Origin: Sphingosinithalassobacter sp. CS137
GTDB taxonomy: Bacteria > Pseudomonadota > Alphaproteobacteria > Sphingomonadales > Sphingomonadaceae
Direction: 5' to 3'
Length of the DNA stretch: 64,000 nt
Assembly (NCBI RefSeq): GCF_014334115.1
Contig: NZ_CP060494.1
Span: 2,572,501-2,636,500 of the forward strand
Shown here in pieces: positions 1-64,000 of the stretch. A model generated the notes under the pieces. That model was not told the DNA's origin. It ran no database searches and worked only from the letters and a program-made list of their open reading frames with translations. Positions within the stretch are counted from its first letter, which is position 1. Each line of letters opens with the position of its first letter. Both the position numbers and the translations under genes were made by a program.

Positions 1-570
1 GCCTATCGCGCCGCGCGCCTCGCCGGGTGGCGCGACATGCCGATCAGCGTCGCCACCATCGCCGCCGCCCGCGCCGGCAACGCCGCCTTCGCCAAGGCCT
101 ATGCCGCCGAGCGGATCGCGTGCCTGCGCTACGAACTGCCCGGCGACCCGATCCCGCACCTGCCGATCGGCCCGGCCAGCCCGCGCTGGGCGCGGCAGCT
201 CGCCCGGCAAGTGTGGCCCGGGCTGGCCGACAGCGACTATCACTCGGTCGGCGAGCGTGTCGCCCCGGCCGACGGGGGCGGCGTGAACCCGCGCGACTGG
301 AGGACGGCGCTTGCCGGGCTCAACCTCGCGCGGCGCACTCCTTCGGCCATTGCTTCGCACGCGATCTGCCCCGACTCGGGCTATGACCGGCTGATCTGCC
401 TGGGCGAGACCGGCTGCACCCATGGCGCCGCGCCGCCGCCGCCGCGCCGTCACGATCGCGAAGGCACGCGATCGACCGTGCCCGCCCGCTGGCGCGAGCA
501 CCGCCGCCGCAGCGAACCGCCCGAACTGCCCGAGCCGGGGCGCGAGCGGCGGACCTCGCGCCTTTCCTGA
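1..570 (+). CDS. Lipase-like protein, 3' part (5' end outside window)
   Basis: The frame is open from the first base, so the gene starts before the window and only the last 189 codons are seen. A stretch reading RYELPGDPIPHLP, followed by a tyrosine/histidine segment (DYHSVGERV), resembles the region after the nucleophile in class 3 lipase-type alpha/beta hydrolases, where the catalytic Asp and His lie. The last 50 or so residues are rich in Arg and Pro and look unstructured. The catalytic serine would be upstream of the window, so the assignment rests on weak local similarity. A methionine at base 37 is an internal residue, not the start. Confidence 0.4.
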   Translation, partial: AYRAARLAGWRDMPISVATIAAARAGNAAFAKAYAAERIACLRYELPGDPIPHLPIGPASPRWARQLARQVWPGLADSDYHSVGERVAPADGGGVNPRDWRTALAGLNLARRTPSAIASHAICPDSGYDRLICLGETGCTHGAAPPPPRRHDREGTRSTVPARWREHRRRSEPPELPEPGRERRTSRLS

Positions 571-582
571 TCCGCGGCGCGC

Positions 583-786
583 TCAGCCGCGCCGGAAGGC
601 GTAGCGATCGCGAATGTGATCGTGAAAGAAGCGGCCGTGCGACGGCGCGGCGAGCAACGCCTCGAACACGTCGCGCGGCACGCCCGCATACCAGTACCAG
701 CCGCCGGAAATGAAGCGGATCCCGAGCCGGCAGCGGGCGGCGTCATAGTCCACCGCATCCATCATTTCGGAATCGACCGCGATCAT
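583..786 (-). CDS. KTSC domain protein
   Basis: This 67-residue protein fits the small KTSC domain throughout: an early Ser/Met segment (DSEMMDAVDYD), a beta-hairpin core (LGIRFISGGWYWYAGVP), then VFEALLAAPSHGRFFHDHIRDRY at the end. KTSC domains occur alone or fused to lysyl-tRNA synthetase-like and other proteins, and their role is not well defined. I start at the ATG ending at 786; the longer frame to 894 adds only Arg/Ala-rich sequence. It runs towards the partial lipase gene and has no obvious partner. Confidence 0.7.
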   Translation of the reverse strand: MIAVDSEMMDAVDYDAARCRLGIRFISGGWYWYAGVPRDVFEALLAAPSHGRFFHDHIRDRYAFRRG

Positions 787-944
787 TGCGCGACTTCCTG
801 CCGCCGGAACCGCAGCGTAGAACGGGCGGACGGCGGCCGGGTTGCCGTGGCGGCTTGCGCGCCGCGATCGGCGGTTTTCCGTCGAAGGTCGCACTAAGGT
901 CGCACCTCAACGCGCGCGCGAGCGCCCGCGCGCACGCGCGAGGG

Positions 945-1541
945 CTATTCCACATCATAGGCCTCCACATCGAACACGCCGGGCACGTCGACCGGCTCGC
1001 CCACCATGTCGAACGCGGGCTGCACTCCCTCGACGAAATCCTCGCGGCGCAGGCGCTCGGCGGGCGAGTCGCTGTCGGTCAGCGCTTGGGTGAGCGCGGG
1101 GAGCGCGGCGCGGGCGGCGGCGCGCGGATCGGGAATGTCGACTTCGATCAGCCCCGAGAGATTGCCGTAGCGCATCGCATCGAAATGCTTGAGCAGGAAG
1201 ATGAGCAGCCGATCCGACGGCACGCGCTCCTCGCCGACGCACTCGCCGCGATGCCACACCTGGCGCAGCGTGCCGTTGACGGCACGCTCGAAAGCGATGG
1301 TGGTGAGCCGCTGGCTGGCGATGACGAGCGCCGCGTCCCAGGCGCGGTGGAACGCATCGGCATCGGCCCGCGCGCGCAGCCGATAGGCCGATCGCGGAGT
1401 GAGGCCGACCGCGGCGGCGGCATCGGACACGCAGCCGGTTTCGGCGAGGGTCTCGAGGAACAGCCGCTGCCGCTCGGCGGTCCAGCCGTCGCGGCGGACC
1501 CGGCGCGAAGTAGCGGGGAAATCATGGGACTGATCGGTCAT
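945..1541 (-). CDS. Helix-turn-helix protein of unknown role
   Basis: A 198-residue protein whose residues about 18-70 form a likely helix-turn-helix: GWTAERQRLFLETLAETG, then SDAAAAVGLTPRSAYRLR. This matches a family common in sphingomonads and remotely like the DNA-binding part of phage terminase small subunits. The acidic C-terminal half (ending FDVEAYDVE) has no motif I recognise. The start is the ATG ending at 1541, which has AAGGAG a few bases upstream on the minus strand. No phage genes are nearby, so a terminase role is unlikely; a transcriptional regulator is a guess. Confidence 0.6.
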   Translation of the reverse strand: MTDQSHDFPATSRRVRRDGWTAERQRLFLETLAETGCVSDAAAAVGLTPRSAYRLRARADADAFHRAWDAALVIASQRLTTIAFERAVNGTLRQVWHRGECVGEERVPSDRLLIFLLKHFDAMRYGNLSGLIEVDIPDPRAAARAALPALTQALTDSDSPAERLRREDFVEGVQPAFDMVGEPVDVPGVFDVEAYDVE

Positions 1542-1685
1542 GGCTTGGCTCCTTGGTCGCTGAAGGGGCGCGGGAGCCGGGGTATATAACCATATCGGTT
1601 CGTGTAGGACAGCGGAAATCGGAGGGGCGGGTCGGCGGGGCTGGATCTGGAGCTGGGCCGGAATGGGGCTGGGGGGCAAATTTGA

Positions 1686-2218
1686 CGTCGCCCCTGCGCA
1701 GGTCGGGGCCTATCGCTGCCGCTGACTCTGCGATGCGGCCTGCGATTGTGCGCCGACCCGCCCGCCGGCACGCGCCGAAACCAGACATGGGCCCCTGCCT
1801 TCGCAGGGGGGACGGGAGGTGCGGCGGGCGTTCCCCTGTCTTCGTCGCCCCTGCGCAGGTCGGGGCCTATCGCTGCCGCTGACTCTGCGATGCGGCCTGC
1901 GATTGTGCGCCGACCCGCCCGCCGGCACGCGCCGCAACCAGACATGGGCCCCTGCCTTCGCAGGGGCGACGGGAGGTGCGGCGGGCGTTCCCCTGTCTTC
2001 GTCGCCCCTGCGCAGGTCGGGGCCTATCGCTGCCTCTGACGCTGCGATGCGGCCCGCGATTGTGCGCCAACGCGCCCGCCGACACGCGCCGCGGCCAGAC
2101 ATGGGCCCCTGCCTTCGCAGGGGCGACGGGGTGGTGCGGCGGGCGTTCCGCTGTCTTCGTCGCCCCTGCGCAGGCAGGGGCCTATCGCTGGCAATTACTC
2201 TGCGAAGCGGTCAGCGAT
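1686..2218. repeat. Three tandem copies of a 157-bp REP-bounded unit plus a partial fourth
   Basis: The motif CGTCGCCCCTGCGCAGG recurs at 1686, 1843, 2000 and 2158, giving units of 157, 157 and 158 bp that are nearly identical; the fourth copy fades out near 2218. Each unit opens with this motif and closes with its near reverse complement (GCCTTCGCAGGGGCGACG), so every unit is a pair of inverted REP-like arms around about 100 bp of filler. The stretch 1542-2239 holds no convincing gene. Confidence 0.9.
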
Positions 2219-2239
2219 CCTTCGTCCCCGGCGGTGCGA

Positions 2240-2533
2240 TCACCGGTTGATTTCGTCCCACAAGTCGCGCCAGTCCGGGTTCGCCCTGCCGATCAGGTTG
2301 AGCTTCCAGCCGCGCTTCCATTTCTTGATCGCCTTTTCGCGGGCGATGGCGGCGTCGATCCGCTCGTGCGTCTCGACATAGACCAGGCGGGTGAGGCCGT
2401 TCTCGCGGCAGAAGTCCGATCCGGTGCCGCTGCGGTGCTGGTGCACGCGCGCGGTGAGGTTCGCGGTGACGCCGGTGTAGAGCGTTCCGCTCGGTCCGTT
2501 CGTCATGATGTAGACATAGCCGCGCTTTCCCAT
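2240..2533 (-). CDS. GIY-YIG nuclease superfamily small protein
   Basis: This 97-residue protein carries the GIY-YIG signature near its N-terminus (GYVYIMTN then GTLYTGVT), followed by a conserved Arg in NLTARVHQHRSG and a Glu/Lys-rich helix (IAREKAIKKWKR). Single-domain members of this length (the UPF0213/YhbQ-like group) are widespread and often multicopy; their biological role is unsettled. The start is the ATG ending at 2533. A longer frame reads into the REP element upstream and is discounted. The gene lies between REP-like elements on both sides, which may not be coincidence. Confidence 0.85.
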   Translation of the reverse strand: MGKRGYVYIMTNGPSGTLYTGVTANLTARVHQHRSGTGSDFCRENGLTRLVYVETHERIDAAIAREKAIKKWKRGWKLNLIGRANPDWRDLWDEINR

Positions 2534-2547
2534 GCCCGTCCCCCGCC

Positions 2548-2673
2548 GCTCCTGCGCAGGCAGGAGCCCATGTCTGCCGGATGTCGCGCGGGGATCAAGC
2601 GGGGACGTGCGATTGTCGAGGGCAGCGTGCGCGGCGCGAGCCATGGGCCCCTGCCTGCGCAGGGGCGACGGGG
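2548..2673. repeat. Dispersed REP pair related to the 157-bp array
   Basis: Inverted arms (GCTCCTGCGCAGGCAGGAGC near 2548 and GCCCCTGCCTGCGCAGGGGC near 2645) bracket about 80 bp that includes GGCAGCGTGCGCGGCGCGAG. The same internal string recurs in the element at 3051-3183, so these are copies of one mobile-type element rather than unrelated hairpins. Confidence 0.75.
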
Positions 2674-2688
2674 GGCAGCGTTATTCCC

Positions 2689-2874
2689 TCACTTCCGAAT
2701 TGCATCCTCAAGCCGAACTTCGCGAAGCGTCGTTTCCCTCTCGCAACTGTGGCAGAAGGAATAATCATACGCAGCTCCGAGCGCCCATTGCTGTGCGGCT
2801 TCGTCCCACTCCGCCCAAGCGTCGCGCGTCACGAGTTTGCTGCCGCATTTCTCGCAGACATAGGTTAGTCCCAT
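2689..2874 (-). CDS. Small zinc-ribbon protein
   Basis: A 61-residue protein with two CxxC knuckles, CEKC at residues 8-11 and CHSC at about 42-45, separated by about 30 residues. This is the usual layout of a single zinc ribbon. Such proteins are often nucleic-acid-binding or assembly factors, but nothing here narrows the role. It lies between two copies of the dispersed REP element and runs in the same direction as the GIY-YIG gene. Confidence 0.6.
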   Translation of the reverse strand: MGLTYVCEKCGSKLVTRDAWAEWDEAAQQWALGAAYDYSFCHSCERETTLREVRLEDAIRK

Positions 2875-3050
2875 CGTCGCCTCCCGTGCGTTCCGACGGT
2901 ATGCCGGAGCGTGGGAGAGCGAGTGGCGATTTGCTCGACTTTGGATGAAATCCTGTCGACTCCGGAGGAGCCTGCCGGTTGACCGGGTGACGATCCGATT
3001 GTTCGGACCCAGATAACACTGAGATGCAGGTACAACGCGCCTGGCGTTGC

Positions 3051-3183
3051 GCTCCGTCGCTCCTGCGTAGGCAGGAGCCCATGTCTGGCAATTATTGTCC
3101 GGAAATCATGCGGAGCGCACAACCGCCGAAGGCAGCGTGCGCGGCGCGAGCGATAGGCCCCTGCCTGCGCAGGGGCGACGGGT
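3051..3183. repeat. Second dispersed REP pair
   Basis: Arms GCTCCTGCGTAGGCAGGAGC (about 3057) and GCCCCTGCCTGCGCAGGGGC (about 3155) enclose filler containing GGCAGCGTGCGCGGCGCGAG, as in the element at 2548-2673. The rest of 2875-3440 holds no recognised gene apart from the tiny candidate at 3314-3373. Confidence 0.75.
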
Positions 3184-3313
3184 GGGTGCTATCGCAGCGT
3201 GAACCGGAGGTGGGGTAGAGCGCAGTAACCCGGCGCGAAACAATCGTGGTCGTCGAGTCACTGCGCGTGGCGTTCGATGGCTGGTGGACCCGAGCACAAG
3301 GCCGGGTGAAGCC

Positions 3314-3373
3314 TTAAGTCCTGGAGACCAGCCAGCCGACAGCAAAGAAGAACGCAACAATGCCCATAACCAT
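3314..3373 (-). CDS. Candidate 19-residue membrane peptide
   Basis: Just downstream of nrdB on the same strand, a short frame starting at the ATG ending at 3373 encodes one hydrophobic segment (MVMGIVAFFFAVGWLVSRT). A well-spaced AAGGA and an ATG lie about 30 bases further upstream but in a different frame, so the gene could be a frameshifted remnant of a slightly longer small protein. Evidence is only hydrophobicity and position after an operon that already encodes four small membrane proteins. Confidence 0.2.
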   Translation of the reverse strand: MVMGIVAFFFAVGWLVSRT

Positions 3374-3440
3374 TGAAACCCCGGCCGAAGCTCGAGGGTC
3401 CCATAGCTAAATCCTTTCTAAGTGGGTCGCACGAGTCTGA

Positions 3441-4496
3441 TCACTCCGCCGCCACGCCGCCCTTCGCGAACATGTCCCCCTCGCCGCCATCGTCCTCGTT
3501 CGCCACGGGGGCGACCTTCGCCTTCTGGCGCTTGTCGAAGCTGTCCCACACTTCGTTCCACTGGCCGCGGGTCGCGCCCTTCGAATATTCGGTCGCGCGG
3601 GTTTCGAAGAAGTTCGCGTGCTCGACGCCGTTGAGCAGCGGCGTGAGCCACGGCAGCGGGTGCTCGTCGATCATGTAGATCGGCTTGAGGCCGAGCTGGC
3701 CGAGCCGCCAGTCGGCGATGTAGCGGATATACTTCTTGATCTCCTTGGGCGTCATGCCGGGGACGGGGCCCATTTCGAAGGCGAGATCGATGAACGCGTC
3801 CTCGAGCCGCACCGTCGTCTGGCAGACGTCCATAATGTCTTCCTTCACCGATTTGGTGAGGCAGTCGCGCTCCTTGCAGAAGGCGTGGAACAGCCGGGTG
3901 ATGCCTTCGCAGTGGAGGCTTTCGTCGCGCACGCTCCAGCTGACGATCTGGCCCATGCCCTTCATCTTGTTGAAGCGTGGGAAGTTCATCAGCATCGCGA
4001 AGCTGGCGAAGAGCTGAAGTCCTTCGGTGAAGCCGCCGAACATCGCCAGCGTCTTGGCGATGTCCTCGTCGGTGTCGACGCCGAACTTCTGCAGATAATC
4101 GTGCTTGTCCTTCATCTCGGCATATTCGAGGAACATGCCATATTCGCTTTCGGGCATGCCGATCGTGTCGAGCAGATGGCTGTAGGCGGCGATATGGATC
4201 GTCTCCATGTTGCTGAACGCGGCCAGCATCATCTTGACTTCGGTCGGCTTGAACACGCGGCCGTATTTCTCGTGGTAGCAATCCTGCACCTCGACATCGG
4301 CCTGCGTGAAGAAGCGGAAGATCTGCGTGAGCAGGTTGCGCTCGTGATCGGTCAGCTTCTGCGCCCAGTCGCGGCAATCCTCGCCCAGCGGCACTTCCTC
4401 GGGCATCCAGTGCACCTGCTGCTGGCGCTTCCAGAATTCATAGGCCCAGGGATATTCGAAGGGCTTGTAGGTCTTGCGGGCTTCGAGAAGAGACAT
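3441..4496 (-). CDS. nrdB: Ribonucleoside-diphosphate reductase class Ia, beta subunit
   Basis: NrdB houses the diiron-tyrosyl radical cofactor that starts ribonucleotide reduction in NrdA, supplying dNTPs in the cytoplasm. The 351-residue protein has the expected ligands: D67 in TQADVEV, and E98, H101 and the radical tyrosine Y105 in the segment METIHIAAYSHLLD. That spacing matches Asp84, Glu115, His118 and Tyr122 of E. coli R2. Length is typical for the alphaproteobacterial form and no N-terminal ATP-cone is present. It is the last full gene of the minus-strand operon that begins with nrdA, with four small membrane-protein genes between the two subunits. Confidence 0.95.
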   Translation of the reverse strand: MSLLEARKTYKPFEYPWAYEFWKRQQQVHWMPEEVPLGEDCRDWAQKLTDHERNLLTQIFRFFTQADVEVQDCYHEKYGRVFKPTEVKMMLAAFSNMETIHIAAYSHLLDTIGMPESEYGMFLEYAEMKDKHDYLQKFGVDTDEDIAKTLAMFGGFTEGLQLFASFAMLMNFPRFNKMKGMGQIVSWSVRDESLHCEGITRLFHAFCKERDCLTKSVKEDIMDVCQTTVRLEDAFIDLAFEMGPVPGMTPKEIKKYIRYIADWRLGQLGLKPIYMIDEHPLPWLTPLLNGVEHANFFETRATEYSKGATRGQWNEVWDSFDKRQKAKVAPVANEDDGGEGDMFAKGGVAAE

Positions 4497-4514
4497 GGGG
4501 TACTCCCTGGGAAC

Positions 4515-4730
4515 TTACTGGCTGGACAGGACGAACATGGTGGCGAAGCCGGCGCAGAAGAGCGCGGCGGCGAAGAGCATCGCGCCGGCGATGCGCAGGG
4601 CATAGCCGGCCGCCTCGCCGTCGCCGGTGCGCAGCAGGCGGCGCGCGGCGGCGGGGCGGACGAGGAGCGCGAGGCCGACCGCGCCGACGACCGCGGCGAC
4701 GCCGTTGGCGATGAGCAGGCCGCGAGTCAC
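4515..4730 (-). CDS. Small two-helix membrane protein
   Basis: A 71-residue protein with two hydrophobic helices (about residues 5-25 and 44-68) joined by a short basic loop. I recognise no family. Its start overlaps the stop of the gene upstream (ATGA at 4727-4730), and it sits 18 bases before nrdB, so it is almost certainly co-transcribed with the reductase genes. Confidence 0.6.
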   Translation of the reverse strand: MTRGLLIANGVAAVVGAVGLALLVRPAAARRLLRTGDGEAAGYALRIAGAMLFAAALFCAGFATMFVLSSQ

Positions 4731-4909
4731 AACAGCCCCTCCTCGATCAGGCGGAAGGCGAGCAGCAGCGCGAGCGCGAGCGCGATCGACGTGCCGATCA
4801 GCAGCCAGCGGCTCGACCGGGGGGACTCGCCCGGCGCGCGCAGCACCGCGACCAGCCCGACGAGCGTGGCGACCGCGGCGAGCGCGAAGAGGAACAGCGT
4901 CGGGCTCAT
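4727..4909 (-). CDS. Small two-helix membrane protein
   Basis: A 60-residue protein with an N-terminal hydrophobic helix (LFLFALAAVATLVGLVAVL) and a second one near the C-terminus, separated by a Ser/Arg loop. The family is unknown to me. It overlaps both neighbours by four bases, typical of translational coupling in the nrdA-to-nrdB operon. Confidence 0.6.
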   Translation of the reverse strand: MSPTLFLFALAAVATLVGLVAVLRAPGESPRSSRWLLIGTSIALALALLLAFRLIEEGLL

Positions 4910-5292
4910 TCGTGGTCGATCACCTGGCCGCGCCGCGCGGGGCGATCGCGATAGACGGTGCGGGTGCGATAGATGACCCGGCTGCCGCCGCCCGAGCCTA
5001 CGCCGAGAAAGACGATGCCGATGAAATAGCCGAAATCATACCAGCCACCGTTGTTCGGCACGGCATAGACCGCATAGTCGGGCACGAAGAGCGAGAGCAC
5101 CCAGGCGACCGGGAAGATGAAGCCGTGCCACAGGCCGAGCAGGAAGCCGGGGGCGCCGGGCTGAACCGCGCTGTCGATCTGGCTCGCGCAAGCGGCGAGG
5201 GAGAGGAGCGGCGCGAGTGCCGCGAGCGCGGCGGCGCGGGAGCGAACCGCCCGGTCAGGGATGCTCCGGATTTTCGCTGACGATGACTTCAT
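4906..5292 (-). CDS. Predicted lipoprotein with membrane segment
   Basis: A 128-residue protein with an N-terminal hydrophobic stretch ending in a lipobox-like LAAC around residue 34, then one or two hydrophobic segments (LLGLWHGFIFPVAWVLSLFVP and FGYFIGIVFLGVG), and a basic C-tail. An inner-membrane or lipid-anchored location is likely. No function is recognised. The first residues overlap the end of the preceding gene by 38 bases; a later start is possible but would lose part of the signal. Confidence 0.55.
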   Translation of the reverse strand: MKSSSAKIRSIPDRAVRSRAAALAALAPLLSLAACASQIDSAVQPGAPGFLLGLWHGFIFPVAWVLSLFVPDYAVYAVPNNGGWYDFGYFIGIVFLGVGSGGGSRVIYRTRTVYRDRPARRGQVIDHE

Positions 5293-5536
5293 TGGCTGCG
5301 CCCTCCCAGCCGATCCATTGCACGGCGATCGCGCCGATCCAGCCGAGATTGAAGAGGATCAGCATCGCGATGACCGCGCCGCGCGAGGCGCGCCTGCGAC
5401 CGGGGCCGGGCACGATCTCCGTCCGGCCGCGGAAGAGCGCGGCGACCGAGCGGGCGTTGAGCATCAGCCAGATGCCGCTCACCGCCGTCACGACGATGCA
5501 GAGCGCGAGCAGGAGCGGAAAGGTTGCGAGCGGCAT
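5255..5536 (-). CDS. Small two-helix membrane protein
   Basis: A 93-residue protein with a hydrophobic N-terminal helix (LLLALCIVVTAVSGIWLML) and a second near residues 53-75 (GAVIAMLILFNLGWIGAIAVQ). The basic linker contains GRRRASRG. No family is recognised. It is the first of four small membrane-protein genes after nrdA and starts 128 bases beyond the nrdA stop codon. Confidence 0.55.
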   Translation of the reverse strand: MPLATFPLLLALCIVVTAVSGIWLMLNARSVAALFRGRTEIVPGPGRRRASRGAVIAMLILFNLGWIGAIAVQWIGWEGAANEVIVSENPEHP

Positions 5537-5664
5537 GGGCGCGGTTCTCCAGCGATACGGAAAACGAATGGTTCCGCAACGCGCGGGGTTCCGCGTTGAC
5601 CTGAGTCAAGCGCATGCCGGCAGCCGCGCGCGGACGCGCCCGCGCGGCGCCGGCGGCGATGGGC

Positions 5665-7584
5665 TCACTGACAGGCGAGGCATTCGTCATAGTCGGTGCT
5701 CTCGCCGATCTCGTATTTGGCGAGTTCGGCGGTGTTGTCCGCCTCCACCCCGCCCGCGAAGCCGGCGCGCTGCACCGATTTCGACCGCAGATAATAGAGC
5801 GACTTGATGCCCAGCTCCCAGGCGCGGAAATGGAGCATCAGCAGATCCCATTTCTCGACATCCGCCGGGATGAACAGGTTGAGCGACTGCGCCTGGTCGA
5901 TGAAGGGCGCGCGATCGCCGGCGAGTTCGAGCAGCCAACGCTGATCGATCTCGAAGCTCGTCTTGTAGGCGTCCTTTTCCTCCTGGCTGAGGAAATCGAG
6001 ATGCTGGACCGAGCCGCCCTTTTCGAGGATCGAGTTCCACACCGCGTCCGAGTTCTTCGACTTCTCGATCAGGAGCTTCTCGAGATAGGGATTGCGGACC
6101 ACGAAGCTGCCCGACAGCGTCTTGTGGGTGTAGATGTTGGCCGGGATCGGCTCGATGCAGGCGCTCGTACCGCCGCAGATGATCGAGATCGACGCGGTGG
6201 GCGCGATCGCCATCTTGCACGAAAAACGCTCCATCACGCCCATGTCGGCCGCATCGGGGCAGGGCCCGCGTTCGACCGCGAGCTGCATCGACGCTTCGTT
6301 CACCCGGGCGTTGATGTGCTTGAAGATGCGCAGGTTCCAGCTCTTGGCCATCGCCCCTTCGAAGGGAAGGCCGCGCGCCTGGAGGAAGCTGTGGAAGCCC
6401 ATCACGCCAAGGCCCACCGAACGCTCGCGCATCGCCGAATAGCGCGCGCGGGCCATCTCGTCGGGTGCGCGCTCGATATAGTCGGTGAGGACATTGTCGA
6501 GGAAGCGCATCACGTCTTCGATGAAGCGCCTGTCCTGGCTCCACTCGTCCCAGGTTTCGAGGTTGAGCGACGAGAGGCAGCAGACCGCGGTGCGATCGTT
6601 GCCGAGATGATCGGTGCCGGTGGGCAGCGTGATCTCGCTGCACAGGTTCGAGGTCGAGACCTTGAGCCCAAGCTCCCGATGATGCTTCGGCATGTTCGAA
6701 TTCACATGGTCCGAGAAGACGATATAGGGCTCGCCGGTCGCGAGCCGGGTCTCGACCAGCTTCTGGAACAGCGCCCGCGCGTCGACCGTGTTGCGGACAC
6801 TGCCGTCCTTCGGCGACTTCAGCTCCCATTCGGTGCCGTCGCGCACTGCCTCCATGAAGGCATCGGGGATCAGCACGCCGTGGTGGAGGTTCAACGCCTT
6901 GCGGTTGAAGTCGCCCGAGGGTTTGCGGATTTCGAGGAACTCCTCGATCTCGGGATGCGAGATGTCGAGATAGCAGGCGGCCGAGCCGCGGCGCAGCGAG
7001 CCCTGCGAAATCGCGAGCGTCAGGCTGTCCATCACGCGGACGAAGGGAATGATGCCGCTGGTCTTGCCGTTGAGGCCCACCGGCTCGCCGATGCCGCGCA
7101 CGCTGCCCCAATAGGTGCCGATGCCGCCGCCGCGCGAGGCGAGCCAGACATTTTCGTTCCACGTCTCGACAATGCCTTCGAGGCTGTCGGGCACCGAATT
7201 GAGATAGCAGCTGATCGGCAGTCCGCGCCCGGTGCCGCCGTTCGACAGAACGGGCGTGGCGGGCATGAACCAGAGCTTCGAGATATAGTCGTAGAGCCGC
7301 TGGGCGTGCTCGGCATCGTCGGCATAGGCCGAGGCGACGCGCACGAACAGATCCTGAAAGCTCTCGCCGGGCAGGAGATAGCGGTCCTTCAGCGTCTCCT
7401 TGCCGAAATCGGTGAGCAGCGCGTCGCGCGAATGATCGACTTCGACCGGAAAGGACTGCGGATCGACGCTGTGCGAATCGCGCGCCTTGCCCTTCCGCTT
7501 CGCGACGGGCTTCTCGTCTGCCTGGGCGGGGGCGGCTTGGGTGGCGGTTTCGTTCACGCTGGTTTCCGTGTCCCTGAATTCCAT
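5665..7584 (-). CDS. nrdA: Ribonucleoside-diphosphate reductase class Ia, alpha subunit
   Basis: NrdA is the catalytic subunit that reduces NDPs to dNDPs. The 639-residue product has the active-site segment SNLCSEITLPTG (the N-x-C-x-E radical site), a second conserved cysteine in RTAVCCLSSLN, and the redox-active C-terminal pair in DECLACQ. The N-terminus is a Lys/Ala-rich tail leading straight into the ten-helix domain, so the allosteric ATP-cone seen in E. coli NrdA is missing. The start chosen is the ATG ending at 7584, preceded by GAGGGG; the longer frame to 7749 runs through the regulatory region. It heads the operon ending in nrdB. Confidence 0.95.
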   Translation of the reverse strand: MEFRDTETSVNETATQAAPAQADEKPVAKRKGKARDSHSVDPQSFPVEVDHSRDALLTDFGKETLKDRYLLPGESFQDLFVRVASAYADDAEHAQRLYDYISKLWFMPATPVLSNGGTGRGLPISCYLNSVPDSLEGIVETWNENVWLASRGGGIGTYWGSVRGIGEPVGLNGKTSGIIPFVRVMDSLTLAISQGSLRRGSAACYLDISHPEIEEFLEIRKPSGDFNRKALNLHHGVLIPDAFMEAVRDGTEWELKSPKDGSVRNTVDARALFQKLVETRLATGEPYIVFSDHVNSNMPKHHRELGLKVSTSNLCSEITLPTGTDHLGNDRTAVCCLSSLNLETWDEWSQDRRFIEDVMRFLDNVLTDYIERAPDEMARARYSAMRERSVGLGVMGFHSFLQARGLPFEGAMAKSWNLRIFKHINARVNEASMQLAVERGPCPDAADMGVMERFSCKMAIAPTASISIICGGTSACIEPIPANIYTHKTLSGSFVVRNPYLEKLLIEKSKNSDAVWNSILEKGGSVQHLDFLSQEEKDAYKTSFEIDQRWLLELAGDRAPFIDQAQSLNLFIPADVEKWDLLMLHFRAWELGIKSLYYLRSKSVQRAGFAGGVEADNTAELAKYEIGESTDYDECLACQ

Positions 7585-8043
7585 GACGCTGTACCCCTCA
7601 TACTGCCTTCGATCGGCGTCGTTTCGACTCGGGGGCGGCTTGCGGATGCTAGACCATCGGCCGTGCCGCAGGCGAGAACAAAAAGTGTCCACACGCCATC
7701 CACAGGGCACGAACAGGGTTATCCCGCGATATAGGGTCGCGGTGAACATCCTACCAGTGCTTGAGCCTGCCCCTCAGTGCAACCACTAGAGCTTGTGTCA
7801 GATCGAGTCCGACATCAAGACCGTAAATGAATGCTTACCGACTCGGTTCGCCGCTAAAATGACTCGGTTCATGGCGCCTCGAGCACTTGTCCACAGGCGC
7901 GACGCGCGGACCTTCCACGGCTTCGGACTCCGTCAAGAGAACGAACGTCGAACGAAAATATTTCGCGGTGGAAAGTCGTTTCGAAGCCGGACCGAATTCC
8001 AAGATGTTGGGCGGTTCGTTCCTTCCGGCCCCCAATCCCTGGG
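7585..8043. promoter_or_regulatory. nrdA upstream region with GANTC cluster, DnaA-box-like sites and repeats
   Basis: This 459-bp gap between nrdA and the CYP152 gene has no convincing ORF. Five GANTC sites (7626, 7805, 7840, 7861, 7926) lie within 305 bp. GACTCGGTTC is directly repeated at 7840 and 7861, a 21-bp step or two helical turns. CCGCGA-N7-TCGCGG forms an inverted repeat at 7724-7742. TTGTCCACA at 7887-7895 differs by one base from the DnaA box TTATCCACA, with weaker matches at 7685-7693 and 7696-7704. Control of nrd by DnaA is known in E. coli, and cell-cycle control through CcrM/GANTC is known in Caulobacter; both are inference here. Confidence 0.45.
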
Positions 8044-9288
8044 TCAGCGATCGAAGGCGATCCGCACGCCGCTGTTCGGCAGAGTGGGAAAGCGATCGAG
8101 CGGCACGCGCAGATCCTGTTCGGGCAGGTGGCCAGGCATGATTCGCAGCAGGGCGAGTGCGCGGCGCAGGACCGCGATCGTCATCCATTCGCCCGGGCAG
8201 CGATGATCGGGGAGATACGCGCCCGCCCCCTGCGGAATCAGATCATAGCCGCTGCCCTGCCAGCGCAGGAAGCGTGCGGGATCGAAACGGTGCGGCTCTG
8301 GCCAGAGCCGTGCGTCGTGATTGGTGGCATGCAAGCCGAGCAGCACCCAGTCGCCATCCGCAAATTCGTTGCCGCGCCATTCGAACGCCGAGCGGACCCG
8401 GCCGCCGATCACCGGGAAGAAGGGATAGAAGCGGCGCACTTCCTGCACAAAGGCAAGCTGGCGTTCGCGCACCTCGCCCGGGCCGGATTCGAGCCATTCG
8501 GCAGCATCGCCGTGTTCGTGCAGCGCGAGCGCGGCGAAGGTGACGAAGCGGGCGATCGCGACGATCGGGCGCAGCAGGTTGAGCAGCTCGACTCCGGCCT
8601 CCTCGCGCGTGAGCGGCCCGCCGTCGAGGTCGTGAAATTCGGCGATTCGGGCGAGCGGCGAGCCCGGGCGAGCGGGGCGCCCGCGGCGGACACGATCGAT
8701 CTGGTCGCGCGCCCAACGCTCGGCGCGGCGGCGCAGCCACAGGCCGCGGACCAGCTTCGGCCCGACCGCTCCGGCGCCCGCGACCATCGCCGCCAGCTCC
8801 TCGGCGCGATCCGGCACATCGCGCTCGGCGACCGCGATGCCGCACCATTCGAGCGCCGATTCGCACAGCAGCCGCACCGCCGCTTCGTGCAGCGTGACCT
8901 CGCCGCGCCCCCGCCATTCGGGCAGCGCGGCGCGCCAGCGGCGCTCGAAAATGTCGGCGAACGACTCGGGCGCGTCGCCGGCCAGCAGATCGAGGAACAG
9001 CTGTTTGCGATGGGCGTGCGCGGCGCCGTCGAGCGCCTGGACGCTGCCCTTGTCCTGAAGGAGGCGCAGCGTGGTGGGCGGCATCGCACCCACGCGCGAA
9101 AAGCTCTTGCCGTCGTAGAAGCGTCGCGCCGCCTCTTCGCCCATCATGCAGAGGACGCGCCGACCCATCAGCCGCGTTTCGAACATGTCGCTGCCGAGGT
9201 CGCGACAGCGGTTGCCGAGCCAGGGATAGCCTTCGCGCAGGAAGGCGGGCGTGCTGTCGAGCGTGGCGAGACGGGGAATCGATGTCAT
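8044..9288 (-). CDS. Cytochrome P450 of the CYP152 (fatty-acid peroxygenase) type
   Basis: This 414-residue P450 has the heme-thiolate loop IPQGAGAYLPDHRCPGEW with C364, and the ExxR motif at E283-R286. In the I helix, the usual acid-Thr pair is replaced by Arg-Pro (R240-P241 in LLRPIVAIARF). That Arg-Pro signature is diagnostic of CYP152 enzymes such as P450-BSbeta and SPalpha, which use hydrogen peroxide to hydroxylate, or in OleT decarboxylate, fatty acids; the arginine pairs with the substrate carboxylate. It therefore should need no reductase partner. The start is the ATG ending at 9288; an upstream TTG adds three residues. It stands alone, divergent from the amidase gene. Confidence 0.85.
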   Translation of the reverse strand: MTSIPRLATLDSTPAFLREGYPWLGNRCRDLGSDMFETRLMGRRVLCMMGEEAARRFYDGKSFSRVGAMPPTTLRLLQDKGSVQALDGAAHAHRKQLFLDLLAGDAPESFADIFERRWRAALPEWRGRGEVTLHEAAVRLLCESALEWCGIAVAERDVPDRAEELAAMVAGAGAVGPKLVRGLWLRRRAERWARDQIDRVRRGRPARPGSPLARIAEFHDLDGGPLTREEAGVELLNLLRPIVAIARFVTFAALALHEHGDAAEWLESGPGEVRERQLAFVQEVRRFYPFFPVIGGRVRSAFEWRGNEFADGDWVLLGLHATNHDARLWPEPHRFDPARFLRWQGSGYDLIPQGAGAYLPDHRCPGEWMTIAVLRRALALLRIMPGHLPEQDLRVPLDRFPTLPNSGVRIAFDR

Positions 9289-9495
9289 GAGCAGCAAACC
9301 GGGGGGCGGGGCGAGCGTTCCCCCCCTGCGTCGCTCGCCCCGCCGCGCAGCGTTCCTGCTGGCGCTTATCGGATCAGGGCGCGATCAGAAGGAAGGTCGC
9401 ACGCGAAGCGGCCCTCGATCGCTTTGCCGCAGCGCGAAGCAGGGTTGAGCCCCATATCAGGGGTGATAGGCTGCCGGCGACGAAGGGGAGACTGC

Positions 9496-11148
9496 ATGGC
9501 GAAAACGGGTGTGCTGGCCGGGCTGGCGCTGATGATGGGCGCGAGCGTTCCGGCGCTGGCTCAGGATGCGACGGCGCCCGCGCCGGCGGCGACGCGGGCC
9601 GATGGTTCCGCCGATCGGCGCGTTGGCGAGCGGGTGCGGGTCGAGGAAGCATCGATCGCCGAATTGCAGGCGCTGATGGAGTCGGGGGCGGCGACGAGCG
9701 AAGCCCTGACCGCAGCCTATCTGGAGCGAATCGCCGCGATGGACCGGCAGGGGCCGACGCTGCGCGCAGTGATCGCGCTCAGCCCCGATGCGCTCGAACA
9801 GGCGCGGCTGCTCGACGCGGAGCGAGCGGCCGGGCGCGTGCGCGGGCCGCTCCACGGCGTTCCCGTGCTCCTCAAGGACAATATCGAGAGCCGCGAGCTG
9901 CCGACGACGGCGGGCAGCCTGGCGCTCAAGGATAATCTCACGCGCCGCGACGCGCCGGTGGTGGCGCGGCTGCGCGAAGCGGGCGCGGTGATCCTGGGCA
10001 AGACCAATCTCTCGGAATGGGCGAACATCCGCTCGACCGCCTCGATGAGCGGGTGGAGCGCAATCGGCGGACTGGTGCGCAATCCCTATGCGCTCGACCG
10101 CACCTCGTGCGGCTCCTCCAGCGGATCGGGCGCGGCGGTGGCGGCGAGTTTCGCCGCGGGCGCGCTGGGCACCGAGACGGACGGATCGGTGGTGTGCCCG
10201 GCGGCGATGAACGGGCTGGTGGGGCTCAAGCCGACGATCGGCCTCGTCAGCCGGACGCACATCGTACCGATCAGCCACAGCCAGGACACTGCCGGGCCGA
10301 TGACGCGCAGCGTGCGCGATGCGGCGATCCTGCTCTCGGCAATGATCGGCAGCGATCCGGCGGACGCGGCGACCCTCGGGGCGGATGCGCACGCGCGCGA
10401 CTATGCCGCGGGGCTCGACGCCGGTGCGCTCTCCGGGATGCGAATCGGCGTATTGCGCCCGCAGATGCCGGCCGAGCTGGAGGCGAAATACGACGCCGCG
10501 CTCGAGGTGCTGCGGGCGCAGGGCGCGGTGCTGGTCGAGGTGGAGCAGCCCGAGCTGGAGGGGCTCGACGAAGCCGAGTTCTTCGTGCTGCAGACCGAGT
10601 TGAAGAGCGACCTGGCGGACTATCTCGCGAGCTCGCCCGCGCCGCTGCCGGCGCGGACGCTGGCCGAGCTGATCGCGTTCAACGCGGCGAATGCCGAGGC
10701 CGAAATGCCGTATTTTGCGCAGGAGATTTTCGAAATGGCCGAGGCGACCGGCGGAGTCGACGATCCCGGCTATGCCGAGGCGCGGGCGAAATCGCTGCGC
10801 CTGGCGGGCGCCGAGGGGATCGACGCGATGCTCGCCGAGGGCGACGTGCGGCTGCTCGTCTCGCCTACCTATGGCCTGCCGTGGCTGAGCGATCCGGTGC
10901 ACGGCGACCAGTTCAGCGGGCCCTCCGCCAGCCAGTTGCCGGCGGTGGCGGGAACGCCGCATCTCACCGTGCCGATGGGGCTGGTTGACGGGCTGCCGGT
11001 GGGGCTTTCGTTCATGGGGCCGGCGTACAGCGAGGCGCTGTTGCTCGACGCCGGCTATGGCTATGAGCAGGCGGCCGAAGCGCGCGTGCCGCCGAGCTAT
11101 GTGCCGAGCGTGGAGGCAGGGCCGGGGCTGGAGGGCATCGCGCGGTAG
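9496..11148 (+). CDS. Exported amidase-signature family hydrolase
   Basis: A 550-residue amidase-signature enzyme that hydrolyses an unidentified amide. The Ser-cisSer-Lys triad is visible: Lys127 in [10 protein letters not shown], a serine in the SCGSSSGSG loop (about 205-212), and the nucleophile Ser in [14 protein letters not shown] (about 231). A Sec signal peptide (residues 1-22, cleaving after ALA) places it in the periplasm, unlike GatA. The start at 9496 has GGGGAG seven bases ahead. The open frame extends far upstream on this strand only because it is antisense to the P450 gene. Confidence 0.85.
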
Positions 11149-11534
11149 CGCCGCGCGACGCGCGCCTGCCAGAGCAGGAGCAGCGGCACGACGCCGAGCT
11201 CTATGCCCAGGCCCGCGAGATGGGCGGCCGAGGGCGGGCCGAGATCGACGAGCGACAGCGCGCGCGCGAGTCCGCCGGCGACGACCATTGCGCCGAGCAG
11301 CCGGAATCGGGGGCCCATCGTTTCGATCCGAGGGATGCAACTCGCGAAGCCGAGGCCGAGCATGAGGAAGATGCCCGAAAGATAGCGGAAATGGCTGTCG
11401 AGATCGACGCGTGCCGGATCGGCGCCGAGCCATTGCGCTCCGAGCAGGATGCCGGTGCCGGCGGCAAAGATCGGCACCAGCACCGTGAGCGCGACGGCGG
11501 CCTGAAGCAGGTGGCGCTCGGCGGAGGGGCTCAT
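11097..11534 (-). CDS. DUF4345-like membrane protein
   Basis: A 145-residue protein with four hydrophobic helices. The pattern HFRYLSGIFLMLGLGFASCIP is typical of DUF4345 family proteins, small inner-membrane proteins of unknown role. The start is the ATG ending at 11534, which overlaps the stop of the DUF2721 gene upstream by four bases, so the two are translationally coupled. Its 3' end overlaps the amidase gene on the other strand by about 50 bases. Confidence 0.6.
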   Translation of the reverse strand: MSPSAERHLLQAAVALTVLVPIFAAGTGILLGAQWLGADPARVDLDSHFRYLSGIFLMLGLGFASCIPRIETMGPRFRLLGAMVVAGGLARALSLVDLGPPSAAHLAGLGIELGVVPLLLLWQARVARRYRAMPSSPGPASTLGT

Positions 11535-11992
11535 TTGCCGTCGTGCTCCAGCAGTTCCTTGCGGACGTGAATCGCCGCGAGCGACATGCGGACTTCGAAC
11601 AGGAAGAAGACCAGCCCCGACATCAGCAGCAGCATCGAAAGAATGAAGGCGACCGCGACGACGACTCCGAAATGCAGGTCGATCAGCTCCGACACGAACA
11701 TCAATGCGACGACGAGGCAGATCGCCAGCGCGCTGGCGACGCACAGGAAGATCGCCGAGTTGATGACCGAGATGCGCCGATCGATCAGGCGGAGCTCCCA
11801 GACATGGCGATCATGCTCGGGGCCGGTGCTGCGCGGATGGAGCTGCTCGAGCTGGCGCGCGCGATCGACGATGCGCGCAAGCCGGCCGACCATGACGTTG
11901 AGGATCGCGCCAATGCCGGCGAGCAGGAAGACGGGCGCGATTGCCACCTGGATCGTGGCGGCGACGGTGGAGACGAACGGCGAGCTTTCCAT
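11531..11992 (-). CDS. DUF2721 family membrane protein
   Basis: A 153-residue protein starting with a hydrophobic helix (about residues 8-35, VAIAPVFLLAGIGAILNVM) followed by a charged segment containing GRLARIVDRAR, then two more membrane helices. This arrangement is that of DUF2721, a family of unknown function. The start is the ATG ending at 11992; longer frames upstream are antisense to the acetyltransferase gene. It is coupled to the DUF4345-like gene. Confidence 0.75.
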   Translation of the reverse strand: MESSPFVSTVAATIQVAIAPVFLLAGIGAILNVMVGRLARIVDRARQLEQLHPRSTGPEHDRHVWELRLIDRRISVINSAIFLCVASALAICLVVALMFVSELIDLHFGVVVAVAFILSMLLLMSGLVFFLFEVRMSLAAIHVRKELLEHDGK

Positions 11993-12064
11993 GGCGCCTC
12001 TTCTATGCGGGCGGCGCGCGCGAGCCAAACGCAATGGTAACCGCTGGGCAGTAGAGCGGAGGCC

Positions 12065-13168
12065 ATGACGAAGCCGATGCCGCTCGCCGATTTCCCGCGC
12101 CTGCCGCCCGCACTGACGGTGGAGGCGGTCGTCGGCCTGTCCGGAACGATCGACGCGGCGGCCGAGGCGGCGCTGCCGAGCCATCGCTTCCTGCGCTATG
12201 GCTGGTTCGCCGCGGCGCTGGCCGCCTATGGCGGCCATGCGCGGACGCTGACGGTGTGCCGCGACGGCGCACCGGTGCTGGCGCTGCCCACTGTGCGGAT
12301 GGGGCCGGCGGCGCTGGGAATGGCGGCGGTGCCGGGATGCTACTGGCCGTTCCGCAGCTTCCCCGTGCGCGGCGACGCGGGAATCGAAGTGTTCGAGGCG
12401 CTGCTGCCCCGGCTCGCGCGCGAAGCGACGGCGCTGCGGATCGGCCCGGTCTATGACGGCGATCCGGCGGTGGAGGGACTGCGCGCGGCGGCCGGGGCGG
12501 CGGGCTGGGCCGTGCTCGACCGGTTCGTCGCGGAGAGCTTCCTGCTCGACATGGCCGCGCTGCGCGCCGAGGGGGGCTGGCCGCGCACTTCGACGCTGCG
12601 CAAGAACCGGTTCCACGAGAAGCATCTGGCGAGCCACGGCGCGCTCGACTGGTCGTTCGTATCCGGGGCGGAGTGGACGCCGGAGGCGTTCGATTCGCTC
12701 GCGGCGGTCGAGGAGGCGAGCTGGATCGCGGCAAAGACCGACGGCAGCGACGCGAAATTCACGACGACGGGACACGGCGCCTTCTGGCGCGCGGCGGTGG
12801 CCGATCCGGCGCTGGCGGAGATGCTGTGGGCGGCGGTGCTCCGGGTGGACGGTGCGCCGGCGGCCTTTTCGTTCGATCTCAATGCCGGCGACCTCAAATA
12901 TGCGATCGCCAACAGCTATGATCCGCAATTCGCGAAACACTCGCCGGGCAAGCTGCTCTATTACCGCAATTTGGTTCGGGCGCTGGACGACGGCATGACG
13001 CACGTCGACTGGGGCGCGGGCGACAGCGGCTACAAGCGCACGATCGGCGCCGAGCCGGGGCCGGCGATTCGCGACTGGCTGTTCGTGCGGCCCGGCGCGG
13101 CTGCGCTGGCGGCGAAGCTGCTCGGCGGCCTCTGGCGGCGAAGCGGGCAGGCGCCGAGCGCGCCATAG
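12065..13168 (+). CDS. GNAT/FemAB-like acyltransferase (Acetyltransf_6, BcsL/CelD type)
   Basis: A 367-residue protein of the double-GNAT (Acetyltransf_6) type. The C-terminal half shows TLRKNRFHEKHLA, the block AFSFDLNAGDLKYAIANSYDPQFAKHSPG, and the late HVDWGAGDSGYKRTIG, which is the characteristic end of the acyl-CoA-binding fold. Family members modify polysaccharides or carry aminoacyl or acyl groups in the cytoplasm; the substrate cannot be read here. No polysaccharide genes are adjacent. It is divergent from the DUF2721 gene and its 3' end faces the broken oxidase cluster. Confidence 0.7.
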   Translation: MTKPMPLADFPRLPPALTVEAVVGLSGTIDAAAEAALPSHRFLRYGWFAAALAAYGGHARTLTVCRDGAPVLALPTVRMGPAALGMAAVPGCYWPFRSFPVRGDAGIEVFEALLPRLAREATALRIGPVYDGDPAVEGLRAAAGAAGWAVLDRFVAESFLLDMAALRAEGGWPRTSTLRKNRFHEKHLASHGALDWSFVSGAEWTPEAFDSLAAVEEASWIAAKTDGSDAKFTTTGHGAFWRAAVADPALAEMLWAAVLRVDGAPAAFSFDLNAGDLKYAIANSYDPQFAKHSPGKLLYYRNLVRALDDGMTHVDWGAGDSGYKRTIGAEPGPAIRDWLFVRPGAAALAAKLLGGLWRRSGQAPSAP

Positions 13169-13346
13169 GGCGCGCAGAGGCCCGAGAGCTGCGGCCGCCG
13201 ACCGCCGCCGTGCAAAGGTGGGAGCGGCCGGCGCCCGGCCGCCTCAAGTCCCCGGAGCGGAACCCGGACCCCGCCTTGCCATTTGCCTCAAGGGCACGGT
13301 CGATCGATGATTCTCCGGCACATGGGAACAGGAGGCGGGGATCGCT

Positions 13347-14020
13347 CTGGAGGTAGCGTATTGCGGGCCTGCGCCGCTGCCGGTCGAACTGTTCGAGCGG
13401 TGGAACCTCGATCCGTGGTTGCTCGCGGCGCTTCTCGCGCTGGGCGTGGCGAGGGCGATCCGTGGCCATTCGCGCGCGGCGTTCGCGGGTGCGATGCTGG
13501 CCCTCGCCATTGCGTTCGTCTCGCCGCTCTGCGCGCTGAGCAGCGCCTTGTTCTTGGCACGCGCGGTGCATCACGTGCTGTCGTCGCCGCTGCCGCGCCA
13601 CTGCTGGCGCGCGCATTCCCCGCCCGGAGCGAAACCGGACTGGCGCTGCCCTTCACCGCTTCCGCGCTGACCCTGTGGCTGTGGCACGCGCCGCCGCTCT
13701 ATACCGCGGCGCTCGAGGAGGCGCCGCTCTATTGGCTCATGCAGCTGTCGCTGCTCGTGACGGCGCTGCCCGTCGCCCTGCTCACGCTCGCGGCGGCGGT
13801 CGGGCAGATGGGGCTGCTGGGCGCGCTGCTCACCTTGGCGCCCGATCCGCTCTATCCGCACCATTACGCGGCGCCGCTCGCTTCCGGACTGACGCCGCTG
13901 GAGGACCAGCGGCTCGCCGGACTCATCATGTGGGTGCCGGCGATGCTTCCCTATGCGGTCGCCGCCGCCTGGATCGCGCGGCGGGCATGGCGCAGCGCGT
14001 CCGCCGGCGCGCCGCGATGA
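13347..14020 (+). pseudogene. ctaG: Cytochrome c oxidase assembly factor (CtaG/caa3 family), frameshifted
   Basis: The N-terminal half reads in one frame (VAYCGPAPLPVELFERWN to RAVHHVL) and the C-terminal half in another (VVAAAAPLLARAFPAR through LWLWHAPPLY to the end). Joining them needs one base added near 13580, where GCTGTC replaces an expected GCTGGTC. The result is a normal CtaG_Cox11/caa3-type membrane protein for copper delivery to the oxidase. No ATG precedes the coding region; AGGAGG at 13330 is followed by a possible CTG start at 13347. Its stop overlaps the next gene's ATG. Either the gene is decayed or the sequence has an error; the damage in the following genes favours decay. 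Confidence 0.7.
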
Positions 14021-14290
14021 TGCTGGCGATCGCCATTGTAAAGGGGCTCCACATCGCGGGCGTGATCGTCTGGGGCGCGGGATTGATGGCGGTGCCGCTG
14101 ATGCTCGCCGAGCATGCGCCGGACGACACGCAGGAGGAATATGCCCGCGTCCGCCGCTTCACTCATTATGGATACACGCACCTGCTGACGCCCGCCGCCG
14201 TGATCGCGGTCGCGGCGGGAACGGCGCCGATCTTCCTGCGCGGTGTGTTCGTCCCCTGGATGTTCGGAAAGCTGGTGCTGGTCGGCATCG
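14017..14290 (+). pseudogene. CopD-like membrane protein, 3' truncated
   Basis: From the ATG at 14017 about 90 residues match the start of a CopD/DUF-type four-helix membrane protein: IVKGLHIAGVIVWGAGL, RRFTHYGYTHLLTPAAV and WMFGKLVLVGI. Family members continue for a further 50 or so residues with two more helices, but here the frame runs into sequence that belongs to the coxB leader in another frame. A deletion between the two genes is the simplest explanation. The ATG overlaps the ctaG stop, the usual coupling within this cluster. Confidence 0.55.
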
Positions 14291-14291
14291 G

Positions 14292-14981
14292 GCCCCTTTT
14301 CCTCGGTTACTTCTCATCCGCACAACGCCCGGCGCGGCATTTCTTTCAACCGGATGCGCGGGGCCGCTTTCGGCGCTCGATCCGGCGGGCCCCGCCGCCG
14401 CCGCGATCAGCAGCCTCTGGTGGGTGACGCTGGCCGGCGCGGCGGCGATCTTCCTGTTCGTGCTGGTCCTCCTCCTGCTGGCGTCCACGCGCAGGCGCGC
14501 GCCGCGCGAACAGTCTTCGCGCATCTGGATCGTCGGCGGCGGACTGATCTTCTCCTCCGCCGTCCTGGTGGCGCTACTCGCCTATGGCCTGGTCGCGGGC
14601 GAGCGCCTGTTGCCGCGCGACGATCCGCGGCTGGTGCGCGTGGAGGCGGAGAGCAGCCGCTGGCGCTGGACCTTTCGGCACAGGGACGCGGACGGCGCGG
14701 CATCGCGACGCGCGACGTGCTGCACATTCCCGCCGGGCGGCCGGTGGACGTCGTGCTCACCACCCGCGACGTAATCCACGCCTTCTGGGTTCCGCGGCTG
14801 GGCGGCAAGATGGACGCCGTCCCGGTCACCGCAACGTGCTGCGCATCGAGGCGAGTGCGCCCGCGCACATCCCGGCGTCTGCGCCGAATATTGCGGCATC
14901 GGCCACGCCCGCCACGGGTTCCGGGTGCTCGCGCACGACGACGCCGGCTGGGCGCGGTTCCAGTCGCGGGGTGGCACGTGA
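14292..14981 (+). pseudogene. coxB: Cytochrome c oxidase subunit II, start lost and frameshifted
   Basis: Pieces in three frames rebuild subunit II. First comes a lipoprotein leader (FLSTGCAGPLSAL) and two membrane helices (LWWVTLAGAAAIFLFVLVL; GLIFSSAVLVALLAYGLV). Next is the cupredoxin core (TRDVLHIPAGRPVDVVL, DVIHAFWVPRLGGKMDAVP), then the CuA loop (GVCAEYCGIGHARHGF). Shifts are needed near 14700, 14825 and 14872, mostly single bases missing from G/C runs. In the CuA loop the ligands C-x3-C-x3-H are kept but a His sits where Met is usual. No start codon is evident because the 5' end abuts the truncated copD-like gene. The stop overlaps the coxA GTG. Confidence 0.75.
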
Positions 14982-16229
14982 AGGCGCTGCGGCTCCACCG
15001 CGCCTTCGAGGCGATCTGGGGAACGCCGAAGGGCTGGCGCGGGTCGCTTTCGACGGTGAACCACAGCACGCTGGGCATCCGACCGATGGTGACGGCCTTT
15101 GCCTTCTTCCTGATCGGCGGCGTGCTGGCGATGCTGATCCGCGCGCAGCTCGCAACTTCCTGTCCTCGGTCGGCGGATTCGTGCTGGCCTTCGGCATCGG
15201 GGCTGTTCCTCATCGACGTGACGCTGCAATTCTTCCACGCGCCGAAAAGCCGCCGGAATCCCTGGGGGGCGGGGACGCTGGAATGGCCGATGATGCTGCC
15301 GTCGCCGAGCTACAACATCGCCAGCATTCCGCACGTCGAGGATCTCGAGCCGGTCGAGCGCCGGCCAGCGCTGGCGGTGGAACTGGCGCGGGGCGAAGGC
15401 TATCTCGGCGAGCCGCGGAACGGCTGGCGCGAGACGCTGGCGGTGGAAACCGCGAGCGGCCGGATCGACCATGTCGTCCTGCTGCCCGGCAACAGCCTGC
15501 TTCCGGTCGACACGGCGGCGGTCACGGGCGTCTTCTTCGTGGCGATGCTGCTCAAGCTCTACTGGATCACGCCGCTGCCGTTGCTCGCCCTGGCGGTGAT
15601 CGGATGGCGCTGGGCCTGGTGTTGGGGCAGCGGCAGGACATCGGAGCGCTTCCGATCGGAAAAGGCGCATCGGCGCCGCCGCACGTCGAGGCACAGGACC
15701 CGCGGGATGGTGGGGCCGTGTCTTCCTGCTGGCGGCCGACGCGACCTTCTTCGGATCGCTGCTGTTCGGCTATGCCTATCTCTGGACCGTCGCGCCCGAC
15801 TGGCCGCCGAGGCTGATCCAGGGCTCCTGGATCGCCCTTGCGGCGGGGCTTGCGGGCGCGGCGCTGACCGTTTTCGCGGCGCAGTGGGCGATACGGCGCG
15901 CGAAGCGAAGCGTCGGTTCGGGCGCAGTGCCGATGATCGCCGGACTGGCGTTTCTGCTGCTGGCATTGCTGGCGACGATCACCCTGCATGCACTTCCGCC
16001 GACGGAACATGCCTATAACGCCGTGGTCGCGGCGCTGCTGGGCTATGCCGTGTTGCACGTGGCGCTCGGCATGCTCATCCGGCTGTTCGTGGCGCGACGG
16101 GCCGCCGCGGGGTTCCATTCGCCGCGCCTCAGCACCGAGCCGCGGATCGCGAGGCTGTGGACCGACTATGGTGCGGGGACCGGGATCGTGGTGCTGCTCG
16201 CCGTGCATGTTCCGGGCCTGCTGGCATGA
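14978..16229 (+). pseudogene. coxA: Fused cytochrome c oxidase subunit I/III with the catalytic core deleted
   Basis: The GTG at 14978 begins a good subunit I N-terminus (AFEAIWGTPKGWRGSLSTVNHSTLG, first helix to LIRAQLA). At about 15150 the sequence jumps directly to the last helix (NFLSSVGGFVLAFGIG, then LFLIDVTLQFFHAP) and the tail TLEWPMMLPSPSYNIASIPHV. More than 400 residues normally between them are missing, including every heme a, heme a3 and CuB ligand. A subunit III-like part follows (VFLLAADATFFGSLLFGYAYLW to HVPGLLA). Further frameshifts are needed near 15200, 15620 and 15705. Such I/III fusions are known in caa3-type oxidases. This copy cannot be a working oxidase. Confidence 0.8.
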
Positions 16230-16513
16230 TCGCGCTGCTTCGCCCCGTGTTCGGACTGATCGTGTGGGCGGTGGCGTTTTCGGCGCTCTATGGCTGCAGG
16301 GCATTGTCTGCGCTCGGGCCGCTCAGCCTGGGGCGGGCGCTGCTGATCCTGCTGTGGCTGGCGTGGCTCGCGCTCCTTTCCTGGATGAGCCGGCGGTACT
16401 GGCGCGGGCGCTCCGACTTTCTCGGGCGCCTCGCGGCCGCACTCGCGTTGGTGGGGCTGATCGCGACGGCATATACGTGCGCGCCGGTGCTGGCGGGGTC
16501 GATCTGCAGGTGA
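16226..16513 (+). CDS. Small membrane protein at the end of the caa3 oxidase cluster
   Basis: A 95-residue protein with three hydrophobic helices (VFGLIVWAVAFSALYG, ALLILLWLAWLALLSWM, LAAALALVGLIATAYT). The ATG at 16226 overlaps the stop of the broken subunit I/III gene. It is intact but has lost its partners. Small proteins at this position in caa3 clusters are usually annotated as hypothetical; a subunit IV-like role is possible. Confidence 0.5.
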   Translation: MIALLRPVFGLIVWAVAFSALYGCRALSALGPLSLGRALLILLWLAWLALLSWMSRRYWRGRSDFLGRLAAALALVGLIATAYTCAPVLAGSICR

Positions 16514-16556
16514 GATGGCGCCGGGCGGCGCGGTGCGGCTACCGCTCCGGCGGGGG

Positions 16557-17570
16557 CTATGCCGGCTCCAGCTCCTCTCCCGGAAGCGTTTCCGTATCGA
16601 TCTGCGCCTGCATCGCGGCGGTGTAGCGCGCGCCGCGGATCGCGCCGCCGGCGAAGATCGCGTCGATCCGGTCAAGCGCGGCGGGCGTCAGCGTAATCCC
16701 GGCGGCGGCGACATTCTCTTCCAGATGCGCGATGCTGCGTGTGCCGGGGATCGGGACGATGTGATCGCCGCGCGCGAGCACCCAGGCGAGCGCGAGCTGG
16801 GCAGGCGTGGCGCCGAGTTCTTCCGCCAGCGCATCGAAGGCCGCGACTGCATTGAGATTATGCGACAGATTGGGCTCGACGAAGCGCGGCATGTTGCGGC
16901 GGATGTCCCCCTCCGCATAATCGGCGTCGTGGACCGCTCCGGCCAGCAGGCCGCGTGCGACGGGGGAGAATGCGACGAATCCGATCCCGACTTCGCGGCA
17001 GGTGTCGAGCACCGCGACTTCGGCGTTGCGCACCACCGGCGAATATTCGGTCTGCACCGCTGCGATCGGATGCACCGCCTGCGCGCGGCGGATCGTGTCG
17101 GCGGACATTTCGCTGAGGCCGATCGCGCCGATCTTGCCCGCTTCCTTCGCGCGGACGAGCGCGCCGACCGAATCCTCGATCGGCACCTTCTTGTCGAGCC
17201 GATGAAGATAGTAGAGATCGATGTGATCGGTGCCGAGCCGTTCGAGCGCTGCGTCAAGGGTTCTGGCGATCGCCGTGGGAGAGCCGTCGAGCCCGCGCTT
17301 GCCGTCGATCACGTCGAGCACGCATTTCGACGCGAGAGTGAATTCGGAGCGCCGGTGCATCACCGCCTTGCCAAGCAGCCGTTCGTTCGCGCCGAAGCCA
17401 TAGAGCGCGGCGGTATCGAGAAAGGTGACGCCCAGATCGATTGCGCGGTTGAGCAGCTTCGCGCCCTCCTCCTCCGACGGCGGCACGCCATAGGCGTGGC
17501 TGAGATTCATGCAGCCAAGCCCGATCGCCGAAACGCGGAACGGGCCGATTGCACGGGTGGGGAGGGTCAT
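16557..17570 (-). CDS. Aldo/keto reductase
   Basis: A 337-residue NAD(P)H-dependent aldo/keto reductase. The catalytic tetrad is present: D52 and Y57 in FLDTAALYG, K82 in LASKC, and H123 in YYLHRLD. The overall order matches the AKR family that includes YajO/GsfF-type and pyridoxal reductases, and the late motif ALAWVLARGDHIVPIPGT is the cofactor-binding end. The substrate cannot be inferred. Length is standard, and the start ATG ending at 17570 is the natural N-terminus. Upstream lies the repeat-rich gap that separates it from pobA. Confidence 0.85.
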   Translation of the reverse strand: MTLPTRAIGPFRVSAIGLGCMNLSHAYGVPPSEEEGAKLLNRAIDLGVTFLDTAALYGFGANERLLGKAVMHRRSEFTLASKCVLDVIDGKRGLDGSPTAIARTLDAALERLGTDHIDLYYLHRLDKKVPIEDSVGALVRAKEAGKIGAIGLSEMSADTIRRAQAVHPIAAVQTEYSPVVRNAEVAVLDTCREVGIGFVAFSPVARGLLAGAVHDADYAEGDIRRNMPRFVEPNLSHNLNAVAAFDALAEELGATPAQLALAWVLARGDHIVPIPGTRSIAHLEENVAAAGITLTPAALDRIDAIFAGGAIRGARYTAAMQAQIDTETLPGEELEPA

Positions 17571-17699
17571 CGGTGGCTCCTGAGTCGAGTGCCTGTGATC
17601 GGGTGCGAGTCGGGGGTGCGAGCGCGGCGTGGCGGCGCGGAAGTTTGCGAAGCTGCCACTACGTCCCTCCTCCTTCTCCTCGTATCGAATCGAGCGGCA

Positions 17700-18095
17700 G
17701 TGCCGGGAGTTCCGGGAGGGGTTTCGGCGCGGACCGTGGCGGACGGGACGGTATTAGAAGGGACGCGTGCAGGACAGGGGTGAGCTCCGTGTCTGATCGC
17801 TTGCGGATGCCGTGCTCCGGCGGAGGCCGGAGCCCGGGCGGATGGGCGGTCTGGCGCCGGCCGACGCTCCGGCCTTTGCCGGAGCACGGGCAGGCCGCGG
17901 CGGTGCGACGAGTTCCCGGACGGTTTCGGCACGGAGCTTGGCGGAGGGCGCGATGGCAGATGCGCCGCGTGTCATACAAGGGTGAGCTCCGTATCGGATC
18001 GCCTGCGGGTACGGTGCTCCGGCGTAGGCCGGAGCTTGGGCGGCGAGGTGGTTCAGTGACGGCCAGCGCTCCCGCCTTCGCCGGAGCATGAGTAT
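17700..18095. repeat. Two diverged copies of a ~202-bp element with REP hairpins
   Basis: GGTGAGCTCC occurs at 17779 and 17981, and preceding (AGTTCC, GGTTTCGGC) and following (GATCGC, GTGCTCCGGC) motifs line up with the same 202-bp offset. Each copy contains inverted arms such as GTGCTCCGGC..GGCCGGAGC and GCTCC..GCCGGAGCA. The two copies have diverged clearly, unlike the 157-bp array. The gap 17571-18135 holds nothing else recognisable. Confidence 0.7.
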
Positions 18096-18135
18096 CTCGA
18101 GAATCCCGCTGTGCAGGTCCGCCGCAGGACGTGGG

Positions 18136-19305
18136 CTACAGCGGCAGGCCGACATAGTTCTCTGCGATGCTCGTCTGCGCGGCGTCCGAATTGGCGATAT
18201 AGTCCAGCTCGGCGACCTGCATCCGCCGTTCGAACGGGCCGTTCTCGGGGAAGCGGTGCATCAGCGACGTGAGCTGCCAGCTGAACCGCTCCGACTTCCA
18301 GACGCGGGCGAGTGCCCTGCCCGAATAGCCGGCGACGCCGTCGGCGTCGTTGCGCCGGAAATAGCCGATCAGCGCATCGGACAGATAGACGACGTCGGAC
18401 GCGGCGAGGTTTAGGCCCTTGGCGCCGGTGGGCGGAACGATGTGCGCGCTGTCGCCGGCGAGGAACAGGCTGCCGTGGCGCATCGGCTCGAACACGAACG
18501 AGCGCAGCGGCGCGATCGACTTTTCGATCGAGGGGCCGCGCGTGATGTGCGCCGCGGCATCGGGGCCGAGCCGCACCGCCAGTTCGTCCCATAGCCGGTC
18601 GTCGGGCCAGTCCTCGATCTTCTCGTCGAGCGGCACCTGGATGTAATAGCGGCTGCGCGTTTCCGACCGCATCGAAGCGAGTGCGAAGCCGTTGGCGTGG
18701 TTGGCGTAGATCAGCTCATGATTGCACGGCGGCACATCGGCGAGGATACCGAGCCAGCCGAACGGATAGACTTTCTCAAAGGCGCGCGCGACGCGTTCCG
18801 GGATCGCCTTGCGCGAGGGACCGTGGAAACCGTCGCAGCCGGCGATGAAGCGTGCCTCGATGCGATGCTCGGCGCCGCCCCTAGTGTAGCTGATCGAGGG
18901 TGCGTCGCTCTCCACATTGTGGAGCGCGACGTCGGCGGCCTCGTAGATCACTTCGAGCCCGCGCGCGGGGGCCGCGTCCATCAGGTCGCGCGTCACTTCG
19001 GTCTGGCCATAGACCATCACCTGACGGCCGGTGAGCGCGGTGATGTCGATGCGGATCAGCCGCTCTCCGTCGGCGAGGTTGAAGCCGTCGTGCGGTATTC
19101 CCTCGGCGTGCATGCGCGCATCGAGACCGAGCCGCTCCATCAGATCGGTGGTGACGCGTTCGAGCACGCCCGCGCGGATGCGGCCGAGCACATAGTCGGG
19201 CGACTGGCGTTCGACGACGACCGCGTCGATGCCTTCGGCGCGCAGGAGATGGCCGAGGAGGAGCCCGGCGGGCCCCGCTCCGATGATCGCGACCTGGGTT
19301 TTCAT
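18136..19305 (-). CDS. pobA: 4-hydroxybenzoate 3-monooxygenase
   Basis: PobA is the flavoprotein that hydroxylates 4-hydroxybenzoate to protocatechuate with NADPH and O2. The 389-residue length matches the family. The FAD-binding GxGxxG is at residues 9-14 (IIGAGPAG), with RIRAGVLE about residue 43, the second dinucleotide motif GCDGFHGPSRKAIP, and the FAD-ribityl motif AGDSAHIVPPTGAKGLNLA. It lies at the 3' end of the minus-strand lig operon, 125 bases beyond ligC, feeding its product straight to LigAB. A REP-type hairpin in the gap may set different expression from the genes before it. Confidence 0.95.
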   Translation of the reverse strand: MKTQVAIIGAGPAGLLLGHLLRAEGIDAVVVERQSPDYVLGRIRAGVLERVTTDLMERLGLDARMHAEGIPHDGFNLADGERLIRIDITALTGRQVMVYGQTEVTRDLMDAAPARGLEVIYEAADVALHNVESDAPSISYTRGGAEHRIEARFIAGCDGFHGPSRKAIPERVARAFEKVYPFGWLGILADVPPCNHELIYANHANGFALASMRSETRSRYYIQVPLDEKIEDWPDDRLWDELAVRLGPDAAAHITRGPSIEKSIAPLRSFVFEPMRHGSLFLAGDSAHIVPPTGAKGLNLAASDVVYLSDALIGYFRRNDADGVAGYSGRALARVWKSERFSWQLTSLMHRFPENGPFERRMQVAELDYIANSDAAQTSIAENYVGLPL

Positions 19306-19329
19306 TGGGTCTGCCCTTGTTTCCGTTTG

Positions 19330-19408
19330 GGCCGAGCCTGTCGAAGCCCCGTTCTTCTGTTTCGAACGGATCGAAGGAAGAAGAACGGCCCTTCGACAAG
19401 CTCAGGGC
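19330..19408. repeat. REP hairpin between ligC and pobA
   Basis: GAGCCTGTCGAAGCCC at about 19333 is mirrored by GGCCCTTCGACAAGCTC at about 19386, with GTTCTTC/GAAGAAC continuing the stem. This is the sphingomonad REP type containing CTTCGACAGGCTC. It could act as an mRNA 3'-end stabiliser or attenuator between the two genes. Confidence 0.7.
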
Positions 19409-19430
19409 AAACGTTGGATTGTATTGGGGA

Positions 19431-20381
19431 TCAGCGCTTGGCCATCAGCTGGCGCTCGAGCGCATCGAGCGCGCGGTAGCAGGGCATGACCTGCGCGACG
19501 CTGGCGTTGGGTTCGCGGCCTTCGCGGATCGCGGCGACGAATTCGCGGTCCTGCAGCTCGATGCCGTTCATCGAGACATCGATCGCGGACACGTCGATCG
19601 GCTCCTCGCGCCCGGTGACGAGATCGTCGTAGCGCGCCAGGTACGTGCCGGTGTCGCCGATGTAGCGGAAGAAAGTGCCGAACGGCCCGTCGTTGTTGAA
19701 GCTGAGCGCGAGCGTCAGGATCTGGCCCTTCGCGGTCTTCATCTGGATCGACATGTCCATCGCAATGCCGAGCTCGGGATGGAGCGGCCCTTCGAGGACG
19801 TTCATGTCGACGATGTCCTCGCCGGTCATATACTGGAAGATGTCGACGGTGTGCGCGGCGTGATGCCAGAGCAGATGGTCGGTCCAGCTGCGCGGCTCGC
19901 CCTTGGCATTGGTGTTGGTGCGCCGGAAGAAGAAGGTCTGGACGTCCATCGACTGGATGGTGAATTCGCCCGCCTCGATCCGCTTCTTCACCCACTGGTG
20001 CGACGGATTGAAGCGGCGGGTGTGGCCGACCATGCAGACCAGCCCCGTTTCCTGGCTCTTCTTCAGCACCGCCTCGCCGTCGGCGAGATTGTCGCAGAGT
20101 GGGATCTCCACTTCGACATGCTTGCCCGCCTCCATGCACTGGATCGCCTGCGCGGCGTGCATCTGCGTGGGCGTGCAGAGAATCGCCGCGTCGACGCCCG
20201 GTTGGGCGAGCGCTTCGGCGAGGTCGGTGGTGACGTGCGGCACGCCGTATTTGTCGGCGACCTTCTGCGTGGCCTCGAGCGTGCGGCCGACAAGCGAGAC
20301 GACTTCGACGCCGTCGATCTTCCTGAGCCCGTCGAGATGCTTTTCGCCGAACGCGCCGGCGCCTGCGAGGATGAGTTTCAT
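19431..20381 (-). CDS. ligC: 4-carboxy-2-hydroxymuconate-6-semialdehyde dehydrogenase
   Basis: LigC oxidises the ring-cleavage product of protocatechuate, in its hemiacetal form, to 2-pyrone-4,6-dicarboxylate using NADP+. The 316-residue protein belongs to the Gfo/Idh/MocA family: a Rossmann start LILAGAGAFGEKHLDG, the EVEIPLCDN segment (about 92-100) equivalent to the family's EKP motif, and the long beta domain with DHLLWHHAAHTVDIFQYMTG. Length is within a residue or two of Sphingobium LigC. The start is the ATG ending at 20381. It follows ligB in the operon after a hairpin-rich gap. Confidence 0.93.
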   Translation of the reverse strand: MKLILAGAGAFGEKHLDGLRKIDGVEVVSLVGRTLEATQKVADKYGVPHVTTDLAEALAQPGVDAAILCTPTQMHAAQAIQCMEAGKHVEVEIPLCDNLADGEAVLKKSQETGLVCMVGHTRRFNPSHQWVKKRIEAGEFTIQSMDVQTFFFRRTNTNAKGEPRSWTDHLLWHHAAHTVDIFQYMTGEDIVDMNVLEGPLHPELGIAMDMSIQMKTAKGQILTLALSFNNDGPFGTFFRYIGDTGTYLARYDDLVTGREEPIDVSAIDVSMNGIELQDREFVAAIREGREPNASVAQVMPCYRALDALERQLMAKR

Positions 20382-20399
20382 TGCGGCTTCCTTTGCTTG

Positions 20400-20520
20400 C
20401 TCTCTTTCCCTTTCAGGGAAGAGGGTCGGGGAGAGGGGCTGTCTGATAGGGCGTCGCACGCGAGGCCCCTCTTCCGACCTCGCTGCGCTCGGCCACCCTC
20501 TCCCCTGATGGGGAGAGGGA
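20400..20520. repeat. REP element with strong hairpin between ligB and ligC
   Basis: CCCTCTCCCC-TGAT-GGGGAGAGGG at 20496-20519 is a perfect 10-bp stem. Upstream, GAAGAGGG and AGAGGGGC are mirrored by GCCCCTCTTC around 20465. No U-run follows on the transcribed strand, so a REP role is more likely than full termination. Confidence 0.7.
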
Positions 20521-20525
20521 ATGGG

Positions 20526-21850
<1,325 letters not shown>

Positions 21851-21861
21851 GGATCGCTCCT

Positions 21862-21990
21862 GGAACCCCGCCGGACGGGGAAGGGGACCGCCGCAGGCGG
21901 TGGAGGGGACGCGCCGCGGGGGTCGCGTGCGCGGCGCGCCCCCTCCGCCAGCGCTTCGCGCTGACACCTTCCCGAGGCGGGGCGGACCGG
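21862..21990. repeat. REP-like imperfect inverted repeat between ligJ and ligA
   Basis: GGAAGGGGACCGCCGCAGG and GTGGAGGGGACGCGCCGC are mirrored by GCGGCGCGCCCCCTCCGCC and GACACCTTCCCGAGG. This is the third different REP-type element inside this one operon. Confidence 0.6.
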
Positions 21991-22001
21991 GAAGTCCGCA
22001 G

Positions 22002-23027
22002 TCACAGTCCGCGCGCCTTCAGCCGGGCGTCGAGACGGGGATAGACGCGGCGCGCATTGCCTTCGAAGATCGCGTGCCGCTGCTCGGCCGTGATCGGGAG
22101 GGCGTCGACATAGCGTTTGGTGTCGTCGAAATACTGGCCGGTCTGCGGATCGACGCCGCGCACCGCGCCCACCATCTCGCTGCCGAACAGGATGTTCTTC
22201 GTGTCGATCACCTCGGCGAGCAGGTTGACGCCGGGCTGGTGGTAGACGCACGTGTCGAAGAACACGTTGTTCATCACATGTCCGTCCAGGCTCGGCTGCT
22301 TCAGCATGTCGGCCAGCCCGCGATAGCGACCCCAGTGATAAGGCGCCGCGCCGCCGCCGTGCGGGATGATGAAGCGCAGCGTGGGGAAATCCGCGAACAG
22401 GTCGCCCTGGATCAGCTGCATGAAGGCGATCGTGTCGGCGGCGATATAATAGGCGCCGGTGGCGTGCATCGCCGGATTGCAGCTGCCCGAGACGTGGATC
22501 ATCGCAGGCACGTCCAGCTCGACCATCTTTTCGTAGAAGGGATACCAATAGCGGTCGGTGAGCGGCGGATGCTCGAACTTGCCGCCGCCCGGATCGGGGT
22601 TGAGATTGCAGCCGACGAAGCCGAGCTCGGTTATGCAGCGCTCCAGCTCGGCGACGGAACCCGCCATGTCCGCCTTTGGGTTCTGCGGCAGCATGCAGAC
22701 GCCGATGAAGGTCTCGGGATAGAGATCGACGCACCGCTTGATGAGATCGTTGTTGTAGCGCGCCCAGGCGGTCGCCACCGCTTCGTCGCCGATGTGCGGC
22801 GCCATGGCGGAGGCGCGCGGCGAGAAGATCGTCATGTCCGCGCCGCGTTCGCGCAGCAGGCGGAGCTGATTCGTCTCCAGCGTCTCGCGGATCTCGTCGT
22901 CGGAAATGGCCGGATAGGGCGGCGGGCTTCCCCCTTCCCGGAATGCGGCCTTCTGCGCCTCCCGCCAGTCGCTGTGTGCGGCCGGCGCGGTGGTGTAATG
23001 GCCGTGACAGTCGATAATCAGCGTCAT
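22002..23027 (-). CDS. ligJ: 4-oxalomesaconate hydratase
   Basis: LigJ adds water to 4-oxalomesaconate to give 4-carboxy-4-hydroxy-2-oxoadipate. The 341-residue protein is a zinc-dependent member of the amidohydrolase superfamily; the metal-binding H8 and H10 lie in IIDCHGHYTT. Other conserved blocks are LTIFSPRAS-like MTIFSPRASAMAPH, FVGCNLNPDPGGG, PAMIHVSGSCN, RFIIPHGGGAAPYHWGR and NILFGSEMVGAVRG, which match Sphingobium LigJ, also 341 residues. Its start overlaps the stop of the DUF1932 gene upstream by four bases, and it precedes ligA after a repeat-containing gap. Confidence 0.94.
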   Translation of the reverse strand: MTLIIDCHGHYTTAPAAHSDWREAQKAAFREGGSPPPYPAISDDEIRETLETNQLRLLRERGADMTIFSPRASAMAPHIGDEAVATAWARYNNDLIKRCVDLYPETFIGVCMLPQNPKADMAGSVAELERCITELGFVGCNLNPDPGGGKFEHPPLTDRYWYPFYEKMVELDVPAMIHVSGSCNPAMHATGAYYIAADTIAFMQLIQGDLFADFPTLRFIIPHGGGAAPYHWGRYRGLADMLKQPSLDGHVMNNVFFDTCVYHQPGVNLLAEVIDTKNILFGSEMVGAVRGVDPQTGQYFDDTKRYVDALPITAEQRHAIFEGNARRVYPRLDARLKARGL

Positions 23028-23857
23028 GCGGCCCTCAGCGTGTCGAGTTTGGCGGAAAGCGTGGCGGGCGCGCCAAGGCTGCGGTTGCCGATCTCGCGCT
23101 GGCGCTGCGCGGTGGCGCGGCTCATCGGCGAGCCGGTGCCGAGCGCGTCGAGCGTCCTGGCCACTTCGTCCATCTCGGCGGCGCGGCGGCTGCCGTGGAC
23201 GAGCATGCGATCGAGATTATAGTCGAAGCGGCGGCTCCAGTCGGCGCCGGGCCACGACGCGTCGAGCGAAGCGATCACTCGGTCGAGCACGCCCGCCGCG
23301 TCGGCGGCGAGCACGCATTCGGCCGACAGCGCCTCAATCCCCTTCACCATTACCGAGCGGATCATCTTCACTGCAGACGCATCGCCGATCCGCTCGCCGG
23401 CGACTTCGATCGAAGCGAAGCCCGCCTGCTCCAGCGCATCGGCGGCGGCGTGCGCATCGGGTCCGGAGACGAGCAGCGGCACCGCGCGCCCCTTCGGCCG
23501 TACCGGCGCCATCACCGCGACATCGACATAGCGGCCGCCCGCCGCCGCGATGCTTTCGGCCGCCGCGCGCTTCGTATCGGGAGCGACCGAGTTCATGTCG
23601 CAATAGAGTGCGCCGGCAAGTGGCGCGCGCGCGGCATCCGTCGCCGCGGCAAGGGCCTGATCGGCAGTGACGAGCGAGAGGATCAGGTCGGCACCGCGCG
23701 CCGCATCGACGCTGGTGGCGGCATATTCGACGCCCGCTTCGGCCATGGCGTTGCGCATCGCGCCGTCCTCGCGCACATCGAACGCGACTCCGGGCGATTC
23801 GAGCCCCGTGGCGAAGGTGGCGCCCGCCTCGCCGAATCCGATCCAGCAAATCCTCAT
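23024..23857 (-). CDS. NAD(P)-dependent oxidoreductase with DUF1932 C-terminal domain
   Basis: A 277-residue two-domain dehydrogenase. The N-terminal Rossmann half starts ICWIGFGEAGATFATGL and carries the beta-hydroxyacid-dehydrogenase-like DMNSVAPDTKR. The C-terminal DUF1932 domain has the substrate Lys region SAVKMIRSVMVKGIEAL and the segment FDYNLDRMLVHGSRRAAEMDEV. It is the first gene of the operon with ligJ, ligA, ligB and ligC. The known 4,5-cleavage pathway does not require it. It could reduce or oxidise a side product of the pathway; the substrate is unknown. Confidence 0.8.
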   Translation of the reverse strand: MRICWIGFGEAGATFATGLESPGVAFDVREDGAMRNAMAEAGVEYAATSVDAARGADLILSLVTADQALAAATDAARAPLAGALYCDMNSVAPDTKRAAAESIAAAGGRYVDVAVMAPVRPKGRAVPLLVSGPDAHAAADALEQAGFASIEVAGERIGDASAVKMIRSVMVKGIEALSAECVLAADAAGVLDRVIASLDASWPGADWSRRFDYNLDRMLVHGSRRAAEMDEVARTLDALGTGSPMSRATAQRQREIGNRSLGAPATLSAKLDTLRAA

Positions 23858-23921
23858 GGCCGCGATGCTATCGAGCCGCCCGGGCCGGCTCCAATGCGAT
23901 CGCCACCGCAGCCATTAGTTT

Positions 23922-23932
23922 TTACGAAGTAA
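23922..23932. promoter_or_regulatory. Candidate operator of the minus-strand lig operon
   Basis: TTACGAAGTAA is an 11-bp near-perfect palindrome (TTAC-N3-GTAA) 65 bases upstream of the first gene of the lig operon; it overlaps the stop codon of the LysR gene. Position and symmetry suit a LysR-type binding site, by analogy with LigR control of ligJABC in Sphingobium. Confidence 0.35.
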
Positions 23933-25073
23933 GTGTCTCCAGGCCGAGTTCGGACAGGAACGCCCCTTGCAGTGGCGTGAGGCGCCAGCCGGCGCGGGTG
24001 GTGACGCCGATCGTGCGGACGATCGCGGGCGGCGCGGAGCAAAGGATCGTCAGCCAACCGGCTTCGAGCTCGACCGCCACCTGATCGGGCGAGAGCAGGG
24101 TGAGGAAGTCGCTCGACATCATCAGCTGGCGAATCGCGATTACCGAACCGCATTCGACCGGCACGCGCGGCACGGCAAGCCCGGCGCCGGCGAACATCGC
24201 TTCCCAATGGTCGCGCAGCGGCGCGCCGGGCGCGGCCACCGACCACGGATAGCGCGCGAGCATATCGAGACTGGGATCGGTGCCGGCGAGGGGATGGTCG
24301 GCACGGCCGATCACCACCGGCCGATCCTCGAACAGCGGGCGCTGTTCGAGATCCGCGCCGGGAGCGGGATCGCGCAGCGCGCCGATCAGCAGATCAAGCT
24401 CGCCGTCGCGCAGCGGCCCCACTAGCTCGGCATGGCTGCCCTCCGACACGACGATGGTGTAGTGCGGGTAGCGCGCGTGAAACCGCGCGATCGCGGCGGG
24501 CAGCAGGCGTGCGCGGCACAGCGGCATCGCGCCGATCGCGATGCGGCCGGTTTCCCGCCCGGCGAGCGCGGCGAGTTCCTCGAGTCCCGCATTGAGTTCC
24601 GCGCTGGCGAGCGCGCAGGCGCGCGCGAGTTCGCCGCCCCGGCGCGTGAGCGTAACGCCGCGCCCGCGCCGTTCCACCAGATCGCGGCCGAGGGCCACCG
24701 ACAGATCCCGCACCGCGCGGTGCAGCGAAGCCTCGCTCACGCCGATGGCGTGCGCCCCCCCGGCATAGCTGCCGGCGCGGGCGAGCGCCAGGAGTGCACG
24801 CATCTGGGCCGCCGTGACGCGCGGACTGGCGATGCGCGCGAGCGCGGCGGCGATGCGCGGGACGAACAACGCGGCGGCGGGCGTGGGGCGCATGCCGCCG
24901 CTGCTGCGTTCGAACAGCGGCATGCCGATCTGGTGCTCGACGCGCGCCAGCCCTTGAGTGATGGCGGATTGGGTGAGGTTCACTTCATGCGCGGCGGCGC
25001 TGATCGTGCCGTGGCGGTGAATCGCCAGTATCGCACGCAAGTGGCGCAGGTTGAGATCGCTCGCCGGCATCAT
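23922..25073 (-). CDS. LysR-family regulator with two helix-turn-helix domains (LigR candidate)
   Basis: This 383-residue protein begins with a standard LysR winged HTH (residues 8-62: LNLRHLRAILAIHRHGTIS, LTQSAITQGLARVE). After a short linker it repeats the fold (about 87-146: MRALLALARAGSYAGGAH, VSEASLHRAVRDLSVALGR). The periplasmic-binding-like effector domain follows (from about 155; IAIGAMPLCRARLLPAAI). Ordinary LysR proteins are about 300 residues with one HTH, so the extra 80 are explained by the duplication. It lies between the two lig operons, divergent from ligK, as LigR does in Sphingobium, where protocatechuate or gallate is the inducer. Its role as LigR is inferred from position. 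Confidence 0.85.
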   Translation of the reverse strand: MMPASDLNLRHLRAILAIHRHGTISAAAHEVNLTQSAITQGLARVEHQIGMPLFERSSGGMRPTPAAALFVPRIAAALARIASPRVTAAQMRALLALARAGSYAGGAHAIGVSEASLHRAVRDLSVALGRDLVERRGRGVTLTRRGGELARACALASAELNAGLEELAALAGRETGRIAIGAMPLCRARLLPAAIARFHARYPHYTIVVSEGSHAELVGPLRDGELDLLIGALRDPAPGADLEQRPLFEDRPVVIGRADHPLAGTDPSLDMLARYPWSVAAPGAPLRDHWEAMFAGAGLAVPRVPVECGSVIAIRQLMMSSDFLTLLSPDQVAVELEAGWLTILCSAPPAIVRTIGVTTRAGWRLTPLQGAFLSELGLETLTS

Positions 25074-25081
25074 GGCACGCT

Positions 25082-25094
25082 TAACAAGAACTTA
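25082..25094. promoter_or_regulatory. LysR-type T-N11-A motif between lysR and ligK
   Basis: TAACAAGAACTTA has the form TAA-N7-TTA, a T-N11-A motif as expected for a LysR-type regulator. It lies 9 bases from the lysR start codon and 77 from ligK, where it could serve autoregulation and ligK activation. Confidence 0.35.
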
Positions 25095-25170
25095 TGGTGC
25101 GGGGCCAGTTCTGACTTCCGCGACCGCGCACTCCGTCCGACATTAGCCGCGCAAGGCGATGGAGAAGGCG

Positions 25171-25837
25171 ATGGGCGGCGTTGTGGTGCAGGCGATCGAG
25201 CGTGCGGAACGATCGGTGATTGATCGGCTGGCGGCGTGCGGCGTGGCCACGGTGCACGAGGCGCAGAGCCGCACCGGGCTGCTCGCGCCGCACATCCGCC
25301 CGATCCAGAGCGGTGCGCGCGTCGCCGGATCGGCGGTCACCATTTCGGCGCCGCCCGGCGACAACTGGATGGTGCATGTCGCGATCGAGCAACTGCGCGA
25401 GAGCGACATATTGGTGCTGGCGCCGACCAGCCCGTGCAGCGACGGCTATTTCGGCGATCTGCTCGCGACCTCGGCGCAGGCGCGCGGGTGCCGTGGCCTC
25501 ATCATCGACGCCGGGGTGCGCGACGTGCGCGACCTGAAGGAAATGAACTTCCCCGTCTGGTCGAAGGCGGTGTTCGCGCAGGGAACGGTGAAGGCGACGC
25601 TGGGTTCGGTGAACGTGCCGGTCGTGTGCGCGGGGGCCGCGATCCAGCCGGGCGACGTGATTGTCGCCGACGACGACGGCGTGTGCGTGGTGAGGCGGGA
25701 CGCCGCCGCCGCGGTCGCCGACAAGGCCGAGGCGCGCGAGGCGAATGAGGAGGCCAAGCGCGTGCGGCTGGCGGCGGGCGAGCTGGGGCTCGACATCTAC
25801 GACATGCGCGGCAAGCTGGAGGCGATGGGGCTGCGCT

Positions 25838-25845
<8 letters not shown>
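25171..25845 (+). CDS. ligK: 4-carboxy-4-hydroxy-2-oxoadipate aldolase
   Basis: LigK splits 4-carboxy-4-hydroxy-2-oxoadipate to pyruvate and oxaloacetate, the last step of the 4,5-cleavage pathway; it also acts on 4-hydroxy-4-methyl-2-oxoglutarate. It is a class II aldolase of the RraA-like fold; conserved blocks include [16 protein letters not shown], the metal-site segment [19 protein letters not shown] and [14 protein letters not shown] start at 25171 because GGAG stands six bases before it, and [13 protein letters not shown] matches the Sphingobium N-terminus; an ATG at 25159 is possible. The stop overlaps the ligU start by eight bases. Confidence 0.93.
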
Positions 25846-27789
<1,944 letters not shown>

Positions 27790-27813
27790 TCCGATTGACG
27801 CGGCGCGGGAAAC

Positions 27814-28296
27814 ATGGCTTGCACGCGCTGCATGTCGGACGAACAGAAGATCGGCGCATTGGCGCCGCTGGTAGGGTATCATCTGCGCCGTGCGTCGGCC
27901 GTGTTCGCGGTCGATTTTGCCGCAGTGATGGAGGGGACCGGCCTTCGCCAGGTGCCGTTCGCGGTGCTGTCGGTCGTCGCCGCCAATCCCGGGATCAATC
28001 AGGGTTCGGTCGGCCGCATTCTGGGCATCAAGCGCGCCAACATGGTGTCGCTGATCAACGAACTGATCGACAGGGGCCTGGTCGATCGAACGGTCGATCC
28101 GAACGATCGCCGCGCCTTTTCGCTGACGCTGACCCCGGGCGGCGACGCCGCGCTCGCCGACGCGCTGGCCCGGATCGGCGTGCATGAGCGGGAGTTGCTC
28201 GCCGATTTCGACGATGCGGAAAAGGCCATGCTGCTCGATCTGCTGAGCCGGATCGAGCGCCGCAATCCCGCTGAGACTGATGGCGGGGACGACTGA
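27814..28296 (+). CDS. MarR-family regulator
   Basis: A 160-residue winged-helix protein of the MarR family: the recognition helix region is NQGSVGRILGIKRANMVSLINELIDRG, followed by the wing LVDRTVDPNDRRAFSLTLTPGG. The start could be 27814 or the ATG at 27832 (MSDEQKIG). It lies 24 bases after ligI on the same strand and converges on the ferulate operon. FerC, a MarR protein, represses ferulate genes in Sphingobium and is released by feruloyl-CoA; a similar role here is inferred from the neighbours only. Confidence 0.8.
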   Translation: MACTRCMSDEQKIGALAPLVGYHLRRASAVFAVDFAAVMEGTGLRQVPFAVLSVVAANPGINQGSVGRILGIKRANMVSLINELIDRGLVDRTVDPNDRRAFSLTLTPGGDAALADALARIGVHERELLADFDDAEKAMLLDLLSRIERRNPAETDGGDD

Positions 28297-28305
28297 CGGG
28301 GTGCG

Positions 28306-29172
28306 TCAGATCAGGCCGAGCAGCTTCGCGGCATTGCCCTTCAGGATCTTTTCCCGCAAGTCCGGCTTGAATCCGGCGTCGTCATAGGCGGCGATCCACT
28401 TGTCCGGCGGGATCAGCGGGAAATCGGAGCCGAACAGGAATTTGTGCCCCAGCTGGCCGTTCGCATAGCGCATGATCTGCGGCGGAAAATATTTGGGGCT
28501 CCAGCCGCTCAGGTCGATGAAGACATTGGGCTTGTGCAGCGCCATCGACAGCGACTCGTCGGTCCAGGGCCAACCCGGATGCGCGAGGATGATCCGGATG
28601 TTGGGAAAACGCACCGCGACTTCATCGACCAGCATCGGCTGGCCGTATTTCAGCCGGATGCCGCCGCCGCCCGCCATGCCGGTGCCCAGCCCCGAATGGC
28701 CGGTGTGGAAGATCGCGGGCAGGCCATAATGATCGATCACTTCGTAGAGCGGCCACGCCATCGGGTCGCCGGGATCGAAATTCTGCAGCGGCGGGTGGAA
28801 CTTGAAACCCTTCACGCCGTGCTTTTCGATCAGGTCGCGCGCCTCGATCGCACCGCGCTTGCCCTTGTGCGGATCGATCGAGGCGAAGGCGATCATCACG
28901 TCGGCGTTGGCGGCGGCGGCCTCGGCGACTTCCTCGTTGCGGATGCGCTTGATGCCGGTGCCTGCCTCCATGTCGACGGTGAACATGACGAAGCCGATGT
29001 CGCGCTCGCGATAGTGTGCGATCGTCTCGGGGATCGTCGGGCGGCGCCGATCGGTCTTGAAGTAGCGGGTGCTGGCGTCGAGGAATTCGCCGAAGATCGG
29101 GTCCTCGGGATCGCAGCACGACACCTCGGCATGGACGTGGATGTCGATCGCCTTGAGCTTGCCGAGGTCCAT
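28306..29172 (-). CDS. Amidohydrolase-family protein of the ferulate operon
   Basis: A 288-residue TIM-barrel amidohydrolase: metal-binding AIDIHVHAEV at the N-terminus, GVKGFKFHPPLQNFDP, IFHTGHSGLG, IILAHPGWPW and the aspartate in FLFGSDFPLIPP near the end. It is the last gene of the operon with ferA, 11 bases after it. The hydratase/lyase route from feruloyl-CoA to vanillin does not require such an enzyme. Amidohydrolases act as 4-hydroxyphenyl-beta-ketoacyl-CoA hydrolases in some hydroxycinnamate pathways (CouO of Rhodococcus), which is one idea for its role. The start is the ATG ending at 29172; upstream sequence in frame is antisense to ferA. Confidence 0.75.
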   Translation of the reverse strand: MDLGKLKAIDIHVHAEVSCCDPEDPIFGEFLDASTRYFKTDRRRPTIPETIAHYRERDIGFVMFTVDMEAGTGIKRIRNEEVAEAAAANADVMIAFASIDPHKGKRGAIEARDLIEKHGVKGFKFHPPLQNFDPGDPMAWPLYEVIDHYGLPAIFHTGHSGLGTGMAGGGGIRLKYGQPMLVDEVAVRFPNIRIILAHPGWPWTDESLSMALHKPNVFIDLSGWSPKYFPPQIMRYANGQLGHKFLFGSDFPLIPPDKWIAAYDDAGFKPDLREKILKGNAAKLLGLI

Positions 29173-29183
29173 CTGCCTGTCTC

Positions 29184-31280
29184 CTATTCGGCGAGAATCA
29201 GCGCGTCGAGCGCGACCACGCCCCCGCCTCGCGGGTAGACCACCACCGGATTGAGGTCGATCTCGCGGATCACGGGCGTGCCCGCAAGCACGCGGCCAAG
29301 CCCGGCGATCAGATCGGCCACCGCCTCGATATCGAGCGGCGGCGACCCGCGATAGCCATCGAGCAGCGCACCCTGCTTCAGCGCGCGCAGCTCGGCGCAG
29401 ATCGCGTCGTGGGTGAGATCGTGCGGCAGCAGGCGGACGTCGTGGAGCAGCTCCGCGGTAACCCCACCGAAGCCGACGAGGATCACCGGCCCCCAATCGG
29501 GATCGTTGCGCGCGCCGACGATCAGTTCGGTGCCGCGCTTGCCCATCGCCTCGACCAATGCGCCATCGAGCGCGATGCCAGGGTCATAGGCGGCGACGTT
29601 GTCGAACAGCGTCGTCCAGGCGGCATCGAGCGCGGCATCGTCGGCGATGTTCAGCAGCACGCCGCCCGCGTCGCTCTTGTGGCTGAGCGCGGCGGCCTGC
29701 GCCTTGAGGACGACCGGATAGCCGATGGTGTTGGCGATGGCCTTCGCCTCGTCCGCCGAGCGTGCGAAGCCGCCCCGTGGAAAGGGGATGGCGGCGGACG
29801 CGAGCAGCTCCTTCGCGCGATATTCGGGCACGACGCCGTGCGGCAGGTCCAGGGAGACCGGATCGGCTGCGACGCGCTCGAAGTTGCGCTCGGCGCGGCG
29901 GGCGAGGTGGCGCAGCGCGCGAAACGCGCGGTCGGGAGAGGGGAAATAGGGTATGCCGAGCGCGCGTAGCGTTTCGATATATTCCGGTGGCACCGGCGCA
30001 CCGTCGTCGAGTCCGGCGAAGATCACCGGCTTGTCGGGCGAAAGCGTGCGCACCGCATCGGCGATCGGCGGAAATTTGCGCGCGCTGGTGGCCTCGTCCG
30101 TCTGGATGATACCAAGCACCAGCGCCGCGAAGCCGTCGTCGGCGAGCAGCGGCTCCATCGTGCGGCGGTAAAGATCGGGATCGACGAGCGCCTGTGCGGT
30201 GAGGTCCATCGGGTTCGAAATCGGGATGAAGTCGGGAATCGCGCCACGCATCGCCGCGGCGGTCGCGCCGTCCATCGGCGGCAGGTCGAGCCCGATCTTC
30301 TCAGCAAGGTCGAGCGTCAGCGCCTTGAACGCGCCCGATTCGGTCAGGACGGCGGTGCCGCCGCGTCGCACAGGCCTGGCGCGCGTGACGAGTTCGAGAA
30401 CGTCGCCCAGCGCTTCGAGACTGTCGACCAGGATAACGCCCGCGCGCTCGACCTTGGCGCGCATCAGCTGCCAGTCGCCCGCCATTGCGCCGGTATGCGT
30501 CGCGGCCGATTCGCGCGCGGCGCTCGACGTGCCCGGATGCAGCAGGACGATCGCCTTGCCCGCCCCGCGTGCCCTTTCCGCCAGCGCGAGGAACGCCTGG
30601 GGCTTGCGGAACTGCTCGACGATCATGCCGATCGCGGGCGTTGCGGGATCGTCGATCAGATGCGCGACATAGTCCTCGACTCCGCTCGCGGCTTCGTTGC
30701 CGGTCGAGACAGAGACGGTGATGCCGAGGCCCTTGGCCATCAGCGTTGTGCCAAGCACCACCGCCATCGCGCCCGACTGGCTGACGATGCCAACCGCAGG
30801 CTTGTTCTCGAGATCGAGGACGGGCGCCTCGACGAAGGTGAGCGGCACACCAGCGGCATAGTTGACCATGCCGAGGCAATTCGGCCCCTCGACGATCATG
30901 CCGCTTTGCGCGGCGATGCGCGCGACTTCAGCCTGTGCCGCGAGACCTTCCTCGCCGCCCTCCGCAAAACCTGCCGAGAAGATGATCGCCGCGCCCGCCT
31001 TGCGCTCCGCCAGTGCGCGTACCGCGTCGAGCACCGCTCCGCCCGGGATGGCGAGCACTGCGGCATCGACACCTTCGGGCAGGTCCGCGATCGACTTCAG
31101 GCACGGTCGCCCGTCGATCGTCTCGCGCCTGGGATTGATGAGGTGGATGTCGCCCGAATAGCCGTGGCGCCCCAGATTGCGCAGCACGCTGTTGCCCAGC
31201 GCGCCGGGCGTGGGCGAGGCGCCCACGATCGCCACCGATCGCGGAGTGAGCAGGCGGGACAGGTCGGGCATCATTCTCAT
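29184..31280 (-). CDS. ferA: Feruloyl-CoA synthetase (NDP-forming acyl-CoA synthetase family)
   Basis: FerA activates ferulate and related hydroxycinnamates to CoA thioesters. The 698-residue protein is of the NDP-forming type, fused alpha-beta, not the common AMP-forming type. Domains: CoA-binding (residues 10-140, VAIVGASPTPGALGNSV), the two ligase-CoA domains with the phosphorylated histidine H262 in AATHTGAMAGDW, and a C-terminal ATP-grasp domain (from about 475; VVLKAQAAALSHKSDAGGV). Sphingobium FerA has this same architecture. Acetate- or pimelate-type substrates cannot be ruled out from sequence, but ferB and a vanillin dehydrogenase beside it support ferulate. Confidence 0.88.
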   Translation of the reverse strand: MRMMPDLSRLLTPRSVAIVGASPTPGALGNSVLRNLGRHGYSGDIHLINPRRETIDGRPCLKSIADLPEGVDAAVLAIPGGAVLDAVRALAERKAGAAIIFSAGFAEGGEEGLAAQAEVARIAAQSGMIVEGPNCLGMVNYAAGVPLTFVEAPVLDLENKPAVGIVSQSGAMAVVLGTTLMAKGLGITVSVSTGNEAASGVEDYVAHLIDDPATPAIGMIVEQFRKPQAFLALAERARGAGKAIVLLHPGTSSAARESAATHTGAMAGDWQLMRAKVERAGVILVDSLEALGDVLELVTRARPVRRGGTAVLTESGAFKALTLDLAEKIGLDLPPMDGATAAAMRGAIPDFIPISNPMDLTAQALVDPDLYRRTMEPLLADDGFAALVLGIIQTDEATSARKFPPIADAVRTLSPDKPVIFAGLDDGAPVPPEYIETLRALGIPYFPSPDRAFRALRHLARRAERNFERVAADPVSLDLPHGVVPEYRAKELLASAAIPFPRGGFARSADEAKAIANTIGYPVVLKAQAAALSHKSDAGGVLLNIADDAALDAAWTTLFDNVAAYDPGIALDGALVEAMGKRGTELIVGARNDPDWGPVILVGFGGVTAELLHDVRLLPHDLTHDAICAELRALKQGALLDGYRGSPPLDIEAVADLIAGLGRVLAGTPVIREIDLNPVVVYPRGGGVVALDALILAE

Positions 31281-31380
31281 CCGTTAGAGGACGCGGGGTG
31301 CGCGCGCGTGGGGACGAAGGGCGCGGTTCTCGACTGCGCGCGAACCGGACGGGGATTGGGGCCGCGAGGGACCCCGATCC

Positions 31381-32217
31381 TCACGACCTGGAACGTTCCT
31401 TGTCGTAGGCGCCGAGGCCGGGCTTGTAGCTCTTCTCGTCGATGAACTGGCGGATGCCTTCCTTGCGCCCCTCGTTGTCGTAGGAGTTCGCGGCTTCCTG
31501 CGCTCGCACGAGATAGTCCTCGGCGTTGTCATAGGTCATTTCCGAAACGCGGCGGATCGCGTCCTTGGTGCCCTTGAGCGCGACCGGGTTCTTCGCGAGC
31601 AGCACCTTGGCGACTTCGGTCACGCGGTCCTTGAGCGCGTCGAGCGGCAGCGCTTCGTTGACGAGGCCCCATTCCGCGGCGGTCCTGCCGTCGATATTCT
31701 CGCCCATCAGCGCGTGATACATGGCCTTGCGGAACGACATCAGCTCGACCGCGATCTTGGTCGCGCCGCCGCCGGGCAGGATGCCCCAGTTGATCTCGGA
31801 CAGGCCGAACTGCGCGTCCTCGGCGGCGAAGGCAAGGTCGCATGCGAACAGCGGGCCATAGCCGCCGCCGAAGCACCAGCCGTTGACCATCGCGATCGTC
31901 GGCTTCTGATACCAGCGCAGGCGGCGCCACCAGCCATAGCTTTCGCGCTGCGCCTGACGCGTGGAGCCGAGGCCCTGCGCCTCGGTCTCACGGAAATATT
32001 CCTTGAGGTCCATGCCCGCGGTCCAGGCTTTGCCTTCGCCGCCCAGCACCAGCACGCCGACGTCGTCGCGGTGTTCGAGAGTGTCGAGCACTTCCATCAT
32101 GTCGCGGTTGAGCGTGGGGCTCATCGCGTTGCGCTTGTCGGGGCGGTTGAAGCGCACCCAGGCGATGCCGCCTTCCACGTCATAGGCGACGACGCCGTTG
32201 CTGCTGAGTTCGGTCAT
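31381..32217 (-). CDS. ferB: Feruloyl-CoA hydratase/lyase
   Basis: This enzyme hydrates feruloyl-CoA and cleaves it to vanillin and acetyl-CoA. The 278-residue crotonase-fold protein has the oxyanion-hole segments GEGKAWTAGMDLKEYF and WCFGGGYGPLF, the catalytic glutamate in LSEINWGILPGGG (equivalent to Glu143 of Pseudomonas HCHL), and the family-specific C-terminus with QFIDEKSYKPGLGAY. The similarity to HCHL/FerB in these blocks is stronger than to fatty-acid enoyl-CoA hydratases. The start is the ATG ending at 32217. It sits between the DUF3237 gene and ferA, all in one direction. Confidence 0.9.
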   Translation of the reverse strand: MTELSSNGVVAYDVEGGIAWVRFNRPDKRNAMSPTLNRDMMEVLDTLEHRDDVGVLVLGGEGKAWTAGMDLKEYFRETEAQGLGSTRQAQRESYGWWRRLRWYQKPTIAMVNGWCFGGGYGPLFACDLAFAAEDAQFGLSEINWGILPGGGATKIAVELMSFRKAMYHALMGENIDGRTAAEWGLVNEALPLDALKDRVTEVAKVLLAKNPVALKGTKDAIRRVSEMTYDNAEDYLVRAQEAANSYDNEGRKEGIRQFIDEKSYKPGLGAYDKERSRS

Positions 32218-32238
32218 TCGATTCCAGTTCCTCTGTTC

Positions 32239-32252
32239 GCCCGCGCGCGGGC
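32239..32252. repeat. 14-bp perfect GC palindrome
   Basis: GCCCGCGCGCGGGC lies between the DUF3237 stop and ferB. It may form a small hairpin within the operon transcript; no U-run follows. Confidence 0.4.
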
Positions 32253-32801
32253 CTATTCGACGATGAAGAATTCGATCACGACATGGTCGGGCATGCGGAT
32301 GCCGCGCCCCACGAAGGTCTTTTCGCGCAGCCACTGGTGCGGACCCGGGGGCGGATCGAACACCGGCGAGCTGCGGAAATAATAGCTGGCGGGCGGCACC
32401 TGCTCGCCGCGCGCGATCGCCTGCGTGACGGTTTCGTCCGCCACGCGCACGCCGGGATTGTGGATCCCAATCAAGGTGCCGTCCTCCGCCTTCAGGAAAT
32501 AACGCGCCTCGATACGCGTAAAGCCGCCCGGATAGATGGTCTGCCAGTCGCCGCCGCCCGAAGCGACGGTTCCGGTCAGCCGCGGACCGCTGATCGTTCC
32601 TCCGGTGATCGGGATGAACCGCCGCCGGCCGCCGTCGATCTCGCCCTGCTCGATTGGCGGGGCGACTTCGACCCGCACCGAAAAGGCATAGGTGAGCCCG
32701 GGCGGCGCGGGAGGGGCGGACTGAGCGGAGGCGGAACCGGCGAGCGACGCTGCCGCCGCCAGTCCCGCCAGCGCGAGGCCGAAGTGGGAGGTTATCGGCA
32801 T
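32253..32801 (-). CDS. Exported DUF3237 protein
   Basis: A 182-residue protein with a Sec signal peptide (residues 1-26, ending ASA-Q). The DUF3237 domain follows: YAFSVRVEVAPPIEQGEIDGGRRRFIPITGGTISGPRLTG at its start and the conserved GIRMPDHVVIEFFIVE at its end. DUF3237 proteins are small beta-barrels of unknown role that often stand beside aromatic or short-chain acid catabolic genes; most lack a signal peptide. It is between the vanillin dehydrogenase gene and ferB, so a role in aromatic use is likely but undefined. Confidence 0.8.
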   Translation of the reverse strand: MPITSHFGLALAGLAAAASLAGSASAQSAPPAPPGLTYAFSVRVEVAPPIEQGEIDGGRRRFIPITGGTISGPRLTGTVASGGGDWQTIYPGGFTRIEARYFLKAEDGTLIGIHNPGVRVADETVTQAIARGEQVPPASYYFRSSPVFDPPPGPHQWLREKTFVGRGIRMPDHVVIEFFIVE

Positions 32802-32806
32802 CGCGA

Positions 32807-34237
32807 TCAGATGGGATAATGGCCGGGTTCGGTTTCGATCGTCACCCAGCGCAGTTCGGTGAAGGCGTCGATCCCCGCCTTGCCGCCGAAGCGGCCATAG
32901 CCCGACGCCTTGACGCCTCCGAACGGCATCTGCGCCTCGTCATGCACGGTCGGGCCATTGACGTGGCAGATGCCCGACTTGATCTGCCGGGCGATCTTCA
33001 GACCGCGCGCGGTGTCGCGCGTGAAAACCGCAGCGGACAGGCCGTATTCGGTATCGTTGGCGAGTTCGATCGCATGCGCCTCATCGCGTGCGCGGACGAT
33101 GCCGACAACGGGACCGAAGCTTTCGTCGCGGAACAGCTTCATCTCCGGCGTGACCTTGTCGATCACGTGCGCGGGCATCAGCACGCCGTTCGCCTCGCCG
33201 CCGTTCACCTGTTCGGCGCCGTTCGCGAGCGCATCGTCGATCAGCGCGCGGACACAGTCGACCGTCTTCTGGTTGACCACCGCGCCCAGCGGCGTCTTGC
33301 CCTCGCGCGGGTCGCCCACCGCCATGCCGCCCACCTTATCCCTGAACTTGGCGACGAAGGCGTCGGCGACGGCATCGACCACGATGATCCGCTCGGTCGA
33401 CATGCAGATCTGGCCCTGGTTCATGAATGCGCCGAACGCGGCGGCCTTCACCGCTTCGTCGAGATCGGCGTCCTCGAGCACGAGCAGCGGCGCCTTGCCG
33501 CCCAGTTCGAGCAGCACGGGCTTGAGGTGTCCGGCGGCGCGCTGCGCGATGATCCGGCCGACCGAAGTCGAGCCGGTGAAGTTGATCCGGCGGACATGCG
33601 GGTTGTCGATCAGCGCGCCCACGATCTCGGGCGCGTCCTGCGGCGCATTGGTGACGATGCTCACCGTGCCCTCGGGCAGGCCGGCGTCGGCGAAGGCTTC
33701 GGCGATCAGGCTGTGGGTGCGGGGGCATTGCTCGCTCGCCTTGAGCACCATGGTATTGCCGCAGGCGAGCGGTACGGCGATGGCGCGCACGCCAAGGATG
33801 ATCGGCGCGTTCCACGGCGCGATGCCGAGCATCACGCCCACCGGCTCGCGCAGCGCCATCGCGACGCAGCCCGGCTTGTCGGACGGGATCACTTCGCCCG
33901 CGATCTGCGTGGTGAGCGAAGCGGCCTCGCGCACCATGCCGGCGGCCAGCATCAGATTGAACCGTGCCCAGCCCTCGGTCGCGCCGATTTCGGTCATCAT
34001 CGCATCGACGAACTGGTCGGCCTTCGCCTCCAGCGCGGCGGCGGCCTTGTTGAGCAGCGCACGGCGGGCGTTCGGGCCGAGTGCGGACCATTCCGGGAAT
34101 GCCCTGGCGGCCGCTTCGGCAGCGGCATTGGCATCGGCGACGGTGGCCGCCGGGGCGGTGGTGGCGACTTCGCCGGTAACGGGATTGAGTCGCGTGAAAG
34201 TGGCGGTGCCGGACGCCGGCGGAGCTATGGTTGCCAT
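32807..34237 (-). CDS. ligV: Vanillin dehydrogenase
   Basis: This 476-residue aldehyde dehydrogenase should oxidise the vanillin released by FerB to vanillate with NAD+. The catalytic cysteine C278 is in NQGQICMSTERI, the general base E244 in LLELGGKAPLLV, and the nucleotide-binding GSTSVGRIIA follows NFT. The C-terminal HDEAQMPFGGVKASGYGRFGGKAGID is typical of benzaldehyde/vanillin dehydrogenases. The assignment to vanillin rests on context: it is the first gene of the operon with ferB and ferA. The start is the ATG ending at 34237; CATAA repeats in the 60 bases upstream could be a MarR site. Confidence 0.85.
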   Translation of the reverse strand: MATIAPPASGTATFTRLNPVTGEVATTAPAATVADANAAAEAAARAFPEWSALGPNARRALLNKAAAALEAKADQFVDAMMTEIGATEGWARFNLMLAAGMVREAASLTTQIAGEVIPSDKPGCVAMALREPVGVMLGIAPWNAPIILGVRAIAVPLACGNTMVLKASEQCPRTHSLIAEAFADAGLPEGTVSIVTNAPQDAPEIVGALIDNPHVRRINFTGSTSVGRIIAQRAAGHLKPVLLELGGKAPLLVLEDADLDEAVKAAAFGAFMNQGQICMSTERIIVVDAVADAFVAKFRDKVGGMAVGDPREGKTPLGAVVNQKTVDCVRALIDDALANGAEQVNGGEANGVLMPAHVIDKVTPEMKLFRDESFGPVVGIVRARDEAHAIELANDTEYGLSAAVFTRDTARGLKIARQIKSGICHVNGPTVHDEAQMPFGGVKASGYGRFGGKAGIDAFTELRWVTIETEPGHYPI

Positions 34238-34346
34238 GACTGCCTCTCCTAGGTTTGTTATGACGTATAGCTTATGTGTGACCTTTTGCAAGCGCATAGC
34301 GCCCTGCCGCCGCGAACTTGCAGATTGTTTCGGCGCAAAACAATAT

Positions 34347-34360
34347 TGAAAGCGTTTTCA
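34347..34360. promoter_or_regulatory. LacI-type operator 1
   Basis: TGAAAGCGTTTTCA, with perfect TGAAA/TTTCA arms around GCGT, lies 44 bases before the alpha/beta hydrolase start at 34404. It matches the operators at 36804 and 37850. Confidence 0.65.
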
Positions 34361-34403
34361 GAGTGCGTATCACCTCCTCAAACATTCGGAAGGAGAGGAT
34401 CGG

Positions 34404-35678
34404 ATGCGCACCCTGTGGATCTGCGCGGCGGCGGCGGTGGCCCTTGGCGCTCCGCCCGTCACTCCGCCGTCGGCTGCGCAGGGCGCGCCCGGCGGCACGC
34501 TGCCCGGCGGGGCGCAGTGGCATGCGGAGGTGCCCGCGAACTGGAACGGTACGCTGCTGCTGTACAGCCGGGGCTATTCTCCGAATGTCGGCGCGCCCGC
34601 CGCCGCCCCGGAAGCGCATCGCGAGGCGCTGCTCGACGCCGGCTATGCACTGGCTGGATCGGATTATGGCGCGGGTGGCTGGGCGCTCGAACAGGCCGTA
34701 CCGGCGCAGCGCGCGACGGTGACGGCGTTTGCGGAACGCCACGGGAAACCGCAACGCGTGATCGGCTGGGGCTTCTCGATGGGCGGGCTCGTTACCACGG
34801 CGCTAGCCGAACAGCGCGATCCGGTGATCGACGGCGGCGTCGCGATGTGCGCGTCGATCGGCGGCGCGGTGGGAATGATGAACATGGCGCTCGACGGCGC
34901 CTATGCCTTTCGCACGCTGATCGCGCCTGATTCGGACATTCGCATCGTTGATATCGACGACGACCGGGCCAACGCCGCGCGCGTGGCGGCCGCGCTGGCG
35001 CGCGCGATGGAAACGCACGAGGGCCGCGCGCGGGTGGCGCTGGCCGGCGTCCTCGCGGGAATTCCCGGTTGGACCAGCGCGGACCTGCCCGAGCCGGGTG
35101 CGCAGGATTACGCGGCGCGGGTGCGGGAGATCGCCAGGAGCTTCGTGATGGGCGTGTTCCTGCCGCGAGTCGATCAGGAGCGGCGTGCGGGCGGCGTCTT
35201 TTCCTGGAATCGCGGTATCGATTATCGCACGCAGCTGGCCCGATCGGAGCGGCGGGCGCTGGTGGAGGTGCTCTATCGCGAGGCGGGGCTGGATCTCGAC
35301 GCCGATCTCGCGACGCTGAACGCCGGGCCGCGCGTAACGGCGCAGCCGGGGGCAGTGCGCTACATGATGGCCAACTACACTCCAGATGCGCGCCCGCGGG
35401 TGCCGCTCGTCGCGGTCCAGCTGATCGGAGACGGACTCACTTCGCCTTCGCTCCAGCGCGGCTATGCCGAGGCGGCGGCGGGACGCGGCGACGTGCAGAG
35501 CCTGTGGGGGCGCGGCGCCGGCCATTGCCGGTTCGACACGGCAACGGTGATCTCGGCGATCCGTTTCGTCCATGCGCGGCTGTCGAGCGGCGAATGGGGC
35601 GCACGGCCCGATGGCTTCGTCGATCACACGCCGCCGCCGATGCTGCGTCCCTGCGTTCGAGGCGGACGCTGCCGCTAG
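34404..35678 (+). CDS. Exported alpha/beta hydrolase
   Basis: A 424-residue alpha/beta hydrolase with a signal peptide (residues 1-25). The nucleophile elbow is GFSMGG with S125, and a candidate histidine is in GAGHCRFDTATV near the C-terminus. The N-terminal part (WHAEVPANWNGTLLLYSRGY) resembles the opening of tannase/feruloyl esterase-like and related periplasmic hydrolases. Its substrate is unknown; an ester of a plant phenolic is a reasonable guess from the tannase-family gene in the same regulon. Operator 1 precedes it, and a terminator hairpin follows. Confidence 0.7.
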   Translation: MRTLWICAAAAVALGAPPVTPPSAAQGAPGGTLPGGAQWHAEVPANWNGTLLLYSRGYSPNVGAPAAAPEAHREALLDAGYALAGSDYGAGGWALEQAVPAQRATVTAFAERHGKPQRVIGWGFSMGGLVTTALAEQRDPVIDGGVAMCASIGGAVGMMNMALDGAYAFRTLIAPDSDIRIVDIDDDRANAARVAAALARAMETHEGRARVALAGVLAGIPGWTSADLPEPGAQDYAARVREIARSFVMGVFLPRVDQERRAGGVFSWNRGIDYRTQLARSERRALVEVLYREAGLDLDADLATLNAGPRVTAQPGAVRYMMANYTPDARPRVPLVAVQLIGDGLTSPSLQRGYAEAAAGRGDVQSLWGRGAGHCRFDTATVISAIRFVHARLSSGEWGARPDGFVDHTPPPMLRPCVRGGRCR

Positions 35679-35692
35679 GCGCACGCGAGTCG

Positions 35693-35723
35693 CTCCCTCT
35701 TCCGCTCGCGGCGGGAGAGGGAG
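35693..35723. terminator. Bidirectional hairpin between convergent hydrolase genes
   Basis: CTCCCTCTTCCGC pairs with GCGGGAGAGGGAG around a short TCGCG loop between two convergent genes. It is a plausible bidirectional terminator, although without a clear T-run. Confidence 0.5.
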
Positions 35724-35774
35724 GCGCATAGCGCGAAAGGCGTGCGGGCGGTTGGCGGAGTGCCGACGCGCGCG

Positions 35775-36752
35775 TCAGAACCCCTTGCGCTCGATCGTCC
35801 AGGTCGGGCTCGCGCACAGGCCGCACTCCGGGCCTACGAAGGTCTTCGCCGCATCGACATCGCCGCGCAGCTGCCATTCGAGCCAGTCGACCGAGAATTG
35901 CGCGACATCGCCGCCGTTGGGCTGGCGGAAGGTGCCGCCGTGCCCGACGTCCCCGGTCACCAGTGCGGCCGGCACATGCGTGATCCGGGCATAGTCGTCG
36001 CTGCCGTTCGGCCAGGCGACGTCGCCTTCGCCGCCAAGCACATAGAGCACCGGCGTGTGCAGCGTCTCCAGCAGCGACTTGTCGACCGTGATTCCGGCGA
36101 TCGGATTCGTTCCGTCGGTGAACACGCCGCTGTTGTGGACGATCACCGTCTTCACGCGCGGATCGCCGGCGACCTGAAGGGCCTGAAGACCGCCACAGCT
36201 GTGGCCGGCGACGGCGACATTGCCGGTATCGATCCGCCCCTCGAACGGGCTGCCGGCGCGGCTGTTTTCGCGAATCGCCCAGTCGATACCGCCGCGCACG
36301 TCCTCGGCGGTCGTGGCGACGCCGGGAAGCGTGCCGGTCGCCGGGTCGGGCCGGCGCGGTGGCGGCGGTGCGGCCGCGCGCGGGCCGCTGAGGATCGCGC
36401 CCGGCGCCACGACCAGATAGCCGTGCGAGGCGATCTCCGCGAGGTGGAAGCGCGCGCTGGCGCCATTTGCGACGCAGCCGCCATTCCCCCAGACGAGCAC
36501 GGGCAGCCTGGTGCCGCCAAGCGCATCGAGCGCCGCGGGGCGATAGACGACATGGTCGGAAAGGTTCGGCACCACTTCCATCACGGCTGGATAGGGGCCG
36601 GTGCCCGGCGTGTCCGGAAGTGCGTTATAGGCCGCCCGGCTCGCCGCTTCACGCTCGGCGAGCTGCGCGATCCCCGGCGCGTCCGGCGCGACCTGCGCCA
36701 GCGCGGTGCCGCTCAGCAGAAGCGACGAAACCAGCAGAACTCCGAACCGCAT
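35775..36752 (-). CDS. Exported alpha/beta hydrolase (paralogue of the gene at 50672)
   Basis: A 325-residue protein with a signal peptide (residues 1-20, ending ALA-Q). The nucleophile elbow AGHSCGGLQAL places S185, and PVLVWGNGGC, IASHGYLVVAPG and DVGHGGTF complete an alpha/beta hydrolase of the chlorophyllase/dienelactone hydrolase-like kind. Paired cysteines near the C-terminus (CGLC) suggest a disulfide, fitting a periplasmic location. The start is the ATG ending at 36752, not the TTG before it. The gene at 50672-51604 is a clear paralogue with the same blocks. It is preceded by LacI-type operator 2. Confidence 0.78.
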   Translation of the reverse strand: MRFGVLLVSSLLLSGTALAQVAPDAPGIAQLAEREAASRAAYNALPDTPGTGPYPAVMEVVPNLSDHVVYRPAALDALGGTRLPVLVWGNGGCVANGASARFHLAEIASHGYLVVAPGAILSGPRAAAPPPPRRPDPATGTLPGVATTAEDVRGGIDWAIRENSRAGSPFEGRIDTGNVAVAGHSCGGLQALQVAGDPRVKTVIVHNSGVFTDGTNPIAGITVDKSLLETLHTPVLYVLGGEGDVAWPNGSDDYARITHVPAALVTGDVGHGGTFRQPNGGDVAQFSVDWLEWQLRGDVDAAKTFVGPECGLCASPTWTIERKGF

Positions 36753-36803
36753 CAATCCTCTCCCGCGTTGTTATGCGGGAAAGCTATCTCAGCGCCGGGT
36801 TGA

Positions 36804-36817
36804 TGAAAAGGCTTTCA
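36804..36817. promoter_or_regulatory. LacI-type operator 2
   Basis: TGAAAAGGCTTTCA, with perfect TGAAA/TTTCA arms around AGGC, lies 52 bases before the hydrolase gene that starts at 36752 and overlaps the stop codon of the lacI-family gene. Confidence 0.65.
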
Positions 36818-37807
36818 TGCACTTTCGCGTGCGATCACGCGGAATCCGACGTCGATCCGCGTCTCGATCTGCTCGCCGGCGGCGCGCGCGCGCAGCACGC
36901 GCATCACTTCGCGTGCGATCCGTGCGCCGTCGATATCGACCGAGGTGATCGTGGGACGCATGTCGCCCGCCAGGCGCAGATTGCCAAAGCCGGTCACGGC
37001 GAGCTGGTCGGGCACGCGGATGCCGGCCGCCTGCGCCTCCACGATCACCCCCTGCGCGATCCAATCGGACCCGCAGACGACGACGTCGGGCATTTCGGGC
37101 AGGTCGGCGAGACCGCGATAGCAGAGCCGGCCCTGCCCGAAATGGCTGGGAACGTTGACGTCCAGGCGCGTCGGCTCGGGTCCGCCGTCATAGACCCAGC
37201 GCGTGACGAAGCCACTCGCGCGCCGTTCGGAGCGAGTCGAGCGCGGTACCACCAGATGCGGCCGCCGATAGCCGCGCTGGCGCAGGAAGCGCGCCATCTC
37301 CTCGCCGGCCGCGCGGTGCGAAAAGCCGATCGCGACGTCGATGGGATCCTCGGGCAGGCCCCAGGTCTCGATCGTGGTGATCCCTGCCGAGCGCAGCCGC
37401 TCGCGCGTCGCTGAATCCGATACGATGCCCGTAAGGATGATCGCGTCGACTCGTCGGGCAAGCGCCATGTTGATCTCGCGCACCAGCCGGGGATTGTCCG
37501 GTCCGGTGAGCGCCAGCATCACGCCGTTGCCGTCGGTCGCCAGCTCCTCGATCATCGCCTCGACCGTGTCGTTGAAGATCGACTGGGCGATATCGGGCAC
37601 CAGCGCAGCGATCAGCCGCGTGCGGCTGCTCGCGAGCGCGCCGGCGGCGAGATTCTGGACATAGCCGGTCTCCTCGATCGCCCGACGGATTCGGGCGCCG
37701 GTGGCGGCGGCGACAATTTCGGGAGTGTTGAGGAAGCGCGAGACGGTGGCGGCGGAAACCCCCGCTCTCGCCGCAACCTCGTTCAGCCTCGGAGCGCGTC
37801 CAGCCAT
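36815..37807 (-). CDS. LacI-family regulator
   Basis: A 330-residue LacI/GalR repressor. The N-terminal HTH is RLNEVAARAGVSAATVSRFLN, followed by the hinge helix region NLAAGALASSRT, and a periplasmic-binding-protein-like sensor domain (IAALVPDIAQSIFND, DAIILTGIVSD, VTGFGNLRLAGDMRP). It probably controls the flanking genes: three TGAAA-N4-TTTCA sites sit before the transcription units at 34404, 36752 and 37885, and one of them also lies within 45 bases of its own start. The effector is unknown and is presumably a substrate or product of this cluster. Confidence 0.88.
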   Translation of the reverse strand: MAGRAPRLNEVAARAGVSAATVSRFLNTPEIVAAATGARIRRAIEETGYVQNLAAGALASSRTRLIAALVPDIAQSIFNDTVEAMIEELATDGNGVMLALTGPDNPRLVREINMALARRVDAIILTGIVSDSATRERLRSAGITTIETWGLPEDPIDVAIGFSHRAAGEEMARFLRQRGYRRPHLVVPRSTRSERRASGFVTRWVYDGGPEPTRLDVNVPSHFGQGRLCYRGLADLPEMPDVVVCGSDWIAQGVIVEAQAAGIRVPDQLAVTGFGNLRLAGDMRPTITSVDIDGARIAREVMRVLRARAAGEQIETRIDVGFRVIARESA

Positions 37808-37849
37808 GTGCTTTCATGTCCCGTTTCGCGGCAAAATGCAAAAGCCTCT

Positions 37850-37863
37850 TGAAAGCGCTTACA
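37850..37863. promoter_or_regulatory. LacI-type operator 3
   Basis: TGAAAGCGCTTACA (arms TGAAA/TTACA, one mismatch, spacer GCGC) lies between lacI and the P450 gene, 22 bases before the P450 ATG and 43 from the lacI start. It could control both directions. Confidence 0.6.
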
Positions 37864-37884
37864 TTACTCCGTACCCAAAATGCT

Positions 37885-39066
37885 ATGTCGCATGACTTCG
37901 ACCCGCTTCAGCCTGAAAGTTTCGATAGCCCGCAGGTGGTCTATGCCGAACTCCGCGCGCGCTGCCCGGTGGCGCACAGCGACGCCTGGGGCGGGTTCTG
38001 GGCGCTGATGAAACATGCCGACGTCGCCGCCGCGGCGGCCGACTGGCGCACCTTCATCACGTCGCGGCAGAATGTCATTCCCAAGGTCGCCTTTACCGGC
38101 CGGCGTCCGCCGCTGCACCTCGATCCGCCCGAGCACACGCCCTATCGCCGCGCGATTGCTCCGCTGCTGACCGAGCACCGCGTCGCGCGGCTCGAACCGG
38201 TGGTGCGGCGACTGTGCCGGGAACTGCTGTCGCCGTTGGTGGCCCGGGGCAGTGGCGACATTGTGGCGGATTTTTCGGCGCACATGCCGATCGGAGTGTT
38301 CGCCCATTGGATGAACCTGCCGCAGGAGGCGGTCGACGAACTTACGCGCGTCGGCCAGCGCTACAACATCGCGGTCCAGTCGAACGACATCGAGGCAACC
38401 AAGGAATCCAGCCTCGTCCTCTATGATATGGCGCGTGCGATCGTCGCGGATCGCAAGGCGGTTCCGATGCCCGTCGAGGAGGATGTGACCAGCGCATTGC
38501 TCGCGGTGCGGGTCGACGGAGAGCCGCTTCCGGACGAGATGATTGTGGGGACGATCCGGCAGGTGCTCGTCGTCGGCATCATCGCTCCGAGCGTGCTGAT
38601 CGGCTCGATCGCCGTTCATCTCGGCCGCGACCGGGCGCTGCAGGACCGGCTGCGCGGCGATCGCACCCTGGTGCCCGCCGCGATCGACGAGTTCCTGCGG
38701 CTCTACACGCCGTATCGCGGCTTCGCGCGTACTGCCGTATGCGACGTGACGCTCCGCGACCGGACGATTCCCGCGGGCGAGCCGATCGCGCTCGTCTATG
38801 CCTCGGCCAATCGCGATGCCGAGGTGTTCGAGGCGGCCGACGAGTTCCGGCTCGACCGCCCGAACATGAAGGATTCGCTGGCATTCGGGCGCGGCCCGCA
38901 TGCCTGTGTCGGCGCGGCGCTGGCGCGGCTCGAGCTTGAAGTCGCGCTAGATGAGCTTCTTGCCGCCGCACCCGGTTTCGCGCTTGCCGGGGAGCCGAAG
39001 CCGACGCGGTTTCCGGAGATCGGAGCGCTTTCGGTGCCGGTCCGCTTTGAGGGAGGTGCGGCATGA
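37885..39066 (+). CDS. Cytochrome P450 with unusual I helix
   Basis: A 393-residue bacterial P450. Heme ligand C341 is in AFGRGPHACVGAALAR, and ExxR is at E269-R272. In the I helix the usual (A/G)Gx(D/E)T reads GIIAPS (231-236), so the acid-alcohol pair used for proton delivery and O-O cleavage is replaced by Ile and Ala. No ferredoxin or reductase gene is in the window. The start at 37885 directly follows operator 3; a longer frame to 37816 reads through the operator and is discounted. The next gene overlaps its stop by four bases. Substrate unknown; O-demethylation or ring hydroxylation of an aromatic is possible. Confidence 0.85.
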   Translation: MSHDFDPLQPESFDSPQVVYAELRARCPVAHSDAWGGFWALMKHADVAAAAADWRTFITSRQNVIPKVAFTGRRPPLHLDPPEHTPYRRAIAPLLTEHRVARLEPVVRRLCRELLSPLVARGSGDIVADFSAHMPIGVFAHWMNLPQEAVDELTRVGQRYNIAVQSNDIEATKESSLVLYDMARAIVADRKAVPMPVEEDVTSALLAVRVDGEPLPDEMIVGTIRQVLVVGIIAPSVLIGSIAVHLGRDRALQDRLRGDRTLVPAAIDEFLRLYTPYRGFARTAVCDVTLRDRTIPAGEPIALVYASANRDAEVFEAADEFRLDRPNMKDSLAFGRGPHACVGAALARLELEVALDELLAAAPGFALAGEPKPTRFPEIGALSVPVRFEGGAA

Positions 39067-40184
39067 CGCACGTCTTCCTGGCCGCGGGCGATCTTGCTCC
39101 CGATCGCGACGATTACGACGAGAGCTATGCGGCGACGCGCGGCGTGCTGCAGGCCGCGGACATCGCCTTCGCGCAGCTCGAGACGAGCTTTGCCGAGCGC
39201 GGCGTTCGCTTGCCGCAGGCGCGCCACGCGGTGCTCGCCCGTCCCGACGGCGCCGATGCGCTGGCGCGTGCCGGGTTCGACGTGATTTCGATGGCGGGCA
39301 ATCATGTGCTCGACTGGGGCAATGATGCCTTCTTCGAGACCAGGGCGAACCTCGAGCGCGCCGGCATCCATGTGGTCGGCGCGGGCGCAAACATCGCCGA
39401 GGCGCGGCGGCCGGTGCGGATCACGCTGGGCGACGGGACGCGCGTTGCGATTCTCGCCTATTCGAGCATCCTGCCGCACAGCTATTGGGCCGACGAACGG
39501 CGCCCGGGCTGCGCGCCGATGCGGGCCTTCACCGTCTACGAGCAGATCGAACATGACCAGCCCGGCACGCCTGCTCGCATCCATAGCTATCCGCACCGCG
39601 AGGATCTCGCGGCGCTGGAGGCCGACATCCGCGCCGCCAAGGCCGACGCCGACCTGGTGTTCGTGTCGCTCCACTGGGGCATCCATTTCGTCCGTGCGAG
39701 CATTGCCGACTATCAGCGCGATGTGGCGCGGGCGGCAGTCGCGGCAGGCGCCGACGCGATCCTGGGCGGCCATGCGCATATCCTGAAGGGGTGCGAGCTG
39801 ATCGATGGCAAGCCTGTCTTCTACTCGCTGTGCAATTTCGCGACCGACCTGAAGATGGATCCGGCCCATGCGGCGTCGAAGAGCTTCAACGAGATTCGCG
39901 TGCTCGCCGAGGAATGGGAGCCCGATTTCGAGAGCCTCTACAATTTCCCCAAGGCGTCGCGCCTGTCGATGGTCGCGCGGTTCGAGATCGCCGGAGGGCG
40001 GATCGTCCGCTCAGGATTCCTGCCGCTCTACATCGACCGCGATGCCATTCCCCGCTTCGTCGAGCGCGGCAGCGACCGGCACGCCGAAGTGGTCGATTAC
40101 ATGACGGCGGTGACCGGAGAGGCGGGTCTCAACGCCCGCTACCGCGTGGAGGAGGACATGGTGGTGCTGGAGGAAGCGGCATGA
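39063..40184 (+). CDS. CapA-family metallophosphoesterase-like protein
   Basis: A 373-residue protein of the CapA/PgsA (PGA_cap) family, which has a calcineurin-like phosphoesterase fold. Visible metal-site motifs are AAGDLAPD at the start, QLETSF, MAGNHVLDWG and GGHAHILKG. No signal peptide or membrane anchor is present, unlike the capsule-synthesis CapA. No poly-glutamate synthesis genes are nearby, so an enzyme acting on a soluble metabolite is more likely. The second copy at 58625-59740 lies in the other large catabolic operon. Coupled by overlap to the P450 and to the transporter gene. Confidence 0.8.
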   Translation: MTHVFLAAGDLAPDRDDYDESYAATRGVLQAADIAFAQLETSFAERGVRLPQARHAVLARPDGADALARAGFDVISMAGNHVLDWGNDAFFETRANLERAGIHVVGAGANIAEARRPVRITLGDGTRVAILAYSSILPHSYWADERRPGCAPMRAFTVYEQIEHDQPGTPARIHSYPHREDLAALEADIRAAKADADLVFVSLHWGIHFVRASIADYQRDVARAAVAAGADAILGGHAHILKGCELIDGKPVFYSLCNFATDLKMDPAHAASKSFNEIRVLAEEWEPDFESLYNFPKASRLSMVARFEIAGGRIVRSGFLPLYIDRDAIPRFVERGSDRHAEVVDYMTAVTGEAGLNARYRVEEDMVVLEEAA

Positions 40185-41212
40185 ACGGCAAGGCATCCGC
40201 ATTCCCGATCGAGGGCTATGTCGCTCTCTATCTGCTGGCGTATCTGCCTAACGTCATCATCACCAAGCTGGTGACGAGCACGCCGCATGCGGGGCTGGGG
40301 CGGCCGCTGACGGGGCTGGAGACGCTGCCCGCCTCGCTGATCATCAGTACCGTGCTCACCTATCTGTTCATCTGGTGGTCCGGCTGGCACCGCGACGCCA
40401 ATGGAGTGCAGGTGGCGGGCGCGCGAATCCCGATTCCGACGCGCTATACCTTCCTGTCGGGGATCGGCACCGCGATGGTGCTGTTCACGGTGCCGCTGTC
40501 GTTCACGTTCGAGGGCGTCAGCATCCCGTTCATCCAGCTGCTGATGCGCGGCGACATCCTGATCATCGCGCCGCTGGTCGATATCGCCTTCGGTCGCAAG
40601 GTACGCTGGTGGAGTTGGACCGCGCTGGTGATGGTGCTGGCGGCGCTGGCGATCGCGATCGGCGACCGCGGGGGATTCAACCTGCCGCCGCTCGCGATCC
40701 TGACGGTGGTTCTCTACACCATCGGCTACTTCATCCGCCTCGCGGTGATGACCAAGGTGTCGAAGAGCGGCGATCCCGCCTCGGTGCGCAAATATTTCGT
40801 CGAGGAAAAGGTGTTCGCGCTGCCGCTGTCGGTGGCGATGCTCGCGGCGATTTCGGCGGTCGGCTTCGGCGACCAGTCGGGCCAGCTCGGCTGGGGCTTC
40901 GTCAGCGTCTGGACCGATCCGGTGATCCTGCCGCTGTTCGGTATCGGCTTCACCCTCACGGTCGTCTCGGTGTTCGCCATCATCATCCTGCTCGACCCGC
41001 GCGAAAACGCCTATTGCGTGCCGCTCGAGCGCGCCGCGAGCCTGATCGCGGGCGTCGGCGGCGCGCTGATCCTCGCCTGGGTCTGGGGCCTGCCGCATCC
41101 GCGCACCGGCGAACTGATCGGCGCGGGCATCCTGATCGTCGCCATCGCCCTGCTCTCGCTGGCGCCGCGCCTTTCGCAGCGCGCGCGCGCGGCACGGGCG
41201 GAGAGCGTCTGA
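40181..41212 (+). CDS. EamA-like multi-pass membrane transporter
   Basis: A 343-residue protein with about ten hydrophobic helices spread over its length and little else; sections such as FIQLLMRGDILIIAPLVDIAFGRKV suggest the drug/metabolite transporter (EamA) fold. The substrate and direction of transport are not evident. It overlaps the CapA-like gene by four bases and is followed after 59 bases by the TonB-dependent receptor gene, so an inner-membrane step for the compound taken in by that receptor is likely. Confidence 0.65.
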   Translation: MNGKASAFPIEGYVALYLLAYLPNVIITKLVTSTPHAGLGRPLTGLETLPASLIISTVLTYLFIWWSGWHRDANGVQVAGARIPIPTRYTFLSGIGTAMVLFTVPLSFTFEGVSIPFIQLLMRGDILIIAPLVDIAFGRKVRWWSWTALVMVLAALAIAIGDRGGFNLPPLAILTVVLYTIGYFIRLAVMTKVSKSGDPASVRKYFVEEKVFALPLSVAMLAAISAVGFGDQSGQLGWGFVSVWTDPVILPLFGIGFTLTVVSVFAIIILLDPRENAYCVPLERAASLIAGVGGALILAWVWGLPHPRTGELIGAGILIVAIALLSLAPRLSQRARAARAESV

Positions 41213-41271
41213 ACAACTCATCATCAAGGCACGAAGCGCGGGCAACACGCGCCAGCAAAGTGGAGGGGAAT

Positions 41272-43938
41272 ATGAAGCATTTCGACGGACAGCGCCGGGC
41301 CACACTGCTCGGCCGCAGCGCATGGGGAGCGATCGCCCTCATGCTCGGAACACCGGCGGCGGCGCAGACGGCCGAGCCGGAGACCGCACAAGAGCGCCCG
41401 ACCGACACGGCGGGCGATCCGGGCGCCGACGCGCCACAGGAAATCGTCGTCACCGGCAGCCGTATCCGCGGCATCGAGCCGACTGGTTCGAACGTCATCG
41501 CGCTCGACCAGGAGCGGATCGAGGAGGAGCCGGTCAATTCGACCAACGACCTGCTGCGCCGCGTGCCGCAGGTGGTTTCGCTCGGCGCCAATCGCGCCGG
41601 CGGCCTCGCGCAGAACGGTGCGGCGAACGCGACGCGCGGCGCGGGCATCAACCTGCGGGGCTTGAGCACCAACGCCACGCTGCTGCTCTATGACGGCCGC
41701 CGCTTTCCACCGCAGGGCACGCAGGGGCAGTTCACCGACCCCTCGGTGATCCCATCGATCGCGCTGGCCCGCGTCGAAGTGGTCGCCGACGGCGCCTCGG
41801 CGATCTATGGCTCGGACGCGGTGGCGGGCGTGGTGAACTTCATCCTGCGCAAGGATTTCACCGGCTTCGAGGCGCGAGCGCGTTACGGCTTCACCGACGG
41901 CGACTATGACGAGAAGCAGATCGCCGCGATCGGCGGCGTTCAGTGGAACGGCGGCTATGCGACGCTGGCCGCGGAGTACACCGACTTTTCGACGCTCTAC
42001 GGTCGCGAACTCGATTTCTACCGCACCGACAACCGCGATCGCGGCGGGCGCGACCTCCGCTCGAACTTCTGCAATCCCGGGACGATCACCGTTGGTGGCA
42101 CCAGCTATGCGATTCCCGAAGGGGGCGTGACTCCGGCTACCGCGGGCGCGCTGGTCCCGGGCACGCGCAACCTGTGCGACTATACCGACAACACGGCGGT
42201 GATCCCCGAGCAGGAGCGGTTGAGCTTCGTCGGCAACATCAGCCAGGAAGTGACCGACGGCATCCGGCTCTTCGCCAACGGCTTCTGGTCGCACCGCGAA
42301 GGCGTGATCCCGACGGAGGGGACGTTCACCGCCACGGTGCCGTCTACCAATCCCTTTTTCGTGTCGCCGGTGGCGGGCGCCAGCTCGGTGCTGGTCAGCT
42401 ATTCGCTTACGCCCGAGATCGGCTATCTCGAGAATCCCTATTACGCCGAATCCTACAATGTGGTCGGCGGCGTCGAGGCGGACCTGTTCTTCGGTTTCCG
42501 CGCGACCGCCTATTACGCCTATGGCGAATCGGACGAAGTCGCGCAGCGCACCCGGGGGATCAGCGCCGGCGCGATCGCCGCGGCGCTGGCCGACACCAAT
42601 CCGGCCACCGCGCTCAACGTGTTCGGTGGCCCGAACAATCCGGCGACGCTGGAGGCGATCACCGATCGCGCCTTCTATATTACCGGGCGCACCCGGCTGG
42701 AAGTCGCCAACGTGACGATGGACGGTTCGCTGTTCGACATTCCCGGGGGCGCCGTGCGGCTCGCCGTGGGCGGCGAGCATCGCGTCGAATATACCTATAC
42801 CGATCTCGCCATCGGCAGCTCGGCCGCGCTGATGCACGTGACCGACGATGGCTCTCGCAACGTCGACGCGGTCTTCGGCGAACTGTTCGTGCCGATCGTG
42901 GGGGCGGGCAACGCCTCTCCGGGGCTTGAGCGGCTCTCGCTGTCGGCGGCGCTCCGGTACGAGAATTACAGCGACTTCGGCGACACGACCAATCCCAAGA
43001 TCGGGCTGACGTACGAGCCATGGCTGGGGCTGCGGCTGAAGGGCACCTATGGCACCTCGTTCCGCGCGCCGACCTTCACCGAAGTTTCGACCGTCGGCGG
43101 CGGCGCGGGCCTCTACTTCGATACCCTTCCGGGCGCATCGGGCAATCAGATCGGCATCGGCATCGCGGGCGGCAATCCCGATCTACGCCCAGAAACCGCC
43201 GAGACATGGTCGTTCGGCGTCGAAGCCGCGCCGCTGGTGTTGCCGGGGCTGAATGCCAGCGTCAACTACTTCCGGATCGATTATACCGACCAGATCCAGG
43301 CGCTGCGTGGCACGCCGGGGCTGCTGACCAACCCGCTCTACGCCGACTTCGTGCAGTTCAATCCGACCGCTGCCGAGATCGACGCGCTGATCAATTCAGG
43401 ACTGCCGATCAATGCGCCGATCAACCCGGCACAGGTGACCTTCATCGCCGACGGGCGCCGCCAGAACCTGGGCACGTCCCTGCTGCGCGGTCTCGATTTC
43501 TCGCTCGCCTATGCGTGGGAATGGGGCGGCGTGAACCTCGATGCCGGTATCCAGGGCACCTATATCCTCGACTATCTGTTCGAGGCGGTGCCGGGCGCGG
43601 GCTATACCGACGTGCTCGACGATTATGGCTTTACCCAGAAATTCCGGTCGCAGGCGAGCGTCGGTGCGCGCTGGGAATCGCTGCGCGGACGGCTGACGTG
43701 GAATCACCTGCCCGGCTACGACAATGTCACCGTCACGCCGGTGCAGGAGATCGGCAACTACGACACGTTCGATCTGTTCCTGGGCTATGACGTGACTCGG
43801 CTCCTGTCGCTGTCGGTCGACGTGCGCAACCTGTTCGACGAGGATCCTCCCTTCGTCGACACCACCAACGGCTATGACCCGCAGGCGTCGAACCCATTGC
43901 CGCGCCTCATTTCGGTCAGTGCATCGGTGAAGTTCTGA
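41272..43938 (+). CDS. TonB-dependent outer-membrane receptor
   Basis: An 888-residue receptor that moves a ligand across the outer membrane using TonB energy. A signal peptide (ending AAAQ, about residue 28) is followed by the TonB-box-like EIVVTGSRIRG, a plug domain (DLLRRVPQVVSLG, INLRGLSTNATLLLYDGRR, VVADGASAIYGSDAVAGVVNFIL) and a beta-barrel ending in a terminal aromatic (SVSASVKF). It belongs to the sphingomonad group often tied to plant-derived or aromatic substrates. GGAGGGGAA stands before the ATG. The gene at 59755-62484 is a paralogue. The next gene starts at its stop codon. Confidence 0.92.
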   Translation: MKHFDGQRRATLLGRSAWGAIALMLGTPAAAQTAEPETAQERPTDTAGDPGADAPQEIVVTGSRIRGIEPTGSNVIALDQERIEEEPVNSTNDLLRRVPQVVSLGANRAGGLAQNGAANATRGAGINLRGLSTNATLLLYDGRRFPPQGTQGQFTDPSVIPSIALARVEVVADGASAIYGSDAVAGVVNFILRKDFTGFEARARYGFTDGDYDEKQIAAIGGVQWNGGYATLAAEYTDFSTLYGRELDFYRTDNRDRGGRDLRSNFCNPGTITVGGTSYAIPEGGVTPATAGALVPGTRNLCDYTDNTAVIPEQERLSFVGNISQEVTDGIRLFANGFWSHREGVIPTEGTFTATVPSTNPFFVSPVAGASSVLVSYSLTPEIGYLENPYYAESYNVVGGVEADLFFGFRATAYYAYGESDEVAQRTRGISAGAIAAALADTNPATALNVFGGPNNPATLEAITDRAFYITGRTRLEVANVTMDGSLFDIPGGAVRLAVGGEHRVEYTYTDLAIGSSAALMHVTDDGSRNVDAVFGELFVPIVGAGNASPGLERLSLSAALRYENYSDFGDTTNPKIGLTYEPWLGLRLKGTYGTSFRAPTFTEVSTVGGGAGLYFDTLPGASGNQIGIGIAGGNPDLRPETAETWSFGVEAAPLVLPGLNASVNYFRIDYTDQIQALRGTPGLLTNPLYADFVQFNPTAAEIDALINSGLPINAPINPAQVTFIADGRRQNLGTSLLRGLDFSLAYAWEWGGVNLDAGIQGTYILDYLFEAVPGAGYTDVLDDYGFTQKFRSQASVGARWESLRGRLTWNHLPGYDNVTVTPVQEIGNYDTFDLFLGYDVTRLLSLSVDVRNLFDEDPPFVDTTNGYDPQASNPLPRLISVSASVKF

Positions 43939-45446
43939 TGTTCTTCGGCATGATGACGGCGGCCGCTTGCGCGGCGCTGGCCGGGCAGCATCCGGACGGC
44001 GTCGTCGTGTCGGATGCGACGCTCGTCCAGCCCGCGCCGACCTGGATGCCCGTGACCCAGAGCTTCTATCGGCCGCTGCCGGTGCAGGTGCCGCTGTGCA
44101 GGGTGGAAGGGGCGATCGAAGGAAATATCGGCTTCGAGCTGTGGCTGCCGGTCGAATGGAACGGCCGGTTGCTGGGCGCGGGAGTGGGCGGCGATGCGGG
44201 GATCTACAACTATCTCGACATGAGCCGCCGCGTCGGAGAGGGCTTCGCCACCGTCACCACCGATTCCGGGCACAAGGCGACTCAGGCGCGGTGGATGGCC
44301 GACACCAAGGCGCGCGTCGACTATGAACATCGCGCGGTGCATCTGACGGCGGTCGCCGCCAAGCGACTGGCCGAGCGCTACTACGGCCGGGCGCCCGATC
44401 GCAGCTATTTCACCGGCTGTTCGGGCGGCGGTCGCCAGGCGCTGAAGGAGATGCAGACCTATCCGGGCGACTATGACGGCGTGCTCGCGGGCGCGCCGGG
44501 GCCCTATATGCCGCTTCAGTCGGTACGGATGCTGTGGTTCGCGCTTCAGCAGGCGCGGCAGCCGGAGGCGGCGCTGAGCGACGACGACTGGTCGCTCTAC
44601 GAACACCGCGTGACTGAAACATGCGACGCCAGCGACGGCGTGCGCGACGGGATCATCGAAAATCCGATGGCGTGCAGTTTCGACACCGCGACTCTGCTCT
44701 GCCGGCCGGGCCAGACCGAGGGGTGCCTGACCGCGCCCAGGTTGGCGATGCTGAATGCCATCATCGCGCCAATGCCCGACGAAAGCGGCATGCCGATGGA
44801 CGGAGGGCTCTTTCCCGGTGTTCGCACCCGTCCCGGGCCGCCGTCGCCGCTGCTGCGGGCGATGTGGGCCGATGGCGTTTACGACGATCCCAATTGGGAT
44901 GCGGAGACGTTCCGGCGCACCGCCGATCTCGCCGCCGCCAACCGCATGATGCCCGAACTGCGCGCCGACCGCGTGTCGATCGGTTCGTTCCTGGCGCGCG
45001 GGGGCAAGGCGATCCTCTATCAGGGCTGGGCCGATCCCTCGACCAACGCGGGGCCGACGATCGATTACTACGAGTCGCTCGTTCATGCGCAGGGCGGGCT
45101 CGACCGGCTCGACGATTCGGTGCGGCTGTTCCTGGTGCCGGGCATGTATCATTGCCGCGGCGGACCGGGCGCCGACATGTTCGGCGGTTCGGGACACATG
45201 AGCTGGCCGGGCGATCGCTCGCGCGATATGCTTTGGGCGCTGATCGACTGGGTCGAGCGAGACGAGGCGCCGCAGCGCGTGACCGCGACCAAGATTGTCG
45301 ACGGGACCGGAGCATTCAGCCGGGCGCTGTGTCCCTTTCCGCAATCCGCCCGCTATGACGGGCAGGGGCCGACCGACAGCGCCTCCTCTTATTCCTGCGT
45401 CGCTGACCCACTGCTCGCCCAGTCGCTGGCCGACGCCGGCGACTGA
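43938..45446 (+). CDS. Tannase/feruloyl esterase-family hydrolase
   Basis: A 502-residue member of the tannase family, which hydrolyses esters of gallate, ferulate and similar acids, and also includes MHETase. The CS-D-HC motif is present: C161-S162 in FTGCSGGGRQAL, the aspartate in GWADPSTNAGP, and the paired cysteine next to the catalytic histidine in PGMYHCRGG. A short hydrophobic N-terminus containing a cysteine (TAAACAALAG) suggests export, perhaps as a lipoprotein. It could release an aromatic acid that then enters the lig pathway. Its start overlaps the receptor stop codon by one base. Confidence 0.85.
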   Translation: MFFGMMTAAACAALAGQHPDGVVVSDATLVQPAPTWMPVTQSFYRPLPVQVPLCRVEGAIEGNIGFELWLPVEWNGRLLGAGVGGDAGIYNYLDMSRRVGEGFATVTTDSGHKATQARWMADTKARVDYEHRAVHLTAVAAKRLAERYYGRAPDRSYFTGCSGGGRQALKEMQTYPGDYDGVLAGAPGPYMPLQSVRMLWFALQQARQPEAALSDDDWSLYEHRVTETCDASDGVRDGIIENPMACSFDTATLLCRPGQTEGCLTAPRLAMLNAIIAPMPDESGMPMDGGLFPGVRTRPGPPSPLLRAMWADGVYDDPNWDAETFRRTADLAAANRMMPELRADRVSIGSFLARGGKAILYQGWADPSTNAGPTIDYYESLVHAQGGLDRLDDSVRLFLVPGMYHCRGGPGADMFGGSGHMSWPGDRSRDMLWALIDWVERDEAPQRVTATKIVDGTGAFSRALCPFPQSARYDGQGPTDSASSYSCVADPLLAQSLADAGD

Positions 45447-45455
45447 GCCGCCGAC

Positions 45456-45490
45456 GGGAGCGGGAGGCGGTTCAGGCCGCCCGCTCCTCC
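45456..45490. terminator. Hairpin between convergent tannase and MFS genes
   Basis: GGAGCGGGAGGCGG pairs with CCGCCCGCTCC around TTCAGG between two convergent genes, overlapping the end of the MFS gene. It is a plausible bidirectional terminator. Confidence 0.5.
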
Positions 45491-46803
45491 GGCTGTCGCC
45501 AGCCACGCAGCCCGAACAGCGCGATCGCCGCGACGGTCGAGCCCAGCGCCATCAGGATCGCGACGGTCTGCAGCCCGTATCCGGCCGCGAACAGGAAGCC
45601 GGCGAGCGCCGGCGCCAGCGCCGATCCTCCGCGCCCGATCCCGATGATGAAGCCGGTCGCGGTGGCGCGCGTGCCGGTGGGGAAGGACTGGGCGATCAGC
45701 GCGTAGAGGCCGACGACGCCCGCATTGGTCGCAAAGCCCGCGATGGCGGCCACCGCCGACAGGCCGGTGAGATCGCTCTGCCCCCGGCCGAACAGGATGA
45801 CGAGCGCGGTCGAGGCCAGCATCGCCGCGATGGTGAGCGCCAGCACGCGGATCCGGGCGGTGAGCAGCCCCAGCAGCAGCGATCCGCTCGCGCCGCCGAC
45901 GCTAGCCCATACCAGCACCCCGGCCGCGGACGAGGGGACGAAGCCCATGTCGACGACGATCTTCGGAATCCATTTCAGGATGAAGTAAAAGGTCATGATG
46001 TGCGCGAGATAGGCGAGCGTCAGCAAGATCGTGGCGCGCGCGAGCGCGGTAGAGAACAGCGCCCCGACCGGTGTCTTGCGCGTTTCCGTCTCGCTGGCTG
46101 GGGGCAGTGATTCGACAGGCGGATGCCCCATCCGGCCGAGTGTCCGGTTGATCCGTGCGAGCGCGTCGGGAGGGCGCTTGTGCATGAGGAACGCGATCGA
46201 TTCGGGTGCGCACCAGAGCACCAGCGGCACGAAGATCGCGCTGGCGACCGCGCCGAACACGAACACCGCCCGCCAGTCGAAATAGGCGAGCAGCACGGCG
46301 GAGATCATCCCGCCGATGATCGTGCCGACCGGATAACCTCCCGCCATCAGCACGACGGCGAGGGAGCGCCGCCTGTCGTTCGCCGCCTCGGCGACCGCGG
46401 CATTGGTGGCGGCCAGCATGCCGCCGATGCCGAGCCCGGTGAGCACGCGCCACGCGGAAAGGATAGTGACTCCGTCAGCGGTCGCGGCGCCCAGCATCCC
46501 GCCCGTCATCAGTGCGAGGCAGCCGAGGATCGTCGCGCGCCGGCCGACCCGGTCGGCGACGCCGCCCAGCACGACCGAGCCGATCGCCATTCCGACGAGT
46601 TCCATCGACAGGACGATGCCGAGCGCGGCGCGGTCGATCCCCCATTCGGCGGCGATGCCGGGCGAGGCGAAGCTGATCGACAGCACGTCGAATCCGTCGA
46701 GTGCGTTGAGGCCGATCATCGTTGCGACGACGCCCCATTGAAAGCGCGACATCGGTTCGCGATGGATCAGCGTGCGCGGATCGGTGGCCAACTTCCCCTC
46801 CAT
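45472..46803 (-). CDS. MFS transporter, aromatic acid:H+ symporter type
   Basis: A 443-residue twelve-helix transporter. MIGLNALDGFDVLSISFASPGIAAEWG at helix 1 and GGVADRVGRRATIL in the loop between helices 2 and 3 match the AAHS family (PcaK, BenK, VanK), in which the aspartates of the D-G-x-D-like helix 1 and the D-R-x-G-R-R loop are required. The substrate is probably a benzoate-type acid such as vanillate or protocatechuate, given the adjacent demethylase. The start is the ATG ending at 46803; a TTG five residues earlier is less likely. An inverted repeat, TTTGTT-N9-AACAAA, precedes it. Confidence 0.85.
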   Translation of the reverse strand: MEGKLATDPRTLIHREPMSRFQWGVVATMIGLNALDGFDVLSISFASPGIAAEWGIDRAALGIVLSMELVGMAIGSVVLGGVADRVGRRATILGCLALMTGGMLGAATADGVTILSAWRVLTGLGIGGMLAATNAAVAEAANDRRRSLAVVLMAGGYPVGTIIGGMISAVLLAYFDWRAVFVFGAVASAIFVPLVLWCAPESIAFLMHKRPPDALARINRTLGRMGHPPVESLPPASETETRKTPVGALFSTALARATILLTLAYLAHIMTFYFILKWIPKIVVDMGFVPSSAAGVLVWASVGGASGSLLLGLLTARIRVLALTIAAMLASTALVILFGRGQSDLTGLSAVAAIAGFATNAGVVGLYALIAQSFPTGTRATATGFIIGIGRGGSALAPALAGFLFAAGYGLQTVAILMALGSTVAAIALFGLRGWRQPEERAA

Positions 46804-46829
46804 ATTCTTGTCCAGCAAATGTGCGGGAC

Positions 46830-46850
46830 TTTGTTATGAAAGGCAACAAA
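46830..46850. promoter_or_regulatory. Inverted repeat upstream of the MFS gene
   Basis: TTTGTT-N9-AACAAA lies 27 bases before the MFS start and just downstream of the marR stop. Symmetry and position suit an operator, possibly for the neighbouring MarR protein; it differs in sequence from the palindrome at 48353. Confidence 0.4.
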
Positions 46851-46854
46851 ATCG

Positions 46855-47289
46855 TCAGCGATAGATGCGCGCCAGCAGTGCGTGCAGCTGGACCAGCTCG
46901 TCCGAGGTGAATCGTGCCGCGAGCCACGCTTCGTGTGCGGCGATAGCCGCGCGGCTCCGCTCGAGCAGTCGCGCTCCGTCCGCTGTCAGCTGGAACGCGA
47001 TGCGCCGCCGATCAGGCTGCGAGGAAGCGGTGCGTGCGAGCAGCCCGCGCTTCTCGAGGCCGTGGACGAGCGCCATCGTGGTCGCACGGTCCGTATCGAG
47101 TGCGCGCGCCAGATCGGTCTGCGCAAGCCCGGGGTGATTGCCCGCGAGCCATAGCACCGACACCTGCTTCTGCGTCAGCCCCAGCTCGGCAAAATGGTCG
47201 GTGAAATGACGTTGCACCGCGCCATGCGCGCGGCGGATTCGCAGCCCGAGGATCGAGTCGAGTTCGCCGAGCGTGACTTCAGATGCCAT
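46855..47289 (-). CDS. MarR-family regulator
   Basis: A 144-residue MarR-type winged-helix protein. The recognition region is AQTDLARALDTDRATTMALVHGLEKRG and the wing LLARTASSQPDRRRIAFQLTADG. The start overlaps the end of the vanA-like gene by 11 bases, so it is translated from the same message. A role as the local repressor of the demethylase and transporter genes, released by vanillate or a related acid, is inferred from position and from the palindromes at 46830 and 48353. Confidence 0.85.
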   Translation of the reverse strand: MASEVTLGELDSILGLRIRRAHGAVQRHFTDHFAELGLTQKQVSVLWLAGNHPGLAQTDLARALDTDRATTMALVHGLEKRGLLARTASSQPDRRRIAFQLTADGARLLERSRAAIAAHEAWLAARFTSDELVQLHALLARIYR

Positions 47290-48310
47290 CGCCGCCTTCG
47301 GCCGCGATCAGCTTGCGGATGATCTGGCGTGCGCGCACGCTGCCCTGATCGACGGAAAAGCCGCGCAGCTTGAGGCCAGGGTTTGCATCGATCGAGCGTT
47401 GCTGGGCTTCGAGCACGTCCACATCCTCATCGAACACATGGCCCTGCTGCGCCTTGAACCGCGCGGTGAAGCCGGCATCGTCGATATCGAAGTTTCGCGC
47501 CATGCCCCAGAAATAATGGGTGCTGATTTCGCTTTCCGGGGTCATCGCATCGATCACGAATCCCCGGACTCCGGCATCATGCGCGTCGATCGTCGCTCCG
47601 GCTTCGACGGGAGCAACGCCCACGTCGATAAGCACCGACGATGGCGCGACGAACTGGCACACCTGCCAACGGTCGACCGGCCCGGCCGAGCGCAGCGCGT
47701 CGCGCCAGAAGGGCGGCGGTTCGATACCCGGCATCCAGCGCCGCACGAAGACATCCTCTCCGCGTACTTCCGTCTCGATGGGACTTTCCAGGATCTCGTG
47801 CTGGCCGATCGAGCCCTGATGGACATAGGTTTCGTGGCTGAGGTCCATCAGATTGTCGATCACCAGCCGATAGTCGCAGGCGATGTGGCTGTAGCCGCCG
47901 TCGAAGGTCCAGCCGGGCGCGCTGCACGGCCAGAAATCCGGGACGAGATCGGGGTTGGCGCGCGCGGGGTCGCCGATCCATACCCAGATGAAGCGGTGCC
48001 GCTCGACCACCGGGTAAAGCTGCGCGCGCACCGCTCGGGGCACGCGCTCGCTCTTGACCGGCATCTCCTCGGCGCATCCGTCGGCACCGAGCAGCAGCCC
48101 GTGGTAGCGGCAGCGGATCGAATCGCCTTCCTTATAGCCCATCGACAGCGGCAGCAGGCGGTGGGGGCAGGCATCGCGCATCGCCACGACGCTGCGGTCG
48201 AGCTTGCGGTACAGCATCACCGGTTCGCCGCAGATGGTGCGTGCGATCGGTTTGCGATCGACTTCCGAATCCCATGCCGCGACGTACCAGCGATTGGCTA
48301 TCCAGGTCAT
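47279..48310 (-). CDS. vanA: Rieske oxygenase, vanillate O-demethylase (VanA) type
   Basis: A 343-residue Rieske non-heme iron oxygenase alpha subunit. The [2Fe-2S] ligands are in CPHRLLPLSMG and CRYHGLLL, and the mononuclear iron site in DNLMDLSHETYVHQG (the D-x2-H-x4-H pattern). The start MTWIANRWYVAAW and the overall length are typical of VanA, which converts vanillate to protocatechuate plus formaldehyde; related enzymes act on other methoxy- or dicamba-like substrates. The reductase partner (VanB) is not in the window. The start is the ATG ending at 48310. Confidence 0.82.
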   Translation of the reverse strand: MTWIANRWYVAAWDSEVDRKPIARTICGEPVMLYRKLDRSVVAMRDACPHRLLPLSMGYKEGDSIRCRYHGLLLGADGCAEEMPVKSERVPRAVRAQLYPVVERHRFIWVWIGDPARANPDLVPDFWPCSAPGWTFDGGYSHIACDYRLVIDNLMDLSHETYVHQGSIGQHEILESPIETEVRGEDVFVRRWMPGIEPPPFWRDALRSAGPVDRWQVCQFVAPSSVLIDVGVAPVEAGATIDAHDAGVRGFVIDAMTPESEISTHYFWGMARNFDIDDAGFTARFKAQQGHVFDEDVDVLEAQQRSIDANPGLKLRGFSVDQGSVRARQIIRKLIAAEGGDGI

Positions 48311-48352
48311 TGCTCTCTCCTGATCCGCCCTGTTATGCAGGTGCGACAATAT

Positions 48353-48369
48353 TGTATGTCTTACATACA
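48353..48369. promoter_or_regulatory. Perfect palindrome between vanA-like and MetE-like genes
   Basis: TGTATGT-CTT-ACATACA has two exact 7-bp arms and lies midway between two divergent genes (43 bases from the vanA-like start, 25 from the MetE-like start). It is the natural candidate site for the co-located MarR regulator. Confidence 0.6.
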
Positions 48370-48393
48370 TTTCGGACGCAAGGAGAGTATAGG

Positions 48394-49500
48394 ATGACCA
48401 CCGCCCCGTTCCGTGCCGACCATGTCGGCAGTTTCCTGCGTCCCAAGGCGCTGCTCGACGCGCGCGAGGCGTTTCGTGCAGATTCGATCGATGCCGGTGC
48501 GCTGCGCGCGGTGGAGGACGATGCGATCCGAGGGGTCGTCAAGTTCCAGGAGGAGCTGGGGCTGCAGGGCATCACCGATGGCGAGTTTCGCCGCACCTAT
48601 TTCCACACCGATTTCCTGCTTCAGCTGGACGGCGTGGAGGAGGCGGGCGGAACGCAGGTGAAGTTCCACCAGCATGGCGGCACCGAGCTGGAATATGCGC
48701 CGCCTGTGATGAAGATCGCGGGAAAGATCGCACATGTCCGCGATATCCAGCGCGCGGATTTCGAGTTTCTGGCGAGCTGCACCACTCGCACGCCCAAGGT
48801 GACGATCCCCTCGCCGACGATGCTGCACTTCCGTGGCGGACGCGAAGCGATCGACGCGACGGCCTATCCCGACCTCGACGAATTCTACACCGATCTCTCG
48901 GCGGCATATCGTGCGGAAATCGCCAGCCTGGCCGATGCCGGCTGCCGCTATCTCCAGCTTGACGACACCAATCTCGCCTATCTGTGCGACGACACCCAGC
49001 GCGAGAACGCCCGAAAGCGCGGCATGGACCCGGACGAGCTGCCGCGGCTCTACGCCCGGATCATCAACGACGCCATTCGCGACCGACCCGAGGACATGAA
49101 GGTCTGCGTCCACCTGTGCCGCGGCAATTATCGCTCGTCCTGGGCGGCCGAAGGCGGCTACGAGCCCGTTGCCGAAGTGCTGTTCAACGAACTGAACATC
49201 GACGGCTATTTCCTTGAATATGACGATCCGCGCTCGGGCGACTTCGCGCCGCTGCGCCACTTGCCCAAGGGTAAGACGGTGGTGCTGGGGCTGGTCACGA
49301 CGAAGCTCGGCGAGCTCGAATCGCCGGACGACGTTCGCCGCCGGATCGACGAGGCGGCGAACTACGCGCCGCTCGACCAGCTGGCGCTCTCGCCGCAGTG
49401 CGGCTTCTCCTCGACGGTGCATGGCAACGACATCGCAGTCGAGCAGCAGGCCGCGAAGCTGCGGCTGGTGATCGACGTGGCGAACTCTGTCTGGGGCTGA
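48394..49500 (+). CDS. Cobalamin-independent methionine synthase (MetE C-terminal domain)-like methyltransferase
   Basis: A 368-residue protein equal to the C-terminal catalytic domain of MetE (YxjG/YxjH group). Zinc ligands are present: H240 and C242 in CVHLCRGNY, E275 in GYFLEYDD and C336 in SPQCGFSSTV. Other blocks are ADHVGSFLRP, ITDGEFRRTYFH and LQLDDTNLAYLCDD. Such stand-alone domains transfer methyl groups to thiols from donors that are mostly unidentified. It is divergent from the vanA-like gene over a shared palindrome, which suggests a link to methoxy-group metabolism rather than bulk methionine synthesis. AGGAGAG precedes the start at 48394. Confidence 0.8.
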   Translation: MTTAPFRADHVGSFLRPKALLDAREAFRADSIDAGALRAVEDDAIRGVVKFQEELGLQGITDGEFRRTYFHTDFLLQLDGVEEAGGTQVKFHQHGGTELEYAPPVMKIAGKIAHVRDIQRADFEFLASCTTRTPKVTIPSPTMLHFRGGREAIDATAYPDLDEFYTDLSAAYRAEIASLADAGCRYLQLDDTNLAYLCDDTQRENARKRGMDPDELPRLYARIINDAIRDRPEDMKVCVHLCRGNYRSSWAAEGGYEPVAEVLFNELNIDGYFLEYDDPRSGDFAPLRHLPKGKTVVLGLVTTKLGELESPDDVRRRIDEAANYAPLDQLALSPQCGFSSTVHGNDIAVEQQAAKLRLVIDVANSVWG

Positions 49501-49503
49501 GGG

Positions 49504-49539
49504 TGGTTGCGCGCGGCTTAGTCGCCGCGCGCCAGCCAC
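49504..49539. terminator. Hairpin between convergent MetE-like and CoA-transferase genes
   Basis: GCGCGCGGC (49509-49517) pairs exactly with GCCGCGCGC (49524-49532) around TTAGTC, extended by TGG/CCA. The hairpin overlaps the stop of the CoA-transferase gene. Confidence 0.55.
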
Positions 49540-50675
49540 TCCAGGATTTCCTCGCGATGCTCGTCCAGCCGGGGAGGAACCGCGCCGGAAGTCGCCGCGA
49601 CTGGGCGCATGCGAAAGCCCGGGCCGGGGATCGTGAGTCGCGCCCCGTCCGTGCCGTTGGAAAGGTCGAGCTCCAGCATCGCTTCCGCGCTGGCGAGGTC
49701 GGAGGCTTCGTCGACGCGGCGCACCATGCCGCAGGGAATCCCCTGCGCGCTCATGCTGCGCTCCCAGTCGGCGGCGTCGCGCTTCGCGAATTCGGCCGCG
49801 AGTTCGGCATGCAGCGCATTGAAGTTCGCCCGCTGTGCCTCGGGCGTCGCATAGCGTGGATCGTCGAGCCAATCCTCCCGCGAAAGCTCCCGCGCGAGTG
49901 TCGCGAATTGGCGCGGCTGGACCACGCCCAGCGAAATCTGCCGGCCGTCGCCCGCCGTGAACAGCGATGCGGTGGGCAGTCCGCTATAGCCGGTATTGCC
50001 CATTCGGCGCATCGGCGTGCCGGTGGCCAGATAGGGCGTCAGGGCCGAGGTCATGAACGCCAGGCTCGCATCGAGCATCGACACGTCGATATAGCCGCCG
50101 CCACCGCCGTTCGCGCGCCGGAGCAGCGCCGAAAGGATCGCGATCGCGGCGGTCTGCCCGGTGAGCGTGTCGACGATCGGGAAGCCGACGCGCATCGGCG
50201 GGTCCCCTTCGTCGCCGCTCAGCATCATCATGCCGCTGGTCGCCTGGACGATATTGTCGATCGCTGGCCAGTCGCGATACGGCCCGTCCTGGCCATAGCC
50301 CGACACCGAGCAGAAGATGATCTGCGGGTTGTACGCGCGCACCGTTTCATAGGCGAAGCCCAGCCGGGCGATCACGCCGGGCCGGAAATTCTCGAGCAGC
50401 ACGTCGGATCGCTCGATGATGCCGCGCGCGATTGCCTGGTCCTCGGAATTCTTCAGGTCGAGCGCGATCGATTTCTTGCCAGCATTCGCCGCGATGAACG
50501 CCGCGCTGAGGCCTTCGCCGCTCGGATCGGCGCCATAGCTGCGGAAATTGTCGCCTGCGCGCGACTCGATCTTGATCACCTCCGCGCCCATCAGGCTCAG
50601 CAGGTGCGAGGCATAGGGGCCCGCCATCACATGGCTGAAATCGGCCACGCGGATGCCGGCGAGTGGCTGCGTCAT
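49518..50675 (-). CDS. Class III CoA-transferase (CaiB/BaiF family)
   Basis: A 385-residue family III CoA-transferase, which moves CoA between carboxylic acids. Motifs: GIRVADFSHVMAGPYASHLLSLMGAEVIKIE at the N-terminus, DVLLENFRPGVIARLGF, the region with the catalytic aspartate (PAIDNIVQATSGMM, about residue 170), and the C-terminal GIPCGMVRRVDEASD. It is the last gene of the long minus-strand operon; its start overlaps the end of the alpha/beta hydrolase gene by four bases. The acid it activates is unknown but is presumably the substrate of the dehydratase-like proteins in the operon. Confidence 0.9.
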   Translation of the reverse strand: MTQPLAGIRVADFSHVMAGPYASHLLSLMGAEVIKIESRAGDNFRSYGADPSGEGLSAAFIAANAGKKSIALDLKNSEDQAIARGIIERSDVLLENFRPGVIARLGFAYETVRAYNPQIIFCSVSGYGQDGPYRDWPAIDNIVQATSGMMMLSGDEGDPPMRVGFPIVDTLTGQTAAIAILSALLRRANGGGGGYIDVSMLDASLAFMTSALTPYLATGTPMRRMGNTGYSGLPTASLFTAGDGRQISLGVVQPRQFATLARELSREDWLDDPRYATPEAQRANFNALHAELAAEFAKRDAADWERSMSAQGIPCGMVRRVDEASDLASAEAMLELDLSNGTDGARLTIPGPGFRMRPVAATSGAVPPRLDEHREEILEWLARGD

Positions 50676-51604
50676 GGAAACTCCGGAAACTGCTTGCGCT
50701 GGACGCTCCAGCCATGGGTTGTGCACAGGCGACAATCCTCGCCGACGAACCATGCGCCAGCCTGGCTGTCGTGTTTCAGCTGCCAGTCGAGCCAGGCGCT
50801 GCCGACCCGTGCCCAGTCGCCGCCGCTCGCCAGCCAGAAAGTGCCCATATGGCCGATCGGCAGATTGCCGAGGAATACCGGAACATGGTCGATCCGCTCG
50901 AAGTCGTCGATTGCGTTGGGGTAGGCGATATCCTCGGGCCCGCCGATAATATAGGCGACCGGCGTGTGCAGCCGGGCAAGGTCGGCCTTGCGGATGGTGA
51001 CGCCGCTGCGCCCGCTGCCCGGACGTTCGTACACGCCGCTGGCGAAGGCGACGACAGTGTCGATGCGCGGATCGGCGCCCGCCGCCAGCGCCTGCAAACC
51101 GCCGCAGCTGTGGCCCATCACTGCGATGCGATCGCTATCGACCCGGCCGTACAGCGGGTCGGCCGGGGTGGCATTGGCCCGTTCGGCCCAGTCGATCGCG
51201 GCGAGCAGCTGCGCGACGCTCGTCTCGTCGGGCGTACGCTCGGCGGGAGTGGGAACGCGCGTCGGCATCGGCGCGATTTCCTGCGCCACCGGCAGCTCGC
51301 GGCGCGGTGCGCCGTTGGCGACGACGATATAGCCGTGGCTGGCGATTTCGCGCAGGAAATGGCTCGCGCTCAGGCCATTGTCGCGGCACGCGCCATTACC
51401 CCAGAGCACGAGCGGCAGCCGCGCATTCGGCAGCGTGGCGGGACGATAGAGGGTGTACCCGGCCGCGTCGGCGCGCGCTTCGGCGATCGCAGGATAGAAC
51501 CCCGAACCGGCGGGCGCGCCGATTGGACCTGGGCCGGCCGGATCGGCGGACTGCGCCTGTGCGGGCGCCGCGAGCAGCGCGAGGCCAAGGGTCAACGCTT
51601 TCAT
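50672..51604 (-). CDS. Exported alpha/beta hydrolase (paralogue of the gene at 35775)
   Basis: A 310-residue protein with a signal peptide (residues 1-18, ending AQA-Q). The nucleophile elbow is MGHSCGGLQAL with S166; PLVLWGNGAC, IASHGYIVVANG, AYIIGGPEDIAYPNA and the late LCTTHGWSVQRKQF are shared almost block for block with the hydrolase at 35775-36752 in the LacI regulon. It is therefore probably periplasmic and acts on a related substrate. Its start overlaps the stop of the dctP-like gene by four bases. Confidence 0.82.
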   Translation of the reverse strand: MKALTLGLALLAAPAQAQSADPAGPGPIGAPAGSGFYPAIAEARADAAGYTLYRPATLPNARLPLVLWGNGACRDNGLSASHFLREIASHGYIVVANGAPRRELPVAQEIAPMPTRVPTPAERTPDETSVAQLLAAIDWAERANATPADPLYGRVDSDRIAVMGHSCGGLQALAAGADPRIDTVVAFASGVYERPGSGRSGVTIRKADLARLHTPVAYIIGGPEDIAYPNAIDDFERIDHVPVFLGNLPIGHMGTFWLASGGDWARVGSAWLDWQLKHDSQAGAWFVGEDCRLCTTHGWSVQRKQFPEFP

Positions 51605-52632
51605 GTGGGACTCCTGCAGCTGATCTGATTGCGGCCGCGCACGCTGGCGCGGGCGGTGCGGAATGCGTGCGTCGCATCGATCCCGACATCGCGAAGCGCG
51701 CGGGCGTTCTGCTCGGCGTCCTCGAGATAGAGCCGGTCGAACCGATGCTGTTCGGCATCGGAGAACGTGGTGGTGCGGATGTTCTGCCGGCGCGCTTCGG
51801 CGAGCCCGCGCTCGGTGGCGGCCTGCACTTCCTCCGTGAGCGCATTTTCCCACACCGGGATCGACTCGGTGAGGATCGCGCGCTCCGCTTCGGTCAGCAG
51901 ATTCCAGCGGTCCAGCCCCATCGCCCGGGAGGGATAGGCGCCGCGCGGGATCGCGAGCGTTGCGTAATAGTCCGCAACTTCGGCGAAGTGGAGCGCGGAG
52001 AAAGTGTCGGGCGGGGCGATCACCCCGTCGATCACGCCCTTCGCCAGTGCCGAATAGACGTCGCCCATCGGCATGTTGACCGCATCGACCCCCAGCCGGT
52101 CGAGCACGCTCAGCAATTCGGTTGGCGCGCGGATGCGCAGCCCCTGGAGATCGTCGAGTGTGCGTACCGGCCTGTCGCGGGTGACGATCCCCGGCAGCGC
52201 GCCGCCCTGAACCGCGAGCAGCTTCAGGCCATGCAGCTCGCGCGCGACCTGCGGTTCGGCGGCGTCGATGCAGCGATAAAGTTGCAACTGCGCGTCGATG
52301 CTGTCGGCGCCGCTGTAGAAACCCGTCTGAATGCGCAGGAAATGGCTGCCGCCGCGCGCATAGATCGGCGTGATGAGGCCGATATCGGCAACGCCGTGGC
52401 GCAGTTCCTCCATCGACATGTCCGAAGAGAGGAGTCCGCCGGACCAAATCGGGCGAATGCGCAGCGTGCCGCCCGAGCGCGCCTCGACGAATTCGATCCA
52501 GCGCTGGTCCGCACGGCTGAACGGGTGCCCGGGCGAATAGGGGGTGGCATAGATAAGCTCGGTCGTGCCCGGCGGCAGCGGGCGTTCGCAACCGGCGAGC
52601 AGGATCGCGAGGAGAAGTGCGACCAATCTCAT
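51601..52632 (-). CDS. TRAP transporter substrate-binding protein (DctP type), lipoprotein
   Basis: A 343-residue solute-binding protein of the TRAP (DctP) family. A lipobox LLAGC puts the lipidated cysteine at residue 15. The mature part starts with GTTELIYATPYSPGHPF and includes GVADIGLITPIYARGG, LQGLRIRAPTELLSVLDRLGVD with the conserved carboxylate-binding arginine, and GVIDGVIAPPDTFSALHFAEVADYY. TRAP systems import organic acids with Na+ or H+. It is separated from dctM and dctQ by three genes of the same operon. Confidence 0.88.
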   Translation of the reverse strand: MRLVALLLAILLAGCERPLPPGTTELIYATPYSPGHPFSRADQRWIEFVEARSGGTLRIRPIWSGGLLSSDMSMEELRHGVADIGLITPIYARGGSHFLRIQTGFYSGADSIDAQLQLYRCIDAAEPQVARELHGLKLLAVQGGALPGIVTRDRPVRTLDDLQGLRIRAPTELLSVLDRLGVDAVNMPMGDVYSALAKGVIDGVIAPPDTFSALHFAEVADYYATLAIPRGAYPSRAMGLDRWNLLTEAERAILTESIPVWENALTEEVQAATERGLAEARRQNIRTTTFSDAEQHRFDRLYLEDAEQNARALRDVGIDATHAFRTARASVRGRNQISCRSPT

Positions 52633-53915
52633 GCCAGCCCCTTCTCCCGCAGGAAATCCGCGACGAGCCCGACCATGTGATCGTGGTTCCAGTTCTTGGC
52701 GTCGACCATGTCGGCGTCGAGCGAGAGCACCGGCATTCCCGACGCCTTCAGCGATTCGGCAGTGATCTTGGTGCCCGACTGCGAGAGGCGATTGTCGGGC
52801 GGCAGCAGCACCAGCGCGGCATCGATCCCGCAGCGTTCGGCTTCGCTCGTCATCCATTCGTTCATCCAGGGCGGCAGGTGCAGCACTTCGTTCATCGAAC
52901 AGATGCGGCTGGCGAGCGCGTCCATGGGCCGCCCCTGCACGTCGCGGATATATTGCGGGCCGGCGAACGGCAGGTACATCGACCAGACGAATACCGCGCC
53001 GAGCCGCTCCTCCAGCGCCTGATAGAAGCCGGGATCGTGCCACACGCCGGCGCCGATCCACATCAGCCGAATCTTCTCGTTGGTCGCCGCGCCCAGCCCT
53101 TGGTCGATCCGCTCGCGCACTTCGTCGCGGAATCGCTTCGCGTGCGCGACCGCCCAGTCGCTGCCGCGATGCCATTGCGGAATCATCGTGTTGGGCATCT
53201 GCTCGGCGATCGAGACGGGGCAGGGACGGGCGGTGCCGATCGCCTGCGCAGCTTCCCACAGATAGCCTTCCTGCTCATTGATCCGCTCCATCAGATGGTG
53301 GAGCTTCTCCTCTTCGAAGCGGCGGTCGGTGCGGTTTTCCAGCAGCGCGATCAGGTCGCGCATCTCGCGCACCAGCAGCGCGATCCGATCGGGATCATAA
53401 ACGTCGCGCCACTGCCGGTTCGAATGCTTGAACCACAGCGGATCCTTCTTCGGCCAGGCGGGCGCCTCAAGTGGGAAGAAGTCGGTGCCCATCGCATCGG
53501 CCCATTGGCCGAAGACGTGCTGGATACAGTCGCAGGTGAGCCGCGCGACCAGCACCGTCGGCGTCGGCAGCCCGCCCCAAGGCGCGGTGGCGGGATCATT
53601 GGCGAGCGTGCAGGCAAAGCCCAGTGAACAATATTTACAGCTGTTCTCAGGATAGCCGTGATCGGCGAGCACCTGGAAATAGCGGCCCGACAGTTGCTTG
53701 GCCGAGATATAGGCCGACCACCACTGGTTGGTGATGATCGGAATGTCCATCACATGGAAGATCTCGTGCGGCGTGTCCGCCTGGACGATGGCGAAGGGCT
53801 CGCCTTCCTCGACCACGCGCCGGCGCAGATCGGCGCCGAACCGCTTCTGATAGGCGTTCGCCTCGGCGGTGCAGGTCAGCGTCTTGCGGCTGCGCTGTCC
53901 GGTGGCCGTGCTCAT
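52629..53915 (-). CDS. 2-hydroxyacyl-CoA dehydratase/benzoyl-CoA reductase-family protein (HgdB-like)
   Basis: A 428-residue member of the family formed by 2-hydroxyacyl-CoA dehydratase component D and benzoyl-CoA reductase. The N-terminal EIFHVMDIPIITNQWW and the Cys-rich CKYCSLGFAC (C93, C96, C102) and TCDCIQ (C128, C130) suggest an iron-sulfur cluster. The third cysteine motif usual near the C-terminus is not seen; the segment reads LLPPDNRLSQSG. Known relatives work in anaerobes and need an ATP-driven activator (HgdC/BcrA type), which is not in the window. It overlaps the fused CoA-transferase gene by four bases. Confidence 0.8.
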   Translation of the reverse strand: MSTATGQRSRKTLTCTAEANAYQKRFGADLRRRVVEEGEPFAIVQADTPHEIFHVMDIPIITNQWWSAYISAKQLSGRYFQVLADHGYPENSCKYCSLGFACTLANDPATAPWGGLPTPTVLVARLTCDCIQHVFGQWADAMGTDFFPLEAPAWPKKDPLWFKHSNRQWRDVYDPDRIALLVREMRDLIALLENRTDRRFEEEKLHHLMERINEQEGYLWEAAQAIGTARPCPVSIAEQMPNTMIPQWHRGSDWAVAHAKRFRDEVRERIDQGLGAATNEKIRLMWIGAGVWHDPGFYQALEERLGAVFVWSMYLPFAGPQYIRDVQGRPMDALASRICSMNEVLHLPPWMNEWMTSEAERCGIDAALVLLPPDNRLSQSGTKITAESLKASGMPVLSLDADMVDAKNWNHDHMVGLVADFLREKGLA

Positions 53916-55993
53916 TCGAATACTCCTGATTCCCGCATCGCCTGCACCCGCTCGGGCGACAGGCCGCACATGCTGCGTGCGATTTCCAGCGCATGCTCAC
54001 CCATCGCAGGCGCGCGGAACGGCGCGACGCGGTCGCGCGAGAGGCGCAGCGGCGTCGCGATATGGCCGAACGGGCCGAGCAGCGGATGGTCGAGCGTCAC
54101 CAGCGCCGCGCGGTCGGCAAGCTGCGGGTCGCGCTCGATCAAATCCTCGGCGTCCTGCACCACCCCAGCCGCGATTCCGGCGGCCTGAAGCTCGGCGGCG
54201 ATCGCGTGATCCTCGCGCGCCGCGCACCAGCGTGCGATGTCGGGGCCGGTGATTGCCTCCAGCTTCGCGCGATCGGCTTCGTCGAACAGGCTGATCGCCA
54301 CCCAGCGATCCTCGCCCGCGGCGGCGAACACATCCTGAAAGAAGATGGCGGGATCGGCGTTTCCGGCGCGCTGCGGGCGCTCGCCGCGCTTCGCGGCAGC
54401 GAGATAGTCGCGCATCTGCTGAACGCAGATTTCGTACATCGCAGCATCGATATGGCAGCCGCGCCCGGAGTCGCGCCGATGTTGGAGCGCGGCAGCGACA
54501 TTGGCGGCCATCACGAAGGGGACGATCACGTCGCCGTACGGGACCGCGCCGGGGATCACCGGGTCGCCGTCGGCATGGCCGGTCAGGAAGGTGCGGCCCG
54601 AAAGCGCGCCGCCGGTGCCGTCCACGCCCCATTCCTGCGCCAGTGGGCCGGTCTGGCCATAGACGCTGCCCGAAACCATCACGATGCCCGGATTGCGCGC
54701 GGCGAGGCTGTCATAATCGAGGCCGAGCTTGGCCATCGTGCCGGGCGAGAAATTCTCGACCACCACATCGGCCCAGTCGATCAGCGGGTCGAGGATCTCG
54801 CGTGCGCCCGGCGCCTTCATGTTGAGCGACAGGCTGCGCTTCGAACTGTTGAGATGCGCGAACCAGGGCTTGTCGTCGAGATTGCCTACCTGCGAGGCCG
54901 AAACCTGCACGTCGAGCCGCGACAGATCGGGGCGGGTGCGCGTCTCCACCTTCACCACATCGGCGCCGAGGTCGCCCAGCGTCTTGGTGGTGATCGATCC
55001 GACCAGCGCCCAGGCGAAATCGAGCACGCGCACCCCCGACAGCGGGCCGGGCCGCTCGCCGGTGTGTACCGCAGGTGCCTCGGCAGGCGCGCCCTCGCGC
55101 AGCACTGCGAACCGTTCGGGCAGGCCCGAGGGCGTGTCGAGGAAGCCGCGCGTGGCCAGATGCGGGTCGGCGAGCACGTCGGCGGGTTCGTTGACGACAC
55201 AGGAGTTGATCCCGCGCCGACGGCCTTCGGTCGCGATCTCCGCTTTGGTGCGCGTGGCGAAGAAGGCGGCGATCGCGGCTTCCCATTCGGCACGCGTTTC
55301 GGCCGGCAGGGTAGAGCGGTTGTAGTTCAGCCAATCGGTACCGCGCAGCGGGTTCGTGACGCCAACCTCGTCCATCCAGTCCGACAGCGCCTGGTTGGCG
55401 GGCGCGCCCAGGCGGCCGGTCATCAGCGAATGGAAGCACCAGCCGTCGGCGAGCGTCCAGATGGCGCGCACGGTGGCCTTGCCATAGGCGAGGGCGCCGC
55501 CGACGCGGTGCAGCTTGCGCCGGTCGAACTGCCAGACGAGCACGCCGTTGACGTTGCGGCTGAACGCGACCTGCTGGATCGAAACATCGACATGCTGGCC
55601 CTTGCCATGGGTGCCGCGCGCATAATGCGCCGCCATGGCTCCGGCTGCGGCGACCATGTCGGCATGGAAGGTGCAGGCGTCGCCCGCTTCCTTGACCGGC
55701 GACCGCCCGGGTTCGCCGGTCACGCGCAGCGTGCCGCCCATCGCCGAGGCGACCAGCTCGCCGCCGCGCCAGTCGCTGCGGGGACCATCGGAACCGAAGG
55801 GCGTGACCGAGACGTGGACCGCAGCCTCCGGAATCGCTTCGGCGACGTTCGCGCGACCGAGATCGTCGATCACGAACGACGCACCCTCGATCGGCCCGCC
55901 CAGCTCGGCGCCGAGCGAAGCCAGCATCCGCGCGAGCGGGCGATCGGCCATGCCGCCGAGTACGGCGATTCGGTGTCCGGCGAGCGGCTTCAT
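53912..55993 (-). CDS. Double-length class III CoA-transferase (two CaiB/BaiF domains)
   Basis: A 693-residue protein made of two CoA-transferase family III domains in tandem, against about 390 for ordinary members. The second half (from about residue 315) is canonical: SGVRVLDFAWALVGSITTKTLGDLGADVVKVE, VVENFSPGTMAKLGLDY, and GVDGTGGALSG, which probably carries the catalytic aspartate. The N-terminal half starts HRIAVLGGMADRPLARMLASLGAE and is more diverged, with GSDGPRSDWRGGELVASAMGG. The arrangement resembles a fusion of a heteromeric transferase such as BbsEF. Both ends overlap the dehydratase-like genes on either side. Confidence 0.85.
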   Translation of the reverse strand: MKPLAGHRIAVLGGMADRPLARMLASLGAELGGPIEGASFVIDDLGRANVAEAIPEAAVHVSVTPFGSDGPRSDWRGGELVASAMGGTLRVTGEPGRSPVKEAGDACTFHADMVAAAGAMAAHYARGTHGKGQHVDVSIQQVAFSRNVNGVLVWQFDRRKLHRVGGALAYGKATVRAIWTLADGWCFHSLMTGRLGAPANQALSDWMDEVGVTNPLRGTDWLNYNRSTLPAETRAEWEAAIAAFFATRTKAEIATEGRRRGINSCVVNEPADVLADPHLATRGFLDTPSGLPERFAVLREGAPAEAPAVHTGERPGPLSGVRVLDFAWALVGSITTKTLGDLGADVVKVETRTRPDLSRLDVQVSASQVGNLDDKPWFAHLNSSKRSLSLNMKAPGAREILDPLIDWADVVVENFSPGTMAKLGLDYDSLAARNPGIVMVSGSVYGQTGPLAQEWGVDGTGGALSGRTFLTGHADGDPVIPGAVPYGDVIVPFVMAANVAAALQHRRDSGRGCHIDAAMYEICVQQMRDYLAAAKRGERPQRAGNADPAIFFQDVFAAAGEDRWVAISLFDEADRAKLEAITGPDIARWCAAREDHAIAAELQAAGIAAGVVQDAEDLIERDPQLADRAALVTLDHPLLGPFGHIATPLRLSRDRVAPFRAPAMGEHALEIARSMCGLSPERVQAMRESGVFE

Positions 55994-56871
55994 GCGCTAA
56001 TCCCCGCGAGAAAGCCGCCGATTTCTTCCGGTGCGCCGTCCTTCGCAGTCCAGCCGCGACGGGTGAGCACCAGCGTGGGTATCTCCGCATCGGCCAGGGT
56101 GGCGCGGGCAGCTGGCACACTCCAGACTCTCGCCTCGTCTTCCTCGGTATACCAGAGCACTGCGGCTTTCGCGTCGATCCGGCGCGCATCGGCGGCGATC
56201 CTCGCCGCGCTGTCGGTAAAGCCGCGCTGGTCGTCGGGACGCTGGTGGAGCTGGCGGCCGATCGCGGCGGCAGGGTCTCCGGTAGCTTCGGCGACACGGG
56301 GACCCGGATCGCGCCACAGATCTGCGAGCGTCGCGCCGAATGCCGCGAAGCCGGCTGTCTCGACGGCCAGGTGCAGTCGCCGGTCGGGCGGCGGCGTGCC
56401 TGCGATCAGGCAAGCCGGCGCGGAGGTTTCGACAAGCTCGGCGCCGCGCTCCATGTTGGTAGCGACGATTCCCGCTTCGAGCGCGGCGTCGCTCACGGCG
56501 AAGCGGTCGGCGAGCTTTCGGAGTGCGGCGATGCTGTGGTCGGCGCTGCTCGTGCGCGGCACCTTGGCGATGTCGAGCAGGATCGGCGCGGGACCGCCCA
56601 TCGCGCCACTGCGCTGCAACTCGCAGAGATAATAATAGAGCCGCTGCGCCGAATCATCGACGCGGCTGAACACCACTGCCTCGAGATGGTCATAGGCGCC
56701 CTCGGCCCAGCGTTCGAGGATCGAGCGTGTCCAGGGTGCGAACTTGCTTTCGAGCCAGCGGTCGGCACGCGGCGTGGCGCGCGAGACGTCCCATTCCAGC
56801 GGCCCGTTATAGCGGCCGGTGGCGGCGAACAGGTCGTGCGGGAGGCAGGGGCCTATGCTGGCGATCATCAT
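55990..56871 (-). CDS. Second 2-hydroxyacyl-CoA dehydratase-family protein, lacking the usual cluster cysteine
   Basis: A 293-residue protein related to the component D subunits of 2-hydroxyacyl-CoA dehydratases. IGPCLPHDLFAATG at the start corresponds to the family's first motif, and AVVFSRVDDSAQRLYYYLCEL to the second, where the usual CDS is DDS with Asp72 in the cysteine position. IPTLVLTRRGW near the end matches the C-terminal strand. The cysteines left (C9, C83, C154) are not in canonical positions except possibly C9. It is probably the partner of the HgdB-like protein, from which the CoA-transferase gene separates it. The family assignment is moderate. Confidence 0.6.
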   Translation of the reverse strand: MMIASIGPCLPHDLFAATGRYNGPLEWDVSRATPRADRWLESKFAPWTRSILERWAEGAYDHLEAVVFSRVDDSAQRLYYYLCELQRSGAMGGPAPILLDIAKVPRTSSADHSIAALRKLADRFAVSDAALEAGIVATNMERGAELVETSAPACLIAGTPPPDRRLHLAVETAGFAAFGATLADLWRDPGPRVAEATGDPAAAIGRQLHQRPDDQRGFTDSAARIAADARRIDAKAAVLWYTEEDEARVWSVPAARATLADAEIPTLVLTRRGWTAKDGAPEEIGGFLAGISA

Positions 56872-58179
56872 CTAGTGTCCGATCCAGCCCGGCAGCCAGA
56901 GCACCAGCGCCGGGAAGAGAATGAGCAGGAGAAGGTGGAGGAAGTCGCTCGCCAGGAACGGCAGCACGCCCTTGAAGATGCGGTTGATCGACACGTCCTT
57001 GGCGACGCCCTGAATGACATAGAGGTTCATGCCGAGCGGCGGATGGACGAAGCCGATCTCCATCGCGCGGGTGATGAAGATGCCGAACCAGATGGGCGAC
57101 ATGCCCGCCGCGCCGACGATCGGCAGCAGGATCGGCGTGGTGAGCAGCATCAGCGCGAGCCCGTCGAGCACCGAACCGAGCAGCAGCAGGAACGCCGCGA
57201 TCAGCAGCAAGGTGCCGAACGAGCCGAGGTTGAGCGCCGTGACCGCTTCGCCCAGCGCGTCGGGCAGTCCGGTGACGCTGACGAACACCGAGAAGATCAG
57301 CGCGCCGATGATCACCAGCAGGATCAGTCCGCTCGTCTCCAGCGTGCGCTCGAACGCCTCGCGCAGCATTGCGCGGCTGAGGCGCCTGCGCAGCGCGGCG
57401 ATCGCGAGCGCGCCCGCAGCGCCGACCGCCGCCGCCTCGGCCGGGCTGACGACGCCGACCGCGATGCCGCCGATAACGAGCAGGATCAGGAGCAGCATGT
57501 CCCATATCCGGGCCAGCGAGCGCCAGCGCTCGCCCCAGGTTGCGCGCTCGCTCGTCGGTCCGGTCTCCGGCTTCAGCCGCACGACCAGCCAGATGACGAG
57601 CATGTACAGCAGCATCTGGGTGATGCCGGGCACGATCGCGGCGGTGAACAGCGTCCCGATGGACTGTTCGGCGATGATGCCGAACACGATCAGCGCGCCC
57701 GACGGCGGAATCATCTGCCCCAGCGTGCCGCCCGCGGCCACCGATCCGGTGGCGAGCGTGTCGGCATAGCCGCGCTTGCGCATCTCGGGTAGCGCGACCA
57801 TGCCCACCGTGGCGGCGGTGGCGAGGCTCGACCCGTTGATCGCGCCGAAACCTGCGCAGCCTCCGACTGCGGCATAGGCAAGCCCTCCGCGCCGATGCCC
57901 GACGAACTTGGCCGCCGCGTCGAACAGGTCGCGACTGGCGTTCGCGGCGAAGAAGATCTGCGCCATCAGCAGGAACAGCGGCAGCGTGCCGAGTTCGTAG
58001 CGCGTGAGCGTCTCGACGACGATGACGCCGGACTTGATCAGCGCGGGCTCGACCCCCAGCACCAGCATCAGCCCGCCGAGGCCGACGAGCCCCAGCGCCA
58101 CGCCGATCCGCACGCCCGCCAACAGGAGCGCGAGGAGGATCAGTACACCGACAAGACCGGTTCCGGCGCTCGCTATCAC
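56872..58179 (-). CDS. dctM: TRAP transporter large permease (DctM type)
   Basis: A 435-residue protein with about twelve membrane helices. Characteristic blocks are TLPLFLLMAQIFFAANASRDLFDAAAKFVGHRRGGLAYA, CAGFGAINGSSLATAATVG, SVAAGGTLGQMIPPSGALIVFG and IGFVHPPLGMNLYVIQG. The start is a GTG ending at 58179, overlapping the dctQ stop as GTGA; no ATG lies nearby. It ends without a gap at the start of the dehydratase-family gene. With DctQ and the DctP-type lipoprotein it should import an organic acid. Confidence 0.92.
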   Translation of the reverse strand: MIASAGTGLVGVLILLALLLAGVRIGVALGLVGLGGLMLVLGVEPALIKSGVIVVETLTRYELGTLPLFLLMAQIFFAANASRDLFDAAAKFVGHRRGGLAYAAVGGCAGFGAINGSSLATAATVGMVALPEMRKRGYADTLATGSVAAGGTLGQMIPPSGALIVFGIIAEQSIGTLFTAAIVPGITQMLLYMLVIWLVVRLKPETGPTSERATWGERWRSLARIWDMLLLILLVIGGIAVGVVSPAEAAAVGAAGALAIAALRRRLSRAMLREAFERTLETSGLILLVIIGALIFSVFVSVTGLPDALGEAVTALNLGSFGTLLLIAAFLLLLGSVLDGLALMLLTTPILLPIVGAAGMSPIWFGIFITRAMEIGFVHPPLGMNLYVIQGVAKDVSINRIFKGVLPFLASDFLHLLLLILFPALVLWLPGWIGH

Positions 58180-58628
58180 CGGCCACGACCCCGAAGCGCT
58201 TGGCGCAGCGCGAGCAGCGTCACCGCGGCGAGGCACAGATTGGCGAAAAGCCGCAGCCAGCGCCACGGCACGCCGACCAGCTCGCTCATTTCATGGGCGG
58301 CCCACAGGTCGAGCGCCAGCCAGCCCGAGCCGCCGAGCAGGCAGGCGAAGAACAGGGCGGTGAGCAGGTCGGAAGCGCGTTCGGCGCCCGCGCGGCGCCA
58401 GCCGCCGAGCCGATCGACCATCAGCCGCACGCGCGCGTGGCGATCGGCAAGCGTGGCAACGACCAGCGCGATTCCGCCAGCGACGAGGACGGCAGCCTGG
58501 ATCAGCTCAATCGATCCGCGCACCGGCATGCCGAGCTGACGTCCGACCACCGCGAGCGTATCGATCGCGGTCGCGGCAAGCAGCGCGCCGCCGCCACCCC
58601 AGATGAGGCACGAGCGCAGAAGAGTCAC
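58176..58628 (-). CDS. dctQ: TRAP transporter small permease (DctQ type)
   Basis: A 150-residue protein with four membrane helices. The block VVGRQLGMPVRGSIELIQAAVLVAGGIALVVAT is typical of DctQ. The start is a GTG ending at 58628 that overlaps the stop of the CapA-like gene as GTGA; the stop overlaps dctM the same way. Longer frames upstream run antisense or in a wrong frame through the capA-like gene. Confidence 0.88.
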   Translation of the reverse strand: MTLLRSCLIWGGGGALLAATAIDTLAVVGRQLGMPVRGSIELIQAAVLVAGGIALVVATLADRHARVRLMVDRLGGWRRAGAERASDLLTALFFACLLGGSGWLALDLWAAHEMSELVGVPWRWLRLFANLCLAAVTLLALRQALRGRGR

Positions 58629-59740
58629 GCCGCCTCCCGAACGGTGCCGTCGTCGCCGATCACGACCGGGGGCAAGCCCGCCGTGACCGTGATCGCCTCG
58701 AGATAACGGGCGATCTCGGCGCCGCTCCGACGGTCGGCGAGGACCGGCCGACCGGGCGCCTCGACATGGACCGGCACCACGCCTGCCTTGATCCGGCCAT
58801 CGGACAGCAGCGAGAGTCTTCCGATGAACGCGTTCACCGCCTCGGGATGGAAGGGAGCGAGCGTGTAGGCCGGATCGGGTTCGAAGCCGAACAGCTTCTT
58901 GCGCCGCTCGGCCCATTCGGCCCTTGCCGGATGGTCCTGTCCGGGGCTGAGCGCCGACGTCACGACGCACCCGTTGCCGAGGCCGTGGAAGATCGGGCGG
59001 TCCCGATGAAATTCGATTCCGCGCACGATATGGGCGTGATGGCCGAGCACCGCGTCCGCGCCCGCCTCGATCGCGGCATGCGCCAGCGGGCGCTCATAGG
59101 GCGCAAGGCGCGCGGGAACATGGACCAGCCCCTTGTGCAGCGCGACGAGCACCCAGTCCGCGTCGCGGCGTATGTGCGCGATGTCCTCGCGCAGCATCTC
59201 GAACGCTTCGTCAGCGGCGCGATCCAGCGGCGCGGCAGGCGCAATCGGCGAACCATCCGCAGTGTCGACGCGCAGATACGCGGAGCCCGCCTTTGCGGGA
59301 CCGGCCCAGCCGATCCGCGGGCCGACGCAATTATAGCTGAGCAGCGCAATGCGTCGCCCGCCGCGCTGAACGAAGGCGGCGCGCCGTGCGGTGGCGAGAT
59401 CGGCCCCGGCCCCCGCATGCGCGATCCCAAGCGTGTCGAGCCGGTCGATCGTGTCCGCGATTCCCTCCGGCCCGCAATCGGCGATGTGATTGCCGGCGAG
59501 GCTCAGCATGCCGAACCCCGCCTGTGCGATCGCGTCCAGGTTCTCGGGAGGAGCGCCCGGGGCAGGGACGTCACCCTTCATTTCGGCTCCGCGCCGGGTG
59601 TGCGGCACTTCGAGGTGGCCGAGTGCGAGATCGGCAGCGCGAAGCGCCGGAGCGATCCCCGACAGCCAGTGGCCGGCGTCCGGTTCGTCTAGAACCAGAT
59701 CGCCAGTCACCAGCAGTTCGAGATCGCCCCCGGCAGTCAT
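58625..59740 (-). CDS. CapA-family metallophosphoesterase-like protein (paralogue of the gene at 39063)
   Basis: A 371-residue protein of the CapA/PGA_cap family with LLVTGDLVLDEPD, LGHLEVPHT, SLAGNHIADCGPEG and GHHAHIVRGIEF, the metal-binding motifs of the calcineurin-like fold. It has no signal peptide. The paralogue at 39063-40184 is in the LacI cluster; both stand next to TonB-dependent receptors. I start at the ATG ending at 59740; a TTG at 59758 overlapping the receptor stop codon is an alternative. Its substrate is unknown, and the association with uptake and CoA genes argues against capsule synthesis. Confidence 0.8.
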   Translation of the reverse strand: MTAGGDLELLVTGDLVLDEPDAGHWLSGIAPALRAADLALGHLEVPHTRRGAEMKGDVPAPGAPPENLDAIAQAGFGMLSLAGNHIADCGPEGIADTIDRLDTLGIAHAGAGADLATARRAAFVQRGGRRIALLSYNCVGPRIGWAGPAKAGSAYLRVDTADGSPIAPAAPLDRAADEAFEMLREDIAHIRRDADWVLVALHKGLVHVPARLAPYERPLAHAAIEAGADAVLGHHAHIVRGIEFHRDRPIFHGLGNGCVVTSALSPGQDHPARAEWAERRKKLFGFEPDPAYTLAPFHPEAVNAFIGRLSLLSDGRIKAGVVPVHVEAPGRPVLADRRSGAEIARYLEAITVTAGLPPVVIGDDGTVREAA

Positions 59741-59754
59741 CGTGGTCCCAATGC

Positions 59755-62484
59755 TCAAAAGGACGTGCGCACACTGGCCGCGAACAACCGGCCGACCGGG
59801 CTCGACGCGGTCGCGTCATAGCCGCCGCTGCCGTTGCCGCCCGGTGCCAGGTTCACATAGGGCGGATCCTCGTCCAGCACGTTCCGCGCCTCCAGCGTGA
59901 AGGTCAGGTCGCGCCCGATCCACCCGCTGCCATCCTCGCCCAGCCGCCAGGTGAGCGACAGGTCGACCGGCGTGAACGACGAGACGTCCTCGGACGGCGT
60001 CACCGCATCATTCTCATAGCCTCCGACATGCGTCGCCAGCACGCGAAGCGAGAAGGGGCCGCTGTCCCAGGTCGCGCTGGCGCGTGCCTTGAACGTCAGC
60101 GGGCGGAAAAGGAGGTTGCGCACATCGTTCAGCGGCGCGGTCGCGGTGATCGCTTCCTCATAGTTGGTGAGGTAGGTTCCCGACGCGTTCAGCGTGAGCC
60201 GGTCGTCGATTCCGAGATCAAAGCTGTAGAGCGCACTGAAATCGATGCCTTGGGTGATCGAACGACCCAGATTCTTGCTGCGCCCGTCGATGAACAGGTC
60301 GACGTTGGCGATGTCGCCGCCCGGAATTGGACGGGCGACCACGGGCAGCCCCTCTGCGAGCGCGGCGGCGACCGCATCGCGTGCATCCTGGCCGCGGAGG
60401 ATCACTCCGGTGCCGGCGAACAGGCTTTCCTGCGTCAGGATCGCGAGGTTTGAAAGATAGGCACTGACCTGATTTTCATATTCGACGTTGAAGAAGGTGA
60501 CCGACAGCCGCAGCCGATCGATCGGCTCGATGTCCGCGCCCACCGACCAGGTCTCGGCGGTTTCCGGATTCAGGTCCAGATTGGGTCCCGAGAGCGCGAA
60601 ACCCAGCAGCGGCGCTCCGCCCGAGGGATTCTGGTAGCTCTGCCCGAACAGCGCGTTGCTGTTGCCGTAGATTTCGGGGAGCGTGGGCGCGCGGAACGAG
60701 GTTCCATAGCTGCCGCGCACGGTGACGCCCCGCACCGGCGACCAGCTGACGCCGAACTTGGGATTGGTGGTGCCGCCGACGTCGCTGTAGCTGTCGTACC
60801 GGACCGCCGCGTTGAGCTCGAGCCGTTCGAACCCGCCGGTCGCGTTGGCCGGGCCGAACAGCGGCACGAAAAGCTCCGCATAGACCGAATCGATCGAGCG
60901 ATCGAATTCGCGGAAAGTGACGGTCGTGTCCGGATTACCGCGGCCCAGACCGAGGGCGATGTCGAATTCCTGCCGCTCATAGCCGGCGGCAAGCTTCACC
61001 GTGCCTCCCGGCAAAGCGAAGAGCGGTCCGTTCAACCGCGCCTCGTAGAGCGTGAGATCGCCGTTGGTCGGAGTGAGATAGACCTGGTCCGAAATCGCCG
61101 CCAGCACCGCGTCGCTCGTGCGGCCGAGGCCATAAGGGTCGAATGCGGTCGCCGGGTTGCTGCTGGCGAGCGCGGCGGCAAGCGCGGCGTTGTTGAGCCC
61201 GTTCCGGCTTTCCGCATTGTCGCGCGTCTCGCCCGTGCCGACGAGGCCTTCGAACTCCCAGTTGTACGGCAGGCGGATGCGCAGGCCGGGCGTCACCTGC
61301 CAGCTCTGGGCGTATCCCGACGAGGTATTCTGCGACAGATCGTTCATGAAGTTATAGTCGATCGTATAGCTGGTGCCGGTGAAGCCGGGCGGCCGCACGA
61401 AGAAGGCATTGGTCTGCGGCACGGTGAGCGTCGTCGACGTATAGCTCGGATTGCGGCTGAACTCACGGCGCGAATAGAAGCCGTCAGCGAACAGCTCCAG
61501 CCAATCCGTCACTTCGAAGGACGCGGTGGCATTCACCGAGTCATAGCTTTGATGCGGAAACAGATCCTGTCCGGCCGCATCGTCGCACAGGTTCACAGTG
61601 CCGGGAACGAGGCTCGCCGCGTTGGCGGGAGTCAGCACCGCCGGCATCGCATAGCTGACGCCGCCCGCCCGCAGCGTGCCTGGCGCGCAGCGGGTGACGC
61701 GATAGTCGTTACCGCCGAACGGCCGCTGGTCGGACGTGAAGAAGTCCCGGCCGTCGCCGCTCAGCGCGGAGCGATCGACATGTTCGTAGGCGACCATCAC
61801 CTGGCCGCGCGAGAAGGTCTTTCCCGCGGCCACGCCCAGCGCATATTCGGTGAAGTCGCCTTCGTCGGCGATACCCGCGCGGGCGAACGCCTCCACGCCG
61901 TTCAGCGTCCGGCGGGGGATCAGGTTCACCACACCGGCGACCGCATCCGATCCATAGATCGCCGAGGCGCCGTCCGCGACGACCTCGACTCGCTCGACGC
62001 CCAGCGTCGGCAGCACCGACGGATCGGTCGCGCGGCCGTTGTTCACGACGCGATGCCCGTCGATCAGGACCAGCGTGGCATAGGGGCCGATCCCGCGCAG
62101 ATTGACGCTGTTGCCGAACACGATGTTGCCGGAGCCGCCGGCCTGGCCGCGTGAGTTCTCCGAGACGCCGAGGTCGAAGTTCTGCGGAATTTCCTTGATG
62201 ATCCGATCTACGGTGACGCCGCTAGATTGTTCGAGTTCCTCCCGGCCCAGCGCGATGACGGTGGAGCCGACCGGCGCGACGCCGCGCACGCGGCTGCCGG
62301 TGACGACGATTTCCGCCTCGGGATCGCCGAGTTCGGCGACCGGCGCGTTCTCCTGCGCGGGCTGCTCTGTCGGCGGCAGGGCAGGGCGGTCCTGCGCCAG
62401 CGCCGCGGCGGACCAGCACAAGCTGGCCAGCGACGCACTTCCCAGCAGCAGAAGCCTGCCGGACATTCTTCCGTTGTCGATCAT
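59755..62484 (-). CDS. TonB-dependent outer-membrane receptor
   Basis: A 909-residue receptor. Signal peptide (LLLLGSASLASLCWSAAALAQ) then AEIVVTGSRVRGVAPVGS, a plug (NLRGIGPYATLVLIDGHRV, VVADGASAIYGSDAVAGVVNLI) and a barrel ending in an aromatic (LFAASVRTSF). It is of the same sphingomonad group as the receptor at 41272. The start is the ATG ending at 62484 with GGGAGAG ahead; a longer frame to 62535 lacks support. It would bring the ligand into the periplasm, where the exported hydrolases and the TRAP binding protein can act on it. Confidence 0.92.
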   Translation of the reverse strand: MIDNGRMSGRLLLLGSASLASLCWSAAALAQDRPALPPTEQPAQENAPVAELGDPEAEIVVTGSRVRGVAPVGSTVIALGREELEQSSGVTVDRIIKEIPQNFDLGVSENSRGQAGGSGNIVFGNSVNLRGIGPYATLVLIDGHRVVNNGRATDPSVLPTLGVERVEVVADGASAIYGSDAVAGVVNLIPRRTLNGVEAFARAGIADEGDFTEYALGVAAGKTFSRGQVMVAYEHVDRSALSGDGRDFFTSDQRPFGGNDYRVTRCAPGTLRAGGVSYAMPAVLTPANAASLVPGTVNLCDDAAGQDLFPHQSYDSVNATASFEVTDWLELFADGFYSRREFSRNPSYTSTTLTVPQTNAFFVRPPGFTGTSYTIDYNFMNDLSQNTSSGYAQSWQVTPGLRIRLPYNWEFEGLVGTGETRDNAESRNGLNNAALAAALASSNPATAFDPYGLGRTSDAVLAAISDQVYLTPTNGDLTLYEARLNGPLFALPGGTVKLAAGYERQEFDIALGLGRGNPDTTVTFREFDRSIDSVYAELFVPLFGPANATGGFERLELNAAVRYDSYSDVGGTTNPKFGVSWSPVRGVTVRGSYGTSFRAPTLPEIYGNSNALFGQSYQNPSGGAPLLGFALSGPNLDLNPETAETWSVGADIEPIDRLRLSVTFFNVEYENQVSAYLSNLAILTQESLFAGTGVILRGQDARDAVAAALAEGLPVVARPIPGGDIANVDLFIDGRSKNLGRSITQGIDFSALYSFDLGIDDRLTLNASGTYLTNYEEAITATAPLNDVRNLLFRPLTFKARASATWDSGPFSLRVLATHVGGYENDAVTPSEDVSSFTPVDLSLTWRLGEDGSGWIGRDLTFTLEARNVLDEDPPYVNLAPGGNGSGGYDATASSPVGRLFAASVRTSF

Positions 62485-62531
62485 GTCTTCTCTCCCGAAA
62501 GTCCGGCTCTCGTTCGGCCGGTGATCTGGTG

Positions 62532-64000
62532 TCATCGCGCGAGCGGCAGCTCGATTCGCGAGGCGTCGCGCCCGCCGCGGAGCACCGTGATTTGCGGCGC
62601 CGGGTCGATCCGGGTGTCCTGCAGGTTGCGCTGGCGCGGATCGGCGCCGGCGACGGTGAAGCGCAGTCGCGCGCCAGCCGGAACCACGCGTGATACGGGC
62701 GTGAGCGCGATCGAGACCGGGGCTTCTTCGCTTGGTGCGAGCGTCTGCATGTCCTCCGACAGACCGGAGTGCCAGGGAAGGCCCAGAGTCTCGTACGGCG
62801 CCTGCGACAGCTTGCGGTGCGTGAGCTTGAGCCGCCCGAAGGCGATGACCTCGGCCTCCCCTTCGGCATTGATCTGGTCGAGATAGACGAACAGGTTCGC
62901 GTCCGGATCGCTGGCGGTGACGGTGAGATGCGCGACCGGGGAGCCGATCAGCGTCATCGACGCATCGAGTGGCGCGCTGGTATAGCCCAGCCCGTGCTCG
63001 ACCATCGGCCTGGGCCAGAAGGCGAAATATTCGGCCGGGGGAAGGTCGTAGTCCACCGTGAAGTCGTCACGACCGGCAGCGCCGGGTGCCGCGGCGAGGC
63101 TGGAGCCGGTTGCATCGGCCGTATCCGAAAGGAACCAGGGCACCGGCCGCGATTGCACGCCCGGCAGCTCGTCGGACTGGACGTACCGTCCCTCTCCGTC
63201 GAGACCCTCGACCCAATAGGTGGCGCGCGGCTCCCGATCGATGCCGTTTGCGACGCCCTTTAGATGATGGTCGAAATAGCGCGTGACCTCGCCCGCGAAG
63301 TCGAAGCCGGGGGGCGGGACACAATGGTCACCGGGCCCTGCGAGGAACTTGCCGCCCAGATTGGCGGCGCCGAGGATCACCTGGCCGGTCGGCTCGTCGT
63401 GCCAGTTGCCCCAGAAATAGGTGGCGATGCCCGCCTCCCGGATCGCGTCGAGATAGCGATAGACAGCCACTTCCTCCCAGAAGGCGTTGCCGGTGTATTC
63501 CGAGACGCTGTCGCGATTGGGCATGCCGTACCACAGCGGCCCCATCGGCGTATTGCCGGCGTGCTCGGCGACGGCCTGGCGCAGCAAGGTTCCGTCGGCA
63601 TCCGCGTCGACGGGAATGCTCGCGAGATCGACTTCGGCAGGCTCGTCGGGGCGCGTGTTGAACTGCGCGGTGATGCCGCCGCGCCGGACGAACTCATATT
63701 TGTCGAGCTCGGATGCACCGATGAAGACTGCCTTGAGCGATGGCGGTGCGGTCGTCGCGGTCTGAAATGTGGTTCCGCCGAGATAGGAGCAGCCGATCAT
63801 GCCGACCGAGCCGGTCGAGAAGGGTTGGCGTGCGAGCCATTCGACCAGATCGTAGCTGTCCTGTGCCTCGGTGCGGTCCTGAAAGCCGCGGCGCGTGCCG
63901 AACGAGGCGCCCTTGCCGCGGATGTCGGCGACCGCGATCACATAGCCCGCGCGCAGCAGCGAACTCAGCGCGAGCCGCTCGCTGAGCCCGGTCTCCACGA
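62532..64000 (-). CDS. CocE/NonD-family alpha/beta hydrolase, 5' end outside window
   Basis: At least 489 residues of an X-Pro dipeptidyl-peptidase/CocE-type hydrolase. The N-terminal region is cut by the window end. The nucleophile elbow is GMIGCSYLGGTTF, preceded by YDLVEWLARQPFSTGSVG; a histidine-bearing block GPGDHCVPPPGFDF and a C-terminal jelly-roll (AHLTVTASDPDANLFVYL, VSRVVPAGARLRFTV) complete the family architecture. Members hydrolyse esters or amides such as cocaine, glutaryl-7-ACA or alpha-amino acid esters. It is the first visible gene of the long minus-strand operon, 47 bases before the receptor gene. Confidence 0.85.
   Translation of the reverse strand, partial: VETGLSERLALSSLLRAGYVIAVADIRGKGASFGTRRGFQDRTEAQDSYDLVEWLARQPFSTGSVGMIGCSYLGGTTFQTATTAPPSLKAVFIGASELDKYEFVRRGGITAQFNTRPDEPAEVDLASIPVDADADGTLLRQAVAEHAGNTPMGPLWYGMPNRDSVSEYTGNAFWEEVAVYRYLDAIREAGIATYFWGNWHDEPTGQVILGAANLGGKFLAGPGDHCVPPPGFDFAGEVTRYFDHHLKGVANGIDREPRATYWVEGLDGEGRYVQSDELPGVQSRPVPWFLSDTADATGSSLAAAPGAAGRDDFTVDYDLPPAEYFAFWPRPMVEHGLGYTSAPLDASMTLIGSPVAHLTVTASDPDANLFVYLDQINAEGEAEVIAFGRLKLTHRKLSQAPYETLGLPWHSGLSEDMQTLAPSEEAPVSIALTPVSRVVPAGARLRFTVAGADPRQRNLQDTRIDPAPQITVLRGGRDASRIELPLAR

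Follow-up and report, generated by a model that had tools for sequence, protein, structure and literature searches.

Proteins of the HGD/BCR fold carry out the textbook ATP-driven ketyl-radical and Birch-type chemistry of anaerobes. What, then, does a pair of such proteins do in a clade of aerobic Alpha- and Gammaproteobacteria, where databases name them 'benzoyl-CoA reductase subunit B' or '2-hydroxyacyl-CoA dehydratase'? The question is raised by a 64,000-nucleotide stretch of the Sphingosinithalassobacter sp. CS137 chromosome (the window), in which an operon encoding the pair, here HgdB and HgdA, lies among LigB, Rieske, hydroxycinnamoyl-CoA lyase, feruloyl-esterase-family and P450 genes. 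The first-pass annotation had seen oxygen-dependent aromatic catabolism around the operon, and the LigB, Rieske and lyase genes bear this out.

An eleven-gene uptake and CoA-transfer operon

The operon consists of eleven co-directional genes on the minus strand, from 49518 to 64250, and reaches past the window end:

62532..64000, continuing to an ATG at 64250 (250 bases outside the window), minus strand: CocE/NonD-family hydrolase with an N-terminal signal-like segment (TIGR00976, 169.9 bits against a cut-off of 66.3, scored on the in-window part; PDB cocaine esterase, E 7e-17)
59755..62484, minus strand: TonB-dependent receptor (PF00593 and PF07715)
58625..59740, minus strand: CapA-like (PGA_cap) protein without obvious signal peptide (PF09587, E 1e-52)
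58176..58628, minus strand: DctQ, TRAP small permease (PF04290, E 5e-12)
56872..58179, minus strand: DctM, TRAP large permease (PF06808, E 1e-98)
55990..56871, minus strand: HgdB-like subunit with HadC/BzdN fold (profile and predicted fold)
53912..55993, minus strand: double family III CoA-transferase, dCoAT (two PF02515 stretches)
52629..53915, minus strand: HgdA-like subunit with HadB/BzdO fold (PF06050, E 5e-46)
51601..52632, minus strand: DctP, TRAP solute-binding protein with a lipoprotein-like signal (PF03480, E 2e-28 on a longer frame; NF037995, 70.9 bits, cut-off 50)
50672..51604, minus strand: PETase-like alpha/beta hydrolase with a signal-like start (PF12740, 28 bits, exactly its cut-off, on a longer frame; PDB lipase 2fx5, E 4e-22; PETase 9w68, E 7e-19)
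49518..50675, minus strand: family III CoA-transferase CoAT2 (PF02515, E 7e-108 on a slightly longer frame; NF052585, 244.9 bits, under its cut-off of 750)

All eleven consecutive genes first reported are thus present, mostly with four-base overlaps, and cocE proves to exceed the window, its start at ATG 64250 being taken from the organism's own chromosome sequence. With the starts chosen, seven of ten junctions are four-base overlaps, one abuts and two are gaps of 47 and 14 bases; alternative starts at 62535 and TTG 59758 would turn both gaps into four-base overlaps as well, and GGGAGAG precedes ATG 62484. Between 48300 and 64000, no sigma-70-like promoter was found and terminator-like sites showed no excess over shuffles. 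The TRAP transporter is complete, with DctP, DctQ and DctM all recognised by their families (PF03480, PF04290, PF06808). In the PDB, DctP matches 4n6d, 4nap and 4pgn best, the last two presumably solved with aromatic indole acids, which a literature search did not confirm; these matches are given no weight in the argument on the substrate.

Both proteins first assigned to the dehydratase/reductase family are indeed homologous to it, although PF06050 matches HgdA only and HgdB had to be placed by profile and fold. HgdA has MbdO and BzdO as its nearest profile matches and a predicted fold of the HadB/BzdO type (Foldseek, among the matches listed); it is a true homologue of the substrate subunit BzdO/HadB of class I benzoyl-CoA reductases and 2-hydroxyacyl-CoA dehydratases. 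HgdB, which has no match in Pfam or NCBIfam and is labelled 'hypothetical protein' on three plasmids, was recognised by profile search and then by a predicted fold of the HadC/BzdN type (Foldseek, among the matches listed), and is a true homologue of the electron-entry subunit BzdN/HadC.

The two halves of dCoAT align to different benzylsuccinate CoA-transferase subunits (PDB 9fn0_B, E 4e-44; 9fn0_A, E 4e-29), the N and C halves presumably resembling BbsE- and BbsF-type subunits. Of its two CaiB-type domains one carries the catalytic Asp: Asp488 in the C half is invariant (55/55), and the aligned place in the N half, on our reading of the alignment, holds no Asp. Like BbsEF, then, dCoAT combines both subunit types, and sister groups have split versions; unlike BbsEF it is fused. 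The CapA-like protein has the peptide epimerase MslH as its best NCBIfam relative (NF038314, 111.8 bits, far under the cut-off of 700) and matches PDB 8gq9 (E 1e-22), deposited as a poly-gamma-glutamate synthesis protein and which we take to be MslH. The MslH model is thus the closest to it, yet the equivalog score is missed and the operon shows no lasso-peptide genes. MslH itself acts as an epimerase on a C-terminal aromatic residue (PMC9266682).

Conservation of the operon

A search of other genomes found the gene order again in members of the Sphingomonadales, the Caulobacterales and the Gammaproteobacteria. One genome-contig scan with exact peptide patterns, which misses distant relatives, yielded 61 loci and rules out a one-genome accident. 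With thresholds of 40% for both identity and coverage, the five core genes (dctM, hgdB, dCoAT, hgdA, dctP) all pass in 41 of the 61, and since all 41 keep an identical order on one strand, that order is not due to chance; simple gene calling returned no genes at locus L050, and paralogues may be included in the tallies for hyd, capA and the gene of the TonB receptor. A family III CoA-transferase is present in 59 of the 61 loci, and none of the 15 other stretches read lacks one. The close HgdA homologue is patchily distributed (3/118 genomes of the order Sphingomonadales; 0/6 other genomes of the genus sampled), and the clade is monophyletic in a 59-row tree (support 100/99, branch 3.01).

hgdA is under strong purifying selection: its dN/dS is the lowest in the operon in all three comparisons (0.127-0.169). 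No other gene of the eleven has a value as low as those of hgdA and dCoAT in any of the three comparisons, which rules out pseudogene decay. These data bear on the possibility that HgdBA is no catalyst but binds CoA esters as a scaffold or chaperone serving the CoA-transferases, which we regard as unlikely. The interleaving of hgdB, dCoAT and hgdA within one operon would suit such a role, as would the loss of catalytic ligands described below. However, hgdA is the most constrained operon gene, Trp248, Tyr298, Trp311, Arg337 and Trp354 stand in 423/423 clade rows and each in at most 1/11 classical rows, and across the stretches read the pair occurs beside single, split or fused transferases. 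In one genome HgdB and HgdA are themselves fused.

Absence of the activator ATPase

An HgdC/BcrA-type activator, which the first-pass annotation had suggested looking for, is absent from the organism's own 3.19 Mb single-contig genome by two models (PF01869, 0; TIGR00241, 0). In 58 of the 61 genomes that carry a close homologue of HgdA, TIGR00241 gives no score over the cut-off; the positives are one of 50 in the first set and two of 11 in the others. Similarly, none was found over the cut-off in 12 of 13 sister-group genomes, the exception being G1021. In a control within the same order, an activator scored over the cut-off in 15/15 genomes with only a distant HgdA match (E 4e-9 to 4e-4) and in 0/3 genomes holding the close homologue.

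The first-pass annotation had also held that the dehydratase family works in anaerobes. It is not so confined, because plasmids of Rhizobium leguminosarum and Sphingopyxis macrogoltabida, two species that we take to be aerobes, carry classical HGD pairs along with activases.

Loss and retention of cluster ligands

Our classical reference set began with 22 loci, which gave 15 open frames; the wrong-frame L101, L110 and L084 were dropped and four annotated subunits added, for a total of 16 (11 alpha, 5 beta), not all of them from activator-tested genomes. All 16 keep their three cysteines. In HgdB, all three cluster cysteines are lost (0/56 at each column, against 5/5 in the classical subunits); in sister groups these columns hold cysteine in 0, 1 and 0 of 13, and the fused HgdB-HgdA form L072 retains one of the three.

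In HgdA, Cys93 and Cys128 are kept and the third cluster-ligand place is Asn375, with cysteine there in 0/423 clade rows, whereas all three ligands stand in 11/11 classical alpha rows. The two remaining ligands are absent outside the protein's own group (0/241 rows), including 240/240 proteins among the matches listed for two sister groups, R and O (the best 120 of 664 and the best 120 of 1005 matches). Within the own group five cysteines are conserved (Cys93/96/102/128/130), four of them, Cys93, 96, 102 and 128, in 182/182 rows of two overlapping sets. A metal site is possible there given these five, and the conserved Cys93/96/102/128 suggest one that may be retained or rewired, not plain loss; the predicted HgdA structure reaches a mean pLDDT of only 57-76 across residues 61-120, taken as six blocks. 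The 423 clade rows comprise 420 distinct sequences; in this large alignment the locus and protein-match sets overlap, the latter includes the window's own protein, and four classical rows are partly misaligned (Cys at 3, 1 and 3 of 4), so the ligands of classical subunits were counted on separate alignments.

The place of the Fe-water glutamate is occupied by Gln64, Gln in 62/62 locus rows against Glu in 11/11 classical alpha subunits; group R has mixed residues there, with Glu in 1/12. Gln64 is equated with BzdO Glu65 by alignment only, the spacing to the first cysteine being 29 here and 30 in BzdO.

An enzyme that may have left radical chemistry

With no activator, no glutamate at the Fe-water place and nothing left of the cluster site for electron entry, an ATP-driven ketyl-radical cycle is not expected. 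The anaerobic radical end step envisaged at first, a difficult dehydration or reduction, consequently loses its support, and an oxygen-tolerant, non-radical reading fits better. On balance we favour, with some reserve, a catabolic route in an aerobe in which HgdBA would be an oxygen-tolerant acyl-CoA enzyme working without that cycle. Of the import and CoA-transfer route first proposed, the conserved uptake and CoA-activation operon and the homologous pair stand, and the radical end step falls away.

Conversely, HgdBA could be a working classical enzyme, its HgdA cluster rewired via Cys93/96/102/128/130 and its electrons supplied by an unrecognised or distant activator for radical dehydration or ring reduction. 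A search for an activator elsewhere gave no PF01869 or TIGR00241 match in the own genome and few TIGR00241 matches in related ones, and this reading survives only as a rival that we hold to be very unlikely. It would draw on the match of fold and partner, the retention of Cys93 and Cys128 in the own group, the activases beside HGD pairs on the Rhizobium and Sphingopyxis plasmids, and the activators in 3/61 genomes, one of which (L047, genome G157) carries them on the operon's own contig, separated from its HgdA by some 16 kb or more. Against it stand the own genome's lack of an activator, an HgdB without any of the three family cysteines, the replaced glutamate, and sister groups that have the clade's invariant residues and no HgdA ligand.

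The closest described relatives are the class I benzoyl-CoA reductase dimers (BzdNO, MbdON), which HgdBA resembles in fold, alpha/beta pairing and aromatic-type CoA-transferase partners, and the 2-hydroxyacyl-CoA dehydratases HadBC, HgdAB and FldBC, which share the HadB/HadC fold match and the logic of a family III CoA-transferase with a heterodimeric dehydratase. For the latter that transferase is HadA/FldA. The classical dehydratase mechanism uses an activator and cluster cysteines (PMC8473912); in contrast, the operon's genome has no activator and HgdB no cluster cysteines. BzdO is ligated by Cys95/128/380 and BzdN has double-cubane cysteines (PMC11971306); not all these ligands are kept in HgdA and HgdB, a BzdPQ-type activator is lacking and the Glu65 equivalent is Gln. 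The same source has BzdNO alone re-aromatising a dienoyl-CoA with viologen (PMC11971306), which raises the prospect, improbable in our estimate, of an activator-free dehydrogenase or aromatising enzyme running the benzoyl-CoA-reductase reaction in reverse, from cyclic dienoyl-CoA to aromatic CoA ester. MbdO and BzdO as nearest profile matches, and the P450, Rieske or aromatic genes close to some loci, would agree with it, but HgdB has no relay-cluster cysteines, sister-group proteins among the matches listed have no HgdA ligands, and the conserved operon genes include no electron-acceptor gene.

Under the favoured non-radical reading, esters would be cut outside the cytoplasm by the hydrolases with signal-like starts, and the freed acid would enter through the outer-membrane receptor and TRAP importer that the operon encodes, perhaps being epimerised by the CapA-like protein. 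The fused BbsEF-type or the second family III CoA-transferase would turn the acid into a CoA thioester, which HgdA may bind as its relatives do, and HgdBA, working in the presence of oxygen as a hydro-lyase or lyase, would most likely perform a non-reductive acid-base elimination with an aryl- or alicyclic-acyl-CoA as its substrate. A bolder version, which we think rather unlikely, has the whole clade dropping Fe-S radical chemistry and dehydrating 2-hydroxyacyl-CoA (for example an aryl-lactoyl-CoA derived from rosmarinate-type esters) by acid-base catalysis in air, the cinnamoyl-CoA passing to the hydroxycinnamoyl-CoA lyase encoded nearby.

The weakest step is the substrate. It is probably the acid that plant phenylpropanoid esters contain, as the hydroxycinnamoyl-CoA lyase, feruloyl-esterase-family, P450 and Rieske genes nearby hint. 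A hydroxycinnamate module lies within the window, and an orthologous one adjoins the operon elsewhere (L083; Croceicoccus marinus plasmid), resembling the p-hydroxycinnamate CoA ligase/lyase route with feruloyl esterases, which is not known to require an HGD-type pair. Of the 79 loci searched, just two, L033 and L083, have hydroxycinnamate ligase and lyase genes in the operon's vicinity, the genome-contig loci having at most 10 kb of flank each, and the group R stretches show no obvious aromatic genes, some having ABC rather than TRAP transporters. Rosmarinate, quinate and benzylsuccinate-like substrates are each chemically possible. Among the papers listed on rosmarinate degradation none dealt with this gene set, nor was any described pathway with it found in the literature searched, in agreement with the first-pass annotation.

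If our reading is correct, a dimer and its CoA partner genes have been kept while activator and cluster ligands were shed, so that a radical enzyme fold would be re-used in air, and the names of hundreds of proteins (at least 360 clusters), which imply anaerobic benzoyl-CoA reduction or 2-hydroxyacyl-CoA dehydration, would need correcting. The operon thereby raises the questions of radical-free thioester chemistry in the HGD/BCR fold and of the use of plant phenolic esters by Sphingomonadales.

Cluster ligands and the HgdA/HgdB clade

HgdA and HgdB are homologues of BzdO/HadB (alpha) and BzdN/HadC (beta), with the predicted fold of the benzoyl-CoA reductase / 2-hydroxyacyl-CoA dehydratase family. 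For BzdNO, one study (PMC11971306) places the alpha cluster on Cys95, Cys128 and Cys380, with Glu65 contacting an Fe-bound water, and a double cubane on six cysteines of BzdN; another (PMC8473912) describes 2-hydroxyglutaryl-CoA dehydratase as using an activator and one cluster in each subunit. In contrast to BzdNO, the window's HgdA retains Cys93 and Cys128 but carries Asn in the third ligand position and Gln at the position aligned with the water site, which is Glu in 11 of 11 alpha rows from classical family members. All three ligand cysteines are present in 16/16 readable classical subunits, a set from which three wrong-frame rows were dropped. HgdB lacks the family's three cysteines (0/56, against 5/5 classical), Asp72 and Asp245 occupying two of the three columns.

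Two sister groups, first met in whole-genome and plasmid searches and then listed by protein searches, extend this pattern: group R, from Rhizobium, Devosia and others, and group O, from Oceanicola sp. D3 and other Rhodobacterales-type names. Their HgdB proteins have cysteine in 0, 1 and 0 of 13 at the three columns, and Cys93 and Cys128 of HgdA are absent, with Asp in the third place, in 240/240 listed proteins (the best 120 of 664 for R and the best 120 of 1005 for O). Within the window's own group W, Cys93, Cys96, Cys102 and Cys128 are kept in 182/182 HgdA rows and Cys130 in 181/182 (two overlapping sets), and HgdA of this group may therefore hold a metal. A genome of the same class (G501) encodes HgdB and HgdA as a single 795-residue protein (locus L072, 7791-10178), which retains one of the three HgdB cysteines and whose gene adjoins those for CoAT2, hydrolase, CapA, CocE and TonB receptor.

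A tree of 59 rows, in which the program flagged long branches, separates 16 classical rows from a single 43-row branch (length 3.01; support 100/99) that unites groups W, R and O with the fused form. The HgdA variant is thus a clade and no accident. Glu51, Trp248, Trp286, Trp292, Tyr298, Trp311, Tyr314, Arg337 and Trp354 are invariant in 423/423 clade HgdA rows, and Arg250 is kept in 422. Among these, Trp248, Tyr298, Trp311, Arg337 and Trp354 are clade-specific (0, 0, 0, 1 and 1 of 11 classical alpha rows), Trp286 and Trp292 each occur in 5/11 by hand count of alignment columns, and Glu51, Arg250 and Tyr314 are common to most classical rows (10, 8 and 9 of 11). New near-invariants of HgdB are Glu41 (69/70), Arg70 (68/70) and Trp250 (69/70). 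We posit that the clade's aromatic residues may form the walls of a pocket that accepts an aryl or cyclic acyl moiety.

Distribution of the activator ATPase

Neither of two models found an activator ATPase in the host genome, a single contig of 3,194,162 bases that is 99.98% complete. Among the 61 genomes behind the operon loci, whose records do not state completeness, three have an activator over the cut-off (G157, G548 and G550) and a fourth shows a match that is weak and partial. In G157, a gammaproteobacterial MAG, activators and classical PF06050 genes lie on the operon's own contig (L047, C101); in G548 and G550 the activators lie on contigs other than that of the HgdA match taken as the operon's. 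As a control within the order, 15/15 genomes with only a distant HgdA match have an activator over the cut-off, as against 0/3 with a close homologue (G000, G025, G100). An activator over the cut-off is likewise missing from 12 of 13 genomes found with a group O protein, the genomes of L071 and L072 give no match, and L079 and L114-L125 encode no protein matching the activators of reference loci L073 and L074. Rhizobium leguminosarum and Sphingopyxis macrogoltabida do have plasmid-borne classical HGD pairs accompanied by acyl-CoA dehydratase activases (L080, L081). With the activator not found and cluster ligands lost, the evidence does not support the first-pass annotation's picture of a working anaerobic radical family.

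Operon layout and conservation

All eleven genes first proposed for the operon are found as listed, and its junctions are indeed mostly four-base overlaps: with the starts chosen here, 7/10 overlap by 4 bases, no base separates dctM from hgdB, and the spacers downstream of cocE and of the TonB receptor gene measure 47 and 14 bases. The cocE start, at 64250, lies outside the window, and a regulator gene is divergent to it.

64327-65058 (extended coordinates), divergent to cocE: GntR-type regulator

Also just past the window end (L002:4525-6800), a protein bearing a pair of CxxCH haem motifs and its OmpA-like partner lack a Pfam match; orthologues of the two occur at 17 and 6 of the 79 loci searched.

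One scan of genome contigs, many of them MAGs, gave 61 operon loci, assigned by record names to Sphingomonadales, Caulobacterales, other Alphaproteobacteria, Steroidobacter and other Gammaproteobacteria. One of them (L041) sits in a MAG titled Klebsiella pneumoniae, a bin name that is probably wrong. Culturable environmental carriers include Novosphingobium subterraneum DSM 12447 (L011) and sp. PP1Y.

Operon genes present at the 61 loci (40% identity and 40% coverage; some contigs are short)
Enzyme and CoA genes: hgdA 61, dCoAT 55, CoAT2 53, capA 47, hgdB 46, hyd 41, cocE 39
Transport genes: dctP 56, dctM 54, dctQ 50, TonB receptor 39

The gene order recurs elsewhere, five core genes being collinear in 41/41 loci that have all five. 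The most divergent enzyme gene is hgdB, whose product is annotated "hypothetical protein" on the operon-bearing plasmids of Novosphingobium sp. EMRT-2, Novosphingobium sp. ES2-1 and Croceicoccus marinus. The closest named HgdA proteins come from Sphingomonas (87% identity); because a close homologue occurs in just 3/118 genomes of Sphingomonadales, the distribution is patchy. Three comparisons give dN/dS of 0.127, 0.127 and 0.169, that is, purifying selection on hgdA.

A family III CoA-transferase accompanies the pair in 15/15 further stretches (L071, L072, L079, L114-L125). Whereas benzylsuccinate CoA-transferase has two subunit types, dCoAT fuses both in one protein, with Asp488 invariant; L071, L115-L117 and L119 instead carry separate BbsF-like and BbsE-like genes, followed by another CoA-transferase and then dctP, dctQ and dctM. 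P450 genes in L116 and L120-L122 share 31-51% identity with those of the window.

Discussion

Two conserved modules of the window, which on the Croceicoccus marinus plasmid flank the operon, bear on its substrate.

27832-34237: p-hydroxycinnamate module, with ADP-forming acyl-CoA ligase, hydratase/lyase, 182-aa protein and aldehyde dehydrogenase (ligase, lyase and aldehyde dehydrogenase at 29184-34237)
35775-45446: second module, with PETase-like hydrolase, LacI, P450, CapA2, membrane-type protein without a Pfam match, TonB receptor and tannase/feruloyl-esterase-family protein

The first is collinear with that plasmid; its p-hydroxycinnamoyl-CoA hydratase/lyase scores 463.7 bits (cut-off 276), and its 182-aa protein is orthologous to one annotated DUF3237. 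Of the second, CapA2 and its neighbour (40181-41212) each occur in 10/79 loci searched. L072 adjoins genes that we read as pca and pobA, one of them matching the window's FAD monooxygenase at 65%, and Rieske genes lie beside capA in two Phenylobacterium MAGs. Elsewhere in the window, 18136-23027 encodes a LigB-type ring-opening dioxygenase, Gfo/Idh oxidoreductase, amidohydrolase and FAD monooxygenase, a set presumably resembling protocatechuate 4,5-cleavage. Since aromatic modules lie near the operon, yet little of them appears in the flanks covered at other loci (ligase plus lyase in 2/79, aldehyde dehydrogenase in 6/79), we only weakly prefer the acid moiety of a phenylpropanoid ester as substrate. 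At a guess, rosmarinate might yield an aryl-lactate that would fit both a 2-hydroxyacyl-CoA enzyme and the hydroxycinnamoyl-CoA lyase nearby.

We suggest that HgdBA would act on a CoA ester by non-radical, acid-base chemistry and may be oxygen-tolerant. Our literature search, which covered broad-term results in part and subscription journals thinly, found nothing on this gene set, in line with the initial impression that no pathway with it has been described. HgdBA represents a known fold in an unusual variant that goes without an activator and whose function is putative, within an operon whose gene set is notable.
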